From the NCBI GenBank assembly GCA_002104985.1, contig MCGO01000056.1:62001-126000 (forward strand): DNA of 64,000 nt, in the 5' to 3' direction. This document shows positions 1 to 64,000 of this stretch, one piece after another. A program made the position numbers and the translations under genes. Numbering within the stretch: the stretch's first letter is position 1; every line of letters starts with the position of its first letter. A model generated the notes under the pieces. It ran no database searches. It was not told the origin of the DNA and saw nothing but the letters and a program-made list of their open reading frames with translations. The stretch is from Rhizoclosmatium globosum (lineage: Eukaryota > Chytridiomycota > Chytridiomycetes > Chytridiales > Chytriomycetaceae).

Positions 1-3000
1 GGAAAGGTGGCATATGAGCGCGAAAAAGATAAAGCAAATGCATTGCTCCAACGAGCCGCCAAGATTTTCGAAAAGTTTAAACGAGTTCAAGACAAAGTGA
101 CAACAAAAGCCAACACCAACAGCCACAACCTCAAAAAACTCATGGCTCAAATGAATATCCTCGTCACTGACGGCAAGAAATTTGAAACTCAGGAAGAGAT
201 TCTGTCAGCGGAAGTCGCAGAGTTGAATCGACAACTCGAAGAAGAAACCAAAGCGTTTGAAATTCGGAAAACAGGGATGGAACAAGCTTTAAGCAGGAAA
301 TTGCAATCTGAGGAACAGAGTCGTTTGCTGGAAGCAAAAGTATTGGCTGCCGCTTGTCAAAAACAGAGTAAAGATGGAAAACCAATTGAGTTGGAGGAGT
401 TGGAGTACCTTGAAGCTGTGGATGTTGGGTTGTCCAAGGTAACATCAATTTAATCAAAGTGACACCCCTGACTAAATGTTGGATCAGATTCCGTACTTGA
501 AAGATGCATCGCACTTGTTATATGCCAATTTCGACAATAATCAAATCTCATCACTTCGAGGCCTTGATTACATTTCAACCCTAAATACAGTATCATTTAA
601 TGTAAGAGAACCTTATTGTATATTTTCGTCTCTGTAGCATCGTTTGTACAGCGAAACCGATTGATGTCAATTGATCTTGGATTACTTGGGAATATCAAGT
701 TCTTCAGCGCTAATAACAATAGCATATCACAAGTTGATGTAAGCTTTAACTTACTGAATTCATGGACAGCACCTCATTGAGCCCTTAAGGTGTCAGAAAA
801 AGCGAAAGGTATCGCTTGGTTAGACTTGAGTTGTAATCCAATCCGAGACTTTATTTCAACTCAAAGTGAAGAATTGAATGTCCTCGATTTACACAATTCA
901 GAAGTAAGACTTTAATTTATTGGGTGGATCAAAACATTTAACTGTTTCTTCTCAAGATCCGGGACTTCAAGTGTGCTGAAAACCTGGTTAATCTGATATA
1001 CTTGAACCTAGCACGAACTAAGATACCAAATGGTCCTATTCACTATTTACATGAAAGTAAAATCCTTCAGTATTTAAGCTTGGCACGGAACAAATACTCT
1101 GATGTACCTGATTTGGACAATCCCATCCTTCATATTCTTGACATGGATCACAACTTCTTGAAGTAAGATCCTTTTCAAATTTTTGCTGCGCTAAAACTTT
1201 GAAACAATGATTTTAGGCGTCTGTGTTTATCGGGATGGTTTCCAAGGTTGCGTATTCTGCATTTAGCAGGAAACAAAATTGACTATATAGAGTCATTATC
1301 CACATGTCCATTTCTTGTGGAGCTCTATCTAGCAGATAACAAGATCGAAGGTATGAAAGTCATTGTAAGCGAAGCAATTAACGAATACTACTAGACCCAC
1401 GAAACCTGCTTCCGATTGCTGCATGCCAGCAGCTAGAGGTTCTCGATCTGTCACGAAACCCTGTTACGACATGGGCAGATTTTGACATGTTCTGTATTTG
1501 TGCATTTGACAAGCTTAAGGTAAGTTGCAACTGACTGTATTTAACCTGACGCTAACTCTCGGTATAGTACTTGAATGAGGTCTTTATATCTGCTGCAATG
1601 AAGAACTATACGCACTTTCCTCTGATTGCATACAAGACTTTGAAGGGAATACGCAAATACTATTCACAAAACACGCTATTATCGAAAACAGAGTATGACA
1701 AAAATACTCTTCATACACCTTATTTCATCGCTCATGATATCAAAAATAGGATCCATCAAAAGATCGAACAATATGAAGACTATGTGCGATTAACGTCGTT
1801 CTATCAACAGGTAACTATACCATTTAAGTTCCACATGAAATTTACATATTTGATAAAAGGCTATTGACGAATTTATGGGTCTTGAATTCGACCCTTACTT
1901 GTCTTATTTACAAGGACCGAAAGATGCAACGCAAGAAATGAAAAATACTATGCAAGCAGGTCGATTAACTTGGTTGGTGGCCACGCTAACAGCACATTCC
2001 ACGGAAATACAACGTGTGAACACATTTGCATCCCCTGACGTGTGAGCTTCAAAATTTTTATCTTCTTTGGTTTTTATTTCTTATGTCTGACTTATGTAGG
2101 GACATTGCGAATTCGGCCATGATTGATGTATTAACAAATCGAATGATTGCTTGTGCTTGCATTCTTGCTCAAGCATGCTATAGACGAAGATGTCAACGCC
2201 GAAAGTATAAGAGAATGAGAAGAGGTATTGATTTTGTTGGAATTTATAGGAGTTGCCTGATATCCTGAAATAGCCGCCATCAAAATCCAAAAGTGGTGGC
2301 GACGAACGTTTGAGGAGAAGAAGAAGCAGAGGCGATGGAGAAACAACATGGGCAGTATCATAAAAATACAAGCATTATGGCGAGGTGGGTTTAAGCGTTG
2401 TTTGTAGTGTACCGACTCTAATTTCTCCATGAAGGTAGGAAAGTGAGAAAAGAAGTTGCAAAGCGGAAACAAGAAGACGCAGAAATGAAGAAAGTGCTTG
2501 AAGCAGAAGGTGATTATTTCAAAGAGTCCATTAGATTATTGATGATTTTGGCATAGAAAATGCCCTCTTGGATTGGGCTGCCAAGAACCACGAAGAGGAA
2601 ATAGACGACAGCTACAAAAACTTTTTGCTGAAACAAACCACAAAAAAGATGGAAACACAGAGGGTAAAACGAACTGTTGCCGCTCGTGATCATGAAAAAG
2701 TTGCAGCCGAAAAAGGACAGGCTGCTGCCACCAAGAAGGGAACTGAAGCCGCTGCGCCTCGAATAGAAGATGAAGTATTAGTTTTATTTTCGGAGCAGCA
2801 AGAAGAGCAAGGGTGGATAACGACAGAGGTAATATGTTTGTGTTGACAGACCCAAATCTCAAGCAACAAATCTAGAATACCGAAGTCATGCATCACGAAG
2901 AGCTGTCCAATATGAACACAAGTACATTCGAAACAGACCTCGTAAATTTCAATCCTTTGAAAGAGTATCTCTCGAAAGCAGAAGAATCCAATGCAAATGA

Positions 3001-3781
3001 AAACGGCAACAACAATCAAGACAGTAACCAAGAATCAGTTGAATCTATCAAGCCGCGGCAATACTGGCTTCAAAAAGCAGCCCAGGAACGAATGATGGCT
3101 GCGAGGGCCGCAAAATACAATACTGCAAATGATCCACTCGCACGACTACGAAAAGTCTATCAAAATGCGTACGCTGGCCGACCGGTTGCATCAATGACTC
3201 TTGATAAGTTTAGTAATATTCATGGAATGGTGGACCAAGCGATGGAATCCAAACAGCCCACTCTTGCTGAGCTTCAACATTTACTAGATTATACAGAAGG
3301 GCAAAAATTGCACAGGGAACATGGTCAAGAAGGAAGCATTGGTCGAGGTAGCCGCCCGCAGTCTGCAGGTAGCAATGATGACGCATCCAGTATTCCACTT
3401 TACCGAGCGTCCAAGATTAAGCCAATTGTGAATCTTAGCCTAGCACAGAAGCAGAAACCACGAAATCTGAATGTTATTTACGAATGGGACATTGGAGGTC
3501 CAAGTCGCATCCATATTCCAAAAACACCTCCAACCCCAATTTTACCCAAATTGATAAAGAGGCCAGAAGAACCCAAAGTTGATTTTGAGGTAAATACTGC
3601 TATTTTTCTCCTTTTTAGTCGTGTTTAAATAGGAGGTTGATAGAATATGCCATTCACAACTTCAAATGGAGTGCAACTTTTGGTGAACAACTATGTAGCC
3701 AACAAAGTGACTGGCAGTATTCCATCCGTATTACAAGCCAGTGCATCTAAATATACACCGTTACCTAGCATACGAAAATAA
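1..3781 (+). CDS. LRR and IQ-motif coiled-coil protein (5' partial)
   Basis: Many short exons; the 5' end lies outside the window. The first visible exon (to about 437) is a charged coiled coil rich in Lys, Glu and Gln. Exons between about 480 and 1530 encode repeated leucine-rich units such as LDLSCNPIRDF, LEVLDLSRNP and LRILHLAGNKIDYIESL, matching the LxxLxLxxN consensus. Exons at about 2100-2510 carry basic IQ-type helices, AAIKIQKWWRR and IIKIQALWRG, predicted calmodulin or EF-hand light-chain binders. A charged helical tail ends at TAA 3779-3781. LRR plus IQ plus coiled coil recalls LRRIQ- and LRRC-type axonemal or centrosomal proteins, fitting a flagellated organism. The exact family is not assigned. 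It shares the plus strand with the next gene, 64 bp downstream. Confidence 0.75.
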
Positions 3782-3845
3782 AGTACATTGTTTGTGGCAA
3801 TTGTTTTTCTACTCGCTATTGTCTTGTGATCCAATCAGGTGAACA

Positions 3846-5623
3846 ATGCCACACCCACGCAACGTTGCTGTCGCTCGCATAGCCATCGTGATTGTGATAC
3901 TTCTTGGAGGACTTCTGCTCCTCAGCCGCAGCAGTGTCTTCCAGGGCTATCCCACATCATCAACATCATCATCGTCAGCAACAAGGGAAGCTTCACGAGG
4001 ACGCCCAGTGGATGCAGTTCCTCCTGTGCTAATTGATCCACGCATACGAACACTTAATGCGAATCTGGTTAGTAGTTTATTCAATTGAATTGGGTTTGGG
4101 TTGAAGCTAATGCCTCCCATTCGATGTCTCCCACTCACTTCGAAATGAATGCATCTTTGCAGCCTGACCACTTTGTCCTGATTCCGACATTTGAGCAACG
4201 CTTTCCAAAGTCCCGCGCTGTATTTACCATTCTTCCCAGTTTCCCTGAGAACATCTCCGCAAATGATCTTGACTACAATACCCTCTCAGTCATTGCCCAA
4301 GCCTATACCTTCTTGCAGAATCCGAGTGAATGGCTGAAACCGGAACTTGATACGGAATATTGTGTGATGATCACGGAAAGAGTCCCTTCGCGAATTCGGC
4401 AGTCGCTTGTGAGTTTGGGCCTTCGATTGTACATTGCGCCTGCTATTGTCTTTGAGGACTCGGATACAGTCTTCAACTTGATGAAATTGCACATGTGGCA
4501 ACTGGAAGGAATTTATTCGGCAATCATTTACCTCGATATGCACCTTCAGTTTTTGAACATTTCTCCTGTTCCCGCCATGTGGTCTGCCGTTAAATCTGTT
4601 CAAGGACTCAACCCAAATGCTCCATTTTTCGGTGCAACAAAGCCATGGAAAGAAGGAACCGGTCTGATTAGTACGGGATTCATGGTCTTGACTCCCTCAA
4701 AGAAAGACTACATAAAGCTCCTACGACTTGCCAGAAATCTAAAACGTAGCGATTACAGCGACCAAGAACTTATTGGAAACTATTTCATCAACACAAAAAA
4801 CCTCTATATGCAGATTCCAAGCGAATACAACACAATGTACATCTCCGAACGAACCCCCGCCGAAAAAAAGACTGCCATCGGAATCAACCAAATCTTCATC
4901 AACCCATCCGCAACCTCCACCTCCGAAATCTTCAAATGGAAAACCTGGCAATCCGTCACACTCAACATGCGAAGCATTCAACTCCAAATCCGTGCAAACG
5001 CACCTCCAGGCCTCCAACGAAAAGCCCCCATTATCCCACCTATGGGGTCAAGCGACACCCCCTTCCCAATCTGGAAGAAACTCGTCACGTCCCCAGCGCT
5101 ATATGAACCACTTGCCATCATGTCCCTTGGAAACGCATCCGACCCGTGGGTTAACCGTCAACGAGATCTTGCAACAACAAATTTGCAAGCGATTCATTTC
5201 AATATCGACACTGTGTCGGGTGGTGAACACTCTGAGTTGTTTTCCGTGATGCATCGTGTGATGCTGGATTACGAGTGGACACTTGTATTGGATCCGTCGG
5301 CGCGGGACGATGGAACGGCAGAGTCAAAGCATTTGTATTTGATGTTGACGGATGCGAGGGCGACGGGGAAGGATATTGTTTTGTTTCGTGATTGTAAAGT
5401 TGAAAAGATTTCTGTGGGGCTTTTGGTACGACAGTCGGCAATGCGGCGGTTTATTCGGTTTCAACATGAAGTTGTTATTGCCAAGAAGGCGTCGATTGGG
5501 AGTAAGGAGCTTTGGCCATTGTTTTTGGAGGCTTTCAAAGGGAGGGTTGCGGTTTTGCCGCCTTTCCTCGCGGTTACGGAAGGTGGATGTTCTTCACAAA
5601 CCGCCTTTCCTATTTTGGTTTGA
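3846..5623 (+). CDS. Type II membrane protein, probable glycosyltransferase
   Basis: Two exons, 3846-4067 and 4163-5623; the 95-nt intron has GTTAGT, a GCTAATG branch point and TTGCAG, and the join keeps frame. Residues 9-27 form one hydrophobic segment (AIVIVILLGGLLLLS) after a basic start, typical of a Golgi signal anchor. A Ser/Thr-rich stem follows, then a globular domain. Within it a beta strand ending IIYLDMHLQFL resembles the metal-binding acidic position of GT-A folds, and GLISTGFMVLTPS resembles the GT8/glycogenin segment FNSGVMVL. I infer a lumenal nucleotide-sugar transferase; donor and acceptor are unknown. A strict DxD is not obvious (DMH instead). It converges on the F-box/ankyrin gene, with 22 bp between the stop codons. 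Confidence 0.5.
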
Positions 5624-5645
5624 TATTGGTTGTGGTACTCATGAT

Positions 5646-6758
5646 TTATTTCGAATATATTGTTGTGTCTTTCCCACGTCCACTTCTCCCATTGATAGTT
5701 TCCGATAATCCGGTTCCAGATTCCATGAGCAATCTATCAAACTCACCGTCTCGCAGAACCGCTGCGCCTAGCAAAATTGCCACCAGTTCCGCGTCTCTAC
5801 GTGAAACTGCTAGTTCAATCGTAAAAGTTCCAATACTCTGAGACGCGTCAAGCTTAGCAATCAACAGCTTGATTGTTTCTACCGGAAACGAATTCCTGAC
5901 CGCCATGTGAAGCGTGGATGAAGGAACAGTGAGCCCGGAACAAGCCGAAATAAGAACATTTACCATTTCAAAATTGTTTGAAGACACTGCAGTCTGGACA
6001 TTGCGAGTATCTACTTGAACCTGGTTCCGAATCAAAGAATGAACAACTTGGATGTGGTTGCCAACAATTGCCGATCTCAGCAAGGCACCCCCTTCAGCCT
6101 GAATTATGTCTCGTCCATATCGCATACAGTACTGAATTAACAGATCCGCATTCCGTCCAAACCGGCACGCATTCCGCAAGCTCTTGAGAAATAACGTTTC
6201 ATGTATGGGTTGACCACTTTCCAGAAAACCGCGGAGAATTTGATCGTTTTCATCGCGAGCCGCAACCAAAAAGACTGATTCAAAGTGGGGAGAGCAGCAG
6301 GAAGAGGAAGAGGGAGAAGAAGCGGATGTGGAGAGGAAGTATGGAATCAACAGCTTCGCCAGCGATGGATCCCATTTTTTCGCTCTTTTTGATCGCTTAA
6401 AACAGGCCGTGAAAAGGGGGCATTTGTTTAATTCGTGATCGGGAGCAGAGGAATTGCAGCAAGAGAGGACACCCCCACACCACTTTAGAAGGACAGAGGC
6501 TGTAGCTACTGCAGCGCCTGGTCCTTCAATCTGCCAAGCTTCAGCAATTGCAAATGTGTGACTGCCACTGCTCAAACGAAGCAGAAGCGATGCCTTTGTG
6601 CTAGGACTGTTCCAAGAAGCACTTCGAATGGCCCGGCAAAGTACGCTGAGCCTGTCAAGTTCTCCTAGGGATCGTGCTGCAAAACCAAGGATCGTAGCCC
6701 AGAGCTCAGGTGGGAGGCGGGGGTTTGTGGGAGACGGTGGCTCCAAAACCTGAACCAT
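5646..6758 (-). CDS. F-box protein with ankyrin-like repeats
   Basis: Single exon, about 370 aa. I chose the ATG at 6758 because the upstream in-frame stretch is low-complexity, beginning with a run of Phe encoded by the A-tract near 6850, and lacks coding character. The N-terminus has an F-box-like helix, RLPPELWATILGFAARS. A Ser- and Cys-rich linker follows, then a helical repeat region with ankyrin-like units (ALLRSAIVGNHIQVVHSLI, VQTAVSSNNFEMVNVLISA, TLHMAVRNSFPVETIKLLI). By analogy it would be an SCF ubiquitin-ligase substrate receptor that binds Skp1 through the F-box and cargo through the repeats. The substrate is unknown. The next gene upstream on the same strand ends 116 bp away. Confidence 0.7.
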   Translation of the reverse strand: MVQVLEPPSPTNPRLPPELWATILGFAARSLGELDRLSVLCRAIRSASWNSPSTKASLLLRLSSGSHTFAIAEAWQIEGPGAAVATASVLLKWCGGVLSCCNSSAPDHELNKCPLFTACFKRSKRAKKWDPSLAKLLIPYFLSTSASSPSSSSCCSPHFESVFLVAARDENDQILRGFLESGQPIHETLFLKSLRNACRFGRNADLLIQYCMRYGRDIIQAEGGALLRSAIVGNHIQVVHSLIRNQVQVDTRNVQTAVSSNNFEMVNVLISACSGLTVPSSTLHMAVRNSFPVETIKLLIAKLDASQSIGTFTIELAVSRRDAELVAILLGAAVLRDGEFDRLLMESGTGLSETINGRSGRGKDTTIYSK

Positions 6759-6874
6759 TGTTTTCGATTTCGAGATCAATTCTTTCAAAAACAAATCCAA
6801 TAAACGAAAAGTATCCTTCTTTTTCCCTCCTCCTATAGATATAAAAAGCGTAAAAAAAAAAAAAAACCGAGAAA

Positions 6875-9800
6875 TCATGGCTTGTTAGTTGCCAGAATCG
6901 CCAATGGAACGTCATCGTCATCCGCCTCTGACTTCTTCTTTCCCATCCCACGTCCCATTACCCGAGAAAGTCCCATCATCATACTGTTGAGGGTTCCTTT
7001 ACTCTCCTTCTTCTTCATCTTGCCAAAGAATGAACTTCCCCCGGTTTCAGAATCAGATGCATCCGAATCTTGTGACGTCCAGGACGAATCCGATCCAATC
7101 GAGGATGTATCGGATCCCCGTGAATTGCGGCGTTTCTGACGTTCAGAGTACTCGGCAAGTTCTTCCGCCGCGTCACCCATACTTCGTCGCTTCATGTCCT
7201 TGAGTTCTGCCGCCTCTGCTGAGGAGAGTGTCACTAATGGAGTGATTCCATCCATGTAAGGCGTTTGTCCAAGTTTCACATCATCCGATTCTGATAACGT
7301 GTCCTCTTCTTCACTCAGCTTCTTGGACCGCTTCTTCTTGCCACCCTTCTTCTTCTTGCCCTTCTTCTTGCGAGGTCCTTGGCGTTGAAGTGTGACATCC
7401 GCGTGTACCGACAGAATATAGAGCATCAAATTAGACACCATGACTTGCTGAATCAAAGGACGACGGGGTTGTGCGAGTTTTGCATGAGAAAGTTGATCTT
7501 TTGATGAGTATGGAGGTTAGGGTTCAGCGCAAATACTATCTAATAAAATTCAACTCACAAATCGTTTTCTCAATGTGCAGAGGGAATCGAGGGAATCCGT
7601 TAAAGTGTGGATCGTTATGGTCAGGATCTGAAAAATTAACAAAGGATTAACAGGTGTCCAACCTGACCATTGCCAGTTATGCAAAATTACTACTTACAAG
7701 CAAAATGATCGTCAGTATCACTAATGATGGTAACTTCAGGAGACTGATGCAGTTCAGTATAAAGAGATTCTTGAGCGTCAATAGTTGCTGGAGCAGCACC
7801 AACAACAGTTTCGTTAGAATAAACTTCATCAGCCGACCAAGACCATTGTGGCTGTTGGTTCTGTTGCTGCATCTCAGCCTCGGTAATCTCAATCGTTGGA
7901 AGCGTTGGTTTCAACTCCTCGAAACGAGTTTCAGATTCAATCGCAATCGGTGCATACTGATCAACAACTGGACTCTCCTTCTTTTCTTCGACTCCATTAA
8001 CTACACTCAAGTCCACAGACGGAATCGGCGACGCCACTTTAACACCAGCAGTAACGTGGATATCATCTCCAATATGAGGTTCAGAAGCAGTAATTGAAGC
8101 AGCCTCAAACATAGAATCACTTTGCAATGAGCTGTGTCTGGATGGGAAAACATCCTTGCTCTCAGTAACAACAGGCCCCTCAGTAAATGAAACAGGTTCC
8201 TCTCTCAACACCTTATCCTCCCCCTCCCCAAGAATTTCAGGAGACACAGGTTCGGCAGTAATAACAATATGGCTTTCCTTGAATGAACGAGTTCGTGACA
8301 AAGTCGCCGACTCTCCAAAAGGAAGAATCAATTCATCGTCCAGAGGCTTTGGCATTGCCACATCCTCTTCACGTGAAACCCCCTCACTCACAGTTCCAGT
8401 CGCCTCGCTTGCAGAGTGCTGTTTACTTAGTAAGCTGCGCTTTCGCAATAAGCTTCCAAAGTCTCCTGTGTCTTCCAACACTGCCGCAGATGCATCGGAC
8501 TCAGCAAGGAGCTTTGCTGGGTGCACGTCGCCAGTACCAACATCGCCACCAGCGTTACCCGCCCAAAACAAGTGCGAAACGTCCCTGTGATTCAAAAGGA
8601 TGTCTTCGTGCAGAATGTGTTGGGATGCTGGAGTAGGGCTTGGTGGGAGCGGACTTCTTGTCAATGTGTTGCTTGGAGTGGTGCGGTTTTTCGAGGAGCG
8701 ACCGAGACTGCGATCGAGAGATGAGCGGTCATGACGAGGAAGAGAGGATGATTGGAATAATGATGGGTGGACGTCTTCAGAAAAGTCATTGAATTTACGG
8801 GTAAGGGTGAGGGGAGTAGCTGCTGTGGACGATGATTTTGTGGTGGTACGTCTCAGAGGCAATTCATCTGGTTGTGATTGTGGTTCAGGGGTACGTGTTT
8901 CAGGAGGGGCTGGTTTCTCCTCAGGTACGTCAACAGATTTTTGACGTAATGGCTTTGAGTCCAATTCTTCAGAGGTGTCAAAAGAGTACTTTTGGTACAA
9001 AGGCGCAGGTTTAGAGGCGGCATCTGCAGAGGAAGCAGCTGGTGGTGGTGGTTTCGAGAAATCAGGCGTCGATGACGGAGAAGCCTGCAAGGCAAGGAAT
9101 ACTCGTTAATTGGAAGGAAGCGTCTAAAGATTCCGGCTACAAACCTTAGGTGCCACTACAACAGGAGGAGGCGGAACAGCAGGACGTTGTGGAACCATGG
9201 GAACCACAGGTGCAACAGGAACCACTAACCCCGGAGATGGAACAGCATAGCCAGGAGCATACATAGAAACAGGTGGAGGTCCGGGGACCTAAAATGTGAA
9301 TAAAGGTGTTCGTAAGCAATCAATCTCCGCAACCACTGGTGCAACAAATACTACTAACAGGAGAACCAAATGCATTGACAGCCATGAAACCAGGTGGGGG
9401 AGGTCCTGGATAGCGTTGTTGTTGGAGTTGAGGAGGCATTCCAGGTCCTGGAGCGTAAACGCCGTTACCGCGCACATTGGCATATGCAAATTGTTGCTGC
9501 TGCTGTTGCAACTGCTGCTGTTGTTGAGCTTTCAAAGCATCGACTCTCGCACTTTGATCCAGACTCTCGGCACGTCCTCTTACAACAGGAACTGAAGGGG
9601 TGGGTGATGGAGTCTTAGCAACAGGAGGCTGCTGCTGTTCGTCCTTGCTGATACCGATTCCCCGCAGAATTCCCCGCTTCATTCCGCTCATAAAACCACT
9701 GAAGGACTTGGATGACGATGTTGAGGTAATGGAAGAAGTGTCATCATCCTTTTCACGCGGTTTCGTTGAGGCAGGTTTGAGCATTGATGCCATAGAAGGA

Positions 9801-10781
9801 GAGCGAGACTTCATGCGGTTCATTGGGGGAGCGGTTGATGCAGCCGAGGTAGTTGGCGGGGTAGTGGTTTGTTTCGCATTTGGGGGAGTGATGTTTCGGG
9901 TTGGAGGCAAGGGGGCCTGTTTCGGCTGGGAAGGATGCTGCTGCGAGTACAAGATTTGGTTGATGTTTGCAGCGTTTGATGGTTGCAACGGCTTTTGAGA
10001 AGGTTGTGGTTGGGAGGGTTGTTGGGCAGGAAGACCAGTGGGAGGCAAGCGCTGGTACTGGGCAGCCTGCATTTGCATCATCATTTGCTGCTGTTGTTGC
10101 TGCTGATACTGTTGCTGTTGTTGCTGATGCTGTTGGAGCTGCTGCTGGTGCAGGTGGGAGGATGATCGTGGTGGTTGCTGTAGCTGTTGCTGCTGGGGCT
10201 GTGGGTACGGCACGTACGGGGAAGGGTATGCCTGGGGCTGCATTTGGTACTGTTGTTGTTGTTGCTGTTGCTGTGGGTGCATTGGTAGGGGCATGGGCAT
10301 GGGAACAGGGACTGGCAGTGCATTGGGATAGTGGACAGGCTGCTGCTGCTGCTGCTGGCTGCCCGCAGGATACGGTTGCTGCGGGTACTGCTGAGCCATG
10401 TTCGCATACTGGGGTTGTTGCGGGTACGGGTACTGGCTGTACTGCTGCGGCTGCTGCTGTTGCTGTTGCTGCTGAGGATACTGTTGAGGGTAATAGCCTA
10501 CGGGGGTAGCTTGTAAGCATGCATTCACCTTGTATAGCCCAACCCATACACGATCAACCCAACCACCAACCTTGCTGTGCATAGTACTGTCCATTAAAGG
10601 GTCCTCCTAGGGGCTGCTGGTTCTGGTTCTGGTTCTGGTTTGGCACCGGATAACCTGGTTGTTGCTGCGTTCGGGACGAGGCTGAGCCACTCCCAGACGA
10701 CTGTCCGCCATATGATCGCTCTGATCCGGTAGACGGCGATGGCGACGGATGATGTGTCGTCTGTCTGGGGCTTCCACTCAT
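6875..10781 (-). CDS. ZDS1/ZDS2-family PP2A regulator, Gln-rich
   Basis: Six exons: 10781-10571, 10509-9359, 9288-9145, 9084-7698, 7627-7559 and 7497-6875. All joins keep frame, giving about 1194 aa. The N-terminal half is low-complexity, with long Gln, Pro and Asn runs. The middle is Ser/Thr-rich and acidic with many possible phosphosites. The recognisable part is the C-terminal module built across the last three exons: FPLHIEKTI, then YQLSHAKLAQPRRPLIQQV and MVSNLMLYIL. This is the Zds1 C-terminal domain, which in yeast binds PP2A-Cdc55 and acts in mitotic exit and Cdc14 release. A Lys-rich stretch (KKKGKKKKGGKKK) and an acidic Ser-rich tail follow. An in-frame ATG at 10817 is an alternative start. 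Confidence 0.85.
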
Positions 10782-10863
10782 TTTTGAGGGTTGTTTCAAA
10801 CAGGAACTGGGAGACACATCAGTTTCATCAGCCCCTTCATTCTTTATTCATTCAATTTTATCA

Positions 10864-11611
10864 TTATTTTGCTCGGGACTTGTACTTTGCATCCGCTGTC
10901 GTTACAATAATAAGCTCTCCCGTATTTACAAACTCCGGAACAACTACAGTAACATCATTTTCGAGAATTGCCTGCTTAAACCGCGTCCCTTTACCCTCAT
11001 TAGATACAATGGATGCAGCTGGATCCGCATGCTTGATTTTGTACACCGCTGTCAGAGGAAGCTTCACACTCACGATCTGAGAAGGATCCTCCTCCAAGCA
11101 TTGTACCACCACATCCATATCCTCCGTAATCATTTTCAATCCTCTTTCTCCTCCTTCAACAAGATCCACATCAACTTCCACTTCTTCATATGTCTCCTGA
11201 TCGAGAAACCGGATCACACCTTCGCTCTCGTACAAGAAGCGGCAAGTCTTCACAGCCAGTTCAACACCTAGAGCACACAATTTCAATCAGCTATGGTCCA
11301 GTGCTCTTCAGGATGGTATTAAAACGCATACCTTCCAGACTCTCATCCGGATTGAATCGTTCCGTAATCTTTCCTCCTCCGCCATGCCCGGCCCCAAATG
11401 GAATCAAATCAACCTTGTAGTGCGAGCCCTGGCGACCTTGCGTGTGCAGCGAAAAGTCCTTCACAAGCCATAGCTTGTTGCGGGTCGATACAACCATTTC
11501 CTTCTTGATGTCCTTCACGGAAAGCTTGAATCCGCATTGTTGCATCCAGTTCCAACGCGTGGCAGCGGTAGCTTGCCGGGCCAGCCAGAAGGGGCGTTGA
11601 ACCAAGAACAT
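10864..11611 (-). CDS. Mitochondrial translation elongation factor P
   Basis: Two exons, 11611-11332 and 11267-10864; 227 aa. The N-terminal extension is rich in Arg, Trp and Ala and lacks acidic residues (MFLVQRPFWLARQATAATR), as in mitochondrial presequences. The three EF-P domains follow: a KOW-like domain (DIKKEMVVSTRNKLWLVKDF), an OB domain (EVEVDVDLVEGG, VSVKLPLTAVYKI) and a C-terminal OB fold ending near TGELIIVTTADAKY. EF-P rescues ribosomes stalled at polyproline. The loop that carries the modified Lys34 in E. coli reads TQGRQGS here, placing Arg at the tip as in EarP-type bacterial EF-P. Bacterial-type EF-P in a fungus points to an organellar role. Tandem with the ZDS and RhoGAP genes. 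Confidence 0.85.
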
Positions 11612-11724
11612 CTTCTTTATAAGAAATGAAACAAAGAAAGAGAAAGTAACTTCGTTGTATTCCAAACAATAAATCTACATTAGCGGTACAAGTCACACTC
11701 CAGCATCTCATACACAAACTTGTA

Positions 11725-14420
11725 TCATTCAGTCTCTCCTCTACCGATACACCGAGTAAAATCTACAACTCTACTCCAGAATAAGGAATTCATCAACAAT
11801 CAAGATGAAACAACTCACCAAAGATACGCGAAAAGTTCAACAAAACAGTCTCCAACACACGACTCTGCAACCTCAACTCACTCGGTTCAAAGTTACTTGC
11901 ATCAGGGCAATCCATCAACGTTGGGCCCCACACAATCGCCAAATTTTGAATCCCCATTCGGTTCTCAGCTTCCAACTGCTGCACACTATTTGTTGTTTCA
12001 GAAAAGGGTCAAGGGGAATGAAAGGGAAGTTCCCTCCTTCACAGTACAACTACTTACTTGTGCAAATGTCCAATCAACGCCTGCAGAGTTGAATAATGTG
12101 CATCATTCAACTGATTCACAAGCTCGTGAATCGAAATCAATCTCATTCGTTCATCTTCAATTTCTAAAAATTCCAAAGTGTCAATGATTATGAAGACACA
12201 TCAAGAACCACACTCAACTGGCAGCGTCAATAAACGCATGGTACATGGACTTTGGAAACAACGAGTCAGGAAGTTCACGGAAGTACAACTTGAGTGCACT
12301 TGACACCACACTAATCTCTTCTGCCCATTCATCCAAATTCACCTTGTCCACATCTACGCATCCATATTTTTTAAGTTTCATGTCTTAATCAACAACACTA
12401 ATTAACAAACCTTTATCAAGAACTCCACGCAGCTTTTGCACGGCATGGTGTGCAGCAGATACACGGTACAAGCCCTGAGTTCTGAGTCCATACTTCTCAA
12501 CAGCTTGAATGCACTTGTCAACAATCGTAGGAACCTGCACGTCGTCTCGTGCACACACGATTGAGAGGTCAAGGCCAAACACGGGTTTTGGATGGGCAAG
12601 TGAGAACGCTTCAGGAGACTATTCCAAAATCTAAGTTATTGTCACCGTGGGAGAAAGTAAATGCTGAATTACCATGGAGTAAGGAGAGTATTGATAGTCT
12701 GACTTTTGGAGTTGCTTGGTATTTTGAAAGTAGGCCATCATATACTGCTCAAAGTCTCCAATGTTATTGATGTGTTCCATCGTCTTGACGATACCGGAGT
12801 CTTATTGGGAATAGGAGTAAGAAGATTTTTTGTCCAGAATATTTCAACATCAAAATAGGCTCACCAATCTTGTCACGGTCAATTGGACTCAATGTCGCAG
12901 CCTCAATCATCAATGCATCTTCCAAGTCCTTAGCATGCTTAATGAGCTGTGTCTGGAGACCGTGGTCACAAGCTTCATTGGTTTCCAACAACATCTGTTT
13001 GCCGGCAACGTTAGAAATCTATGATGGAACACATAACAATACATTACCCGAATAAAACGCGGCAAATGAGTCTGGAAATACATGGACCTCAAATGGTTTG
13101 TAGTACCTAACTGCTGCTTATAATTCTCATTCGCAATAGCAGCGCGAGTTCTCGCGTCATCTTCTTGTTTCTGCACTTTTGCAGGGTTTGTAGTAGTTGT
13201 GGCCTGCTTCCAGATGTGGAGGCTGGAAAGAGACTTTGCAAGACCGCTAGCACCACGGATTGGGGCTGAGTTTGGCATCATCATTGTGGAACCACCTTCA
13301 ATGACTTGTTCACGTGTGAGGATGGCGCGTTCCCAATCTTCTGAGCAGGACTCGTATTTGCTCTTTGCCTACACTCGTTGTATAAGATAAACATTTGGAA
13401 ATAAATTAATAGGAGTTGTGTTTAGTACCTTCTCCAAAGCGTTTTCAGACTCATGGACAGCTTTCCAGTGTTTGTAGCCAGCTTCTTTCAGCTGCTTACG
13501 CGAGCGCTCAGTGTTTTTGTGCAATGTAGAGACTTCTTCGGCGACAGAAGCAATTGTTTGTGCAAACTTGATTCTGTTTTCTCCGACTTGGTCATGCAAC
13601 GAGAGTGTATGCTTCCAAGCATCCGAGTAAGATCTATTTTACTTGCGTTTAGATGGGCTCTCAATATTAACTGCAAATAAACTCACCCTTTCTTTCCGTC
13701 GTCGTTTTTGGAGTTGAGGATAGATTGACTCAACTTACACATGGCGCGACCGTAGTCCTCTTCAATAGTAGCGCGCTTTTTGAGAAACGTAGCGACTTCC
13801 TTGCATGAATGCATATTTTGTTTGATACGGTCAAGCATCAAAGAGAACCCCGACTGTTAAAGAAAACGAAGCCGATTTAAGTAAACCAAACCAAAGAATG
13901 ATACAACTCACTTCAAAGTCACATAAAATATGAACAATCTTGTCGTTCTCCTCCTGTGAGAAGCCGAGTTCGTTCACGTTCAGTTGACGCATCTGGTCGT
14001 CGTTCATGGCAAATGGAAGGACTTCGCCGCCGGTTGTTTCCTTTGTTCCGTCGTAGTCTCCATCGTGGTCATTCGTGTTTTCCGTGTCTGCTTCAGTATC
14101 ATCTGCGTCTGCGAAGCCGCGTCTGAGGGCGAGAGAGGCCCGGCGAGACAGAGACGTGCGAGGCTGAATGAATTCATATTAGATTGGATTTAAATTGAAT
14201 TAGCTGAATTCAAGGGAATAGGATGGTTTAGGGAGGAGCAAGGAGATCAATGTGTGGGGGGTTTTAAAGTGTATAAGAGATATCTTGAACAAACCTGCGA
14301 ATTCGAGCTATGCTGCGTCTGGGTCTGACTGCGCATCATCTCAGGAGCTCCAGTCTTCTTACTACCACCGCCGCCTGTCACGGTATTACTGCGCTGTCCA
14401 AGTGTTGTTGCGAGCATCAT
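11725..14420 (-). CDS. F-BAR and RhoGAP domain protein (Rgd1-like)
   Basis: About ten exons; the first are 14420-14295, 14163-13912 and 13853-13687, and frames hold through each join checked. After a Ser/Thr-rich start, residues from about 125 form an FCH/F-BAR domain (GFSLMLDRIKQNMHSCKEV, FLKKRATIEEDYGRAM) continuing as long helices to about 12770. The C-terminal half is a RhoGAP domain: GLRTQGLYRVSA carries the catalytic arginine finger, DEWAEEISVVSSALKLYFRELP the GAP core, and NLAIVWGPTLM the conserved late helix. The last exon is tiny and ends at TGA 11725-11727. In yeasts such proteins bind curved plasma membrane and switch off Rho3/Rho4-type GTPases in polarity and cytokinesis. The start at 14420 is the first ATG of a frame that opens 84 bp from the upstream gene. 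Confidence 0.85.
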
Positions 14421-14503
14421 TCTTGTTTTTCTCAAGACGCGTTCGGACAAATCTTTGACAGGTTTCTCAAAACAAACTGTAGAGAAAAGGAAAAAATACA
14501 ATT

Positions 14504-17500
14504 TCAAATTTCATTTGTATCACATGCAAACCGGATATACACTCCATTCCCATTCTTCAATACTGTAGCCTTACGGAGAGCTCTTTCAACACTGCCAATA
14601 TGGCTTTCACTGAAATGCCGTTCTGCCATCCACAAATAAACAACTAGTCGCACTGGCCCTTCTTTTCTCCATCCCTTCTCTTGCTTCTCCTTTGTTGTGT
14701 CAACTACTTCGTCATCTACAAATCTCCCCTTTCCCTTCTTGTTTCTGGATTCTTCAACTTCCTCACTGACACCACCACCACCAACTCCACCACTACTACT
14801 ATCACTACTCAAAGATACAAAACTAGCCTTTCGGTTTTCATCCCGCCGCCTCCTCCGCCTCAATTCCTCTTCAAAATCATATTCATCGCTGTCATCCTCC
14901 ATCCACTGCTTCATGCTCATACTCCGCCCTTCAATCTCCCACGCACGCGCGCGTTTGAACACATCTAAACTATGCGCAAACTCGATAAACTGCTCCGCAA
15001 TCGTCGCTGGTCCTTCAAACGAAATGTCGAGATGTTCAAGTACGGGACATGTATGGATAACCGTTTTGATGGTTTCAAGTGACGGTCGTGGGATCACGCG
15101 TAACCAGAGCCGAGTGAGGGCTGTGAAAAGTGGTGGTAGTTGTGGTGTTGGTGGGAGGAAGACGGCAAAGCGTTTTCGTTTCCTGCGTTCTAGTTGCCGT
15201 TTTGCTTGTGTGTTTGCGAGGAGGGCGAAGGGGCTTGTTGACGCTGTAATGGCTGCAGCAGTTGTTGCTGAAGAGGACGAAGTTGTCCCGGCAGCAGGAG
15301 AAGTTCCTAAACTGCCAGAAGGACGAGCAGTGTTCATGGCAGCTATTTCATGCAGAAGCCTCAACGCCTCATCATCTTCTTCCTCACTTCCTCCAGTCAA
15401 CCCCTCTTCAACCTCCATCCCACCTCCAGCACCACTTCGACCTTCCTCTTGACTCTCCACCTCATGAAAAACGTCTTCATTATCTCCATCTTCATCATCG
15501 TCATCCCCCTCCTCCTCATCCTCCTCTTCTTCTTTCTCCAAACCACCACCACTTCCACGACCACCACTCTCAACCTCCCGCCCATCCCCCGGAAACACAA
15601 CCCCAACAGTCTCAATCTCAACCTCCCCAACAGCCAAACACCGCACCCGATCCCTCCAAACCCCCATCAAAAGCCGCTTCACAGCAACCCCGCGTTCCTC
15701 CGCCAAACTCCCATCAAACTCCAAAAACCCTGTCCCCGCAGACCCACCCGCTCCACGCATACCGATCCCGGCGCCGCGAGAGAACCCGGACGCGCCCATG
15801 GACGCGTCGCCGAACCCGCCGCCGCCGCCCCACCCTGCATACGCGTTGGAGTAGAAGTCGTCCCAGTTTCCGGTGCCGAGGGCGATTGTGTGGAGGTTGG
15901 GGAAGCGGGTTAATGTCCCGAGTGTCCATGCTGGGCTGCGGATGTGGAGGGTTGTCAGGGTGGTTGGAAGGAGGGTTAAGTTGAGGCCGTGGGATTCTTG
16001 ACGGAGGTGGGTGAGTTTTGGGGTTACGAGGGAGGTGAGGGAGAGGAGGAGGTGTGTTGGGTGGTGGTTTGGGGTTATTTGGTCTGTTTTCTTGAGGGTG
16101 CTGGTGGAGGACGAGGAGAAGAGGGAGAAGGATTGTGGCGGTGACGGTGGTATGTCTGCCGAAATGTTGGAGGTAAGGAAGTTGGAGGTATGAGATGAAG
16201 TAGATGCCTTTGACGGGGGGATCGCATGAATGCTTCAAGATCTAACCAGTCTTGTTGACTAAAAGCTTGTCCGATACTATTACTTCCACTCCCCAATCCA
16301 AACACTGTTGTTTCAGTTTCGTCTTCATACACCCGAACATGACGACGAGTCGTTGTCGTAACAGAAGAGCCACTCGATCCATTGTCAGATAATATCCATC
16401 CTTTATCGCCCAGTGGACCCATAATCCTCACTTGCAACGACTCCAAAGATTTACTGCAGAGTTTTCCAACACGCGACCACAGACGTGAAGCTGTTGTCCA
16501 TTCAAGATCATTTTCCGAATCAACAGTTGAGATACGTGGGCCGCGGATTCCGTTGCGGGCAGAGTCAGGTCGACGTGGAGAACGGCCCTTTGATTCGGGG
16601 TATATATAGATTCTGAGGGATTTGATGGATAAGGCCGTGGAGGGAGTTGATTCCAGGTGGTTGCAGAGGTGTTGGAGCACCGCGTTAACGGTAGCCCAGA
16701 CGGGATCTGTTGAAGGAGATGGAGGAGCGTCTTGTTTGAAGAATTCAGGTCCCCTGAAAGCGAGAGACAGGGAGTGTAATGGTGGTGGAGAGTGGTGATT
16801 ATGAGGTACAGTGTGATGTTTGCAAGGAGAGGGAGATGGATCGTGGGGAAAGGAGCACGATTGATCCAAGCAGCATATTGAGGGATATTTAAGTTTTGCA
16901 GAGAGTATATTTGAGAGTAGCACGTTGAATCCATCTGGGGAAAAGGCCGGAAAAGCGACATCGAGCACCGTTGCTCTCCAAGGCCGAGACGACAGAAAGT
17001 GAAAGAAAGTATCGAATTGAGAGAGAGTCAGGGCGCCTTGATCGGCCAGTCCAATTCTGTTGTTTCACGAATCAATTAATTCAATTTGAATTGAATTGGG
17101 GAGGAAGGAGGAAGGAGGAAGGAAGGCAAGTTAAATACCCAAGAGACACGCGCACAAGTCGTTTCAGCGAAAGCAGAGAAAGAACATCAAATGGAACAAG
17201 ATCAAGGACAATTGCACGCCACCTTTTTTAGTTGGTTTGAGTGTATTTAGTTAGTATTTAGCTAGTTAGTATTGGTTGGAAACAACACACAAACACACCT
17301 GCGGGACACACTCGCAACTACGACACAATTAGGAAGAGATCGAATGCGCGTGTGTTTTTGCAGTTGTTGTTTGAATGCGAAGAGAGACTTGGGCTCTGTT
17401 GGTATTGGTATTGGTCTTGGTGTTGATCGCACAGCGCCAAAGAGCCCGTGTCGCTGCAGAAGCCGCTCTCCTTTCTTTCTTGTTAGAATACTCCTTTTTC

Positions 17501-17672
17501 TGTACATCACTACACTCACTCACACACACACTCACTCACCTGGAGGTGGCTGCACTAAATGTCCCTGTTGCGAGTCCTTCTTGCTCCTTCGCCGTCCTTC
17601 ACTAAGTTGGTGTGGTGGCAGCACAGTCCACTCAAGGATCAACTGAACAAGGTCTAGTGGAAGACCCTCCAT
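14504..17672 (-). CDS. F-box/LRR-like protein with acidic insert
   Basis: Exons 17672-17540, 17509-17299, 17222-17139, then 17056 to about 16260, then a long last exon ending at TGA 14504. Frames agree at the first three joins. The protein opens with an F-box helix, MEGLPLDLVQLILEWTVLP. Later exons carry LRR-like segments: RAIVLDLVPFDVLSLLSLK, HLLLSLTSLVTPKLTHLRQ, LTTLHIRSPAWTLGTLTRF and TVIHTCPVLEHLDISFEG. A strongly acidic insert (EKEEEEDEEEGDDDDEDGD) interrupts the C-terminal half. The join between the fourth and last exon is unresolved: the frame changes between 16260 and 16100, and the best candidate uses donor GTTAGA near 16258 with a pyrimidine-rich acceptor near 16110. It is probably an SCF substrate receptor. 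The start at 17672 lies 82 bp from the divergent HEAT gene. Confidence 0.65.
17512..17539 (-). repeat. GTGA/GT microsatellite at F-box/LRR intron 1 donor
   Basis: Intron 1 of the F-box/LRR gene is only about 30 nt and consists almost wholly of GTGAG and GT units, starting at the donor. Confidence 0.75.
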
Positions 17673-17754
17673 CGCTTCAGATTGTTGTTGTTGTTGTGGC
17701 ACTGTTGGGTTTCTCTTCACAGCAAATCGATTCAATCCATTCAGATTTCAGAAA

Positions 17755-20700
17755 ATGGCTGCAAATCCAAACATGGCTCGGCGGGCAACACTCATTGGTG
17801 TGCCCGCTGGAGCTACAGCTGCATTTGCTTTTATTTCAGGCGATCGTGTTAATGTTGCGAAATGGCTGAACGAAGTTGCTGCCTTCTTTGCTACTACAGG
17901 TAATGACTGTACTGTATTCCTACCCCCCACATCCACATCCCTTCTCACTGTCGCTTACTTAACTACCTGATTTCTAACGCGTCTTTACTATAGCTGCATC
18001 CGCTGTCGATCAGTTATCCCAGGCATTCACCCCCTCGCATCAACATGCTCAGTCGTCAAAGGCACTCGCACTCTCCCTCCTCGACCCAGATGCTGCAAAG
18101 TCCTACGTCCCAGTCACTCAAGACGACATTCTCGAAGGCCGAACAGTCCATGAGATGGTATATTCCTTCTCTTTCAATCTTATTCAAAAGGATTCCACTC
18201 ACACTTTGTTTGACAGGTCCGTCTCATTGCCATCCTCGGTCACTCAGACGACCGCGTTCGAACCGGTTCCGTTCTCCTCCTCGTCTCTCTCGCCAAAATA
18301 TTCTCTCCAAAAGTCAGTGCCGCCGTCCAGGAAAAGTATAATGAGAAAATAAACACCGTCATGCTTGGTCTCATGATGGCTGAACGCGGTAAGTCTTCCA
18401 GACTGAGTTTATTGAGGCAAAGAAAGCGCGAAATCACACGTGTTTTTCTCTTTTCGTTGGGTGCTATATATGGCATGAATGAAGGATTGGTTGGTGGACG
18501 CAATCAACTACAGAAATTCCCTTCACGCCATATGCATTACTGCATGCTTCTGTCATTTATCCTCATAAAGATTCTCACACTCCAAAACAGACTATCACGC
18601 CTCGGTGCACGAACTCTTCAAAATCATCGGCGCAGCATTTGCTGCAATGTCGATTCCCCTCGTTGCAGGCCTCGAAGCCTTCTTTACGTGTCTTGATTCA
18701 TCAGTTCGCGGAATCTGTATTTCAGCTCTTACCCGTATTATTCTCGAAAATGAACGTGTGTTTCTGGAAGAAGACCATTTGGCAGCAATTTGGAACTTGT
18801 ATTTCGCGTTGGGCTCAATTGCAATGATTTCGAGAGTATTTCCTGATAGAATTGATATTATTAAGGTGTGGCACTCCATTTTTGCTTTGGTTTCAATAAC
18901 ACATTAAATTAAAGGGTTTGGGATTGTTGGCACCAATTTATGCTGGAGTTGATTCTTCTCTGACATATGGAATCATTGGAACATTGATGCATCTTGAAAA
19001 TAAGGTTATATGCAATCCTCTTAACAATTCTATGCTAACCAAGAAACTTAAGACTGCCCTCGAAATCGACGAGATCAAATTCACAATGAAGCAATTATTT
19101 GACCGCCTTCCAGATCTCGATAAAAAGTTTCCTACAAGCACACATGCATATGGTACGAACTTGCCCATTACATAATCCCCCCACACACACTCATAAAAAC
19201 AAACAAACCATAAAGGAACCGGCTACAACTTCTTCCTCAATCTCCTCACCCCAACCAACGAGTTCGCATACGACCTCCTCCCATGGTCCCTTGAAACGTA
19301 CACCTCAATCGTCTACAAATCAAACCCACAAACAAAAGACACACCCTTCCCCCCGATCCCCTTCCAAGACGCCTACCCACTCCTCGACGACTTTATCAAA
19401 TCCCTCACGAACCATTTCCGCGCGTCCCCAGCCCTTGTTCGATACGGCGCTTCCGCCGCGCTTCACACGACACTTCAGATGTACCCGAAACTAAGCGACA
19501 CGTTCCCACAGTTGATGGTGTTCCTGCTTACGGGGTTAATGGACACGGACCATTTGAGCGCGTTTTTGTATATGGCGATGTTGGAGTACGTGTGCAGTCC
19601 TGCGGGTGGAGCGGGTGTGCCTGGTGCGCCTGCTGCGATGACGGCGGCGAAGGCGAGGGTTAGGGAGTTGATTGGACGGTGGAGGCGCCAGAGTGAGGAG
19701 GATGTTGTTACGTATGATATGTTGTATTTTGATATGGAGAGGGTTGCGGAGGTGAGGGTTGCGCCGCCTGTTACGCCTCAGCAGCAGGTTGGGAGGGGGC
19801 GGCGGGGGAGTAGTTTGGTACTTGGGGGTGTGCAGATGGCGACGTGGAATGATGTTACGATTAGTCAGGTGTTGGATGCGGCGGCAATTTTGACGCCGCC
19901 TATTGCACCCAAGTTGCTGCATAAGTTGATTAATTCGTTTGAGTATTTGACAAAGAGGTTGAAGTTGAAGCAGTTGGAGTTGGTTCGGCTTTGGGGTTAT
20001 AAGAGTGAGAAGGTGAGGTCTTGCTGCCAAACCTCATGCGGAGAACTGATTTTCTCTATAGTTTGATACGCATTTGATGCAAGCCATATTTCCACTCCTC
20101 AACAGCCATGATCAAGACATACAAATGGCAACGGCCCATGTTCTTAAGGCATTGATTCCACGGTTCAATTCTGCACATACTGCAGATATAAACTACGCTT
20201 GGGGACATTTGTATAATCTGATGAAACCTGGGTCAAGTGCTGTAAGTAACCTCTAGTCAGAAAATTTTTTTCTCCTCCTCCGTTGCACAGCCACCAATTT
20301 TTTTTTCTATTCCAATATGCTCTCCCAAGTCCGCAACAGCTTATTTTCCATATCCAGGAGCTTCTATGTAGCATTCTTGGTCTTATTCGTGATTTTCCAC
20401 TGGATAGATTGGGCGACGAAGCAAAGGAGGAGGTGAGTCTTTTCGCCCTTATTATTCAGATCTGAAGAAATCGAACTTTTATTTAGCTTCTTGACTCCTT
20501 GTTGAAAGTAATTTTCCATCCTGAGCCTCAAGTTCGCTACTTGGCCTATGATATTATTGGATCTTCAGGGGATTTTTGGAGAACCAGTTCTTTGTGGAGC
20601 ACTGCTCTTGGAATTATGTTCTTATCTCTCGGTGACCAAAATCTTGAATGGTAAGCATGAACTTCATTGATGTGGCTGATCACTGACACAAAATCAGTGT

Positions 20701-23700
20701 CCGGAGAAATGCAGACTTGATTTTGAAACAAATTGAAAAGGTTCCAAATGTGAACCAATTGATGGTGCCACTTGGATTATTGAAAGACTCATTTGGTGGA
20801 CCTTTGATTTACACCATCAAAGCGTATGATGATTTGGCGAACGCTATTTTGAAGGATAAGCCAAAACTTCAAGAACTCATTGACTCTTTAACTGCTGAAG
20901 GAACGGTGGACACGTTTTGGTTCTTCTTTTTGGATGGTGTTGCAGGTACTGTCTCACATCTTTCTTTAATCTATTAAACGGATGAGTATCATAGACAGTC
21001 AGCTTGTAAAGCCCGATGATTACGACTACACCAAAAACTTTATCCATTCTCCATTCTGGATTTCGATTTTGTTGGCTAAGCTCTCTATGACCCCTCCGGC
21101 TTTGACTGTGTGTAGTTTAGGCAAAACTCATTTCCAACTAACCTATGTCACTAGGCTGATGAAAGGCGAGACGTGATGCCGACTACCCCAGCAAATAAGC
21201 GTCGTTTTATTTGTGGATTTATGCTCTGTTTGATGCCAACATGTGGAATGCCAGATCCGATTTTGAGACAGTGAGTGAAACTGTTACAACCGTTGAAGTT
21301 ATTGAAAATTCGCATACAGCGCTGCATGTGTTGCTGCAGTTTTTACTTGTTTCCGACAGAATGTTGGTCATCCAGGGATTTTACGAGGCTTGATGGAGTT
21401 TGTGAGTTTGCAAATGTTGAATCACAAACAGTGGGCATTCCAATTGTAAGCCACCTTCCTGTTAAAAATAGGTTATTGATACCATTTCTTTGCAGATCTG
21501 GACTGGATATACTGAAACTTTTGTGTCGAGTTAAGCTTCCCAGCTTGAGGTAAATTTGTTACGCCAAGAAACCAGCATTAACAGGGTTTAGTCCTGCGAT
21601 ACTCTTGCAATATCTCGACCTTTCTCTTGACGTTGCATTCAACGCTCCCAGTCACATTGTAAAAGTGGGAGCACTTGAGTTGATTGAGACCTTCCTCCTT
21701 GTGTTCCCAAGTGGTGTCACCACTAAACTCTCTGAAATTCGAGATGTAGTTCGTTCCTTGTTGACTGATGAAGAAATGGAAGTGTCTCGTGCTGCAAGCC
21801 GGATCTACCCTCTGGTGTTTCGCTGTGTATCAACAAACAACGGTCAAGACTTTTACGACTACTTGATTGGGGAAATCAATTTAATCAAGAAAGGTGGAAA
21901 TGAGTTGATGTCCGACCCACTGTTGGCTAATTTGTCAAAAGACGAGTGTCATCGTAAGCACATACAATCTCAGGCGGTAGTACTAACACAAATTTAGGTA
22001 TTGTTGTTCAAAGTATTCTTGCTCTTGGTTCCATTGGAACTCCATCGCTTGCATACCCTATCGTTCAAGACCTTCTCAAATATTTAAGTTCTGATGATCA
22101 CGATGTTCGTTACGCTGCCTTTGTCTCTATTTCAAACCAAGTTCAGTATTTGGACACCATTGAGAAAGCATCTCTTTTGTGGGTATTGTTGCCACTTTAT
22201 GCTGATCCGTATAAGCCAATTCGTGTTGCGTTTGCAAAATACTTGAGGAAGATGCCATCAAAACTCGATCAAATCTTGAAGGTTATCTTACCACATGCCG
22301 ATGACAGTTTTTTGATGAATAATGTGTAAGTCCTTGTATTTGTGAGAAAAATAATCTGCTCTGATATCCTCTACTAAGGGTTTGGGAAGAGCTGCTCATT
22401 GATGGTGTGTCTCTACATGCTAATATGAAAGTTCTGGGAGAAATCATTGTAGATCTAGCGAGTATCAGTGCCATCAATCTAGACATGACTGATCAACTGG
22501 TAAATGCTTTCAGCAATTTGAATCAGAATAACAATTGATTCTTCCAGCCCATCGAAGATGACGGATACAATCTGCCACGTATCTCTCACAAATTAATGGT
22601 TCGATTTAAGGAGATTGCTAAAACTTTCACAACCATTCTTCCGTCCATCAATGTTAGCCAAGTCATGTACCACCTTTTGGAAATGCAATCAAACAAACAT
22701 ACGAGGGTACTTCATCGTAATTCAACGCACATCTTGTTGATAATAGTGAATTTAGGGGTATGCAATGTTGGTTCTGTCTGAATTCTGTTGTGCCTACGAA
22801 GCTATTCTTCCTGATACGCTTGACATTCTTGTATCAAGTTTGAGTCATGACATCACTGCGGAGTCTTCGCTTCTTATCCAGGCAGCTGCGCTTGGTCTTA
22901 AAAACATCAGCGGTGTGTTTTTATTTTCGTAAATAGCTTGACTTATGGAATTCAATAGAGCTCTCTCCTCCAGCATTTAAACAAATGCTCAACAAAGTAA
23001 CTGCTGCAGCTCTTCCAAATGAAGGAGAGCTATTCAACTTATTTTACCGAATTGACGCCATCCGTGACTTTGCTGCCAACAAAGCTCCAGAACTTCTTCG
23101 TAAATACACCCCTTTAATTACAAGTCATAGATTTTCGTTGACAAAACGACTGTACGCAATTTACTTGAGTGGTTAGTGTTATCGTCTTTGAGAGTTTTGC
23201 TGACATCATTCAGTCGAATTGTCACTCATGGTTGGGCAAGACGAAATTATGCACGTCTTGGATGCATTGCAGACGTTTATTGAGAATACGAACGACGATA
23301 ACGTAATTGAAAAGATTCATGGCTCTATCAGTAAACTGTTGGGTGTTGTTGGGCCAAAGCATACCATCTTCCGTACTATGCTTGGAACTTGTCGTAAAGT
23401 TAGTTGAAACTATTGTATGGTCTTCAATACTTATTATCATTTCATTTCAGTACATCAAATCTAAAGACCCTCAATTGCGATTGAAAGCGCTTCAAATATT
23501 CCAAATTTTCATCAAATACTTATCAACAGGTAATCTTTAAGTCGATGAATTAAATAGTTCTGACTTTTGAGTTCAGAGGAATCAATGACGTTTGCAATCA
23601 CCTTTTTGGCAGATTCCAACCCAGACGTAAGGATAATTCATGCCCCTATATACTCTTACACCTTGTGCAGATTCGAAACAAAGCAAAGCATATTCTAATC

Positions 23701-25568
23701 TTGGGTGGTCTCTTTGATTTCGCCATCACCACTTTGCGAAATGTGAAGTCTTACGCAGGAACAAGACGAGGAGCACTTTTAGAATCGTGTAAACTTGCTT
23801 CTATTGCAAAGTTGGGTGTCACTGTTGCTTCAGCAGCTCCTGAAAACGTAAGAATATATATTATAATAAGACTTGAAGTTAATCAAGAAACAGGACTCAC
23901 TTGTAGTCCCTCTGGCAGATAAAGATCCCTTCAATGCAAAGTACTATGGATCGGATCGACGCAAGAAGTTTACCACACGTTATGGACTAGATGAATCCAG
24001 ATTCGCTCGCACTTCTGCTGCAGTGACGCCTTCAATCATGGAACAAGTGGAAGACGGTGTCTCATCCTTTCACCAACCTTCCTCAGTATTGATATCCAAA
24101 TATCAATGGGTATGTCATTTCTTGACTAAGGTGTCTTCCCTTTCTAAACAATATCATAACAGATGTTGAACATTGATACAACAACACTTCTTCGCGAGTG
24201 CATGAAACAATTCCCCGAAGTTGCAGACCAAGTAATTGCCGCCCACTTGCAACAAACAGAAGCCGCTGTAGGAATCAAAGCATCTGAAGATGACGATGCC
24301 CCAGAAGAAGCCGGTGCTGACGTTGAAAACGAAATTCACGTGTTGGATGTATTTTCCAACTTGCTTATTGCGTATGATGGAATCAACATGGAAGCAGCAA
24401 CAGGATACATTAATCGACTTCAAAACTTCATTGCTGTCTGTAACCAACGTGCCGCGGATCTCCGTGAACAGTTGTACCAACAGTTGGAGAGCACATTTTA
24501 TTTCTTCAACGAGTTTATTGATGTTCCTATCGTTTCTGAGGAGCAGTTGAGTGATTGCCTGTTTGTTGAGGATGTGTCGTTGACAACCCAAACAGGTATG
24601 AGGCTCTCGAGGCGCTTAAAGCTGAAAATCAAAAGGCTACACTCGAAGCCGTCAAATCTGGAACAACGGATCGTTTGTCAGCACTGGACATGAAGAAGGC
24701 CGAAATGGACGAAATGATTGAATTGAAGGTGTGTGTATATTGGGTGTCATTCTCGAGATACTGATGCAACTATAAAAAGAGTGAATCGCTTCGCAGAGTT
24801 ACTATTCTTGCACTCCATGCTACTTCTGGATTTGGGGTTTATTATGCTCTTACTTTGGGTAATCTTGAATTGTGTTTTGATCTGGTTCTCATCCGTCGAT
24901 ATTTTCAGACTGCACCGAGGCTCAAATCATTTCTTCGCTTCAATTCCTTACAGATATGCTGCAAAACGAGCACCGAGGAATCCGTATTGCTGCTGTCGAA
25001 GCATTCCTCCTCATTTCCAAAATCCAGCTGGAGAACGGCAGTCGTCCTGATATTCTCCGTAAGACGCAAGATACAGTGAATGAGTTTTTGGCAAAGCTCG
25101 AAGATGGATCCGAGTTGTTCAGAAGAGTTGAGTACTGTTTTCCTTACGGACGGTTAGCTTTCGCTAACACAGATTTTGGACTCCATAGAAATGTGATTAC
25201 ATCAGTTTAATTTCGCAGCTTCTTGTGAATGTGAATGACAACATTACCATTATCAAAGTTTTGGTTTTGTTGGTTAAATTCTGGAAAGACCCGGACAACG
25301 AAGTCCGCATCATGGCTATAAAGATGGTGCGTCTCCTTGGAGAAATGGGAATCCCACAAGTGATGGAATGTTTCAGGGCGGACGGTGAGTATTTTTTTCT
25401 GGGAATGCTTTGGAATGCTGACCAATCTTGATTACAGTTGGAGGCGACAGTACACCAGACGGAAAACCTGCTCTTATGCCACAACTTACCGGGCTCTTGG
25501 GTAACCCAGAGTATTTGGAAAAGGAGGGCTTGCAGGAGCTTTTGACATGGCGCTTCTCGCAAAGATGA
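17755..25568 (+). CDS. Giant HEAT/ARM-like repeat protein, family not recognised
   Basis: A gene of more than 25 short exons running from ATG 17755 to TGA 25566-25568, with an estimated 1,900-2,100 aa. Nearly every exon encodes paired amphipathic helices with HEAT/ARM character, for example VRLIAILGHSDDRVRTGSV, SSVRGICISALTRIILENE, QVRYLAYDIIGSSGDFWR, VRYAAFVSISNQVQYLD and DNEVRIMAIKMVRLLGEMG. The N-terminus (ATLIGVPAGATAAFAF) is mildly hydrophobic. An acidic segment (EDDDAPEEAGADVENE) near 24290 interrupts the solenoid. No kinase, GTPase or catalytic motif was seen. Large all-helical solenoids usually act as scaffolds, transport receptors or complex adaptors. I could not match it to ECM29, focadhesin, THADA or importins by eye, so function is left open. 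Exact exon ends in the 21180-21560 stretch are uncertain. Confidence 0.8.
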
Positions 25569-25755
25569 TTATTCTTTTAACCAATTTGAATAAAATGGAA
25601 ATTGATTTTGTAATAATTGCTATTGTTTTTGTTGGAATAAGATACAAGCAACTCATCAATCTTTGCCCTTTGCTCCCACCATCAACCATACAAACACATT
25701 CCTTCACAAACTTGGCAGAACGCCCCCCCAAAAATAGAGACATAAACCCTGTAAT

Positions 25756-26868
25756 TTAGACAGAGTGACGCTCCTTGTTTGCGAAACTCGAGTTGTGAGA
25801 AATGGCGTCACTGTGAGCCTGGAATCCAATCATTTCCTCTGGCGCATAACCCAACGCCTTCTTCCATTCAGTTCCGACACGAATACACTTTTCTCCATCG
25901 TCGAAAGACTTTGTCCAGAGTCCCAATCGGTTTCCTTGACGACGTACACTGACGACGGCACCGAGAATCTCCTCAGCGTCCTCGAAGTTTTCCCCAATCA
26001 CTGACAGGATCTTTTTTTAAGTGAGATAGTGGGTTAGTTAGTGTAGCTCCTTTGAGGAATAATGGGAAGATTGTCCGTGTATGTGTGTGTGTGTGTGTGT
26101 GTGTAGATCTCCTCTTTCCTCTTGACTATTCCATTCCCCAATATTCAATATTCCATTCTATAAGGAATCCAAACACTTCACCGAATGAATGCATCGCTTT
26201 CTTTGAAGTTATTTGAGTGAGGTTTACAGCATCCTTTCCTCATCTCCACATCAAGCTTCCACAACTACCCAACCATTCAAACAATCCCCGCTTCTCTTGC
26301 ATGACAGGAATATGACCAGACCATCCAACAACGTACCGTATTCAGCCACAAAGTATCCAATTCCGAAGCCCGAGCCTTAGTCACTTGGGCAACCCACTTT
26401 CCTCCCTTTTCGTTCTGAGGGTCTTCCCACATTGGCTCGATTCCAGCCTAACACCCCCCCAAAAAATGTCAGCATAAATGAATTCACAGCTAAAGTGCTT
26501 GAAGACAATTGTTACCTGGAACAAGTGGAAGTTGGAACCAGCCGAGAGACCTGAGGCTTTGATGACGTTGTTGTACACCCTACTCGACCCTATTAGCACA
26601 CACACACACACACACACACGCAACGAATGCCAAAACACGGAAGCAATAGCTACACAAAAACATACCCCCAAAAGTCTTCAACAGTGTCAAAGGTAATCAA
26701 GTTCTTGAGGGCATCGTGCCAGTTTGACTGGGTCGCCCGCTTCTGCTGCGAATCGAACCACAGCGTCCATCTGCGGTTCAGCTTGTGCTTTACGGTGATG
26801 TCGGTGATGTCGGTTACGGCCAGGGCGTGGACTTGCTCCCTTTCGTTTTCTTGGTCCTCGGAACTCAT
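25756..26868 (-). CDS. Translation initiation factor eIF4E
   Basis: Four exons, 26868-26666, 26579-26516, 26447-26337 and 26010-25756; 210 aa, the normal family length. It shows the cap-binding fold: the N-terminal strand around HKLNRRWTLWFD, the FDTVEDFWGVYNN helix containing the eIF4G-contact Trp, the m7G-stacking Trp in AGIEPMWEDPQNEKGGKW, and the late segment ILSVIGENFEDAEEILGAV followed by LGLWTKSF. eIF4E binds the mRNA 5' cap and recruits eIF4G in the cytoplasm. The last intron (26011-26336, 326 nt) is much longer than its neighbours and holds a (TG)n run. The first intron ends in a (GT)n tract placed just before the GCTAATAG branch region. It converges on the HEAT gene, with 187 bp between them. 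Confidence 0.93.
26079..26105. repeat. (TG)n microsatellite in eIF4E intron 3
   Basis: A run of TG dinucleotides lies in the middle of the unusually long third eIF4E intron (26011-26336). Confidence 0.9.
26595..26620. repeat. (CA)n microsatellite in eIF4E intron 1
   Basis: A CA run on the plus strand, (GT)n on the coding strand, directly upstream of the branch and acceptor of intron 1. Confidence 0.9.
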
Positions 26869-26935
26869 CTTCTTTTTGTTTGTTTGTTTTGTTTGGAAAA
26901 GAAAAAGAGAGAGTAATGTATTCCACACGAATTCG

Positions 26936-28194
26936 TTACTTCCTTCGCTTGTTGGAATTATCGTAAATTGATGCATTCTTTAGACTCAAAGTATTCTGCG
27001 TCAAGTCTCCATCATCCCGCTTAGTTGGCTTCTTCTTCTTATTGCCGTCCTGTTTGATGTCTGGAGCAGGCGTCATACCCCATAGATTGCGATACTCCAA
27101 CAGCATGAGTGCAGTATAACACTGCACCTGCCCAATCCTCCCCATCGTCTTCATCAACTCTCTCGCATTCTTGCTAATTTGCTCCGCCTTGGCATCATTC
27201 TCCACCAACCACTGCATCCGCTCTTCCAAATCACTGTAATCAAGCGCAAACGGCACATAGTGCACCCACGGCTCCAACAAGTTCAAATACCAGTCAATAA
27301 ACAACCCATTCCACAACACGACGGAATTCGATTCAAGGTAGGACTGAATACGGCCGCTCCACGAGTTCCCGTCCACGACAACAAGGTACTTGTATTCCAT
27401 AGAGCGCGACCAGTACACTGGCTTCTTGAGCGGGTACACAAGATCCATCACCCGCTTCGTCTCTTCATCCGCCTGCACATACATATTCAACCCTACATCC
27501 ACAGCAACCGCATGAGGGTCATAATACGGAGACGAAGAGTTGAGTACAGGTGGGATCGTAGGCGGAACAACACCCGCATCAAAAACGCGGTGCGGGTATC
27601 TTGCAGCGAAATCCGCTTCCCAATCGAGGAACCGAGTGCGGTGATACAAACTCCAGGTTTCGCCTGTTCGATAGCTTCCACCTGTCGTGCTTCCACGCCA
27701 AAAGAGGGCATTCTTTTTTCGTGCCCACGGGATCGTGTCAGGTGGTGTACCCGTGATTGAAATTTCCGCGTGATACCAGAGAGGCATGAGTAAATCGACG
27801 TAGCAGGGCATTTTCGCTTGTGAGATGATGGGGAGGTCGTAGTTTTGGCCGTAGAATGTGTCTGGGTGCATAAAGAAGCCGTGGACTTGGCGAGGGGTGT
27901 TTCCAGAAGGCAATCGAGAGGCAGGGGAATCATAGCGATCGCGGAAGCATTGAGAGTGAGTGAATATATCTGACATTTTGTAATAGTAGTTTTCAGTTGC
28001 TGGCTTCTCTACAGTTATGGCACCAGTGAGAGGGTGTTTTGTGTAGACAATGTTGGTTGGGCCAGCATCGCCGGGAACAAGACGAGACTCATCAGCCATG
28101 TTCATGATGTAGGTAAAAGGTTTACCGCCTTTAAAGATGGGAGCAATGACATCGAGGACTTCCTTAGTGGAGAACCTGTAGGAAGTATCTTAAC

Positions 28195-28226
<32 letters not shown>

Positions 28227-28631
28227 GCACCAGTAAGGCCCACCCGCAAATGAGTTGTTTTCAGGAAAGAAAGAGACTGGCCACTCGTTCTTGACTGGTT
28301 CAAGGACACGCGGGTCAATACCACCACGATCGCGCCACCGCTTCAAATCGGCAAAGATCTGTTTGTACTTTGAAGCGTCTGTTGCGCAGCCATGCGACAC
28401 GGCGAATCGGTGCCAGCGATCGAATCCTGGTGGCGGCGCATGGCCGGTCGTTGCGATGTAGTTGTCGATTGTTTGCGACAGCGTTGCTCTTGAACTACTA
28501 CTCGAACTGCTACTCGAACTACTACTACTACTACTAATAGTTGAGAGACTAAAGAGTCCTAGGAACAATCGCAGAAGGTGCAGCGTCACAACTAGAATCG
28601 TGACTCCAATCACCACTCGTCCAATCCGCAT
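26936..28631 (-). CDS. CAP10/GT90-family glycosyltransferase
   Basis: Two exons, 28631-28231 and 28175-26936; 546 aa. ATG 28631 is followed by a basic residue and one hydrophobic signal-anchor helix (VVIGVTILVVTLHLLRLFL), then a run of Ser. This is a type II Golgi or ER topology. The lumenal domain has the CAP10/KDELC signature segments: NALFWRGSTTGGSYRTG, the YKYLVVVDGNSWSGRIQSYL block with the conserved DGNSWSGR, and LFIDWYLNLLEPWVHYVPF. Family members transfer xylose or glucose to cryptococcal capsule mannan or to secreted proteins. The substrate here cannot be told. A Lys-rich tail follows the catalytic domain. The single 55-nt intron starts inside a (GT)n microsatellite, so its donor is GTGCGTGTGT. 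Confidence 0.88.
28202..28226. repeat. (AC)n microsatellite at GT90 intron donor
   Basis: On the coding (minus) strand this is (GT)n beginning four bases into the intron, so length change alters the donor context. Confidence 0.9.
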
Positions 28632-28692
28632 TTTTGTAGAGAAAGAATACGCATAAATATACATATTTTATTCATTAATTCAGTCTTGTTGC

Positions 28693-30460
<1,768 letters not shown>

Positions 30461-31161
30461 TTTGTGATTTTGTGGATGGAAAAAATGAATCAAAGGAAAA
30501 AGAATGAAAGAGAAACTTCTTTCATTGGAGTTCATTGGAGACTTCTGCTTAATGACAATTATTCATGTTGAGTATGGCCTTGTTCCTATTTCGGAGATTA
30601 TAAACAAAGCTGTGGCAAATATTGAGAGTGCATTCAAGGAATTTTGAAGCAGTGTACCAGTTGCCAAGCATGTTTATGATAGCAGCTTAAACTTTATATT
30701 GCATTTTGGACAATGATCCTGACGGGCAGGGTAAAACCCTTGAAACAGCAGCCTTAATAATTGAGCCTTGTACTTTTCCTGTTCCCATCTGATAGGAATA
30801 GCCTTAAGCCCACGCAAGGGGATCATTCAAATACAATGCCTCAGGACCTTTGTATTTTGCGTCTGTTATAAATCAATGTGGGCTCCTGACTGCATAAGAA
30901 ACTATTGAAATTGAGGAAAAGCATGAGGGGATAGTAACTACTTGCAGCTGCCCCGAGACAATTTCATATAAAAGTTGATGACACAGCGTTTCAACCAAAG
31001 CCAAAAAAAAAAAACTTGATGTAATTTGACACACACTTTATATCCTTATTTTACACAAACATGGGAGTACCCTTTCCCCCAATCCACCAACAGAGAAAAG
31101 CAAAAAAAAACAACCAACAACAAACCCAACAAACAACCATCTCATAAATAGCACAAAAGCG
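30461..31161. other. Intergenic 700 bp with possible coding relic
   Basis: This gap lies between the WDR5 start and the 3' end of the left homeobox gene, at the outer edge of the left palindrome arm. No intact gene is visible. From 30552 the plus strand opens a 31-codon frame that ends in TGA and then stays open for another 22 codons in the same frame. Three further short open stretches with protein-like composition follow in shifting frames up to about 30985. This looks like a decayed coding sequence, but the pieces are too short to identify. A-rich sequence (31004-31013, 31100-31140) precedes the homeobox stop. No equivalent is seen outside the right arm. Confidence 0.35.
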
Positions 31162-33387
31162 TCACACGACTGCATTCTGCGTGACGAATCCATTCGTACT
31201 ACGGGCAATATACGTTTCTTTCAGTTCCCGCACAGCCGTTATGTCAATTCCAAATAATCCTGCCAAGACTTGTTCTTCTCTCACTTCGAGCGCAACATCC
31301 TGATCCAAATCTTCATCGTCGTCGTCGTCGTCGTCATCCACATGGTCAACACTACTATGCGCAGGTAAAGATCCATTCATATGAGGATAATGCCATCCGC
31401 CACCACCAACGCCGTCTTCAACTTTAATCTTTCGGCTACCAAACGGCCTTCCCCCACGAACCAACAGCTGATGAGGAGACGATCCAGGCTCGCTACCATC
31501 CATCTTCCGTTTCTTATTGACGAGCTTCCGTTTACTCTTGAACCATGTCTTGATTTTCTCCACACTGACACCGATTTCGTTGGATATTTGAGCAGCTGCA
31601 ATGTCGTCAACGTAAGGAGACCGAAGGTAGTATGCATTTAGTGTAGCAGTTTGAGGAACGGTCAGCATATGGTATGACTTGAAGTCACTCGACTGGTGGG
31701 ATGCAGGTGGAGGCGAGGAGGTTGGTACACACAAGTCTTCGTCTTCTGGTGTCGGTGAAGTACTGCGTCTGCGTTTCTTCATGTTGAATCGCTTTCGGCT
31801 GAACCTTTGAACCAATTATGAGCGGACATCGAAAAGAATGCAGTGGCAATCGTACCATGTTTGAATTTGCTTCAAACTCAATCCCGTTCTATGAGAGAGA
31901 TCCAGTTCACCTTCTTCCGTTTCATAAGGTTGCTTCGCAAAGGAGTCATTCAGTATTTGCAATTGTTCCACGCTCAAGGGTGAACGAGGTTTTTGAACGT
32001 TGTGTTCAAATGACACGTCAGCTGGGGAGTCTCCCAGGTTACTTTCCGCGTCTGGACTTGCTTCAGTACATGGTGGAGAATTCAAGCCTGACTTCCGCAA
32101 AGTTGCTCGTTTGTTTGAAAACCTGAACGCCGTATGTAAGTCCAGATATATCAACGATCCATTCAACAACAGAACTCACCACATCCGTACTTTGTCCGCT
32201 GTGATTCCCACTTGCCGCGAGAGTTCCTCCGCCTGTCTGTTTTCTAGGTATGGTGACTGAGCAAACGCATTGTTGAGAATATCCATCCTCGACGTTGTCA
32301 TCACGCGGTGTGTTTTGATGGATGACACAGGAGACTGACTGTTTTCTTCTCTGTCGTCTCCAGAATCCGATTCCTCCTGCCGCTGCGTTCGCATCGACTT
32401 TCGTTTGTTGGCATACCTAATTTGCAGACATCTGAGTCAAAACCTACCCACCCAAGAATTCTCACTCACCAAATCCTGATCTTGTCCACAGAGAGTCCCA
32501 GCCGATCTGCAAGATAATCGGTATCTTCTGGCTGCAGGTACGGATTCTGCTCGAAAGCTGCTGTCAGATCTGCAATCTGTGCTGCCGTCAGCCGCTTCCA
32601 CAGCCGTCCGTCTCTGCTGCCTTCGTTGGATCCAACTTCAAAGTCGTATACTGGCTGCTGGGGCTGCACGGGCTGCTGGCCTTGCTGTTGCTGCTGCTGC
32701 TGCTGCTGTCTAGTTTCCCGCGGGGCCGTCGCCGCCTTCTGCTTCATAGTGTACCGTCTCTTTCCATACCTAAATACGAGAGGAATTGCAAGGAATACGT
32801 CAGTAAAGCAGTTCTCGTTGAGTGGGAAATTTTGCGTTTTCTCCCTTTCCCCCAATAAGCTCTCTCCCCCAAACCCAACGCACCAGTTATGCACTTGCTT
32901 CACAGTCAGGCCCAGCAACTCCGACAGCTCCGAGGCTTCATGCTCCTTCAGGTATTGGTTTACGGCAAAGCGGGAGGTCAGCACGGCGAGCTGCTCTGGC
33001 GACATTGTGTGGTGGTAAGACGATTTAAGCTTGGAACTGGGGCGGGAAGCTGAGGCAGTTGTGTGCATGCGGTATTCCCCGGAGAGACTGGCGATGGGGT
33101 TATGGATGGGTGGTGGCCCGGTGGAGAATGGCTGGCTTTCCAAGGGTAGAGACAAGGAAGCGTCAAGAAGGAGGGGGGCAATCTGTTGAGGTGGAATGCG
33201 TCGGAAAAAAAAAGAGCAAATCAAAAACTGGTTATTTAATTAAATTGCACCTGTCTAAAGATGGAATTGTTTTGATTTGGGGGGGGGGGAATACCTGGGA
33301 GTGCAGGGTGCTTGCTGCAGTGGGCTGGTCCTCCTCCTGGTTGCTGCCTCTCTTGCTAGTATCTATCAGGAACAGACACAGAATCAT
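31162..33387 (-). CDS. Five-homeodomain protein, left copy
   Basis: Six exons: 33387-33295, 33182-32884, 32769-32470, 32416-32180, 32122-31856 and 31804-31162; 612 aa, all joins in frame. Five homeodomains are seen with helix-3 cores NWYGKRR, IWYANKR, MWFSNKR, TWYSRKR and TWFKSKR. Trp48 is kept in all, but the DNA-contacting Asn51 only in the second and third; the others have Lys, Arg and Ser. The first four are each split by a phase-2 intron inside the Trp48 codon; the fifth is not. A Gln run separates HD1 and HD2. The tail has an acidic run and the motif EEQVLAGLFGIDITAVREL. It is a probable nuclear transcription factor. HD1-HD3 match the right copy exactly; HD4, HD5 and the tail differ. 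Confidence 0.9.
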
Positions 33388-33860
33388 GTGGCAATCGCGT
33401 TCCCTTCGAGGTTTACCCTATGAGCAGTTATTACCACACTGAATTCAGTTGCTACGACTTGGTGCATGTCGCCAGATGCTGCACATTCGCACTTACCACT
33501 CAAGTTGAGTGGTTCAAGTTTCTGGACATCAACAACCAAGAACCTTGTGAGGCTATTTCAACACCTCCCATTATTTCATTTTATTCTACGTGGATTGCAG
33601 TCAACGATGAAATCTCTGACATAGATAGTCTTGTGTATGCTGATTGAGTGTCGCAAGAATCAACACTGGCATTCAGCTTCATGTCAATTAAAACGTTAAA
33701 ATAAAGCATTGGACGCAAGTATTGTATTGTTGACGTCGTCTCAACATACAGTCGATAGTCCCTCCCACACCTCTACAAAGACAACGAGCAACGAATAGAG
33801 ATAATCATAATAAGAGATAGAGGAATGAATAAGCACTGAGCAAGTGATCTCACACATCAC
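33388..33860. promoter_or_regulatory. Spacer between homeobox and CDC25, left arm
   Basis: This 473-bp stretch lies upstream of the homeobox start and downstream of the CDC25 stop, so it should hold the homeobox promoter and the CDC25 3' UTR. A 75-codon plus-strand frame (33420-33647) is open here and in the other arm, but most differences between the copies change the amino acid, so I do not call it a gene. No TATA box or terminator can be fixed by eye. Confidence 0.5.
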
Positions 33861-35578
33861 TTCATGTCCGAAAGAATCCAGTCGAATAACACCTCTTGAA
33901 CTCCCTCTTCTGAAGTGCCGAACACTGATCCAGTTCCTTCTTGTATGCTGGATCATTCATAGCAATATATCCGTCAGGCGAGCAGTGGCCCTATTGGTTG
34001 AAAGTGTGAGTGCCTTCTTCTTCCAAACTGAATCAAACTGACCTGGAACTTTTTGTGGAATGCTTCATATCCACCTTCAAGAATGTACATTTGTGGATAG
34101 TCTAAATAGGGGTATTCTGAGATATTCACATTGCGGTCATGGTTTCGCAGATGGAGACCCCTGAAAGAAGGTTGAGCCATTACCAAACGAGTGAATCACT
34201 CTCACATTCTTGGAGCACGCTGCGCACTGAACTCGCAGTGGAATATAACAACTCGTGGCTTGCACGCTGGGATCGGAAAGAACTTGGACTCAAGAACAGC
34301 TGTCGTGTTGACGTTCTGTGCACCACGGATGTGTCCTCCTGCATATTCATAGGGCTAAATCCCAAACTAGTCAGAGTGAAGTTGGTAATGAAGAGAAACA
34401 CGTACGTATCGGCAGTCGATAATGACATATTCTTCAAAAACAGTTTGGTACTTTCCTTCAAGAACATCAGCAAGCTGTCAGAGTATCTTTAGCGACACGA
34501 GCCAATAAGGAACAATCAAATAGACTCAAACGGTTTCGGGTGTAATGCGCTTCAGTGCATCTCGGCATGTTTCGCTGCAAGGAAGAAGATGTTCAGTCGT
34601 TTCACCACAATCCATGGCCGAAGTCTTGCGGATCTTCTCCATCGGCGGTGAATCCATCAGTCTCGAGTCAAGAGGAGAGGATCCAAGAAGTGAATCGGCA
34701 GTGTCCCCAAACTTGCTGTTGTGGGGTCGATTCCTTGACAGCATTGATTCTGAGGCTGACCCAGAACACTCAGAAGCATCTTGCATATCCATATCCATGT
34801 CCATAGCACGATCTCGCTTCTTCTGAACAACTGGGTTGGGCTGTGGCTGTATCGTTAGTGTTGACAACATCCCATCCCGCACAGCCAACATACTTTCGGC
34901 ACAGCCGATCCAAATCCTGTCAGAGTACTTGGAGCAACCTTCAATGCAGCTTTCGCAGCTGGTTTAGGAAGACCCGTGGGTATATTGCTTCGTTGATTCC
35001 AGTGCGAAACGCTTCCGGACTTTCCAGTGGGGAATGGCAGCCTTGGAGGTTTCGCGAGGCCCGCACGCGCTCCAAATACCGGGTTTGCCTTGTTAGTATC
35101 TTTGTTCTCCATCTTGCGTCTGTAAAACGCGTTGTTATTGTCAGTAATGGCATGTTAACTCGCCAGACAAACAACGCACCCAAGAACAAAGCTTGCTTCC
35201 TCCAGCTCTGGCGACGATGGAATCCGGCCAGACTGGTTGATTCCCGAGTGCTCCAGCCGTGGTAAACACGTTGCATGGCGAGTAAAGAGCCTGGCGCCAG
35301 CCTGTCTGTGACTGGACATAGAGGGGGCAAAGGGAGAGTCCTCCTCGGGATCCTCCACCATCATGGCATCACTGAAGCCCTTGAATAACCTGTTGGAACT
35401 GCCAATAGTGTCAGAATAGATGGTATACCTCAGGGAAACGCGGTAGGGAAAGCCATACAATGGCATACATGTACCTTGGACAGCGTGATGGGGATACAGC
35501 CAGTACAGTCTCTGTCTGAGCATTCGTGGGACTGCCGAAGCCTACCATGCCCGCCTTCAATGCACCCGGTCCAGACAT
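33861..35578 (-). CDS. CDC25: CDC25 M-phase inducer phosphatase, left copy
   Basis: Eight exons; 442 aa expected by analogy with the right copy, whose joins were all checked. The N-terminal half is Ser/Pro-rich and regulatory (SPPMEKIRKTSAMDCGETT). The C-terminal rhodanese-type catalytic domain contains LADVLEGKYQTVFEEYVII, DCRYPYEYAGGHIRGA, the CX5R loop HCEFSAQR, and YPQMYILEGGYEAFHKKF. CDC25 removes inhibitory phosphates from Cdk1 Thr14/Tyr15 to trigger mitosis. ATG 35578 faces the Miro ATG 88 bp away. Only a handful of residues differ from the right copy, in the regulatory half (for example PHNSKFG against PRNSKFG). No break is seen, so both copies should be functional. Confidence 0.92.
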
Positions 35579-35666
35579 GATACTTTGGGATTGTTGAAGT
35601 TAAGTTATTATGAAAAAGAGGGTTACTTTTGTTCCTTCTTTTTATTGTTCCATTCGATAACCTGAG
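35579..35666. promoter_or_regulatory. Bidirectional CDC25/Miro promoter, left arm
   Basis: Only 88 bp separate the CDC25 start codon (minus strand) and the Miro start codon (plus strand). It must contain both 5' leaders and probably a shared core promoter. The stretch is AT-rich, with T- and A-runs around 35600-35645. The same arrangement is preserved in the other arm. Confidence 0.6.
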
Positions 35667-38360
<2,694 letters not shown>

Positions 38361-38394
38361 AGAAAGAAAAGAGAAAGAAAGTATAAAATTATTG

Positions 38395-41300
38395 ATGGGA
38401 GATAGGGAGAAGGAACCACTTGCACCAGACAAGGAAAGGCACGATGACAAGGAAGCAATCGGCAGTCGCAGTGCACGCATTCTCCAACTAGCGCGAGCCA
38501 CAATGTCTGCGTACGAGGAAAGCGGGCCAGTGAGTGCCCGGCAGCTCCACGTTGCAGCAGCCTCGACGCCGCTTGTTGCCTTCTGGTTGACAGTTCTTCT
38601 TGTTGTTGGACTGTTGTCGTTGGGCGTCCTTGATTCGGTTGTGAATTCAGGTAAAGTACAAAGTACAAAGAACGAGCAGTGAAGATGAAGACCCTAACAC
38701 CAACAAAAACAATAAATTAAAAACCAGGTGTTCGGTGGCTCGGACGTGACTCGTTCGTCGTTGCTGCTCTTCTCGCGGCTGCGTTGGCGTTTAATGCGGC
38801 CCTTGTTCGCCGCGAGTGGCGTCTGGCAAAGACTGAACTGCAAAGTACGTGCCTTCTCCCCTTTATCTGCATTAATTGGTTGATAATCGTATTCGCAACA
38901 GATCGCTTAAAGTCTGTGCTTGATGGCCTCGAACTGGCGTCTCGTGGACTCGGCGATACTCTCGGCCTAGGAAAGGTGACTAGTCTTACTCATTCTTGGG
39001 CTTCGCACAAATCTAAACATCCTTAGTTCCAAGCCGATAACCATCTTCCAACAAATATTGCATCCGTTACGGTCGCACGTGTTTTAATTGATGGATCTAT
39101 CTGCTATGCACCCTTCAACCTTCTCCTTGAAGGGGATATTGTTCAACTTGCTTTCGGAGACAAAGCACCTGCAAAGGCTCACTATTGTAATTCAGATGGT
39201 GTGTTGAATACGCGTATCCCTGCGATTCTCGAAAAAGGCCAGCTCCTCAAACCAGCAACTTTTAATATTGATGCATCCGCTCTTCAATCAGAGTCTCGCT
39301 CTACTCGCGGTCAATTCTACTTTAAACTGCTCGAAACTCCTCTTGTGGATACCGTCCATTCTATTTTGCATTCAAAACGTCCTGACTCGGTCATCTATCA
39401 CCAATTATATATCATCACAGCCACTTTAACTACACGCGTCATTTGGTTCATTCTCGGTGCCTCCTTTATCATAAATGTCTTTCGTTATGCCTTCAACTCC
39501 TCTTCAAAAGAAAAACGCGCTGAAGAAGCCATCTCGTTGCTATTTAACCTGCCTCTGTATGCCGTATTGCCTCTTCTACCATTATCTCTGCCATTTATTA
39601 CTCTTGTTGCTCGTTCTTTCGGAAATGCACAGATTATTTGTCTCCACGAAGCACTACAGGCCTCCAAAGAAGATTTCAAGGACGAAGAAAACATTGTAAG
39701 GTGAACTATCAACTGCTTTCCTTTATCTTACCACCGATAGGACGAATTCGACGCAGCTCCTCCTCCAACAAAGGAAGTCCAAACAGACTACAAAGCAATC
39801 TGGACTGCCTTTGTGTCACAAATCATGAACCGCCCGTCAACACCTCACCACAGTCAGAACCATAATGCAGCAGGGACACCCAGCCACTTCAACTCAGGCC
39901 TCCTTTCACGCACAACAAACTTGGTAGAAAGTCTTGCAAGCGCGACTGTGATTTGTGCAATTGATCGTGAAGGCACAGTCAGCATGCCGTTCCCCACAAT
40001 TGATAGTTTGTTTTTCTTGCAAGATGGCGGTGCAGAGGATTGTACTCCAGCCCTTGCTCCTGCAGCCGTCAACAATACCGCAATGGCAATTAATGCAAAT
40101 ATACTTGGGGAAATGAATGAGACTCCCAATGGAAGTCTTGTCGCAAGTAATGTCGTTGGAGCTGGGGTTACTGTTGGCAATGGTGTACCAGGTGCTGTTG
40201 TGAATGGCCTTGTCGCAGGAAACCAGTCCACACCAACTAGTACAGCTGCTGTTGCTGTTACAGGGTTTGGGAATATTGCGGCCGCAGCTGCAGCGGAACC
40301 AGTTGTTTTGGACTTGAAGGAAGAAGGGTCAGCTACGTTTGGGTTACGCTTTGAAGACAAGGATTGGCGAGACTATATGGGAAGTTTGAAGCCTCTTGGA
40401 CTTAGTCTGTTATTGAGTACAAGCTGTGCAAGCCCAGTGAGTGCGAATGGAGGCGCTGGAATTGTTTCAGATGGGATTGGGGGTGACACTGTCGCTAGCG
40501 CGAAACAACGAAGATTGAAGCGAGTGCGAACTGAAAATCATCGTAAGCCGAACGTGTTTTGTATTGATGGACGCGTGAAACCGGCACGTCAGACATGTCT
40601 GTGTCGTGTTGGGAGGGAAATCGGGTTTCAAGACTCGGTTGTTGAAAGCTTTTCGTCCATCACTGCTGTTCACTGGTACAGTCCGAAAATTGAGTCTCTC
40701 CTCACAAGCGGTGGCAGCAATGGTCGAAGTAGCGACTACCACTTCGAAGTCCCCAGCTCAAATTCTCAAATATTTTTGGACACGCTCACTGGAGATTGCC
40801 AAGTGTTTTCGGATGGAAACGTTGAACTGATTGTGGAGTCTTGCGTCGACTATTGGAATGGGAGTGACTTGGAATTAATGACGGATGCAGTTGAAAAGAA
40901 GATCTTTGAGTTTTATCAAAACGCCGTATATAATGACATGCAGGTATATGATCGAGTGAAGTTTTGTAATTCACTAACCACTCATAAAAGGTGATTGCGT
41001 ATTCATATAGGCCTATACCCAGTAGCAATACTGCCCAAACGCTAACAACGAAAACGGCTGCTTATGTTGAACGCAATGCATCATTTGATCTTCCGAAAAA
41101 TAATGAAGAGGATGAACAATTACGTTCAGAAATGGCTGGTTCGGTTCGATGGAAAAACAAATCAAGCCGAATAGCCAGTATTATTGACTCACCATTATAT
41201 GCAGACTCTTTAGAGCCTGATGCGTATTTGCGTGAAGTTCTAAGGTGTCAAACATTTTTGGGGATGGCCGCATTATGTTACGAACCAAAGCAAGACATTT

Positions 41301-42848
41301 CAAATGTCATTGAAGATTTGAAGTTGGTGAGTAGTTTTTGCACCTTTTTTTGTGACATACATTTGTATTCAAGCTACAATTTTCAGGCAGGAATTCGGTT
41401 TGTGTATTTCAGTGAAGCTCCTGAACGAGAAAGCAAAGCATATGCTGAACGTCTTGGTCTTGAAATTGATTGGAACTCTTGCATTATCTTGTCATCATCC
41501 GATGGATCGCCAGGGTACCTTGAATTGCACGACATGAAGGCCCAGCTTCCACGCGGAGTCGAAAACATCAGAGGCCATATCGAACGTGTTGACGACGTTC
41601 CTTTACGAGTTTCACTCTTTGCTGAGTCATCTCCCTACAGCGTTTTGGAAATGATCAAAATCTTTCAAGAAAATGGTGAAGTTGTATGCTGTATTGGAAG
41701 TTCTCTAAATGAAACCAATGTGGAATCGTTTGCGACTGCGGATATATCTGTTGCAATTGATCCATTTGTTGCGTTGAAAACGAAAAGGGGTGAGAACGAT
41801 CCACTTGCACCTTTGGTACTTGGAGCAGGAGTAACGACTTCACCTTGCGCATTGAGATTCTACTTTGACACGAGTGTCTACAGTCTTACTCAATTAATCC
41901 GCGAAGCTCGTACACTTGTGGTAAATGCACAACAGGTTTGTTGATTCTTTACCACAACTTCACAATTTTAAATCAACGAAAGGGGTTTTCATTCCACTTT
42001 GGTTGTCAAATGTCACTTTCAGGAATAATGCTGGTGTCCTACATCTTTTTGCTGCCTCCTATTCTCACTGGATATCAACTATTGTGGTTGATGTGGGTCA
42101 TTTTCCCACTTCAATCCATTGGATTCTTGTTCACTCCTCATGATTCTGCGATAATGACGATGATGCCAGGTATACTTTGTAACTTAACATCCGGATGAAG
42201 CTTAATGTTCAATCATTCAGTGAAAAATAATGACCACTTGAAAGATCGCTGGCGATCCGCCCGGTACTACGCAACAAGGTTTGCTATGCCAACCATTGGA
42301 AGTGTTGCAGTTTTCATTTTATCTTTGTGGCATTTCATGGGTGACCAATCCGACTGGAAAACTGTGTTTGGGTCGTTTGGAACGGTTTCTTGGATGCGTT
42401 TATCGGACGCAGAGCTGTCAGCATTGCTATATGCTCAGCATATTTTATTGGTGTACTTTGTGTTGGCTATTGTGACCGCATCGTCGACGTTCTTGAGCAG
42501 AACGCGAACTGTTTGGGAGTTACCGCCGTGGAAAAATAGGTCTTGGATGATAGTATCAGTTATAACGTGAGATTGTATTTTTGTGTTTTACTGTCGTATT
42601 TACTCTCTTTGTTCAGCATTGTACTCCAACTGACTTTCTCTGCTATTTCATTATACACGGGTCCAACATCTGCTGTCACGTTGAACGCGTTGCCCTGGCA
42701 TATCATTTTCGTTATTTGTTTTGGAATAGTGATCAATATTCCAATTCAGGAGGTAGTCAAACGGTATGATAAGCAGAATTGGGTCAAGTCTCAGAAACTT
42801 GCCCAATTACAGTTTAATACTAAGCTGGGCATGCATTCCCCATTGTAA
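38395..42848 (+). CDS. TMEM94-like degenerate P-type ATPase
   Basis: About nine exons, roughly 1,300 aa. Order: two N-terminal membrane helices (STPLVAFWLTVLLVVGLLSL, FVAVAALLAAALAFNAAL); an actuator-like domain (LLLEGDIVQLAFGDKAPA); two more helices (LYAVLPLLPLSLPFITLV); a long cytosolic domain; and about six C-terminal helices from 42000 on. Where ion pumps have DKTGT it reads CAIDREGTVSMPFPTID, so the acyl-phosphate Asp is kept but the motif is not. This resembles TMEM94 (KIAA0195/ERMA), a P-type ATPase-like ER protein linked to magnesium. The hinge-like segment LVLGAGVTTSP also lacks the usual GDGxND. Transport activity is uncertain. The gene sits in the palindrome spacer, 34 bp after left Miro. 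A downstream ATG at 38503 is an alternative start. Confidence 0.75.
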
Positions 42849-42910
42849 TTTGTGCTTTGTAATAAACAGAATCGTAAATCTTTTTGGAATTGTCACTTTT
42901 TTCAAAAACA

Positions 42911-45844
42911 ATGCCCCGCGGTCGAAGCAGAGAACGAGATGAAGAGAATCAAAGCCGCAAACAAGAAGATGTACCGGACAGCGATCAAGATATCTCGATA
43001 GAACAACGACGAAAAGAAAAGAAGGAGAAAGACATAAAGAAGAAAAAGAGGAAAGGGAAGAAGGACAAAAAATCGAAACGGTCCCGAAGCCGTAGTAAAG
43101 ACAAAAAAAAGAAGAATCGTTCGGATTCTGCTGGTAGCTATGATCGAAAACTGGACAGAGAGGGATTCGCGGAAAATGGGTTTGGGAAAGGACACAATAT
43201 GTTTTCACACGTCGGAATGGCTCCTGAAGACTTTGAAGGATACGTCTGTAACATAAAACTGATCAAGACGGATCCTCTCATTGCGGATGCAATGGTGCTG
43301 CATCCAGTTGTGCGCGTACACATCATAGGTTAATTCCTGATGATTCTTGCAACATCTGCTGATGGAACATTTTAGACGCTTCAACAGGACATTATGTTCG
43401 AAAGAATCCGGAGGTTCCAGCAACAACGTTCAACGAAGGGGCTGTTATTGACTATATCTTGCCAACAATGACCAAGGTTTAACTCCAAAGGAATATTCAT
43501 AGCACTAATAGTCCGGGCAGCCATACAGCTTCCAGAAGCATCAGTCTACAGCAGCGTCCTGGAATGAGGATATTTTGATAATTTGCGAATACCTCAGTTT
43601 GATGAGAGAATCGACAATCATATTCTTTGAGATTCTAGATTTTGGGACTATGGGCAACAATAACGAGTGCGTAGCGTTTTATTTGGAAAACTGATTTTAA
43701 AGTTCGCCTTAAGAAACAATGATGGCTGGCGTCGAGTTGCTTGGGCATTTGTGAAGCTAGTTGCAGGACATGGTCAATCAAACACAGAAAAAGAGCTTCG
43801 ACTTCAGCTCTTTCAATATCCTGGAGGAGGACATCAGTTAGTTTCAGCAGCACACCAATTGCTGACACAGTCAGCGATTCGGGCAGGTGCTCATGCATCA
43901 CAGGACAGTGCAAACACTGAAACAATACCATATGTGTATGAATGTTGGTTAAGTGGAAAACGTGACATTTATCCATCCACGATGTGAGTGAAAACTTGTC
44001 TTCTTCATCGTTTTTGAACGGGCAACCAGGTTTGTCAACATTTCAGGAAAACCTTGTCCAATTCCTATCCATGTAACCACAAGACCGCGAAATGGTTTGT
44101 GTTATTGAAACATGGCGACTACTAATGGCAATATGCAGCCGCTGAAATCGAACGAGGAAAACTAACTTACGAGCAAGTATGTCTTTGAAATGCAATATCT
44201 ATCCCTAACATCAAATAGCTTATGGATGAGTATTTATCACGAAGAACTAATTTTGGAGAGGCAATTTTGAACATTCCTGGCAAAGTAATAGTCACTTTGG
44301 TCCCTTCGCGATTGACTTGTTTCCATAGCCCACTTGGCGCAGGCTTCAGGGGCAAACCTGTAAAATTCCCAAAAAGCTTCTTTTTTCTGTACATAGTGCT
44401 CAGTAAGTCTGAAAATAAGCTTCATGTCATTCTAAAGCTAAGTAGGGGATCCTTTGCTTGTAAATATTCTTCAAGTGGCTTATACCTAGCCGTTTCTTGC
44501 TTCAATTGTTCCGAATATCATATAAAAATATATGATGCAGTGAAAGGGGAGAAAGTGACATCCGTCGATGGTCATCAAAACATCGTATACGACATAGCTT
44601 GGGCTTCAGATATAGAGTGAGATCCTACAAACCGCTAAACATCATTTAAATTATTTTATCTTAGTATTTTTGCGTCAGCATCAGCTGATGCAACCGTGAG
44701 AGTGTATCAGTCTCATGCCGACCACTCTTTCCAACCAACCGCAATCCTTTATCATCCGACTTATGTATACACAGTGTTCTTCCATCCGGAATTTTCTATG
44801 AATCATATCATTGCGTCTGGGTGTGCAGATTCAGTGATTCGTATTTGGCAATTAGAAAGCCTTGTGCCACATAACCACACTCATCTCAAAAACCAAACAC
44901 GACCTATCGTATATTGTTATGGACATACAGCCACTGTAAATACTTTAATTTTTGACGGGGAGGGTAAAAAGATGTTTTCTGGAGACGGGGCAGGCGATTT
45001 ACGAATCTGGAGCTGTCAAGGAGGAATCATGAACGAACAAGGGCAAACCATTCCTTTTTCTGTTGAATGCATAAAAGTTATCAATCTTGTAAGTAAGAAA
45101 AATACCGCCGTTGTGTAAACTAAGGAGCAACAATAGGATCATGGAATACGAAGTTTGTCTATCAATCCTACAGGTCGAAAAGTTCTTATATTTTTAACAA
45201 CAAATGAACTACATTCGCTGGATACAAGAATCTATCGGCTTATGACAAAGTTCAGCGGAATTCCAAACACCTTCACTCGAAAATCGGAACAATCTTCAAT
45301 ACAAGCAAAGGCAACACTTTTGGCTCGTGCTATATTTTCTCCATGCGGGACGTATGTGTTTGCAAGTGGGTCTGACGGGAGAGTGTACGTCTGGAAATCC
45401 GAAACAGGAGCATTGATGCATGTGTATAACGTCCCTGGAATCAATCGACAAGTTGTAGATATATCATTTCACCCACGAGATCATTATATAGCGTTTAGTG
45501 CGTGGGGAAACTCAAATACCGTTGGGGGGCATCAACCTGTAACAGTATACACTTGGGATGATGAGCAAGATGATACAGTTGATAGAAGAATATCAGTTGT
45601 TGCCAAAAACGTCATGTCTGGATTGGCTGATAGTCTCAGCAAAACAAGTATCACACACGTTGACTCCGATCTGAACTATGGCCTCATTAGAACAAAAGCG
45701 AGAGCGCCCGTGGATTCAAAACTGAGGGCCTTACGGCATGCAGCAGATGAAGTTATCCAAAAAATGGCCAATCAACCAAGAGCTATAAGTCAAACAAGAA
45801 TGCATGCATATAAAGGAGAAGGAAGAATGTCAGTAATAGATTGA
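42911..45844 (+). CDS. AHI1: Jouberin (AHI1) homologue
   Basis: About nine exons, roughly 790 aa. A very basic Lys/Arg/Ser start leads to the jouberin N-terminal C2-like domain: MVLHPVVRVHII-DASTGHYVR, then IDYILPTMTKPYSFQKH and TIIFFEILDFGTM. WRRVAWAFVKLVAGHG and ECWLSGKRDIYPSTM also align with human AHI1 segments. The WD40 propeller follows, with YDIAWASDIE, SASADATVRVYQS, HPTYVYTVFFHPEF, SGCADSVIRIWQL, FSGDGAGDLRIWS and FASGSDGRVYVWKSETG. The C-terminal SH3 of the mammalian protein is absent. Jouberin acts at the ciliary transition zone, so the organism should make a flagellum. The gene is in the palindrome spacer and converges on right-arm Miro, with 27 bp between stops. Confidence 0.88.
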
Positions 45845-45871
45845 TTTTTGATGATGAAATATATTCAAGTT

Positions 45872-48572
<2,701 letters not shown>

Positions 48573-48660
48573 CTCAGGTTATCGAATGGAACAATAAAAA
48601 GAAGGAACAAAAGTAACCCTCTTTTTCATAATAACTTAACTTCAACAATCCCAAAGTATC
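48573..48660. promoter_or_regulatory. Bidirectional Miro/CDC25 promoter, right arm
   Basis: 88 bp between the Miro ATG (minus) and the CDC25 ATG (plus), the same length and near-identical sequence to 35579-35666. It is AT-rich, with homopolymer runs. Both copies of the shared promoter were duplicated with their genes, so expression of the copies may be equal. Confidence 0.6.
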
Positions 48661-50377
48661 ATGTCTGGACCGGGTGCATTGAAGGCGGGCATGGTAGGCT
48701 TCGGCAGTCCCACGAATGCTCAGACAGAGACTGTACTGGCTGTATCCCCATCACGCTGTCCAAGGTACATGTATGCCATTGTATGGCTTTCCCTACCGCG
48801 TTTCCCTGAGGTATACCATCTATTCTGACACTATTGGCAGTTCCAACAGGTTATTCAAGGGCTTCAGTGATGCCATGATGGTGGAGGATCCCGAGGAGGA
48901 CTCTCCCTTTGCCCCCTCTATGTCCAGTCACAGACAGGCTGGCGCCAGGCTCTTTACTCGCCATGCAACGTGTTTACCACGGCTGGAGCACTCGGGAATC
49001 AACCAGTCTGGCCGGATTCCATCGTCGCCAGAGCTGGAGGAAGCAAGCTTTGTTCTTGGGTGCGTTGTTTGTCTGGCGAGTTAACATGCTATTACTGACA
49101 ATAACAACGCGTTTTACAGAAGCAAGATGGAGAACAAAGATACTAACAAGGCAAACCCGGTATTTGGAGCGCGTGCGGGCCTCGCGAAACCTCCAAGGCT
49201 GCCATTCCCCACTGGAAAGTCCGGAAGCGTTTCGCACTGGAATCAACGAAGCAATATACCCACGGGTCTTCCTAAACCAGCTGCGAAAGCTACATTGAAG
49301 GTTGCTCCAAGTACTCTGACAGGATTTGGATCGGCTGTGCCGAAAGTATGTTGGCTGTGCGGGATGGGATGTTGTCAGGACTAACGATACAGCCACAGCC
49401 CAACCCAGTTGTTCAGAAGAAGCGAGATCGTGCCATGGACATGGATATGGATATGCAAGATGCTTCTGAGTGTTCTGGGTCAGCCTCAGAATCAATGCTG
49501 TCAAGGAATAGGCCACGCAACAGCAAGTTTGGAGACACTGCCGATTCACTTCTTGGATCCTCTCCTCTTGACTTGAGGCTGATGAATTCACCACCGATGG
49601 AGAAGATCCGCAAGACTTCGGCCATGGATTGTGGTGAAACAACTGAACATCTGCTTCCATGCAGCGAAACATGCCGAGATGCGCTGAAGCGCATTACACC
49701 AGAAACCGTTTGAGTCTATTTGATTGTTCTTTATTGGCTCTTGTCGCTAAAGATATTCTGACAGCTTGCTGATGTTCTTGAAGGAAAGTACCAAACTGTT
49801 TTTGAAGAGTATGTCATTATCGACTGCCGATACGTACGTGTTTCTCTTCATTACCAACTTCACTCTGATTAGTTTGGGATTTAGCCCTATGAATATGCAG
49901 GAGGACACATCCGTGGTGCACAGAACGTCAACACGACAGCTGTTCTTGAGTCCAAGTTCTTTCCGATCCCAACGTGCAAGCCACGAGTTGTTATATTCCA
50001 CTGCGAGTTTAGTGCGCAGCGTGCTCCAAGAATGTGAGAGTGATTCACTCGTTTGGTAACGGCTAAACCTTCTTTCAGGGGTCTCCATCTGCGAAACCAT
50101 GACCGCAATGTGAATATCTCAGAATACCCCTATTTAGACTATCCACAAATGTACATCCTTGAAGGTGGATATGAAGCATTCCACAAAAAGTTCCAGGTCA
50201 GTTTGATTCAGTTTGGAAGAAGAAGGCACTCACACGTTCAACCAATAGGGCCACTGCTCGCCTGACGGATATATTGCTATGAATGATCCAGCATACAAGA
50301 AGGAACTGGAGCAGTGTTCGGCACTTCAGAAGAGGGAGTTCAAGAGGTGTTATTCGACTGGATTCTTTCGGACATGA
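48661..50377 (+). CDS. CDC25: CDC25 M-phase inducer phosphatase, right copy
   Basis: Eight exons with every join verified in frame: 48661-48764, 48841-49059, 49120-49345, 49393-49707, 49765-49833, 49885-50033, 50079-50196 and 50249-50377; 442 aa. Catalytic loop HCEFSAQRAPRM lies at about residue 335, with DCRYPYEYAGGHIRG before it and YILEGGYEAFHKKF after it. A Met/Asp repeat (DRAMDMDMDMQD) lies near the middle. Family role: dephosphorylation of inhibitory Thr/Tyr on mitotic Cdk. Substitutions relative to the left copy are confined to the regulatory region; the catalytic domain appears unchanged. A second full CDC25 may raise dosage or allow separate control. Confidence 0.93.
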
Positions 50378-50851
50378 AGTGATGTGTGAGATCACTTGCT
50401 CAGTGCTTATTCATTCCTCTATCTCTTATTATGATTATCTCTATTCGTTGCTCGTTGTCTTTGTAGAGGTGTGGGAGGGACTATCGACTGTATGTTGAGA
50501 CGACGTCAACAATACAATACTTGCGTCCAATGCTTTATTTTAACGTTTTAATTGACAAGAAGCTGAATGCCCGTGTTGATTCTTGCGGCACTCAATCAGC
50601 ATACGAAGGACTATCTATGGTAGAGATTTCATCGTTGACTGTAATCCACGTAGAATAAAATAAAACGATAGGAGGTGTTGAAATGGCCTCACAGGGTTCT
50701 TGGTTGTTGATGTCCAGAAACTTGAACCACTCAACTTGAGTGGTCAGTGTGAATGTGCAGCATCTGGCGACATGCACCAAGTCGTAGCAACTGAATTCAG
50801 TGTGGTAATAACTGATCATAAAATAAGCCTAGAAGGGAACGCGATTGCCAC
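50378..50851. promoter_or_regulatory. Spacer between CDC25 and homeobox, right arm
   Basis: Counterpart of 33388-33860 and the same length. It holds the CDC25 3' end and the region upstream of the homeobox start. It differs from the left copy by roughly one base in twenty over the best-aligned part, more than the flanking exons. Differences include an altered segment just upstream of the homeobox ATG (50810-50832), which could affect its promoter or leader. Confidence 0.5.
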
Positions 50852-53096
50852 ATGATTCTGTGTCTGTTCCTGATGGATACTGGCAAGCGAGGCAGCAACC
50901 AGGAGGAAGACCAGCCCACTGCAGCAAGCACCCTGCACTCCCAGGTATTCCCCCCCAAATCAAAACAATTCCATCTTTAGACAGGTGCAATTTAATTAAA
51001 TAACCAGTTTTTGATTTGCTCTTTTTTTTTCCGACGCATTCCACCTCAACAGATTGCCCCCCTCCTTCTTGACGCTTCCTTGTCTCTACCCTTGGAAAGC
51101 CAGCCATTCTCCACCGGGCCACCACCCATCCATAACCCCATCGCCAGTCTCTCCGGGGAATACCGCATGCACACAACTGCCTCAGCTTCCCGCCCCAGTT
51201 CCAAGCTTAAATCGTCTTACCACCACACAATGTCGCCAGAGCAGCTCGCCGTGCTGACCTCCCGCTTTGCCGTAAACCAATACCTGAAGGAGCATGAAGC
51301 CTCGGAGCTGTCGGAGTTGCTGGGCCTGACTGTGAAGCAAGTGCATAACTGGTGCGTTGGGTTTGGGGCAGAGAGCTTATTGGGGGAAAGGGAGAAAACG
51401 CAAAATTTCCCACTCAATGAGGACTGCTTTACTGACGTATTCCTTGCAATTCCTCTCGTATTTAGGTATGGAAAGAGACGGTACACTATGAAGCAGAAGG
51501 CGGCGACGGCCCCGCGGGAAACTAGACAGCAGCAGCAGCAGCAGCAACAGCAAGGCCAGCAGCCCGTGCAGCCCCAGCAGCCGGTATACGACTTTGAAGT
51601 TGGATCCAACGAAGGCAGCAGAGACGGACGGCTGTGGAAGCGGCTGACGGCAGCACAGATTGCAGATCTGACAGCAGCTTTCGAGCAGAATCCGTACCTG
51701 CAGCCAGAAGATACCGATTACCTTGCAGATCGGCTGGGACTCTCTGTGGACAAGATCAGGATTTGGTGAGTGGGAATTCTTGGGGGTGGTTTTGACTCAG
51801 ATGTCTGCAAATTAGGTATGCCAACAAACGAAAGTCGATGCGAACGCAGCGGCAGGAGGAATCAGATTCTGGAGACGACAGAGAAGAAAACAGTCAGTCT
51901 CCTGTGTCATCCATCAAAACACACCGCGTGATGACAACGTCGAGAATGGATATTCTCAACAATGCGTTTGCTCAGTCACCATACCTAGAAAACAGACAGG
52001 CGGAGGAACTCTCGCGGCAAGTGGGAATCACAGCGGACAAAGTACGGATGTGGTGAGTTCTGTTGTTGAATGGGTCGTTGAGATATCTGGACTTACATAC
52101 GGCGTTCAGGTTTTCAAACAAACGAGCAACTTTGCGGAAGTCAGGGCTGGATTCCCCGCCTTGTACAGAATTAAGTCCTGATGCAGAAACATCTTCAATG
52201 AGTTTCTCCCGTTTCAATTCAAAATCCCACAACTCGTTGGCACCAGAACAGTCTCTTATATTGAATGAAGCGTTTGCTCGGAATCCGTATGAAACTGAAG
52301 AAGGTGCAAAGGAGTTAGCGGATCGAACGGGATTGAGTGTGAAGCAAATTCAAACTTGGTAAGCGCACTTTTTTTTTCTTCCATTCCAACTCTTACACCC
52401 TATTTCCTCAATGTCTTTAGGTACAGCCGTAAGCGATTCAATACCAAAAAGAGAAAACGGAGCGCCAGTCCTAGCGGCGACAACCAAACCCAATCATCGA
52501 CTGACTTTAAATCGTACCATATGCTGACGGCATCCCAAACCGCCACATTAAACGCGTACTATATGCGGTCCCCGTACATTGACGACATCACGGCTGCCCA
52601 GATATCCAACGAAATCGGCGTGAGTGTCGAGAAAATCAAAACGTGGTTCAAGAGTAAACGGAAAATTGTAAACAAGAAACGGAAGATGGAAGGTGGGAGT
52701 GTAGAATCAATGGCCGGACAAGAGCAGCATCAGTTACTGAACCGAGGCGGAAGGCCGCTTGGTAGCCGAAAACGGAAAGTGGATGTGTATGATTCAAACG
52801 GGGTCAAAGTAGAGAATTCAGGATGGTATCATCCAAATTCGAATGGTGGTCCTGTTGGAACTATAGCTGAAGCCGCGGAATCTGCAGAAGGAGTTTGGAG
52901 TGGAGATGAATTTGAGGAACCGGACATTGGGGGAGATAACCATAATGATGATGATGAGGACGACGATGATGATGATGACGATGATGAAGAATTGGACCAA
53001 GATGTAGAATTGGAAGTACAAGAGGAACAGGTTTTAGCTGGATTGTTTGGAATCGATGTGACCGCTGTTCGGGAATTGAGGCAAACTGTTCAATAA
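50852..53096 (+). CDS. Five-homeodomain protein, right copy
   Basis: Six exons: 50852-50944, 51053-51351, 51466-51765, 51816-52052, 52110-52358 and 52421-53096; 617 aa, all joins in frame. Exons 1-4 have the same lengths as the left copy, and HD1-HD3 are identical in protein. HD4 differs at about a third of positions (LNEAFARNPYETEEGAKEL against LNDSFAKQPYETEEGELDL). Asn51 is present only in HD2 and HD3. The four inter-homeodomain introns all fall after the second base of the Trp48 codon. The acidic tail contains a long Asp/Glu run encoded by GAT repeats (52945-52990) and EEQVLAGLFGIDVTAVREL, but stops earlier than the left copy. It is probably a transcription factor; its targets are unknown. 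Confidence 0.9.
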
Positions 53097-53317
53097 ATAA
53101 CGTATCCCCATTTGATTCAATGTTTTGTATGTTAATCATGTTAGTGTTTGTTTTTATTTGGATGCGTGCAGAGTATTAATGGATTGATGGGGAAGAAAGA
53201 GAAAGGGACTGATGAATCACAAGAGCTTCCATCCCTTTTTTCCTCCTCACAGTGCTAAAGTGGGGAAGGAGGGAAGGGTGGTGGAGAGGAGTTGTGCTTT
53301 TGGAAAAAACTGCAAAA

Positions 53318-54075
53318 ATGAGCAACGCCATCAACCGCACCTTCCTCGGAATGAGAGTCTGGCCAGCGTCCATGCTCAAGACCTACTTCCCCTTCCTCAT
53401 CTCTGGAACCACCGCCTACTTCTTGTTCAACTTTGCCGGAGTCAAGATGAGAGACGGTAAACGAGACTGCTTTTTTGCATTTTTGCTATGAGTGGATAGA
53501 ACACTAAACCACCCGTTCTCCCTTAATCGATTACAGACCCAACCGACAAGTGGGCCAACATTGTGTACGTATCATTGCCATTGCCATGTTGTGATTGAGG
53601 AGGAGGAGGAGGAGGATAGATGGCGGATGCGTTGGTGGTTGTGAGGAGTGGTTGATCAAGGGACGTTCAGTCGTTGTTTCAAGGACGATGGAACAGCAAT
53701 CAGATCGAATGGATGCATCAATATGAATGCATGCCTTGGTGCCAAACGCCACGTTGTTCATCAAGGAAGGAAGCGCGCAAACCAGGATTGCACTTTTTTC
53801 TGTATGGGCCAACACCAACACCAACACCAACCATGCAAAGAAGATCAAACAACATCAGTCTTGCATTCGAGAATAGCGATACATCCATCCATCAAGAGTT
53901 GTTGTATTGATACTGTTTTTCTATACAGTGACAACGTTCGTCAGGCTTCCAAGCAGCAGGCTCTCAAGAACGACGCTTCTGACTGGTGGAACGAGCAGGT
54001 ACGAATTTGTTGGTATATATAATACTATTGCTAACTGTTTTTCGACAGATTGCCAAGAAGGAGGGCAAGCACTAA
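53318..54075 (+). CDS. ATP synthase subunit j/i-like small protein (Atp18)
   Basis: Four exons, 53318-53456, 53537-53564, 53929-53998 and 54049-54075; 87 aa, frames consistent. The N-terminus RTFLGMRVWPASMLKTYFPF followed by LISGTTAYFLFNFAGVKM matches the pattern of the mitochondrial F1Fo-ATP synthase j chain (short basic start, Pro, then one membrane helix beginning YFPF/YWPF). A charged tail ends KKEGKH. Subunit j/i stabilises Fo and dimers in the inner membrane. The second exon is only 28 nt and is followed by a 364-nt intron, long for this locus. Family assignment rests on a short motif; another small inner-membrane subunit is possible. Confidence 0.6.
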
Positions 54076-54208
54076 AGCAGTGTATGGAAGGAGAGATTCG
54101 ATGTCGATGATTACTTGAATCGTGCACCGAGGCTCTCATGACAAAAGTTACCCCAATTAAATAAAAGGGCAAATTCCTTTTCTCCAATTATAGATTTTTC
54201 TCTTTCGA

Positions 54209-55899
54209 ATGCAACAGTTTCGGACACAGCTCTCACAACTTGGGATTGAGGGCAGTGGAGTGGATGCGGCATCGGCAGTTGTTCTCCTTGGGCCAGCCGA
54301 AGTTGGAGTGCGACTAAAGAAGGCGAATGCAGCACCAACATTAACGGCGGCAGTTGTGAGTGCGGCATCAGCGACTGTGTTCAAGGTGAACGTGTCGCCT
54401 GCGCATCAGAGATCACTGGCGCTTTCAACTGGTTGTTCGGTGTTGGATTCGGAGTTGCGTGGCGGCATTCGGACTGGCCAAGTACTTACTGTCTTTGGTT
54501 CTTCTGCCCTGCACTCAACTAAACACAACATGAAATGAATTGAATTGAAATCAGATCACTGAAGTATTTGGCGAAAGTGCTGCTGGAAAGACTCAACTTG
54601 CGCTTCAATTGGCGGTGACGGTGCACTGGCCAAAGTGTGATGGAGGATTGGATGGAGGTGGGTGGGTCTGTTTTTGTATGTTTCGAGTGTGTGGATATGG
54701 TACTCAAAAAAGATTGGTTGTTTCAGGCGCTGTCTTGATCCTGTCAGAGTCTCTCTTTGCTTCAAAGCGCTTTGTTCAGCTCGCGTCGGCCTTGCAACCC
54801 CCTTCAACATCAATAGACCCAATCCACATTACAGACAACACACACGTTATACACGTCAGAGACCCAGATACTCTCCTTCATATCTGCAAATACACTCTGC
54901 CGGCCCTAATGCTGAAAAGTAACATCAAACTCGTCGTCATTGATTCAGTTGCTGCTACTCTGAGATATTCCTTCTCAAATGATGAACCCACAGACTCCCC
55001 CGATCCTCCGTCCTCGCATCCTTCTTCTTCTACTACTTGCTCTTCAGACACCAATAACAGTAAAAACTCTCCTGGACACGCAGATTCTTCGAATCAAAAC
55101 GCGAAAAGACGAAAAACGGCGGAAGGTCCATCAAAGAAGAATGCATTCTCTGAACGTGTAGATAGAAACTCAATGATTTTTGAACTTGCTTCAGCTCTCA
55201 AAAAGATTGCCTCTCAGTTTGAGGCTGCTGTCTTGTGTGTCAATCAGGTATGTTGAGTAACCAGTTTGGTATGGAGATTTTGTCGGGCGAGAGAGTGGTG
55301 TCGCAGAAAGTTGAGGAAAGATGGGTTGTGGGTTGACGAAGTTTCAGGAAGTGTATTATGCCTTGCTATAGCCAAAAAATACTCCCTCGAATTGACTCCC
55401 GCCTTATTCCAATACCAATCCATACAAAAAAAAAAAGGTGACTGCGAAAATATCTCAGAATGGATCTCCTGCAGATGTCTATGGCTCAAGCACAGTTTCT
55501 CTCGTACCAATTGCGACTGGTTCAGACCGTGGCATGGAAAAGGCGTTTATTGTCGATGAGTCGCGGAGTAAAGGAACCTCTTCATCCAATTCACGGATGG
55601 GGGGGCTTGCTGGCGAGGATTCAAATCAACCTGCGTTGGGATTGTTGTGGTCGACTTGTGTGAATACACGCATCTGTCTTGCTAAAGTGCCCACCTATTT
55701 AAGTGGAGTTGGCGGTGGTAGCGGTGATCACTCTGGCAATGAAGATGGTAGTAATGGTGGAAATGTGGGTGCAAGTATTGTACAGCTGGTGTCAAAACGG
55801 AGGATGAGTGTCGTGTTTTCGCCAAATGGTCCAAGTGGTGGACCTGGAGTGGAGTGTGTTATTACGTCTGATAGAGGTCTTGTTGGAATACAGAAATAG
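54209..55899 (+). CDS. RAD51 paralogue, XRCC3/RAD57 type
   Basis: About four exons. The core RecA/RAD51 fold shows LSTGCSVLDSELRGGIRTG, Walker A in FGESAAGKTQLALQL, ILSESLFASKRFVQL, Walker B IKLVVIDSVAATLRYSF, and L2-side segments AVLCVNQV and LGLLWSTCVNTRICL. The pattern RGGI/L-TG-ITE then ES/SSAGKTQLALQL, together with VVIDSVAA, is closest to XRCC3/Rad57. These proteins load or stabilise Rad51 filaments in homologous recombination. Two long Ser-, Asp- and Gly-rich insertions (around 54970-55130 and 55560-55780) enlarge it beyond the usual length. The first intron begins GTACTT at 54481. It converges on BUD32, with 32 bp between. Confidence 0.87.
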
Positions 55900-55931
55900 G
55901 TTCATTCATTGACAACTGTTTTATTCTTAAT

Positions 55932-56881
55932 TTATCCTGTTTGATCTCGCTTTCTTCCGCGGAGACGGACTATTTTGAAAGGTTAGCTGCAGTGGAGAGA
56001 AGGAAAGGAGAAATTACCATCTTCCAGTTTCTTCAAAACTTGTTTGCTATCCTTCACATCCTTGAAATACGAAGCCAAAATTGCATCCAACAAAACATGA
56101 CTTTGAGGATGCGTGCTTGCCAAGGCTCTTTCAAGGACATACAAATCCACCGCCTTGTCCTCTGTCAAGTTTGACACAAAGCTCAAACCAAAATCAATAA
56201 ACACGACCGACTCTGTTCCAGCACGCAACATCATGTTTGAAGTAGTCAAGTCCCCGTGCACGACATCAGCATTATGAAGTTTCGCGAGGGACGTTCCAAT
56301 CTTTGTCGAGATTTCTAAGAGACAGAGTAGCAGTAAGTAATAAAAAACATTCTCAAGATTGAGGAAAGGAGAGGGGGTTACCATTTCGCTTTGCATGGTC
56401 GTTGAGTTCCCTGTTGAAGAAAGCTTTCATAGTTTCACCTTCTACAAACTCCATATAGATGAGAGATTTGACTGGGTCCACGAGGTATACAGCTGGAGCA
56501 TCGATACCACACTTTTTGGCACGGACGAGGCATCTGTAATATTGTGGTGTGGTTTTCGGTTTGAGAGGGTTGGTTGAAGTGGATGATAGAACCGGATGGC
56601 TAACCGTGCTTCCAAGATTGTTCGTCGTTTACTGAGTTTTTCATCTAAATCGAATGCATAAAAATGAGACACGAGGTATGAGAGGATAAGCACTGGGTTA
56701 CCAAGGACTGGATGCCTGTACGTCTTTCTGAAGCGTTCCTTTACGATGCAGACTTCTTTGAGACCAAAAGACGTCTTGAAGACCCGCTAAAGTTGAAAAG
56801 AAGGAACTGAGTCAGCCAAGTTGAATTCGGTGGTTCTGCCTTGCTACTCACGGCTTCAGCGCCTTGTGAAAGAAGGGTCAT
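55932..56881 (-). CDS. BUD32: BUD32/TP53RK kinase of the KEOPS complex
   Basis: About six exons, around 240 aa. This minimal RIO-like kinase has LLSQGAEARVFKTSF in place of the Gly loop, VKERFRKTYRHPVLDEKL, RRTILEARCLVRAKKCGI, the catalytic loop VVHGDLTTSNMML, and metal-binding DFGLSF. The last exon, 55979-55932, encodes VRLRGRKRDQTG, the hallmark basic C-terminus. Bud32 works in KEOPS/EKC to make t6A37 on tRNA. Start ATG 56881 gives MTLLSQGAEA, the normal family start. The SERINC start codon lies on the other strand only 19 bp away. Confidence 0.93.
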
Positions 56882-56900
56882 TTTTTTGAAAAGAATCCGA

Positions 56901-58658
56901 ATGGCGTCTCTGCTTACTTCGGTTGCAACATCGTGTGCAACGAATCTGGCCTGTTGCGTAGGTGAGTGAGTGAGTGAGTGAGTGAGTGAGTGAGTGAGTG
57001 AGTCACCGCAGAGGCTGTTTGCCGAACTGGTGCAATGTGATGCGTAGCGTGAAGTGTCTTCAACAACCAACCAACCAACCAACTAACCATTGCAACCCCC
57101 TCCACAACATAGGCCGCCAAACCTTATCATGCTGCTTCTCAATGTGCGGCGCGAGAAACTCTTCCGCATCGAGAATCGGTTACGCTGTCATGTTTGTCGT
57201 CACCAGCTTCCTCGCCTACGTAAGCAACACCTTTGCAATCGAAAACAACGTGTGCTTTATTGACTGATGGATTATCCCCACTCAGGCTGCCACGTCCGAT
57301 TGGTTCGAAAAATACATTGATGAATGGTCGTGGGGCTATTTGAAGCTGAAGTGCCCGCAAGGATCGTGTTATGGAACCTTGTCTGTTTATAGAATATGTC
57401 TGGCAAACTCGATTTTCCATTCTATTCTTGCCGCTGCATTGTACAATGTTACGTCTAGTCGAGACTGGCGTGCGGGTATTCAGAATGGATATTGGGGTGA
57501 GTTTCTCGAGCAGTCAAGCGTGGTTGGTGAATGAAAGACACTTACTCGGTCTTTCAACAGCTCTGAAGGGTACTCTCTGGTTCGCATTGATTGTCCTCTG
57601 CTTTTTTATTCCAAACTCTATCGTGGTTGGATGGTCAGTCAGTTTTGCGACTGTGGGAGCCATCGCCTTTATACTCGTACAAATCGTTCTCCTGATTGAT
57701 TTTGCGTACACAATATCCGAGGTTCTTTTGGGTAAATACAAGGTATTTTCTTTCTTTCAGCACGCTTATTTTACTCTTCTTAGAATGGTGGGAATCCACT
57801 GAAGACAGGAAGTTCCTGGTAGTTTTGATTGGAATCACATTCAGTTCTTTCCTTGCATCTCTGATTGTCACTGGATTCATGTACGCCTGGTTCGCGCCTT
57901 CTCAATGCCACTTGAACCAGTTCTTTATTTCTTTCAACCTGATTCTTTGTATTCTTGTCACGTTATTGAGCGTTGCACCTGCTGTTCAAGACATTAATCC
58001 AAAGTCCGGAATCGCGCAAGCGAGTATGGTTGTTCTATATGCAACCTACTTGATTGCGACAAGTGTCAGTAGTGAGCCGGACGAGCCGTTGGAGGATGGG
58101 ACCAAATGTAACCCGTTGATTAATAATGAGGGTACAAGAACTACCGGGATCATGTTGGGTGCTCTTTTCACCTTTATTTCGTTGGCCTTTACAACGACCC
58201 GCGCTGCTGTGCAGAGTAATGTAATGGGAGGCGGTGGTGGAGAAAGCGCGCCTCTGATTTCTAGTCAACCTTCAAGTTCGCGAAATATGCACTTGAATAA
58301 TGCTGTAGAAGCGGGTGCGATTGCACCGAGCTCTCTTCACGATGCTGACGACGAAATGGATGATGAAGCTGATGGCGTTAGCTACAGCTACACTTTCTTT
58401 CACATTATTTTCATGCTTGCAAGTTACTATTTGGCCGAACTGATTACAAATTGGGAGACATTTACTCTGGATGATGGAAATGGAGAGGCACAGGTTGGTC
58501 AAGGATGGGGTGCTGTGTGGGTGAAGGTTGTATCAAGTTGGATTGTTATTTTGCTCTACGCGTAAGTGTACCCTTTTTTCTTTGAAGAATAGTTGCTAAC
58601 TCATCTTCTCAGCTGGACACTGGTTGCACCAATTGTTTTCCCTGATCGTGACTGGTGA
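56901..58658 (+). CDS. SERINC/TMS1 membrane protein
   Basis: About six exons. The first, 56901-56961, encodes MASLLTSVATSCATNLACCV; exon 2 resumes at 57110 with GRQTLSCCFSMCGARNSSAS, then VMFVVTSFLAY. These Cys-rich starts and the roughly ten following membrane helices (WFALIVLCFFIPNSIV, VGAIAFILVQIVLLIDFAY, FLASLIVTGFMYAWFAP, FFISFNLILCILVTLLSVA) identify the SERINC/TDE1/TMS family, lipid-associated proteins of endomembranes. The acidic loop DADDEMDDEADGVSYSYTFF precedes the conserved late motif FHIIFMLASYYLAELITNW, and the end is APIVFPDRDW. Intron 1 starts with an array of GTGA units, each a good splice donor. Confidence 0.93.
56962..57002 (+). repeat. (GTGA)n array at SERINC intron 1 donor
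   Basis: About ten GTGA units begin exactly at the exon 1 boundary. Each repeat junction reads GTGAGT, a consensus 5' splice site, so several donors are available in tandem. Confidence 0.9.
57063..57085 (+). repeat. (CAAC)n repeat in SERINC intron 1
   Basis: About five CAAC units lie shortly before the CTAACC branch-point sequence of the same intron that begins with the GTGA array. Confidence 0.85.
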
Positions 58659-58982
58659 AAATAAATGACCTCCTGTTTGATAACAATTGATTGTAAGCAG
58701 ATATTAAATGTTGTGAATTCGGAAGCCTTGTTGGATGGGGTCATCTCAGGCATTTTCCTTGAACGTCACGTTCAATGGCCAACATTATAGTAGCAGATTC
58801 ACCGAAGGTTGTACTGGTAATATGATCATGATCTGTTCCTGATTCGACCAACAACACCTTCCATTGCATACATTGTCAAAGTCAAAATTGAACTATCATT
58901 CATTTTATTGAATTCTCATTTTTGAAAAAGAGAGAAGAAGTGTCCGAATCGTTTCGCAGATATCTGTGAAAAAACCGAGGGG
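58659..58982. other. Intergenic 324 bp, no gene seen
   Basis: Downstream of SERINC and upstream of the FHA gene, both on the plus strand. AT-rich with scattered stops in all frames. No tRNA-like fold or conserved RNA motif was recognised. It presumably holds the SERINC 3' UTR and the FHA-gene promoter. Confidence 0.6.
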
Positions 58983-60654
58983 ATGTTGTATGCAATTCGA
59001 TTGGTGCCCAAAGCAGTGAGCAGCTCTACACTGCCACCGCCGCTTAACGAGGGCGAGACCACGATCGGACGAGGCTTCCAGGGACTTTCTGATGGGCAGT
59101 TGAGTAGCGGTGCAGTTGTGTTAATGACAACTGAATGAGGACTGAACTGGAAACTGAAACTGAAAACCAGACTTTCGCGCAAACAACTCTCAGTTCTCGT
59201 TGATGCCTCCGCGGGAACCATCTTTGTCACGCGCCTCGGCAACAATCCGTCGCGGTTTCTTCCCGCAGCGACATCGACAACATCGACAACATCGGCAGCA
59301 TCAGTTGTTGCACCACCAAAGGAACTGCCAAAGGACACGCCGGTGCAGCTCTTCCACGGCGACACTCTCTTTCTCGTTGGTCTGAAACACGCTTTTACCG
59401 TCGTTGTTGAGCACGTGTCCACAACGATGGCCCTGCCCACTCAGGCTCTGGGCACCATTGCCCTAGCTGGCGGTGGCCCGAGTCTCACGGCCTCTCTTGG
59501 TCGTGCAACAACATTCTCAAAGAAAGGTGGTACTACTCTTGCTCAGAGTCTCTCGGGCGGTTTCGCAGAAAACAAGTGGGATGATGATCTTGACACTGAC
59601 ATGCACAGAATCACGCACCAGGAAAAAGAGCGACGGTGGACAGACGATGAAGATGATGATGGAAAGTTTGATACCAAGAAGTTTGGTATTGCAAGAAAGA
59701 CGGGGGCGAAACGGAGAGTGTGTCGCGCTGACTTTTCGGATGAATCGGACGACTTGTTTGGGTTTGAGGACGAAGCGATCGAACTGATTCATACGCGTGA
59801 GGATTCTGGATTGACGCAAACAAAGGATGAAACTGCCTTGTCCCCAAAAGCAAAGAAACCCAGGCGAAGCACTTCTACAGTGGTGCCTGCACGTCCTCAC
59901 AAAAAGAAAACTCTTCAGTTGAATCCCGTCACTTCAGACTCTATCAATTCTTCGGTGGAATCATCGTCGCCGGCAAAACCGAAAACCCCTCGCGTAACTA
60001 GAAGTCAAAGTTATCTCTCAGCAATCGAACGCCGACGACGGGTGGAAGAGCTGCGACAAAAAAGAACTCAAAGTCGTGTCAGTGTTATTGAAGAGGGAGC
60101 TGAAGAAGGAGAAGACGATGATGATGATGAAGAAGTTGAGGGTGTAGGAGCACGGACGAGAAAGTCTTCAGTTCAAACCAAACGACGTATTACAGCGTAT
60201 GCAATGTATTCAAAAGAGGAGCGAAAGAAAATCAAGAACGAAGTTTGTGACTTGTTTGATTTGTGCCCCACTAATCTTATTCCCAAAGAATCCAAATGCA
60301 TCGACGGCAGAGGTTACTGCCTTGTTACGATCGAGATTCAATTTGCTGCAAGACAATGATCGGGATCACTACCACGCACTGGCCGCTGAAAAGAATGGGG
60401 AGGGACCCTCAAGTAGCTCTCTTCCAGTTGCGCCGCCGCCACCACCACCAAGAAGAAAATTGAAGAGGGTAACATCAGTAAGACCTGAAACAGTGCAAGA
60501 AGAGTCCAGTGCTGAAAGTGAAGAGATTCCACTACTGAGTCGGCGAAAAATCAAAGTCATTCCAGAGAGTTTGGATGTTGAAGTTCTGCAAGAACAACAA
60601 CACGACAGCGACGAAAGCAGTGGTTCGCCCATTATCATGAAACGAAAACTGTAG
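58983..60654 (+). CDS. FHA-domain plus HMG-box nuclear protein
   Basis: Three exons, 58983-59098, 59171-60242 and 60289-60654; 517 aa, joins in frame. The N-terminal 115 residues resemble the FHA-like domain of PNKP, aprataxin and APLF: LNEGETTIGRGFQGLSDGQ, then LSRKQLSVLVDASAG, TRLGNNPSR and LFHGDTLFLVG. Such domains bind CK2-phosphorylated XRCC1/XRCC4-type partners in strand-break repair. The middle is acidic and Ser/Thr-rich with basic patches (KAKKPRRS). Across the second intron an HMG-box-like helix set appears: ITAYAMYSKEERKKIKNEN, ALLRSRFNLLQDNDRDHYH. The combination suggests a DNA-binding repair or chromatin factor. A proline run (PPPPPPRRK) and an acidic tail follow. Confidence 0.75.
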
Positions 60655-60694
60655 AAATACAATTGTGTACCCATGTTTATTTTGGAGACTATAT

Positions 60695-61438
60695 TTATTC
60701 GTCGTCCTCATCCTCCTCAGCCTGCTTCTTGGCCTTCTTCTTGTCAACCTTCTCAACGACGACAGCTGGGGCAGCGTCCTCCTCCTTGGTGGCACGAGTG
60801 TAGACCAACTGCTTCTTGTGGATAGAAACAGGCTTGATCAAACCCTTGGCAGCCAAGTCACGAAGAGCAACACGGGCCAAAGAACCGTTGATCTTAAGAC
60901 GGTCAACGAGAACGGATGGGGTGATGAGCTTGTAGGTTGGGACTTCCTTGTAGAGCTTGTCGAAGGTGAGCTTGTCAAAGAGGACGGCGTTGTTGGCCTT
61001 GTCCTTGGTGCGTCCCTTTGACCACTTCTTCTTCTTGGCTTTACCACCGGCGAGGGCCTTGGCAACCTTCGAGGCTTTGTCTTGCTTTGGAGGCTGAAGG
61101 GAGGAAGGGTGTTTAATTAACGAAAGTAGTGGGGGAATATGAGTTGGAGGGATGGGTTCATTCGTTGTACGCGTTCATTGTGATTGGATGTCTTCGAGAG
61201 GCTGTTTTCAATACGATCCAGTACGCTTCAGTGACTTGGTGAGACGCAGAAGGCATCTGAGCCATGTCCTTTTCGGTTACAAATTGACCTTTCTCCATTC
61301 CAACCAGTCCATCCGATCCGAGTGACGGCGTTAGGTACGGTTATATCGAGTATTCACGAGTGTTCCATGTACTGCTGGTGGTGGTTGATGGCTTCATAAG
61401 GTGGGGATGGCCTCTGTGTGCAGGCGACAACGAACCAT
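60695..61438 (-). CDS. RPS25: Ribosomal protein eS25
   Basis: The main exon, 61093-60695, encodes [39 protein letters not shown], the winged-helix core [19 protein letters not shown] and [19 protein letters not shown], and an acidic fungal-type tail. All of eS25 is present except the initiator Met. The exon begins directly after a CTTCAG acceptor in phase 0, so the first coding exon must end with ATG. The best candidate is ATG 61438-61436 followed by donor GTTCGT, giving a one-codon exon and a 344-nt intron. That start is inferred. eS25 sits on the 40S head near the E site. Confidence 0.88.
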
Positions 61439-61869
61439 TTTTTGGTACGAAAGAGGAAGGAGGAAAAGGATGGAAAGAAACAACCTCTCCTTTCGCTCAT
61501 ATGAAAACATCTATCATTGCAAATCCATTGGTATCTTTTGAATTATTTAAATTGATTGAAACGAGATTTCTTTGTGAGTGCCTTGATGTGAGGTATCGAA
61601 TAATGCAGAAAACACGCGTTTTGTGTGTTCAAACTTGTAAAGAAATACTACACTGAAGTTGCGAACATCATAATGATGTTTCAACGCGTTCAAGAGGACG
61701 TGCATAAAATTATTAATGGTGCAAAGCCAGTGTGTAACTTGAGGTAAGAAAGTAACGAAGATAACGGATTCACGTTGGATAAGAAAAGAATAAATAATAC
61801 AGAGAGAAGAAGGGAGAGAGAGAGAGAGTTGACTCCTTTCTCTCCTTTCCGCCTCGAACAAGTCCAAAA
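61439..61869. promoter_or_regulatory. Divergent ribosomal-protein promoter region
   Basis: This 431-bp gap lies between the inferred eS25 start and the eL24 start and should contain both promoters and leaders. It has pyrimidine/purine asymmetric stretches (GAGAGA run 61808-61826) typical of ribosomal-protein gene leaders. No specific factor site was identified. Confidence 0.5.
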
Positions 61870-62971
61870 ATGAGGTACCGCCATGTCCCCATCCCACCTG
61901 CAGCAATGACAGCCGTCACCATCAAATACGTGAAACCATATGCAGCAATGAAATGATGAAGGATGTATCATGTGTCGAGTCTGTTGGATGGGAGAGGGAA
62001 TTGACATGCCGTTATTGGATGAGACAAGGACATCTCCTTGTCCACTTCAAACAATCTAGCACCCGAATCGCTGGCGAGAACGACGAAATACGTACCATTG
62101 AAACTCGCAGCATTTGGATCAGCCCAGGGGTCAAACGGGAATCAATTGTTCATCAGCAATAGGGCGATCACTTCAACTGGAACTACAACTCATTCAGCAC
62201 AACCGTACTCATCACACATACAACAGAACTGAAATCTGTAACTTCTCCGGATTCAAGATCTACCCAGGTCACGGAAAGACCTACATCAAGGCTGACTCCA
62301 GAGTGCGTACTTCCCCCACCTTGAATGAAGAAGATAGTTTGGATTTGAAATGGATTTGAACTGGATATTCGAAAAGAGAGCAAAAGTGAAGTGAACGTGG
62401 TGGTATATGAAAAGGAGTGGGAGTTAAAGTGTGTATGTAGGATGGAGACGTTTGAAAGGATAGAGCAGTCATCAAAGTGGAATCGACAAACTCTGGACGT
62501 ATCGGAAAAGCTTCAATGCAATTCACGCAACGAATCCGAAATGAATGATGGCATACAAAACTAACAACCCTCTCTTTTTTCTAGTCTTACCGTTTGATCA
62601 ACGGAAAGTGTGAGTCTCTCTTCTTGCAGAGAATCAAGCCATCCAAGCTTGACTGGACCATTGTTTTCCGTCGTCTCCACAAGAAGGGACAGGCTGAGGA
62701 GGCTTCCAAGAAGCGTTCCCGCCGTACCGTCAAGGCTCAGCGTGCCGTTGTTGGAGCCACTTTGGACGCCATCAAGGCCAAGAAGGCTCAGAAGCCAGAG
62801 TTGCGTGCTTCTTTGCGTGCTGCTGCCGCTGCCAAGTCCAAGGAGGCCAAGAAGGTTGCTCAGGAGAAGAAGAAGGCTGAGTTGTCCCAGGTCAAGGCTG
62901 CCCAGAAGGGTAACATCTCCAAGCAGCAGTCCAAGGGTGCTGGTAAGAAGATCCAGGCCACCTCTCGTTAA
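61870..62971 (+). CDS. RPL24: Ribosomal protein eL24
   Basis: Three exons, 61870-61874, 62227-62302 and 62585-62971; 155 aa, the family length. The first coding exon is only five bases, ATGAG, followed by GTACCG; the join gives MRTEICNFSGFKIYPGHGKT, matching the eL24 zinc-ribbon start, although only part of the usual Cys set is present. Exon 3 has INGKCESLFLQRIKPSKLDW and TIVFRRLHKKGQAEEASKK, then a long Lys/Ala tail. eL24 is on the 60S surface, bridging to 40S. Introns 1 and 2 (352 and 282 nt) are long for the locus, as often in ribosomal protein genes. Confidence 0.92.
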
Positions 62972-63140
62972 GCTGTTTTTCACGTGAAGAAGGAGAAGGG
63001 AAGAGGGTTTCGCCCTTGGATGTTCATCGGAATCAATATGTGTAAACTACTGACTTCATCAATAAAGTCAATTCAATCTCGTTTTGATGGAAAAGTGAAC
63101 AAGGAAGAAGAGACTGTTTTTCACCCAAAAAAGACAACTG

Positions 63141-64000
63141 ATGTTCGGCAGTTTTGGACAACAGCCGGCGTTCGGAGCGCAGCCTGGACAGCAACAGCCA
63201 GCGTTTGGAGCACCGACGACAACGTTTGGTAAGGACGAACGCGCGGTGGCTGGTTAGAGAGACCGAGAGACTGACTTGAAGTTCGCTCAGGGGCCGCACC
63301 AGCATTTGGAGCACCGGCTCAGCAACAACCGACGGGCTTTGGCGCAGCAGCAGCGGCACCAGCGACAAACTCATTTGGTGAGAACGCGTTTTTGTTTGTT
63401 TCTTTGTTTGGGTTTGGGTTTAAACGACTGACCGACTGGCTGGTTTCACTGACTCAATCGCAACAACGAAAAAACAGGGTTTGGCGTAAACACGTCGTTT
63501 GGCGCAGCAGCAGCGAGACCCGCATTTGGCCAGGCTCAAAGCGCTACAACGGCTGCTCCAGGCGGCTCTCTGTTTGGCCAGCCGCAACAGCAACCTGCGC
63601 AGTCGGGCTTTGGCTTTGGTGCGTGTCCTGACCCACAACTAAACTACCTCTAAACTATCTTTAAACTATCTCTTCTAGGCCAACCACAGCAACAGCAATC
63701 AACGGGTCTCTTTGGCACACCCGCTCAACCTGCTACTGGCTTTGGAACTCCCGCAACAACTTCCTTTGGCTTTGGCGCTGCTGCCCCTGCCACAACTCCT
63801 TCCTTTGGTGCTCCAGGACAAACAACTCCAACAAATAACTTTGGTACTGGAAATCCACAATATGTCATTACACAGGAACGGGAAAGTGCTGGAACTAGCA
63901 GTTTGAGTGCCGGTACGATGTCAAACTTTTTGGCAATTACTGCCATGCCAAACTATAAAAACTGGAGTTATGAGGTTTGTCCGTCTGGTTGTGTTTTTAC
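63141..64000 (+). CDS. FG-repeat nucleoporin, Nup98/Nup116-like (3' partial)
   Basis: Starts at ATG 63141 (MFGSFGQQPAFGAQPG) and runs off the window. It is Gln/Ala/Pro-rich with many FG and GLFG-like repeats (GLFGTP, SLFGQP, SFGFGAA). Near the right edge NPQYVITQERESAG and NFLAITAMPNYKNWSYE resemble the Gle2-binding (GLEBS) region of Nup98/Nup116, which supports that family over Nup62-type FG proteins. The three visible introns each fall after the first base of the Gly codon in an FG motif (donors at about 63230, 63378 and 63619). These proteins form the permeability barrier of the nuclear pore and help mRNA export. Confidence 0.82.

Follow-up and report, generated by a model that had tools for sequence, protein, structure and literature searches.

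Gene-bearing palindromes maintained by conversion have been described mainly on sex chromosomes, where the usual reason given for them is escape from absent crossing over. Inverted repeats around a flippable segment also characterize the flip/flop mating-type inversion of Komagataella and Ogataea, in which flipping has been demonstrated; there, the mating-type genes lie in the flipping part, whereas the homeobox genes of the chytrid locus described here lie at its outer ends. In mammalian sex-chromosome palindromes, gene conversion operates from arm to arm (PMC8981503, PMC3403216). The chytrid locus has in common with them inverted gene-bearing arms, a unique spacer, a near-identity ascribed to conversion, and, on mixed evidence, a hint of raised G+C content in the arms (PMC8981503, PMC3403216), and it probably works like these palindromes. 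It differs in the length of its core (6.2 kb versus a 37-kb median in the mammalian simulations of PMC8981503) and in its lower identity (98.4% in the core versus about 99.95%; PMC8981503, PMC3403216). Unlike in the mammalian palindromes, homogenization of the chytrid arms would stop inside genes, and there is no sign of a sex chromosome.

Willow W-chromosome palindromes are described as old, with arms that are nearly identical in part only and for which gene conversion was inferred (PMC7023750), and the chytrid locus resembles them in each of these respects. In willow, support comes from read depth and from a comparison of two species that included both arms (PMC7023750); in the chytrid, it comes from the arms of one genome. 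Template switching between short inverted repeats in yeast likewise homogenizes inverted arms and can invert the spacer (PMC8604942); the yeast repeats are short, whereas the chytrid arms are kilobases long and carry multi-exon genes. Among the matches listed in our literature search, which had partial coverage, none described this locus, and none reported a chytrid palindrome undergoing conversion. The phenomenon is of a known type, and the lineage is unusual for it.

Organization and copy number of the palindrome

We analyzed a stretch of 64,000 nucleotides (the window), which corresponds to positions 62,001–126,000 of a 282,808-base contig in the 56.9-Mb assembly (420 contigs) of Rhizoclosmatium globosum. 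Comparison of the 64-kb window with itself by BLAST revealed one inverted pair far beyond chance (31,495–38,347 versus 52,694–45,885; 6,880 columns, 95.2% identity overall). Together with the gene models in both arms, this bears out the gene-bearing palindrome proposed in a sequence-only reading of this DNA: two inverted, near-identical, gene-bearing arms of 7.2 kb surround a unique spacer of 7.5 kb, and each arm carries, from outside to inside, a homeobox, a CDC25-like, and a Miro/Gem1 gene (Table 1). The nearly constant mirror sums given in that reading were reproduced, with 84,239 at those homeobox, CDC25, and Miro ends that lie in the core, 84,232 for the Miro stops, and 84,258 for the homeobox stops. 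Our hand-made models bear out its statement that frames remain open and splice sites intact in all six gene copies: in these models all introns are GT-AG (25 of 25 in the left arm, 25 of 25 in the right arm) and internal stops are absent. The likeness to "ampliconic" palindromes drawn there is not supported as worded, as only two copies were found and we saw no sign that the locus is amplified or lies on a sex chromosome. Among the best candidates scored in the whole assembly, the left-arm DNA query returned no copies beyond these two, and the Miro and CDC25 protein queries returned no further match above 26 bits; in the equivalent search with the homeobox protein, other homeobox genes scored more weakly (best 36 bits, among the best candidates scored).

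Table 1. Coordinates of the palindrome and its genes (positions within the window)
Feature	Position	Strand	Description
Left arm	31162..38360		homeobox (-), CDC25 (-), Miro (+); self-BLAST and gene models
Right arm, inverted	45872..53096		Miro (-), CDC25 (+), homeobox (+); self-BLAST and gene models
Spacer	38361..45871		7,511 bp
Putatively homogenized core, left arm	32087..38310		98.4% identity to right arm; 97 substitutions in 6,214 aligned sites
Putatively unhomogenized outer end, left	31162..32086	-	homeobox exon 6 plus the larger part of exon 5; ~66% identity to right
Putatively unhomogenized outer end, right	52153..53096	+	same homeobox part; start approximate, by mirror position
Left homeobox gene	31162..33387	-	6 exons, 612 aa
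Left homeobox exons	33295-33387, 32884-33182, 32470-32769, 32180-32416, 31856-32122, 31162-31804	-	
Right homeobox gene	50852..53096	+	6 exons, 617 aa
Left CDC25-like phosphatase gene	33862..35578	-	8 exons, rhodanese-type domain, 442 aa
Right CDC25-like gene	48661..50377	+	8 exons, 442 aa
Left Miro/Gem1 gene	35667..38360	+	14 exons, 625 aa
Right Miro/Gem1 gene	45872..48572	-	14 exons, 625 aa
CDC25/Miro shared intergenic region, divergent starts	35579..35666		88 bp, 0 differences between arms
Spacer gene 1, TMEM94-like ATPase	38395..42848	+	10 exons, 1,322 aa
Spacer gene 2, WD40 gene	42910..45844	+	WD40 domain found; putative extent

The homeobox protein contains five homeodomain matches, the same number as in its Obelidium relative, and GTPase and EF-hand-associated domains were found in Miro. 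In most homeodomains encoded by the homeobox genes (31,162–33,387 and 50,852–53,096), an intron splits the codon for the conserved Trp, and relatives of this five-homeodomain fungal protein occur in Obelidium, Siphonaria, and Podochytrium. The second spacer gene is presumably jouberin-like, a name taken from the sequence-only reading. Miro ends about 30 bases from its neighbor on both sides (45,844–45,872 and 38,360–38,395); the right copy stands tail to tail with the WD40 gene, and the left copy ends just 5' of the TMEM94 start.

Other repeats on the contig

Further repeats were observed on the same contig outside the window. A second inverted duplication (contig positions 148,091–155,881 with 176,803–184,583) is 98.7% identical over 7.8 kb and overlaps WD40 and ribosomal protein S4e genes; within this duplication there are four copies of the S4e piece, which are 99% alike. 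A third (7,071–9,888 with 17,870–20,667; 95.3%) overlaps a gene for a class II tRNA synthetase. Direct repeats form an array at 132,815–147,790, with units of several kilobases that are 97–99% alike, with inverted partial copies at 185,938–187,841.

Divergence along the arms

Substitutions and indels scattered between the arms had been noted before, but the arms are unevenly alike, with 98.4% identity in the core and 66% at the outer end. The core has five indel events, all of them intronic, and both of its edges fall within genes, namely in homeobox exon 5 and in the last Miro exon. The differences nearest to the outer edge, on either side of it, are at 32,086 and 32,150. Beyond this edge, the left outer end (31,162–32,086), which encodes homeodomains 4 and 5 and the acidic tail, shows 286 differences in 848 aligned sites plus 199 gap columns. 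The arms disagree at 132 of 264 third codon positions in the outer homeobox exons versus 34 of 1,366 in the core (Fisher p = 4e-86). Because the outer-end intron also differs between the arms (26 of 51 sites), the step at the outer edge is not due to selection on the protein. At the inner edge, the final 50 bases of Miro show differences at 7 of 17 third positions and at 5 of the 33 others; in a short stretch picked post hoc (38,318–38,348), 5 of 11 third positions differ versus none of 20 first and second positions, a pattern that would represent the old silent divergence once more, as far as so short a stretch, chosen after the fact, can be read. Outside both pairs of stop codons the arms no longer align well. 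Since homologous coding sequence at the level of the old divergence continues past the core, the duplicated block once spanned at least the region bounded by the ends of the homeobox and Miro genes. Judging from the alignment, only the interior of this block appears young and both ends appear old, and with old ends around a young core the arms are older than their identity suggests.

We interpret the locus as an inverted duplication of old date in which arm-to-arm gene conversion has homogenized the interior repeatedly, and assign this reading a probability of about 80%. A block of three genes (homeobox, CDC25, Miro) would have been duplicated in inverted orientation long ago, and the middles of the arms would have been overwritten again and again by gene conversion, one arm templating the other. 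The arm ends would have escaped conversion and retained their old divergence, with ~6.2 kb being held 98.4% alike. As a result of a converted middle and escaped ends, the homeobox pair would have near-identical fronts (homeodomains 1–3) and differing backs (homeodomains 4–5 and the tail). We infer that copying was arm-to-arm and recurrent, and likewise that the arms are physically linked in the way the assembly shows them. Conversion as the cause of the similarity, which the sequence-only reading had extended to the arms in general, is thus the favored explanation for the ~6.2-kb core and not for the whole 7.2-kb arm as one homogenized unit.

Patchiness, selection, and base composition of the core

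Of 3,458 silent-like sites in the core, 88 differ between the arms, and these differences are clumped (dispersion 3.56 versus a shuffle mean of 0.98; none of 20,000 shuffles as high). The longest run free of silent differences (36,777–37,732) extends across several introns, and 6 of 20,000 shuffles contained one as long. After exclusion of the homeobox–CDC25 intergenic stretch, 0 of 20,000 shuffles matched the dispersion and 12 of 20,000 the run; for the clean run within Miro alone, 4 of 20,000 shuffles were as long. This clumping would suit several conversion events of differing age better than one, and part of the patchiness of the core could stem from uneven mutation or from mixing in the consensus. 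A single recent event is an alternative that would account at once for the two edges and for the low divergence of the core as a whole: on one occasion, break-induced copying would have put sequence from one old locus in place of the middle of the other. Such edges would likewise result from a single recent block replacement between old inverted loci, which leaves patchiness alone to point to several events. We nevertheless regard a single event as unlikely: rates may vary among introns, intergenic, and coding sites, but the silent differences are clumped far beyond chance, also without the intergenic stretch.

The core coding sequence of Miro differs between the arms at 0 of 1,219 first and second positions versus 13 of 609 third positions (p = 6e-7), and that of CDC25 at 7 of 886 versus 15 of 443. 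These distributions show purifying selection on the copies, and both arms are alive. GC3 is 0.63 in the inner and 0.44 in the outer part of the homeobox gene, compared with 0.41 in TMEM94. The raised GC3 of the inner homeobox part is as expected from GC-biased conversion, and the G+C evidence overall is mixed: GC3 is 0.49 in CDC25 and 0.55 in Miro, the core has a G+C content of 0.479 versus 0.461 in the right flank, and strong/weak differences from arm to arm are even (44 to 43), which is neutral on GC bias.

Relatives and age of the duplication

The closest named proteins come from Rhizoclosmatium, Siphonaria, Obelidium, and Podochytrium. Relatives were compared by one homeobox copy each, that is, by one end type per relative. 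In its outer part, the left homeobox protein is identical to R. hyalinum P0001 at 282 of 288 positions (98%) and the right one to Rhizoclosmatium sp. JEL0117 P0002 at all 294 aligned positions (100%), compared with 175 of 258 (68%) between left and right. The inner parts of the left and right proteins are identical at 320 of 322 positions, and the relatives reach 99.6–100%. Because each of these two relatives has one of the two end types, at 98–100% identity, the duplication must predate these Rhizoclosmatium splits. In a tree of the outer homeobox part, which carried long-branch warnings, the left and right types group apart from Obelidium, Siphonaria, and Podochytrium, and the duplication is probably younger than the split from these three genera.

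Homeobox, Miro, and TMEM94 genes are on contigs of equal listed size in Siphonaria (20,290), Podochytrium (27,318), and Obelidium (670,442), from which we infer that they share a contig in each genome; this suggests a single block adjoining TMEM94 as the ancestral state. The Siphonaria homeobox and TMEM94 genes, again with equal listed contig size, have the locus tags 009818 and 009821. The single-copy relatives seemingly have the homeobox gene, two more genes, and then TMEM94, as in the left arm. A past flip of the spacer was considered from this left-arm-like gene order and from the slower-looking right homeobox end. We do not claim it, because among three outgroups the rate difference was significant with Obelidium alone (23 to 6, p = 0.002) and not with Siphonaria (20 to 12, p = 0.22) or Podochytrium (14 to 9, p = 0.40), and because of the long-branch warnings.

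The TMEM94 protein of R. hyalinum, from a protein cluster of five members, has a listed contig of 9,934 bases, i.e., the length of the spacer plus 2,423, and the left-type homeobox protein of this species is labeled "partial" from exon 3, which is 682 bases inside the core. The contig sizes and the label fit short reads breaking at two near-identical arms and are suggestive only. In JEL0117, the right-type homeobox gene and Miro have equal listed contig sizes.

Integrity of the assembly

A mis-join of haplotypes or of two separate loci in mirror order is improbable, and more so than a single replacement event. Three compared 3.1-kb contig pairs are 97.4, 95.7, and 96.3% identical and look like haplotypes or recent duplicates; with pairs 96–97% alike, haplotypes are partly separate in the assembly, and a mis-join is therefore worth weighing. 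The homeobox ends, however, are 34% apart in DNA and are not alleles at the 3–4% level. Equal-scoring contig pairs recur across the assembly searches, but most Cpn60/TCP1 contigs are outside such pairs. A further fold-back-like pair on the same contig would also be in line with a mis-join, whereas the two flanks of the palindrome are unlike each other and single-copy in the assembly where tested, as is the one sampled kilobase of the spacer (39,500–40,500). All 13 differences in the Miro core coding sequence are at third positions, unlike sequencing error. The shared listed contig size of the two JEL0117 genes and the R. hyalinum contig and "partial" homeobox, as from short reads broken at the arms, also speak against an artefact. 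The earlier argument against a simple mirrored artefact is thus upheld by the end divergence and the third-position differences, and the haplotype mis-join that it had left standing has become unlikely.

A recent inverted duplication that has yet to diverge, with a faster-evolving homeobox end, would match the core, which looks young when taken alone, and can be dismissed as extremely improbable because the outer silent sites and intron differ at about half of their positions, which selection on the protein does not explain, and because the homeobox end types also occur in other species.

Implications

Beyond recurrent conversion of an old inverted duplication, one may envisage a palindrome that holds two transcription factors together at their fronts while their backs specialize: conversion would lock homeodomains 1–3, CDC25, and Miro as a matched pair, the exon 5 boundary would free homeodomains 4–5 and the tail, crossovers in the core could flip the spacer, and the locus might determine sex or stage in this chytrid. 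As one joint claim this is speculative, and we consider it very doubtful.

If a clear case of arm-to-arm conversion came from a chytrid, and from a contig that bears two other inverted duplications with genes, it would demonstrate that a sex chromosome is no requirement for the process. Tract edges, bias, and spacer inversion would then be measurable in an organism that can be cultured. With core edges in coding exons, the locus would constitute a natural experiment, with concerted evolution of one half of a protein pair and separate evolution of the other.
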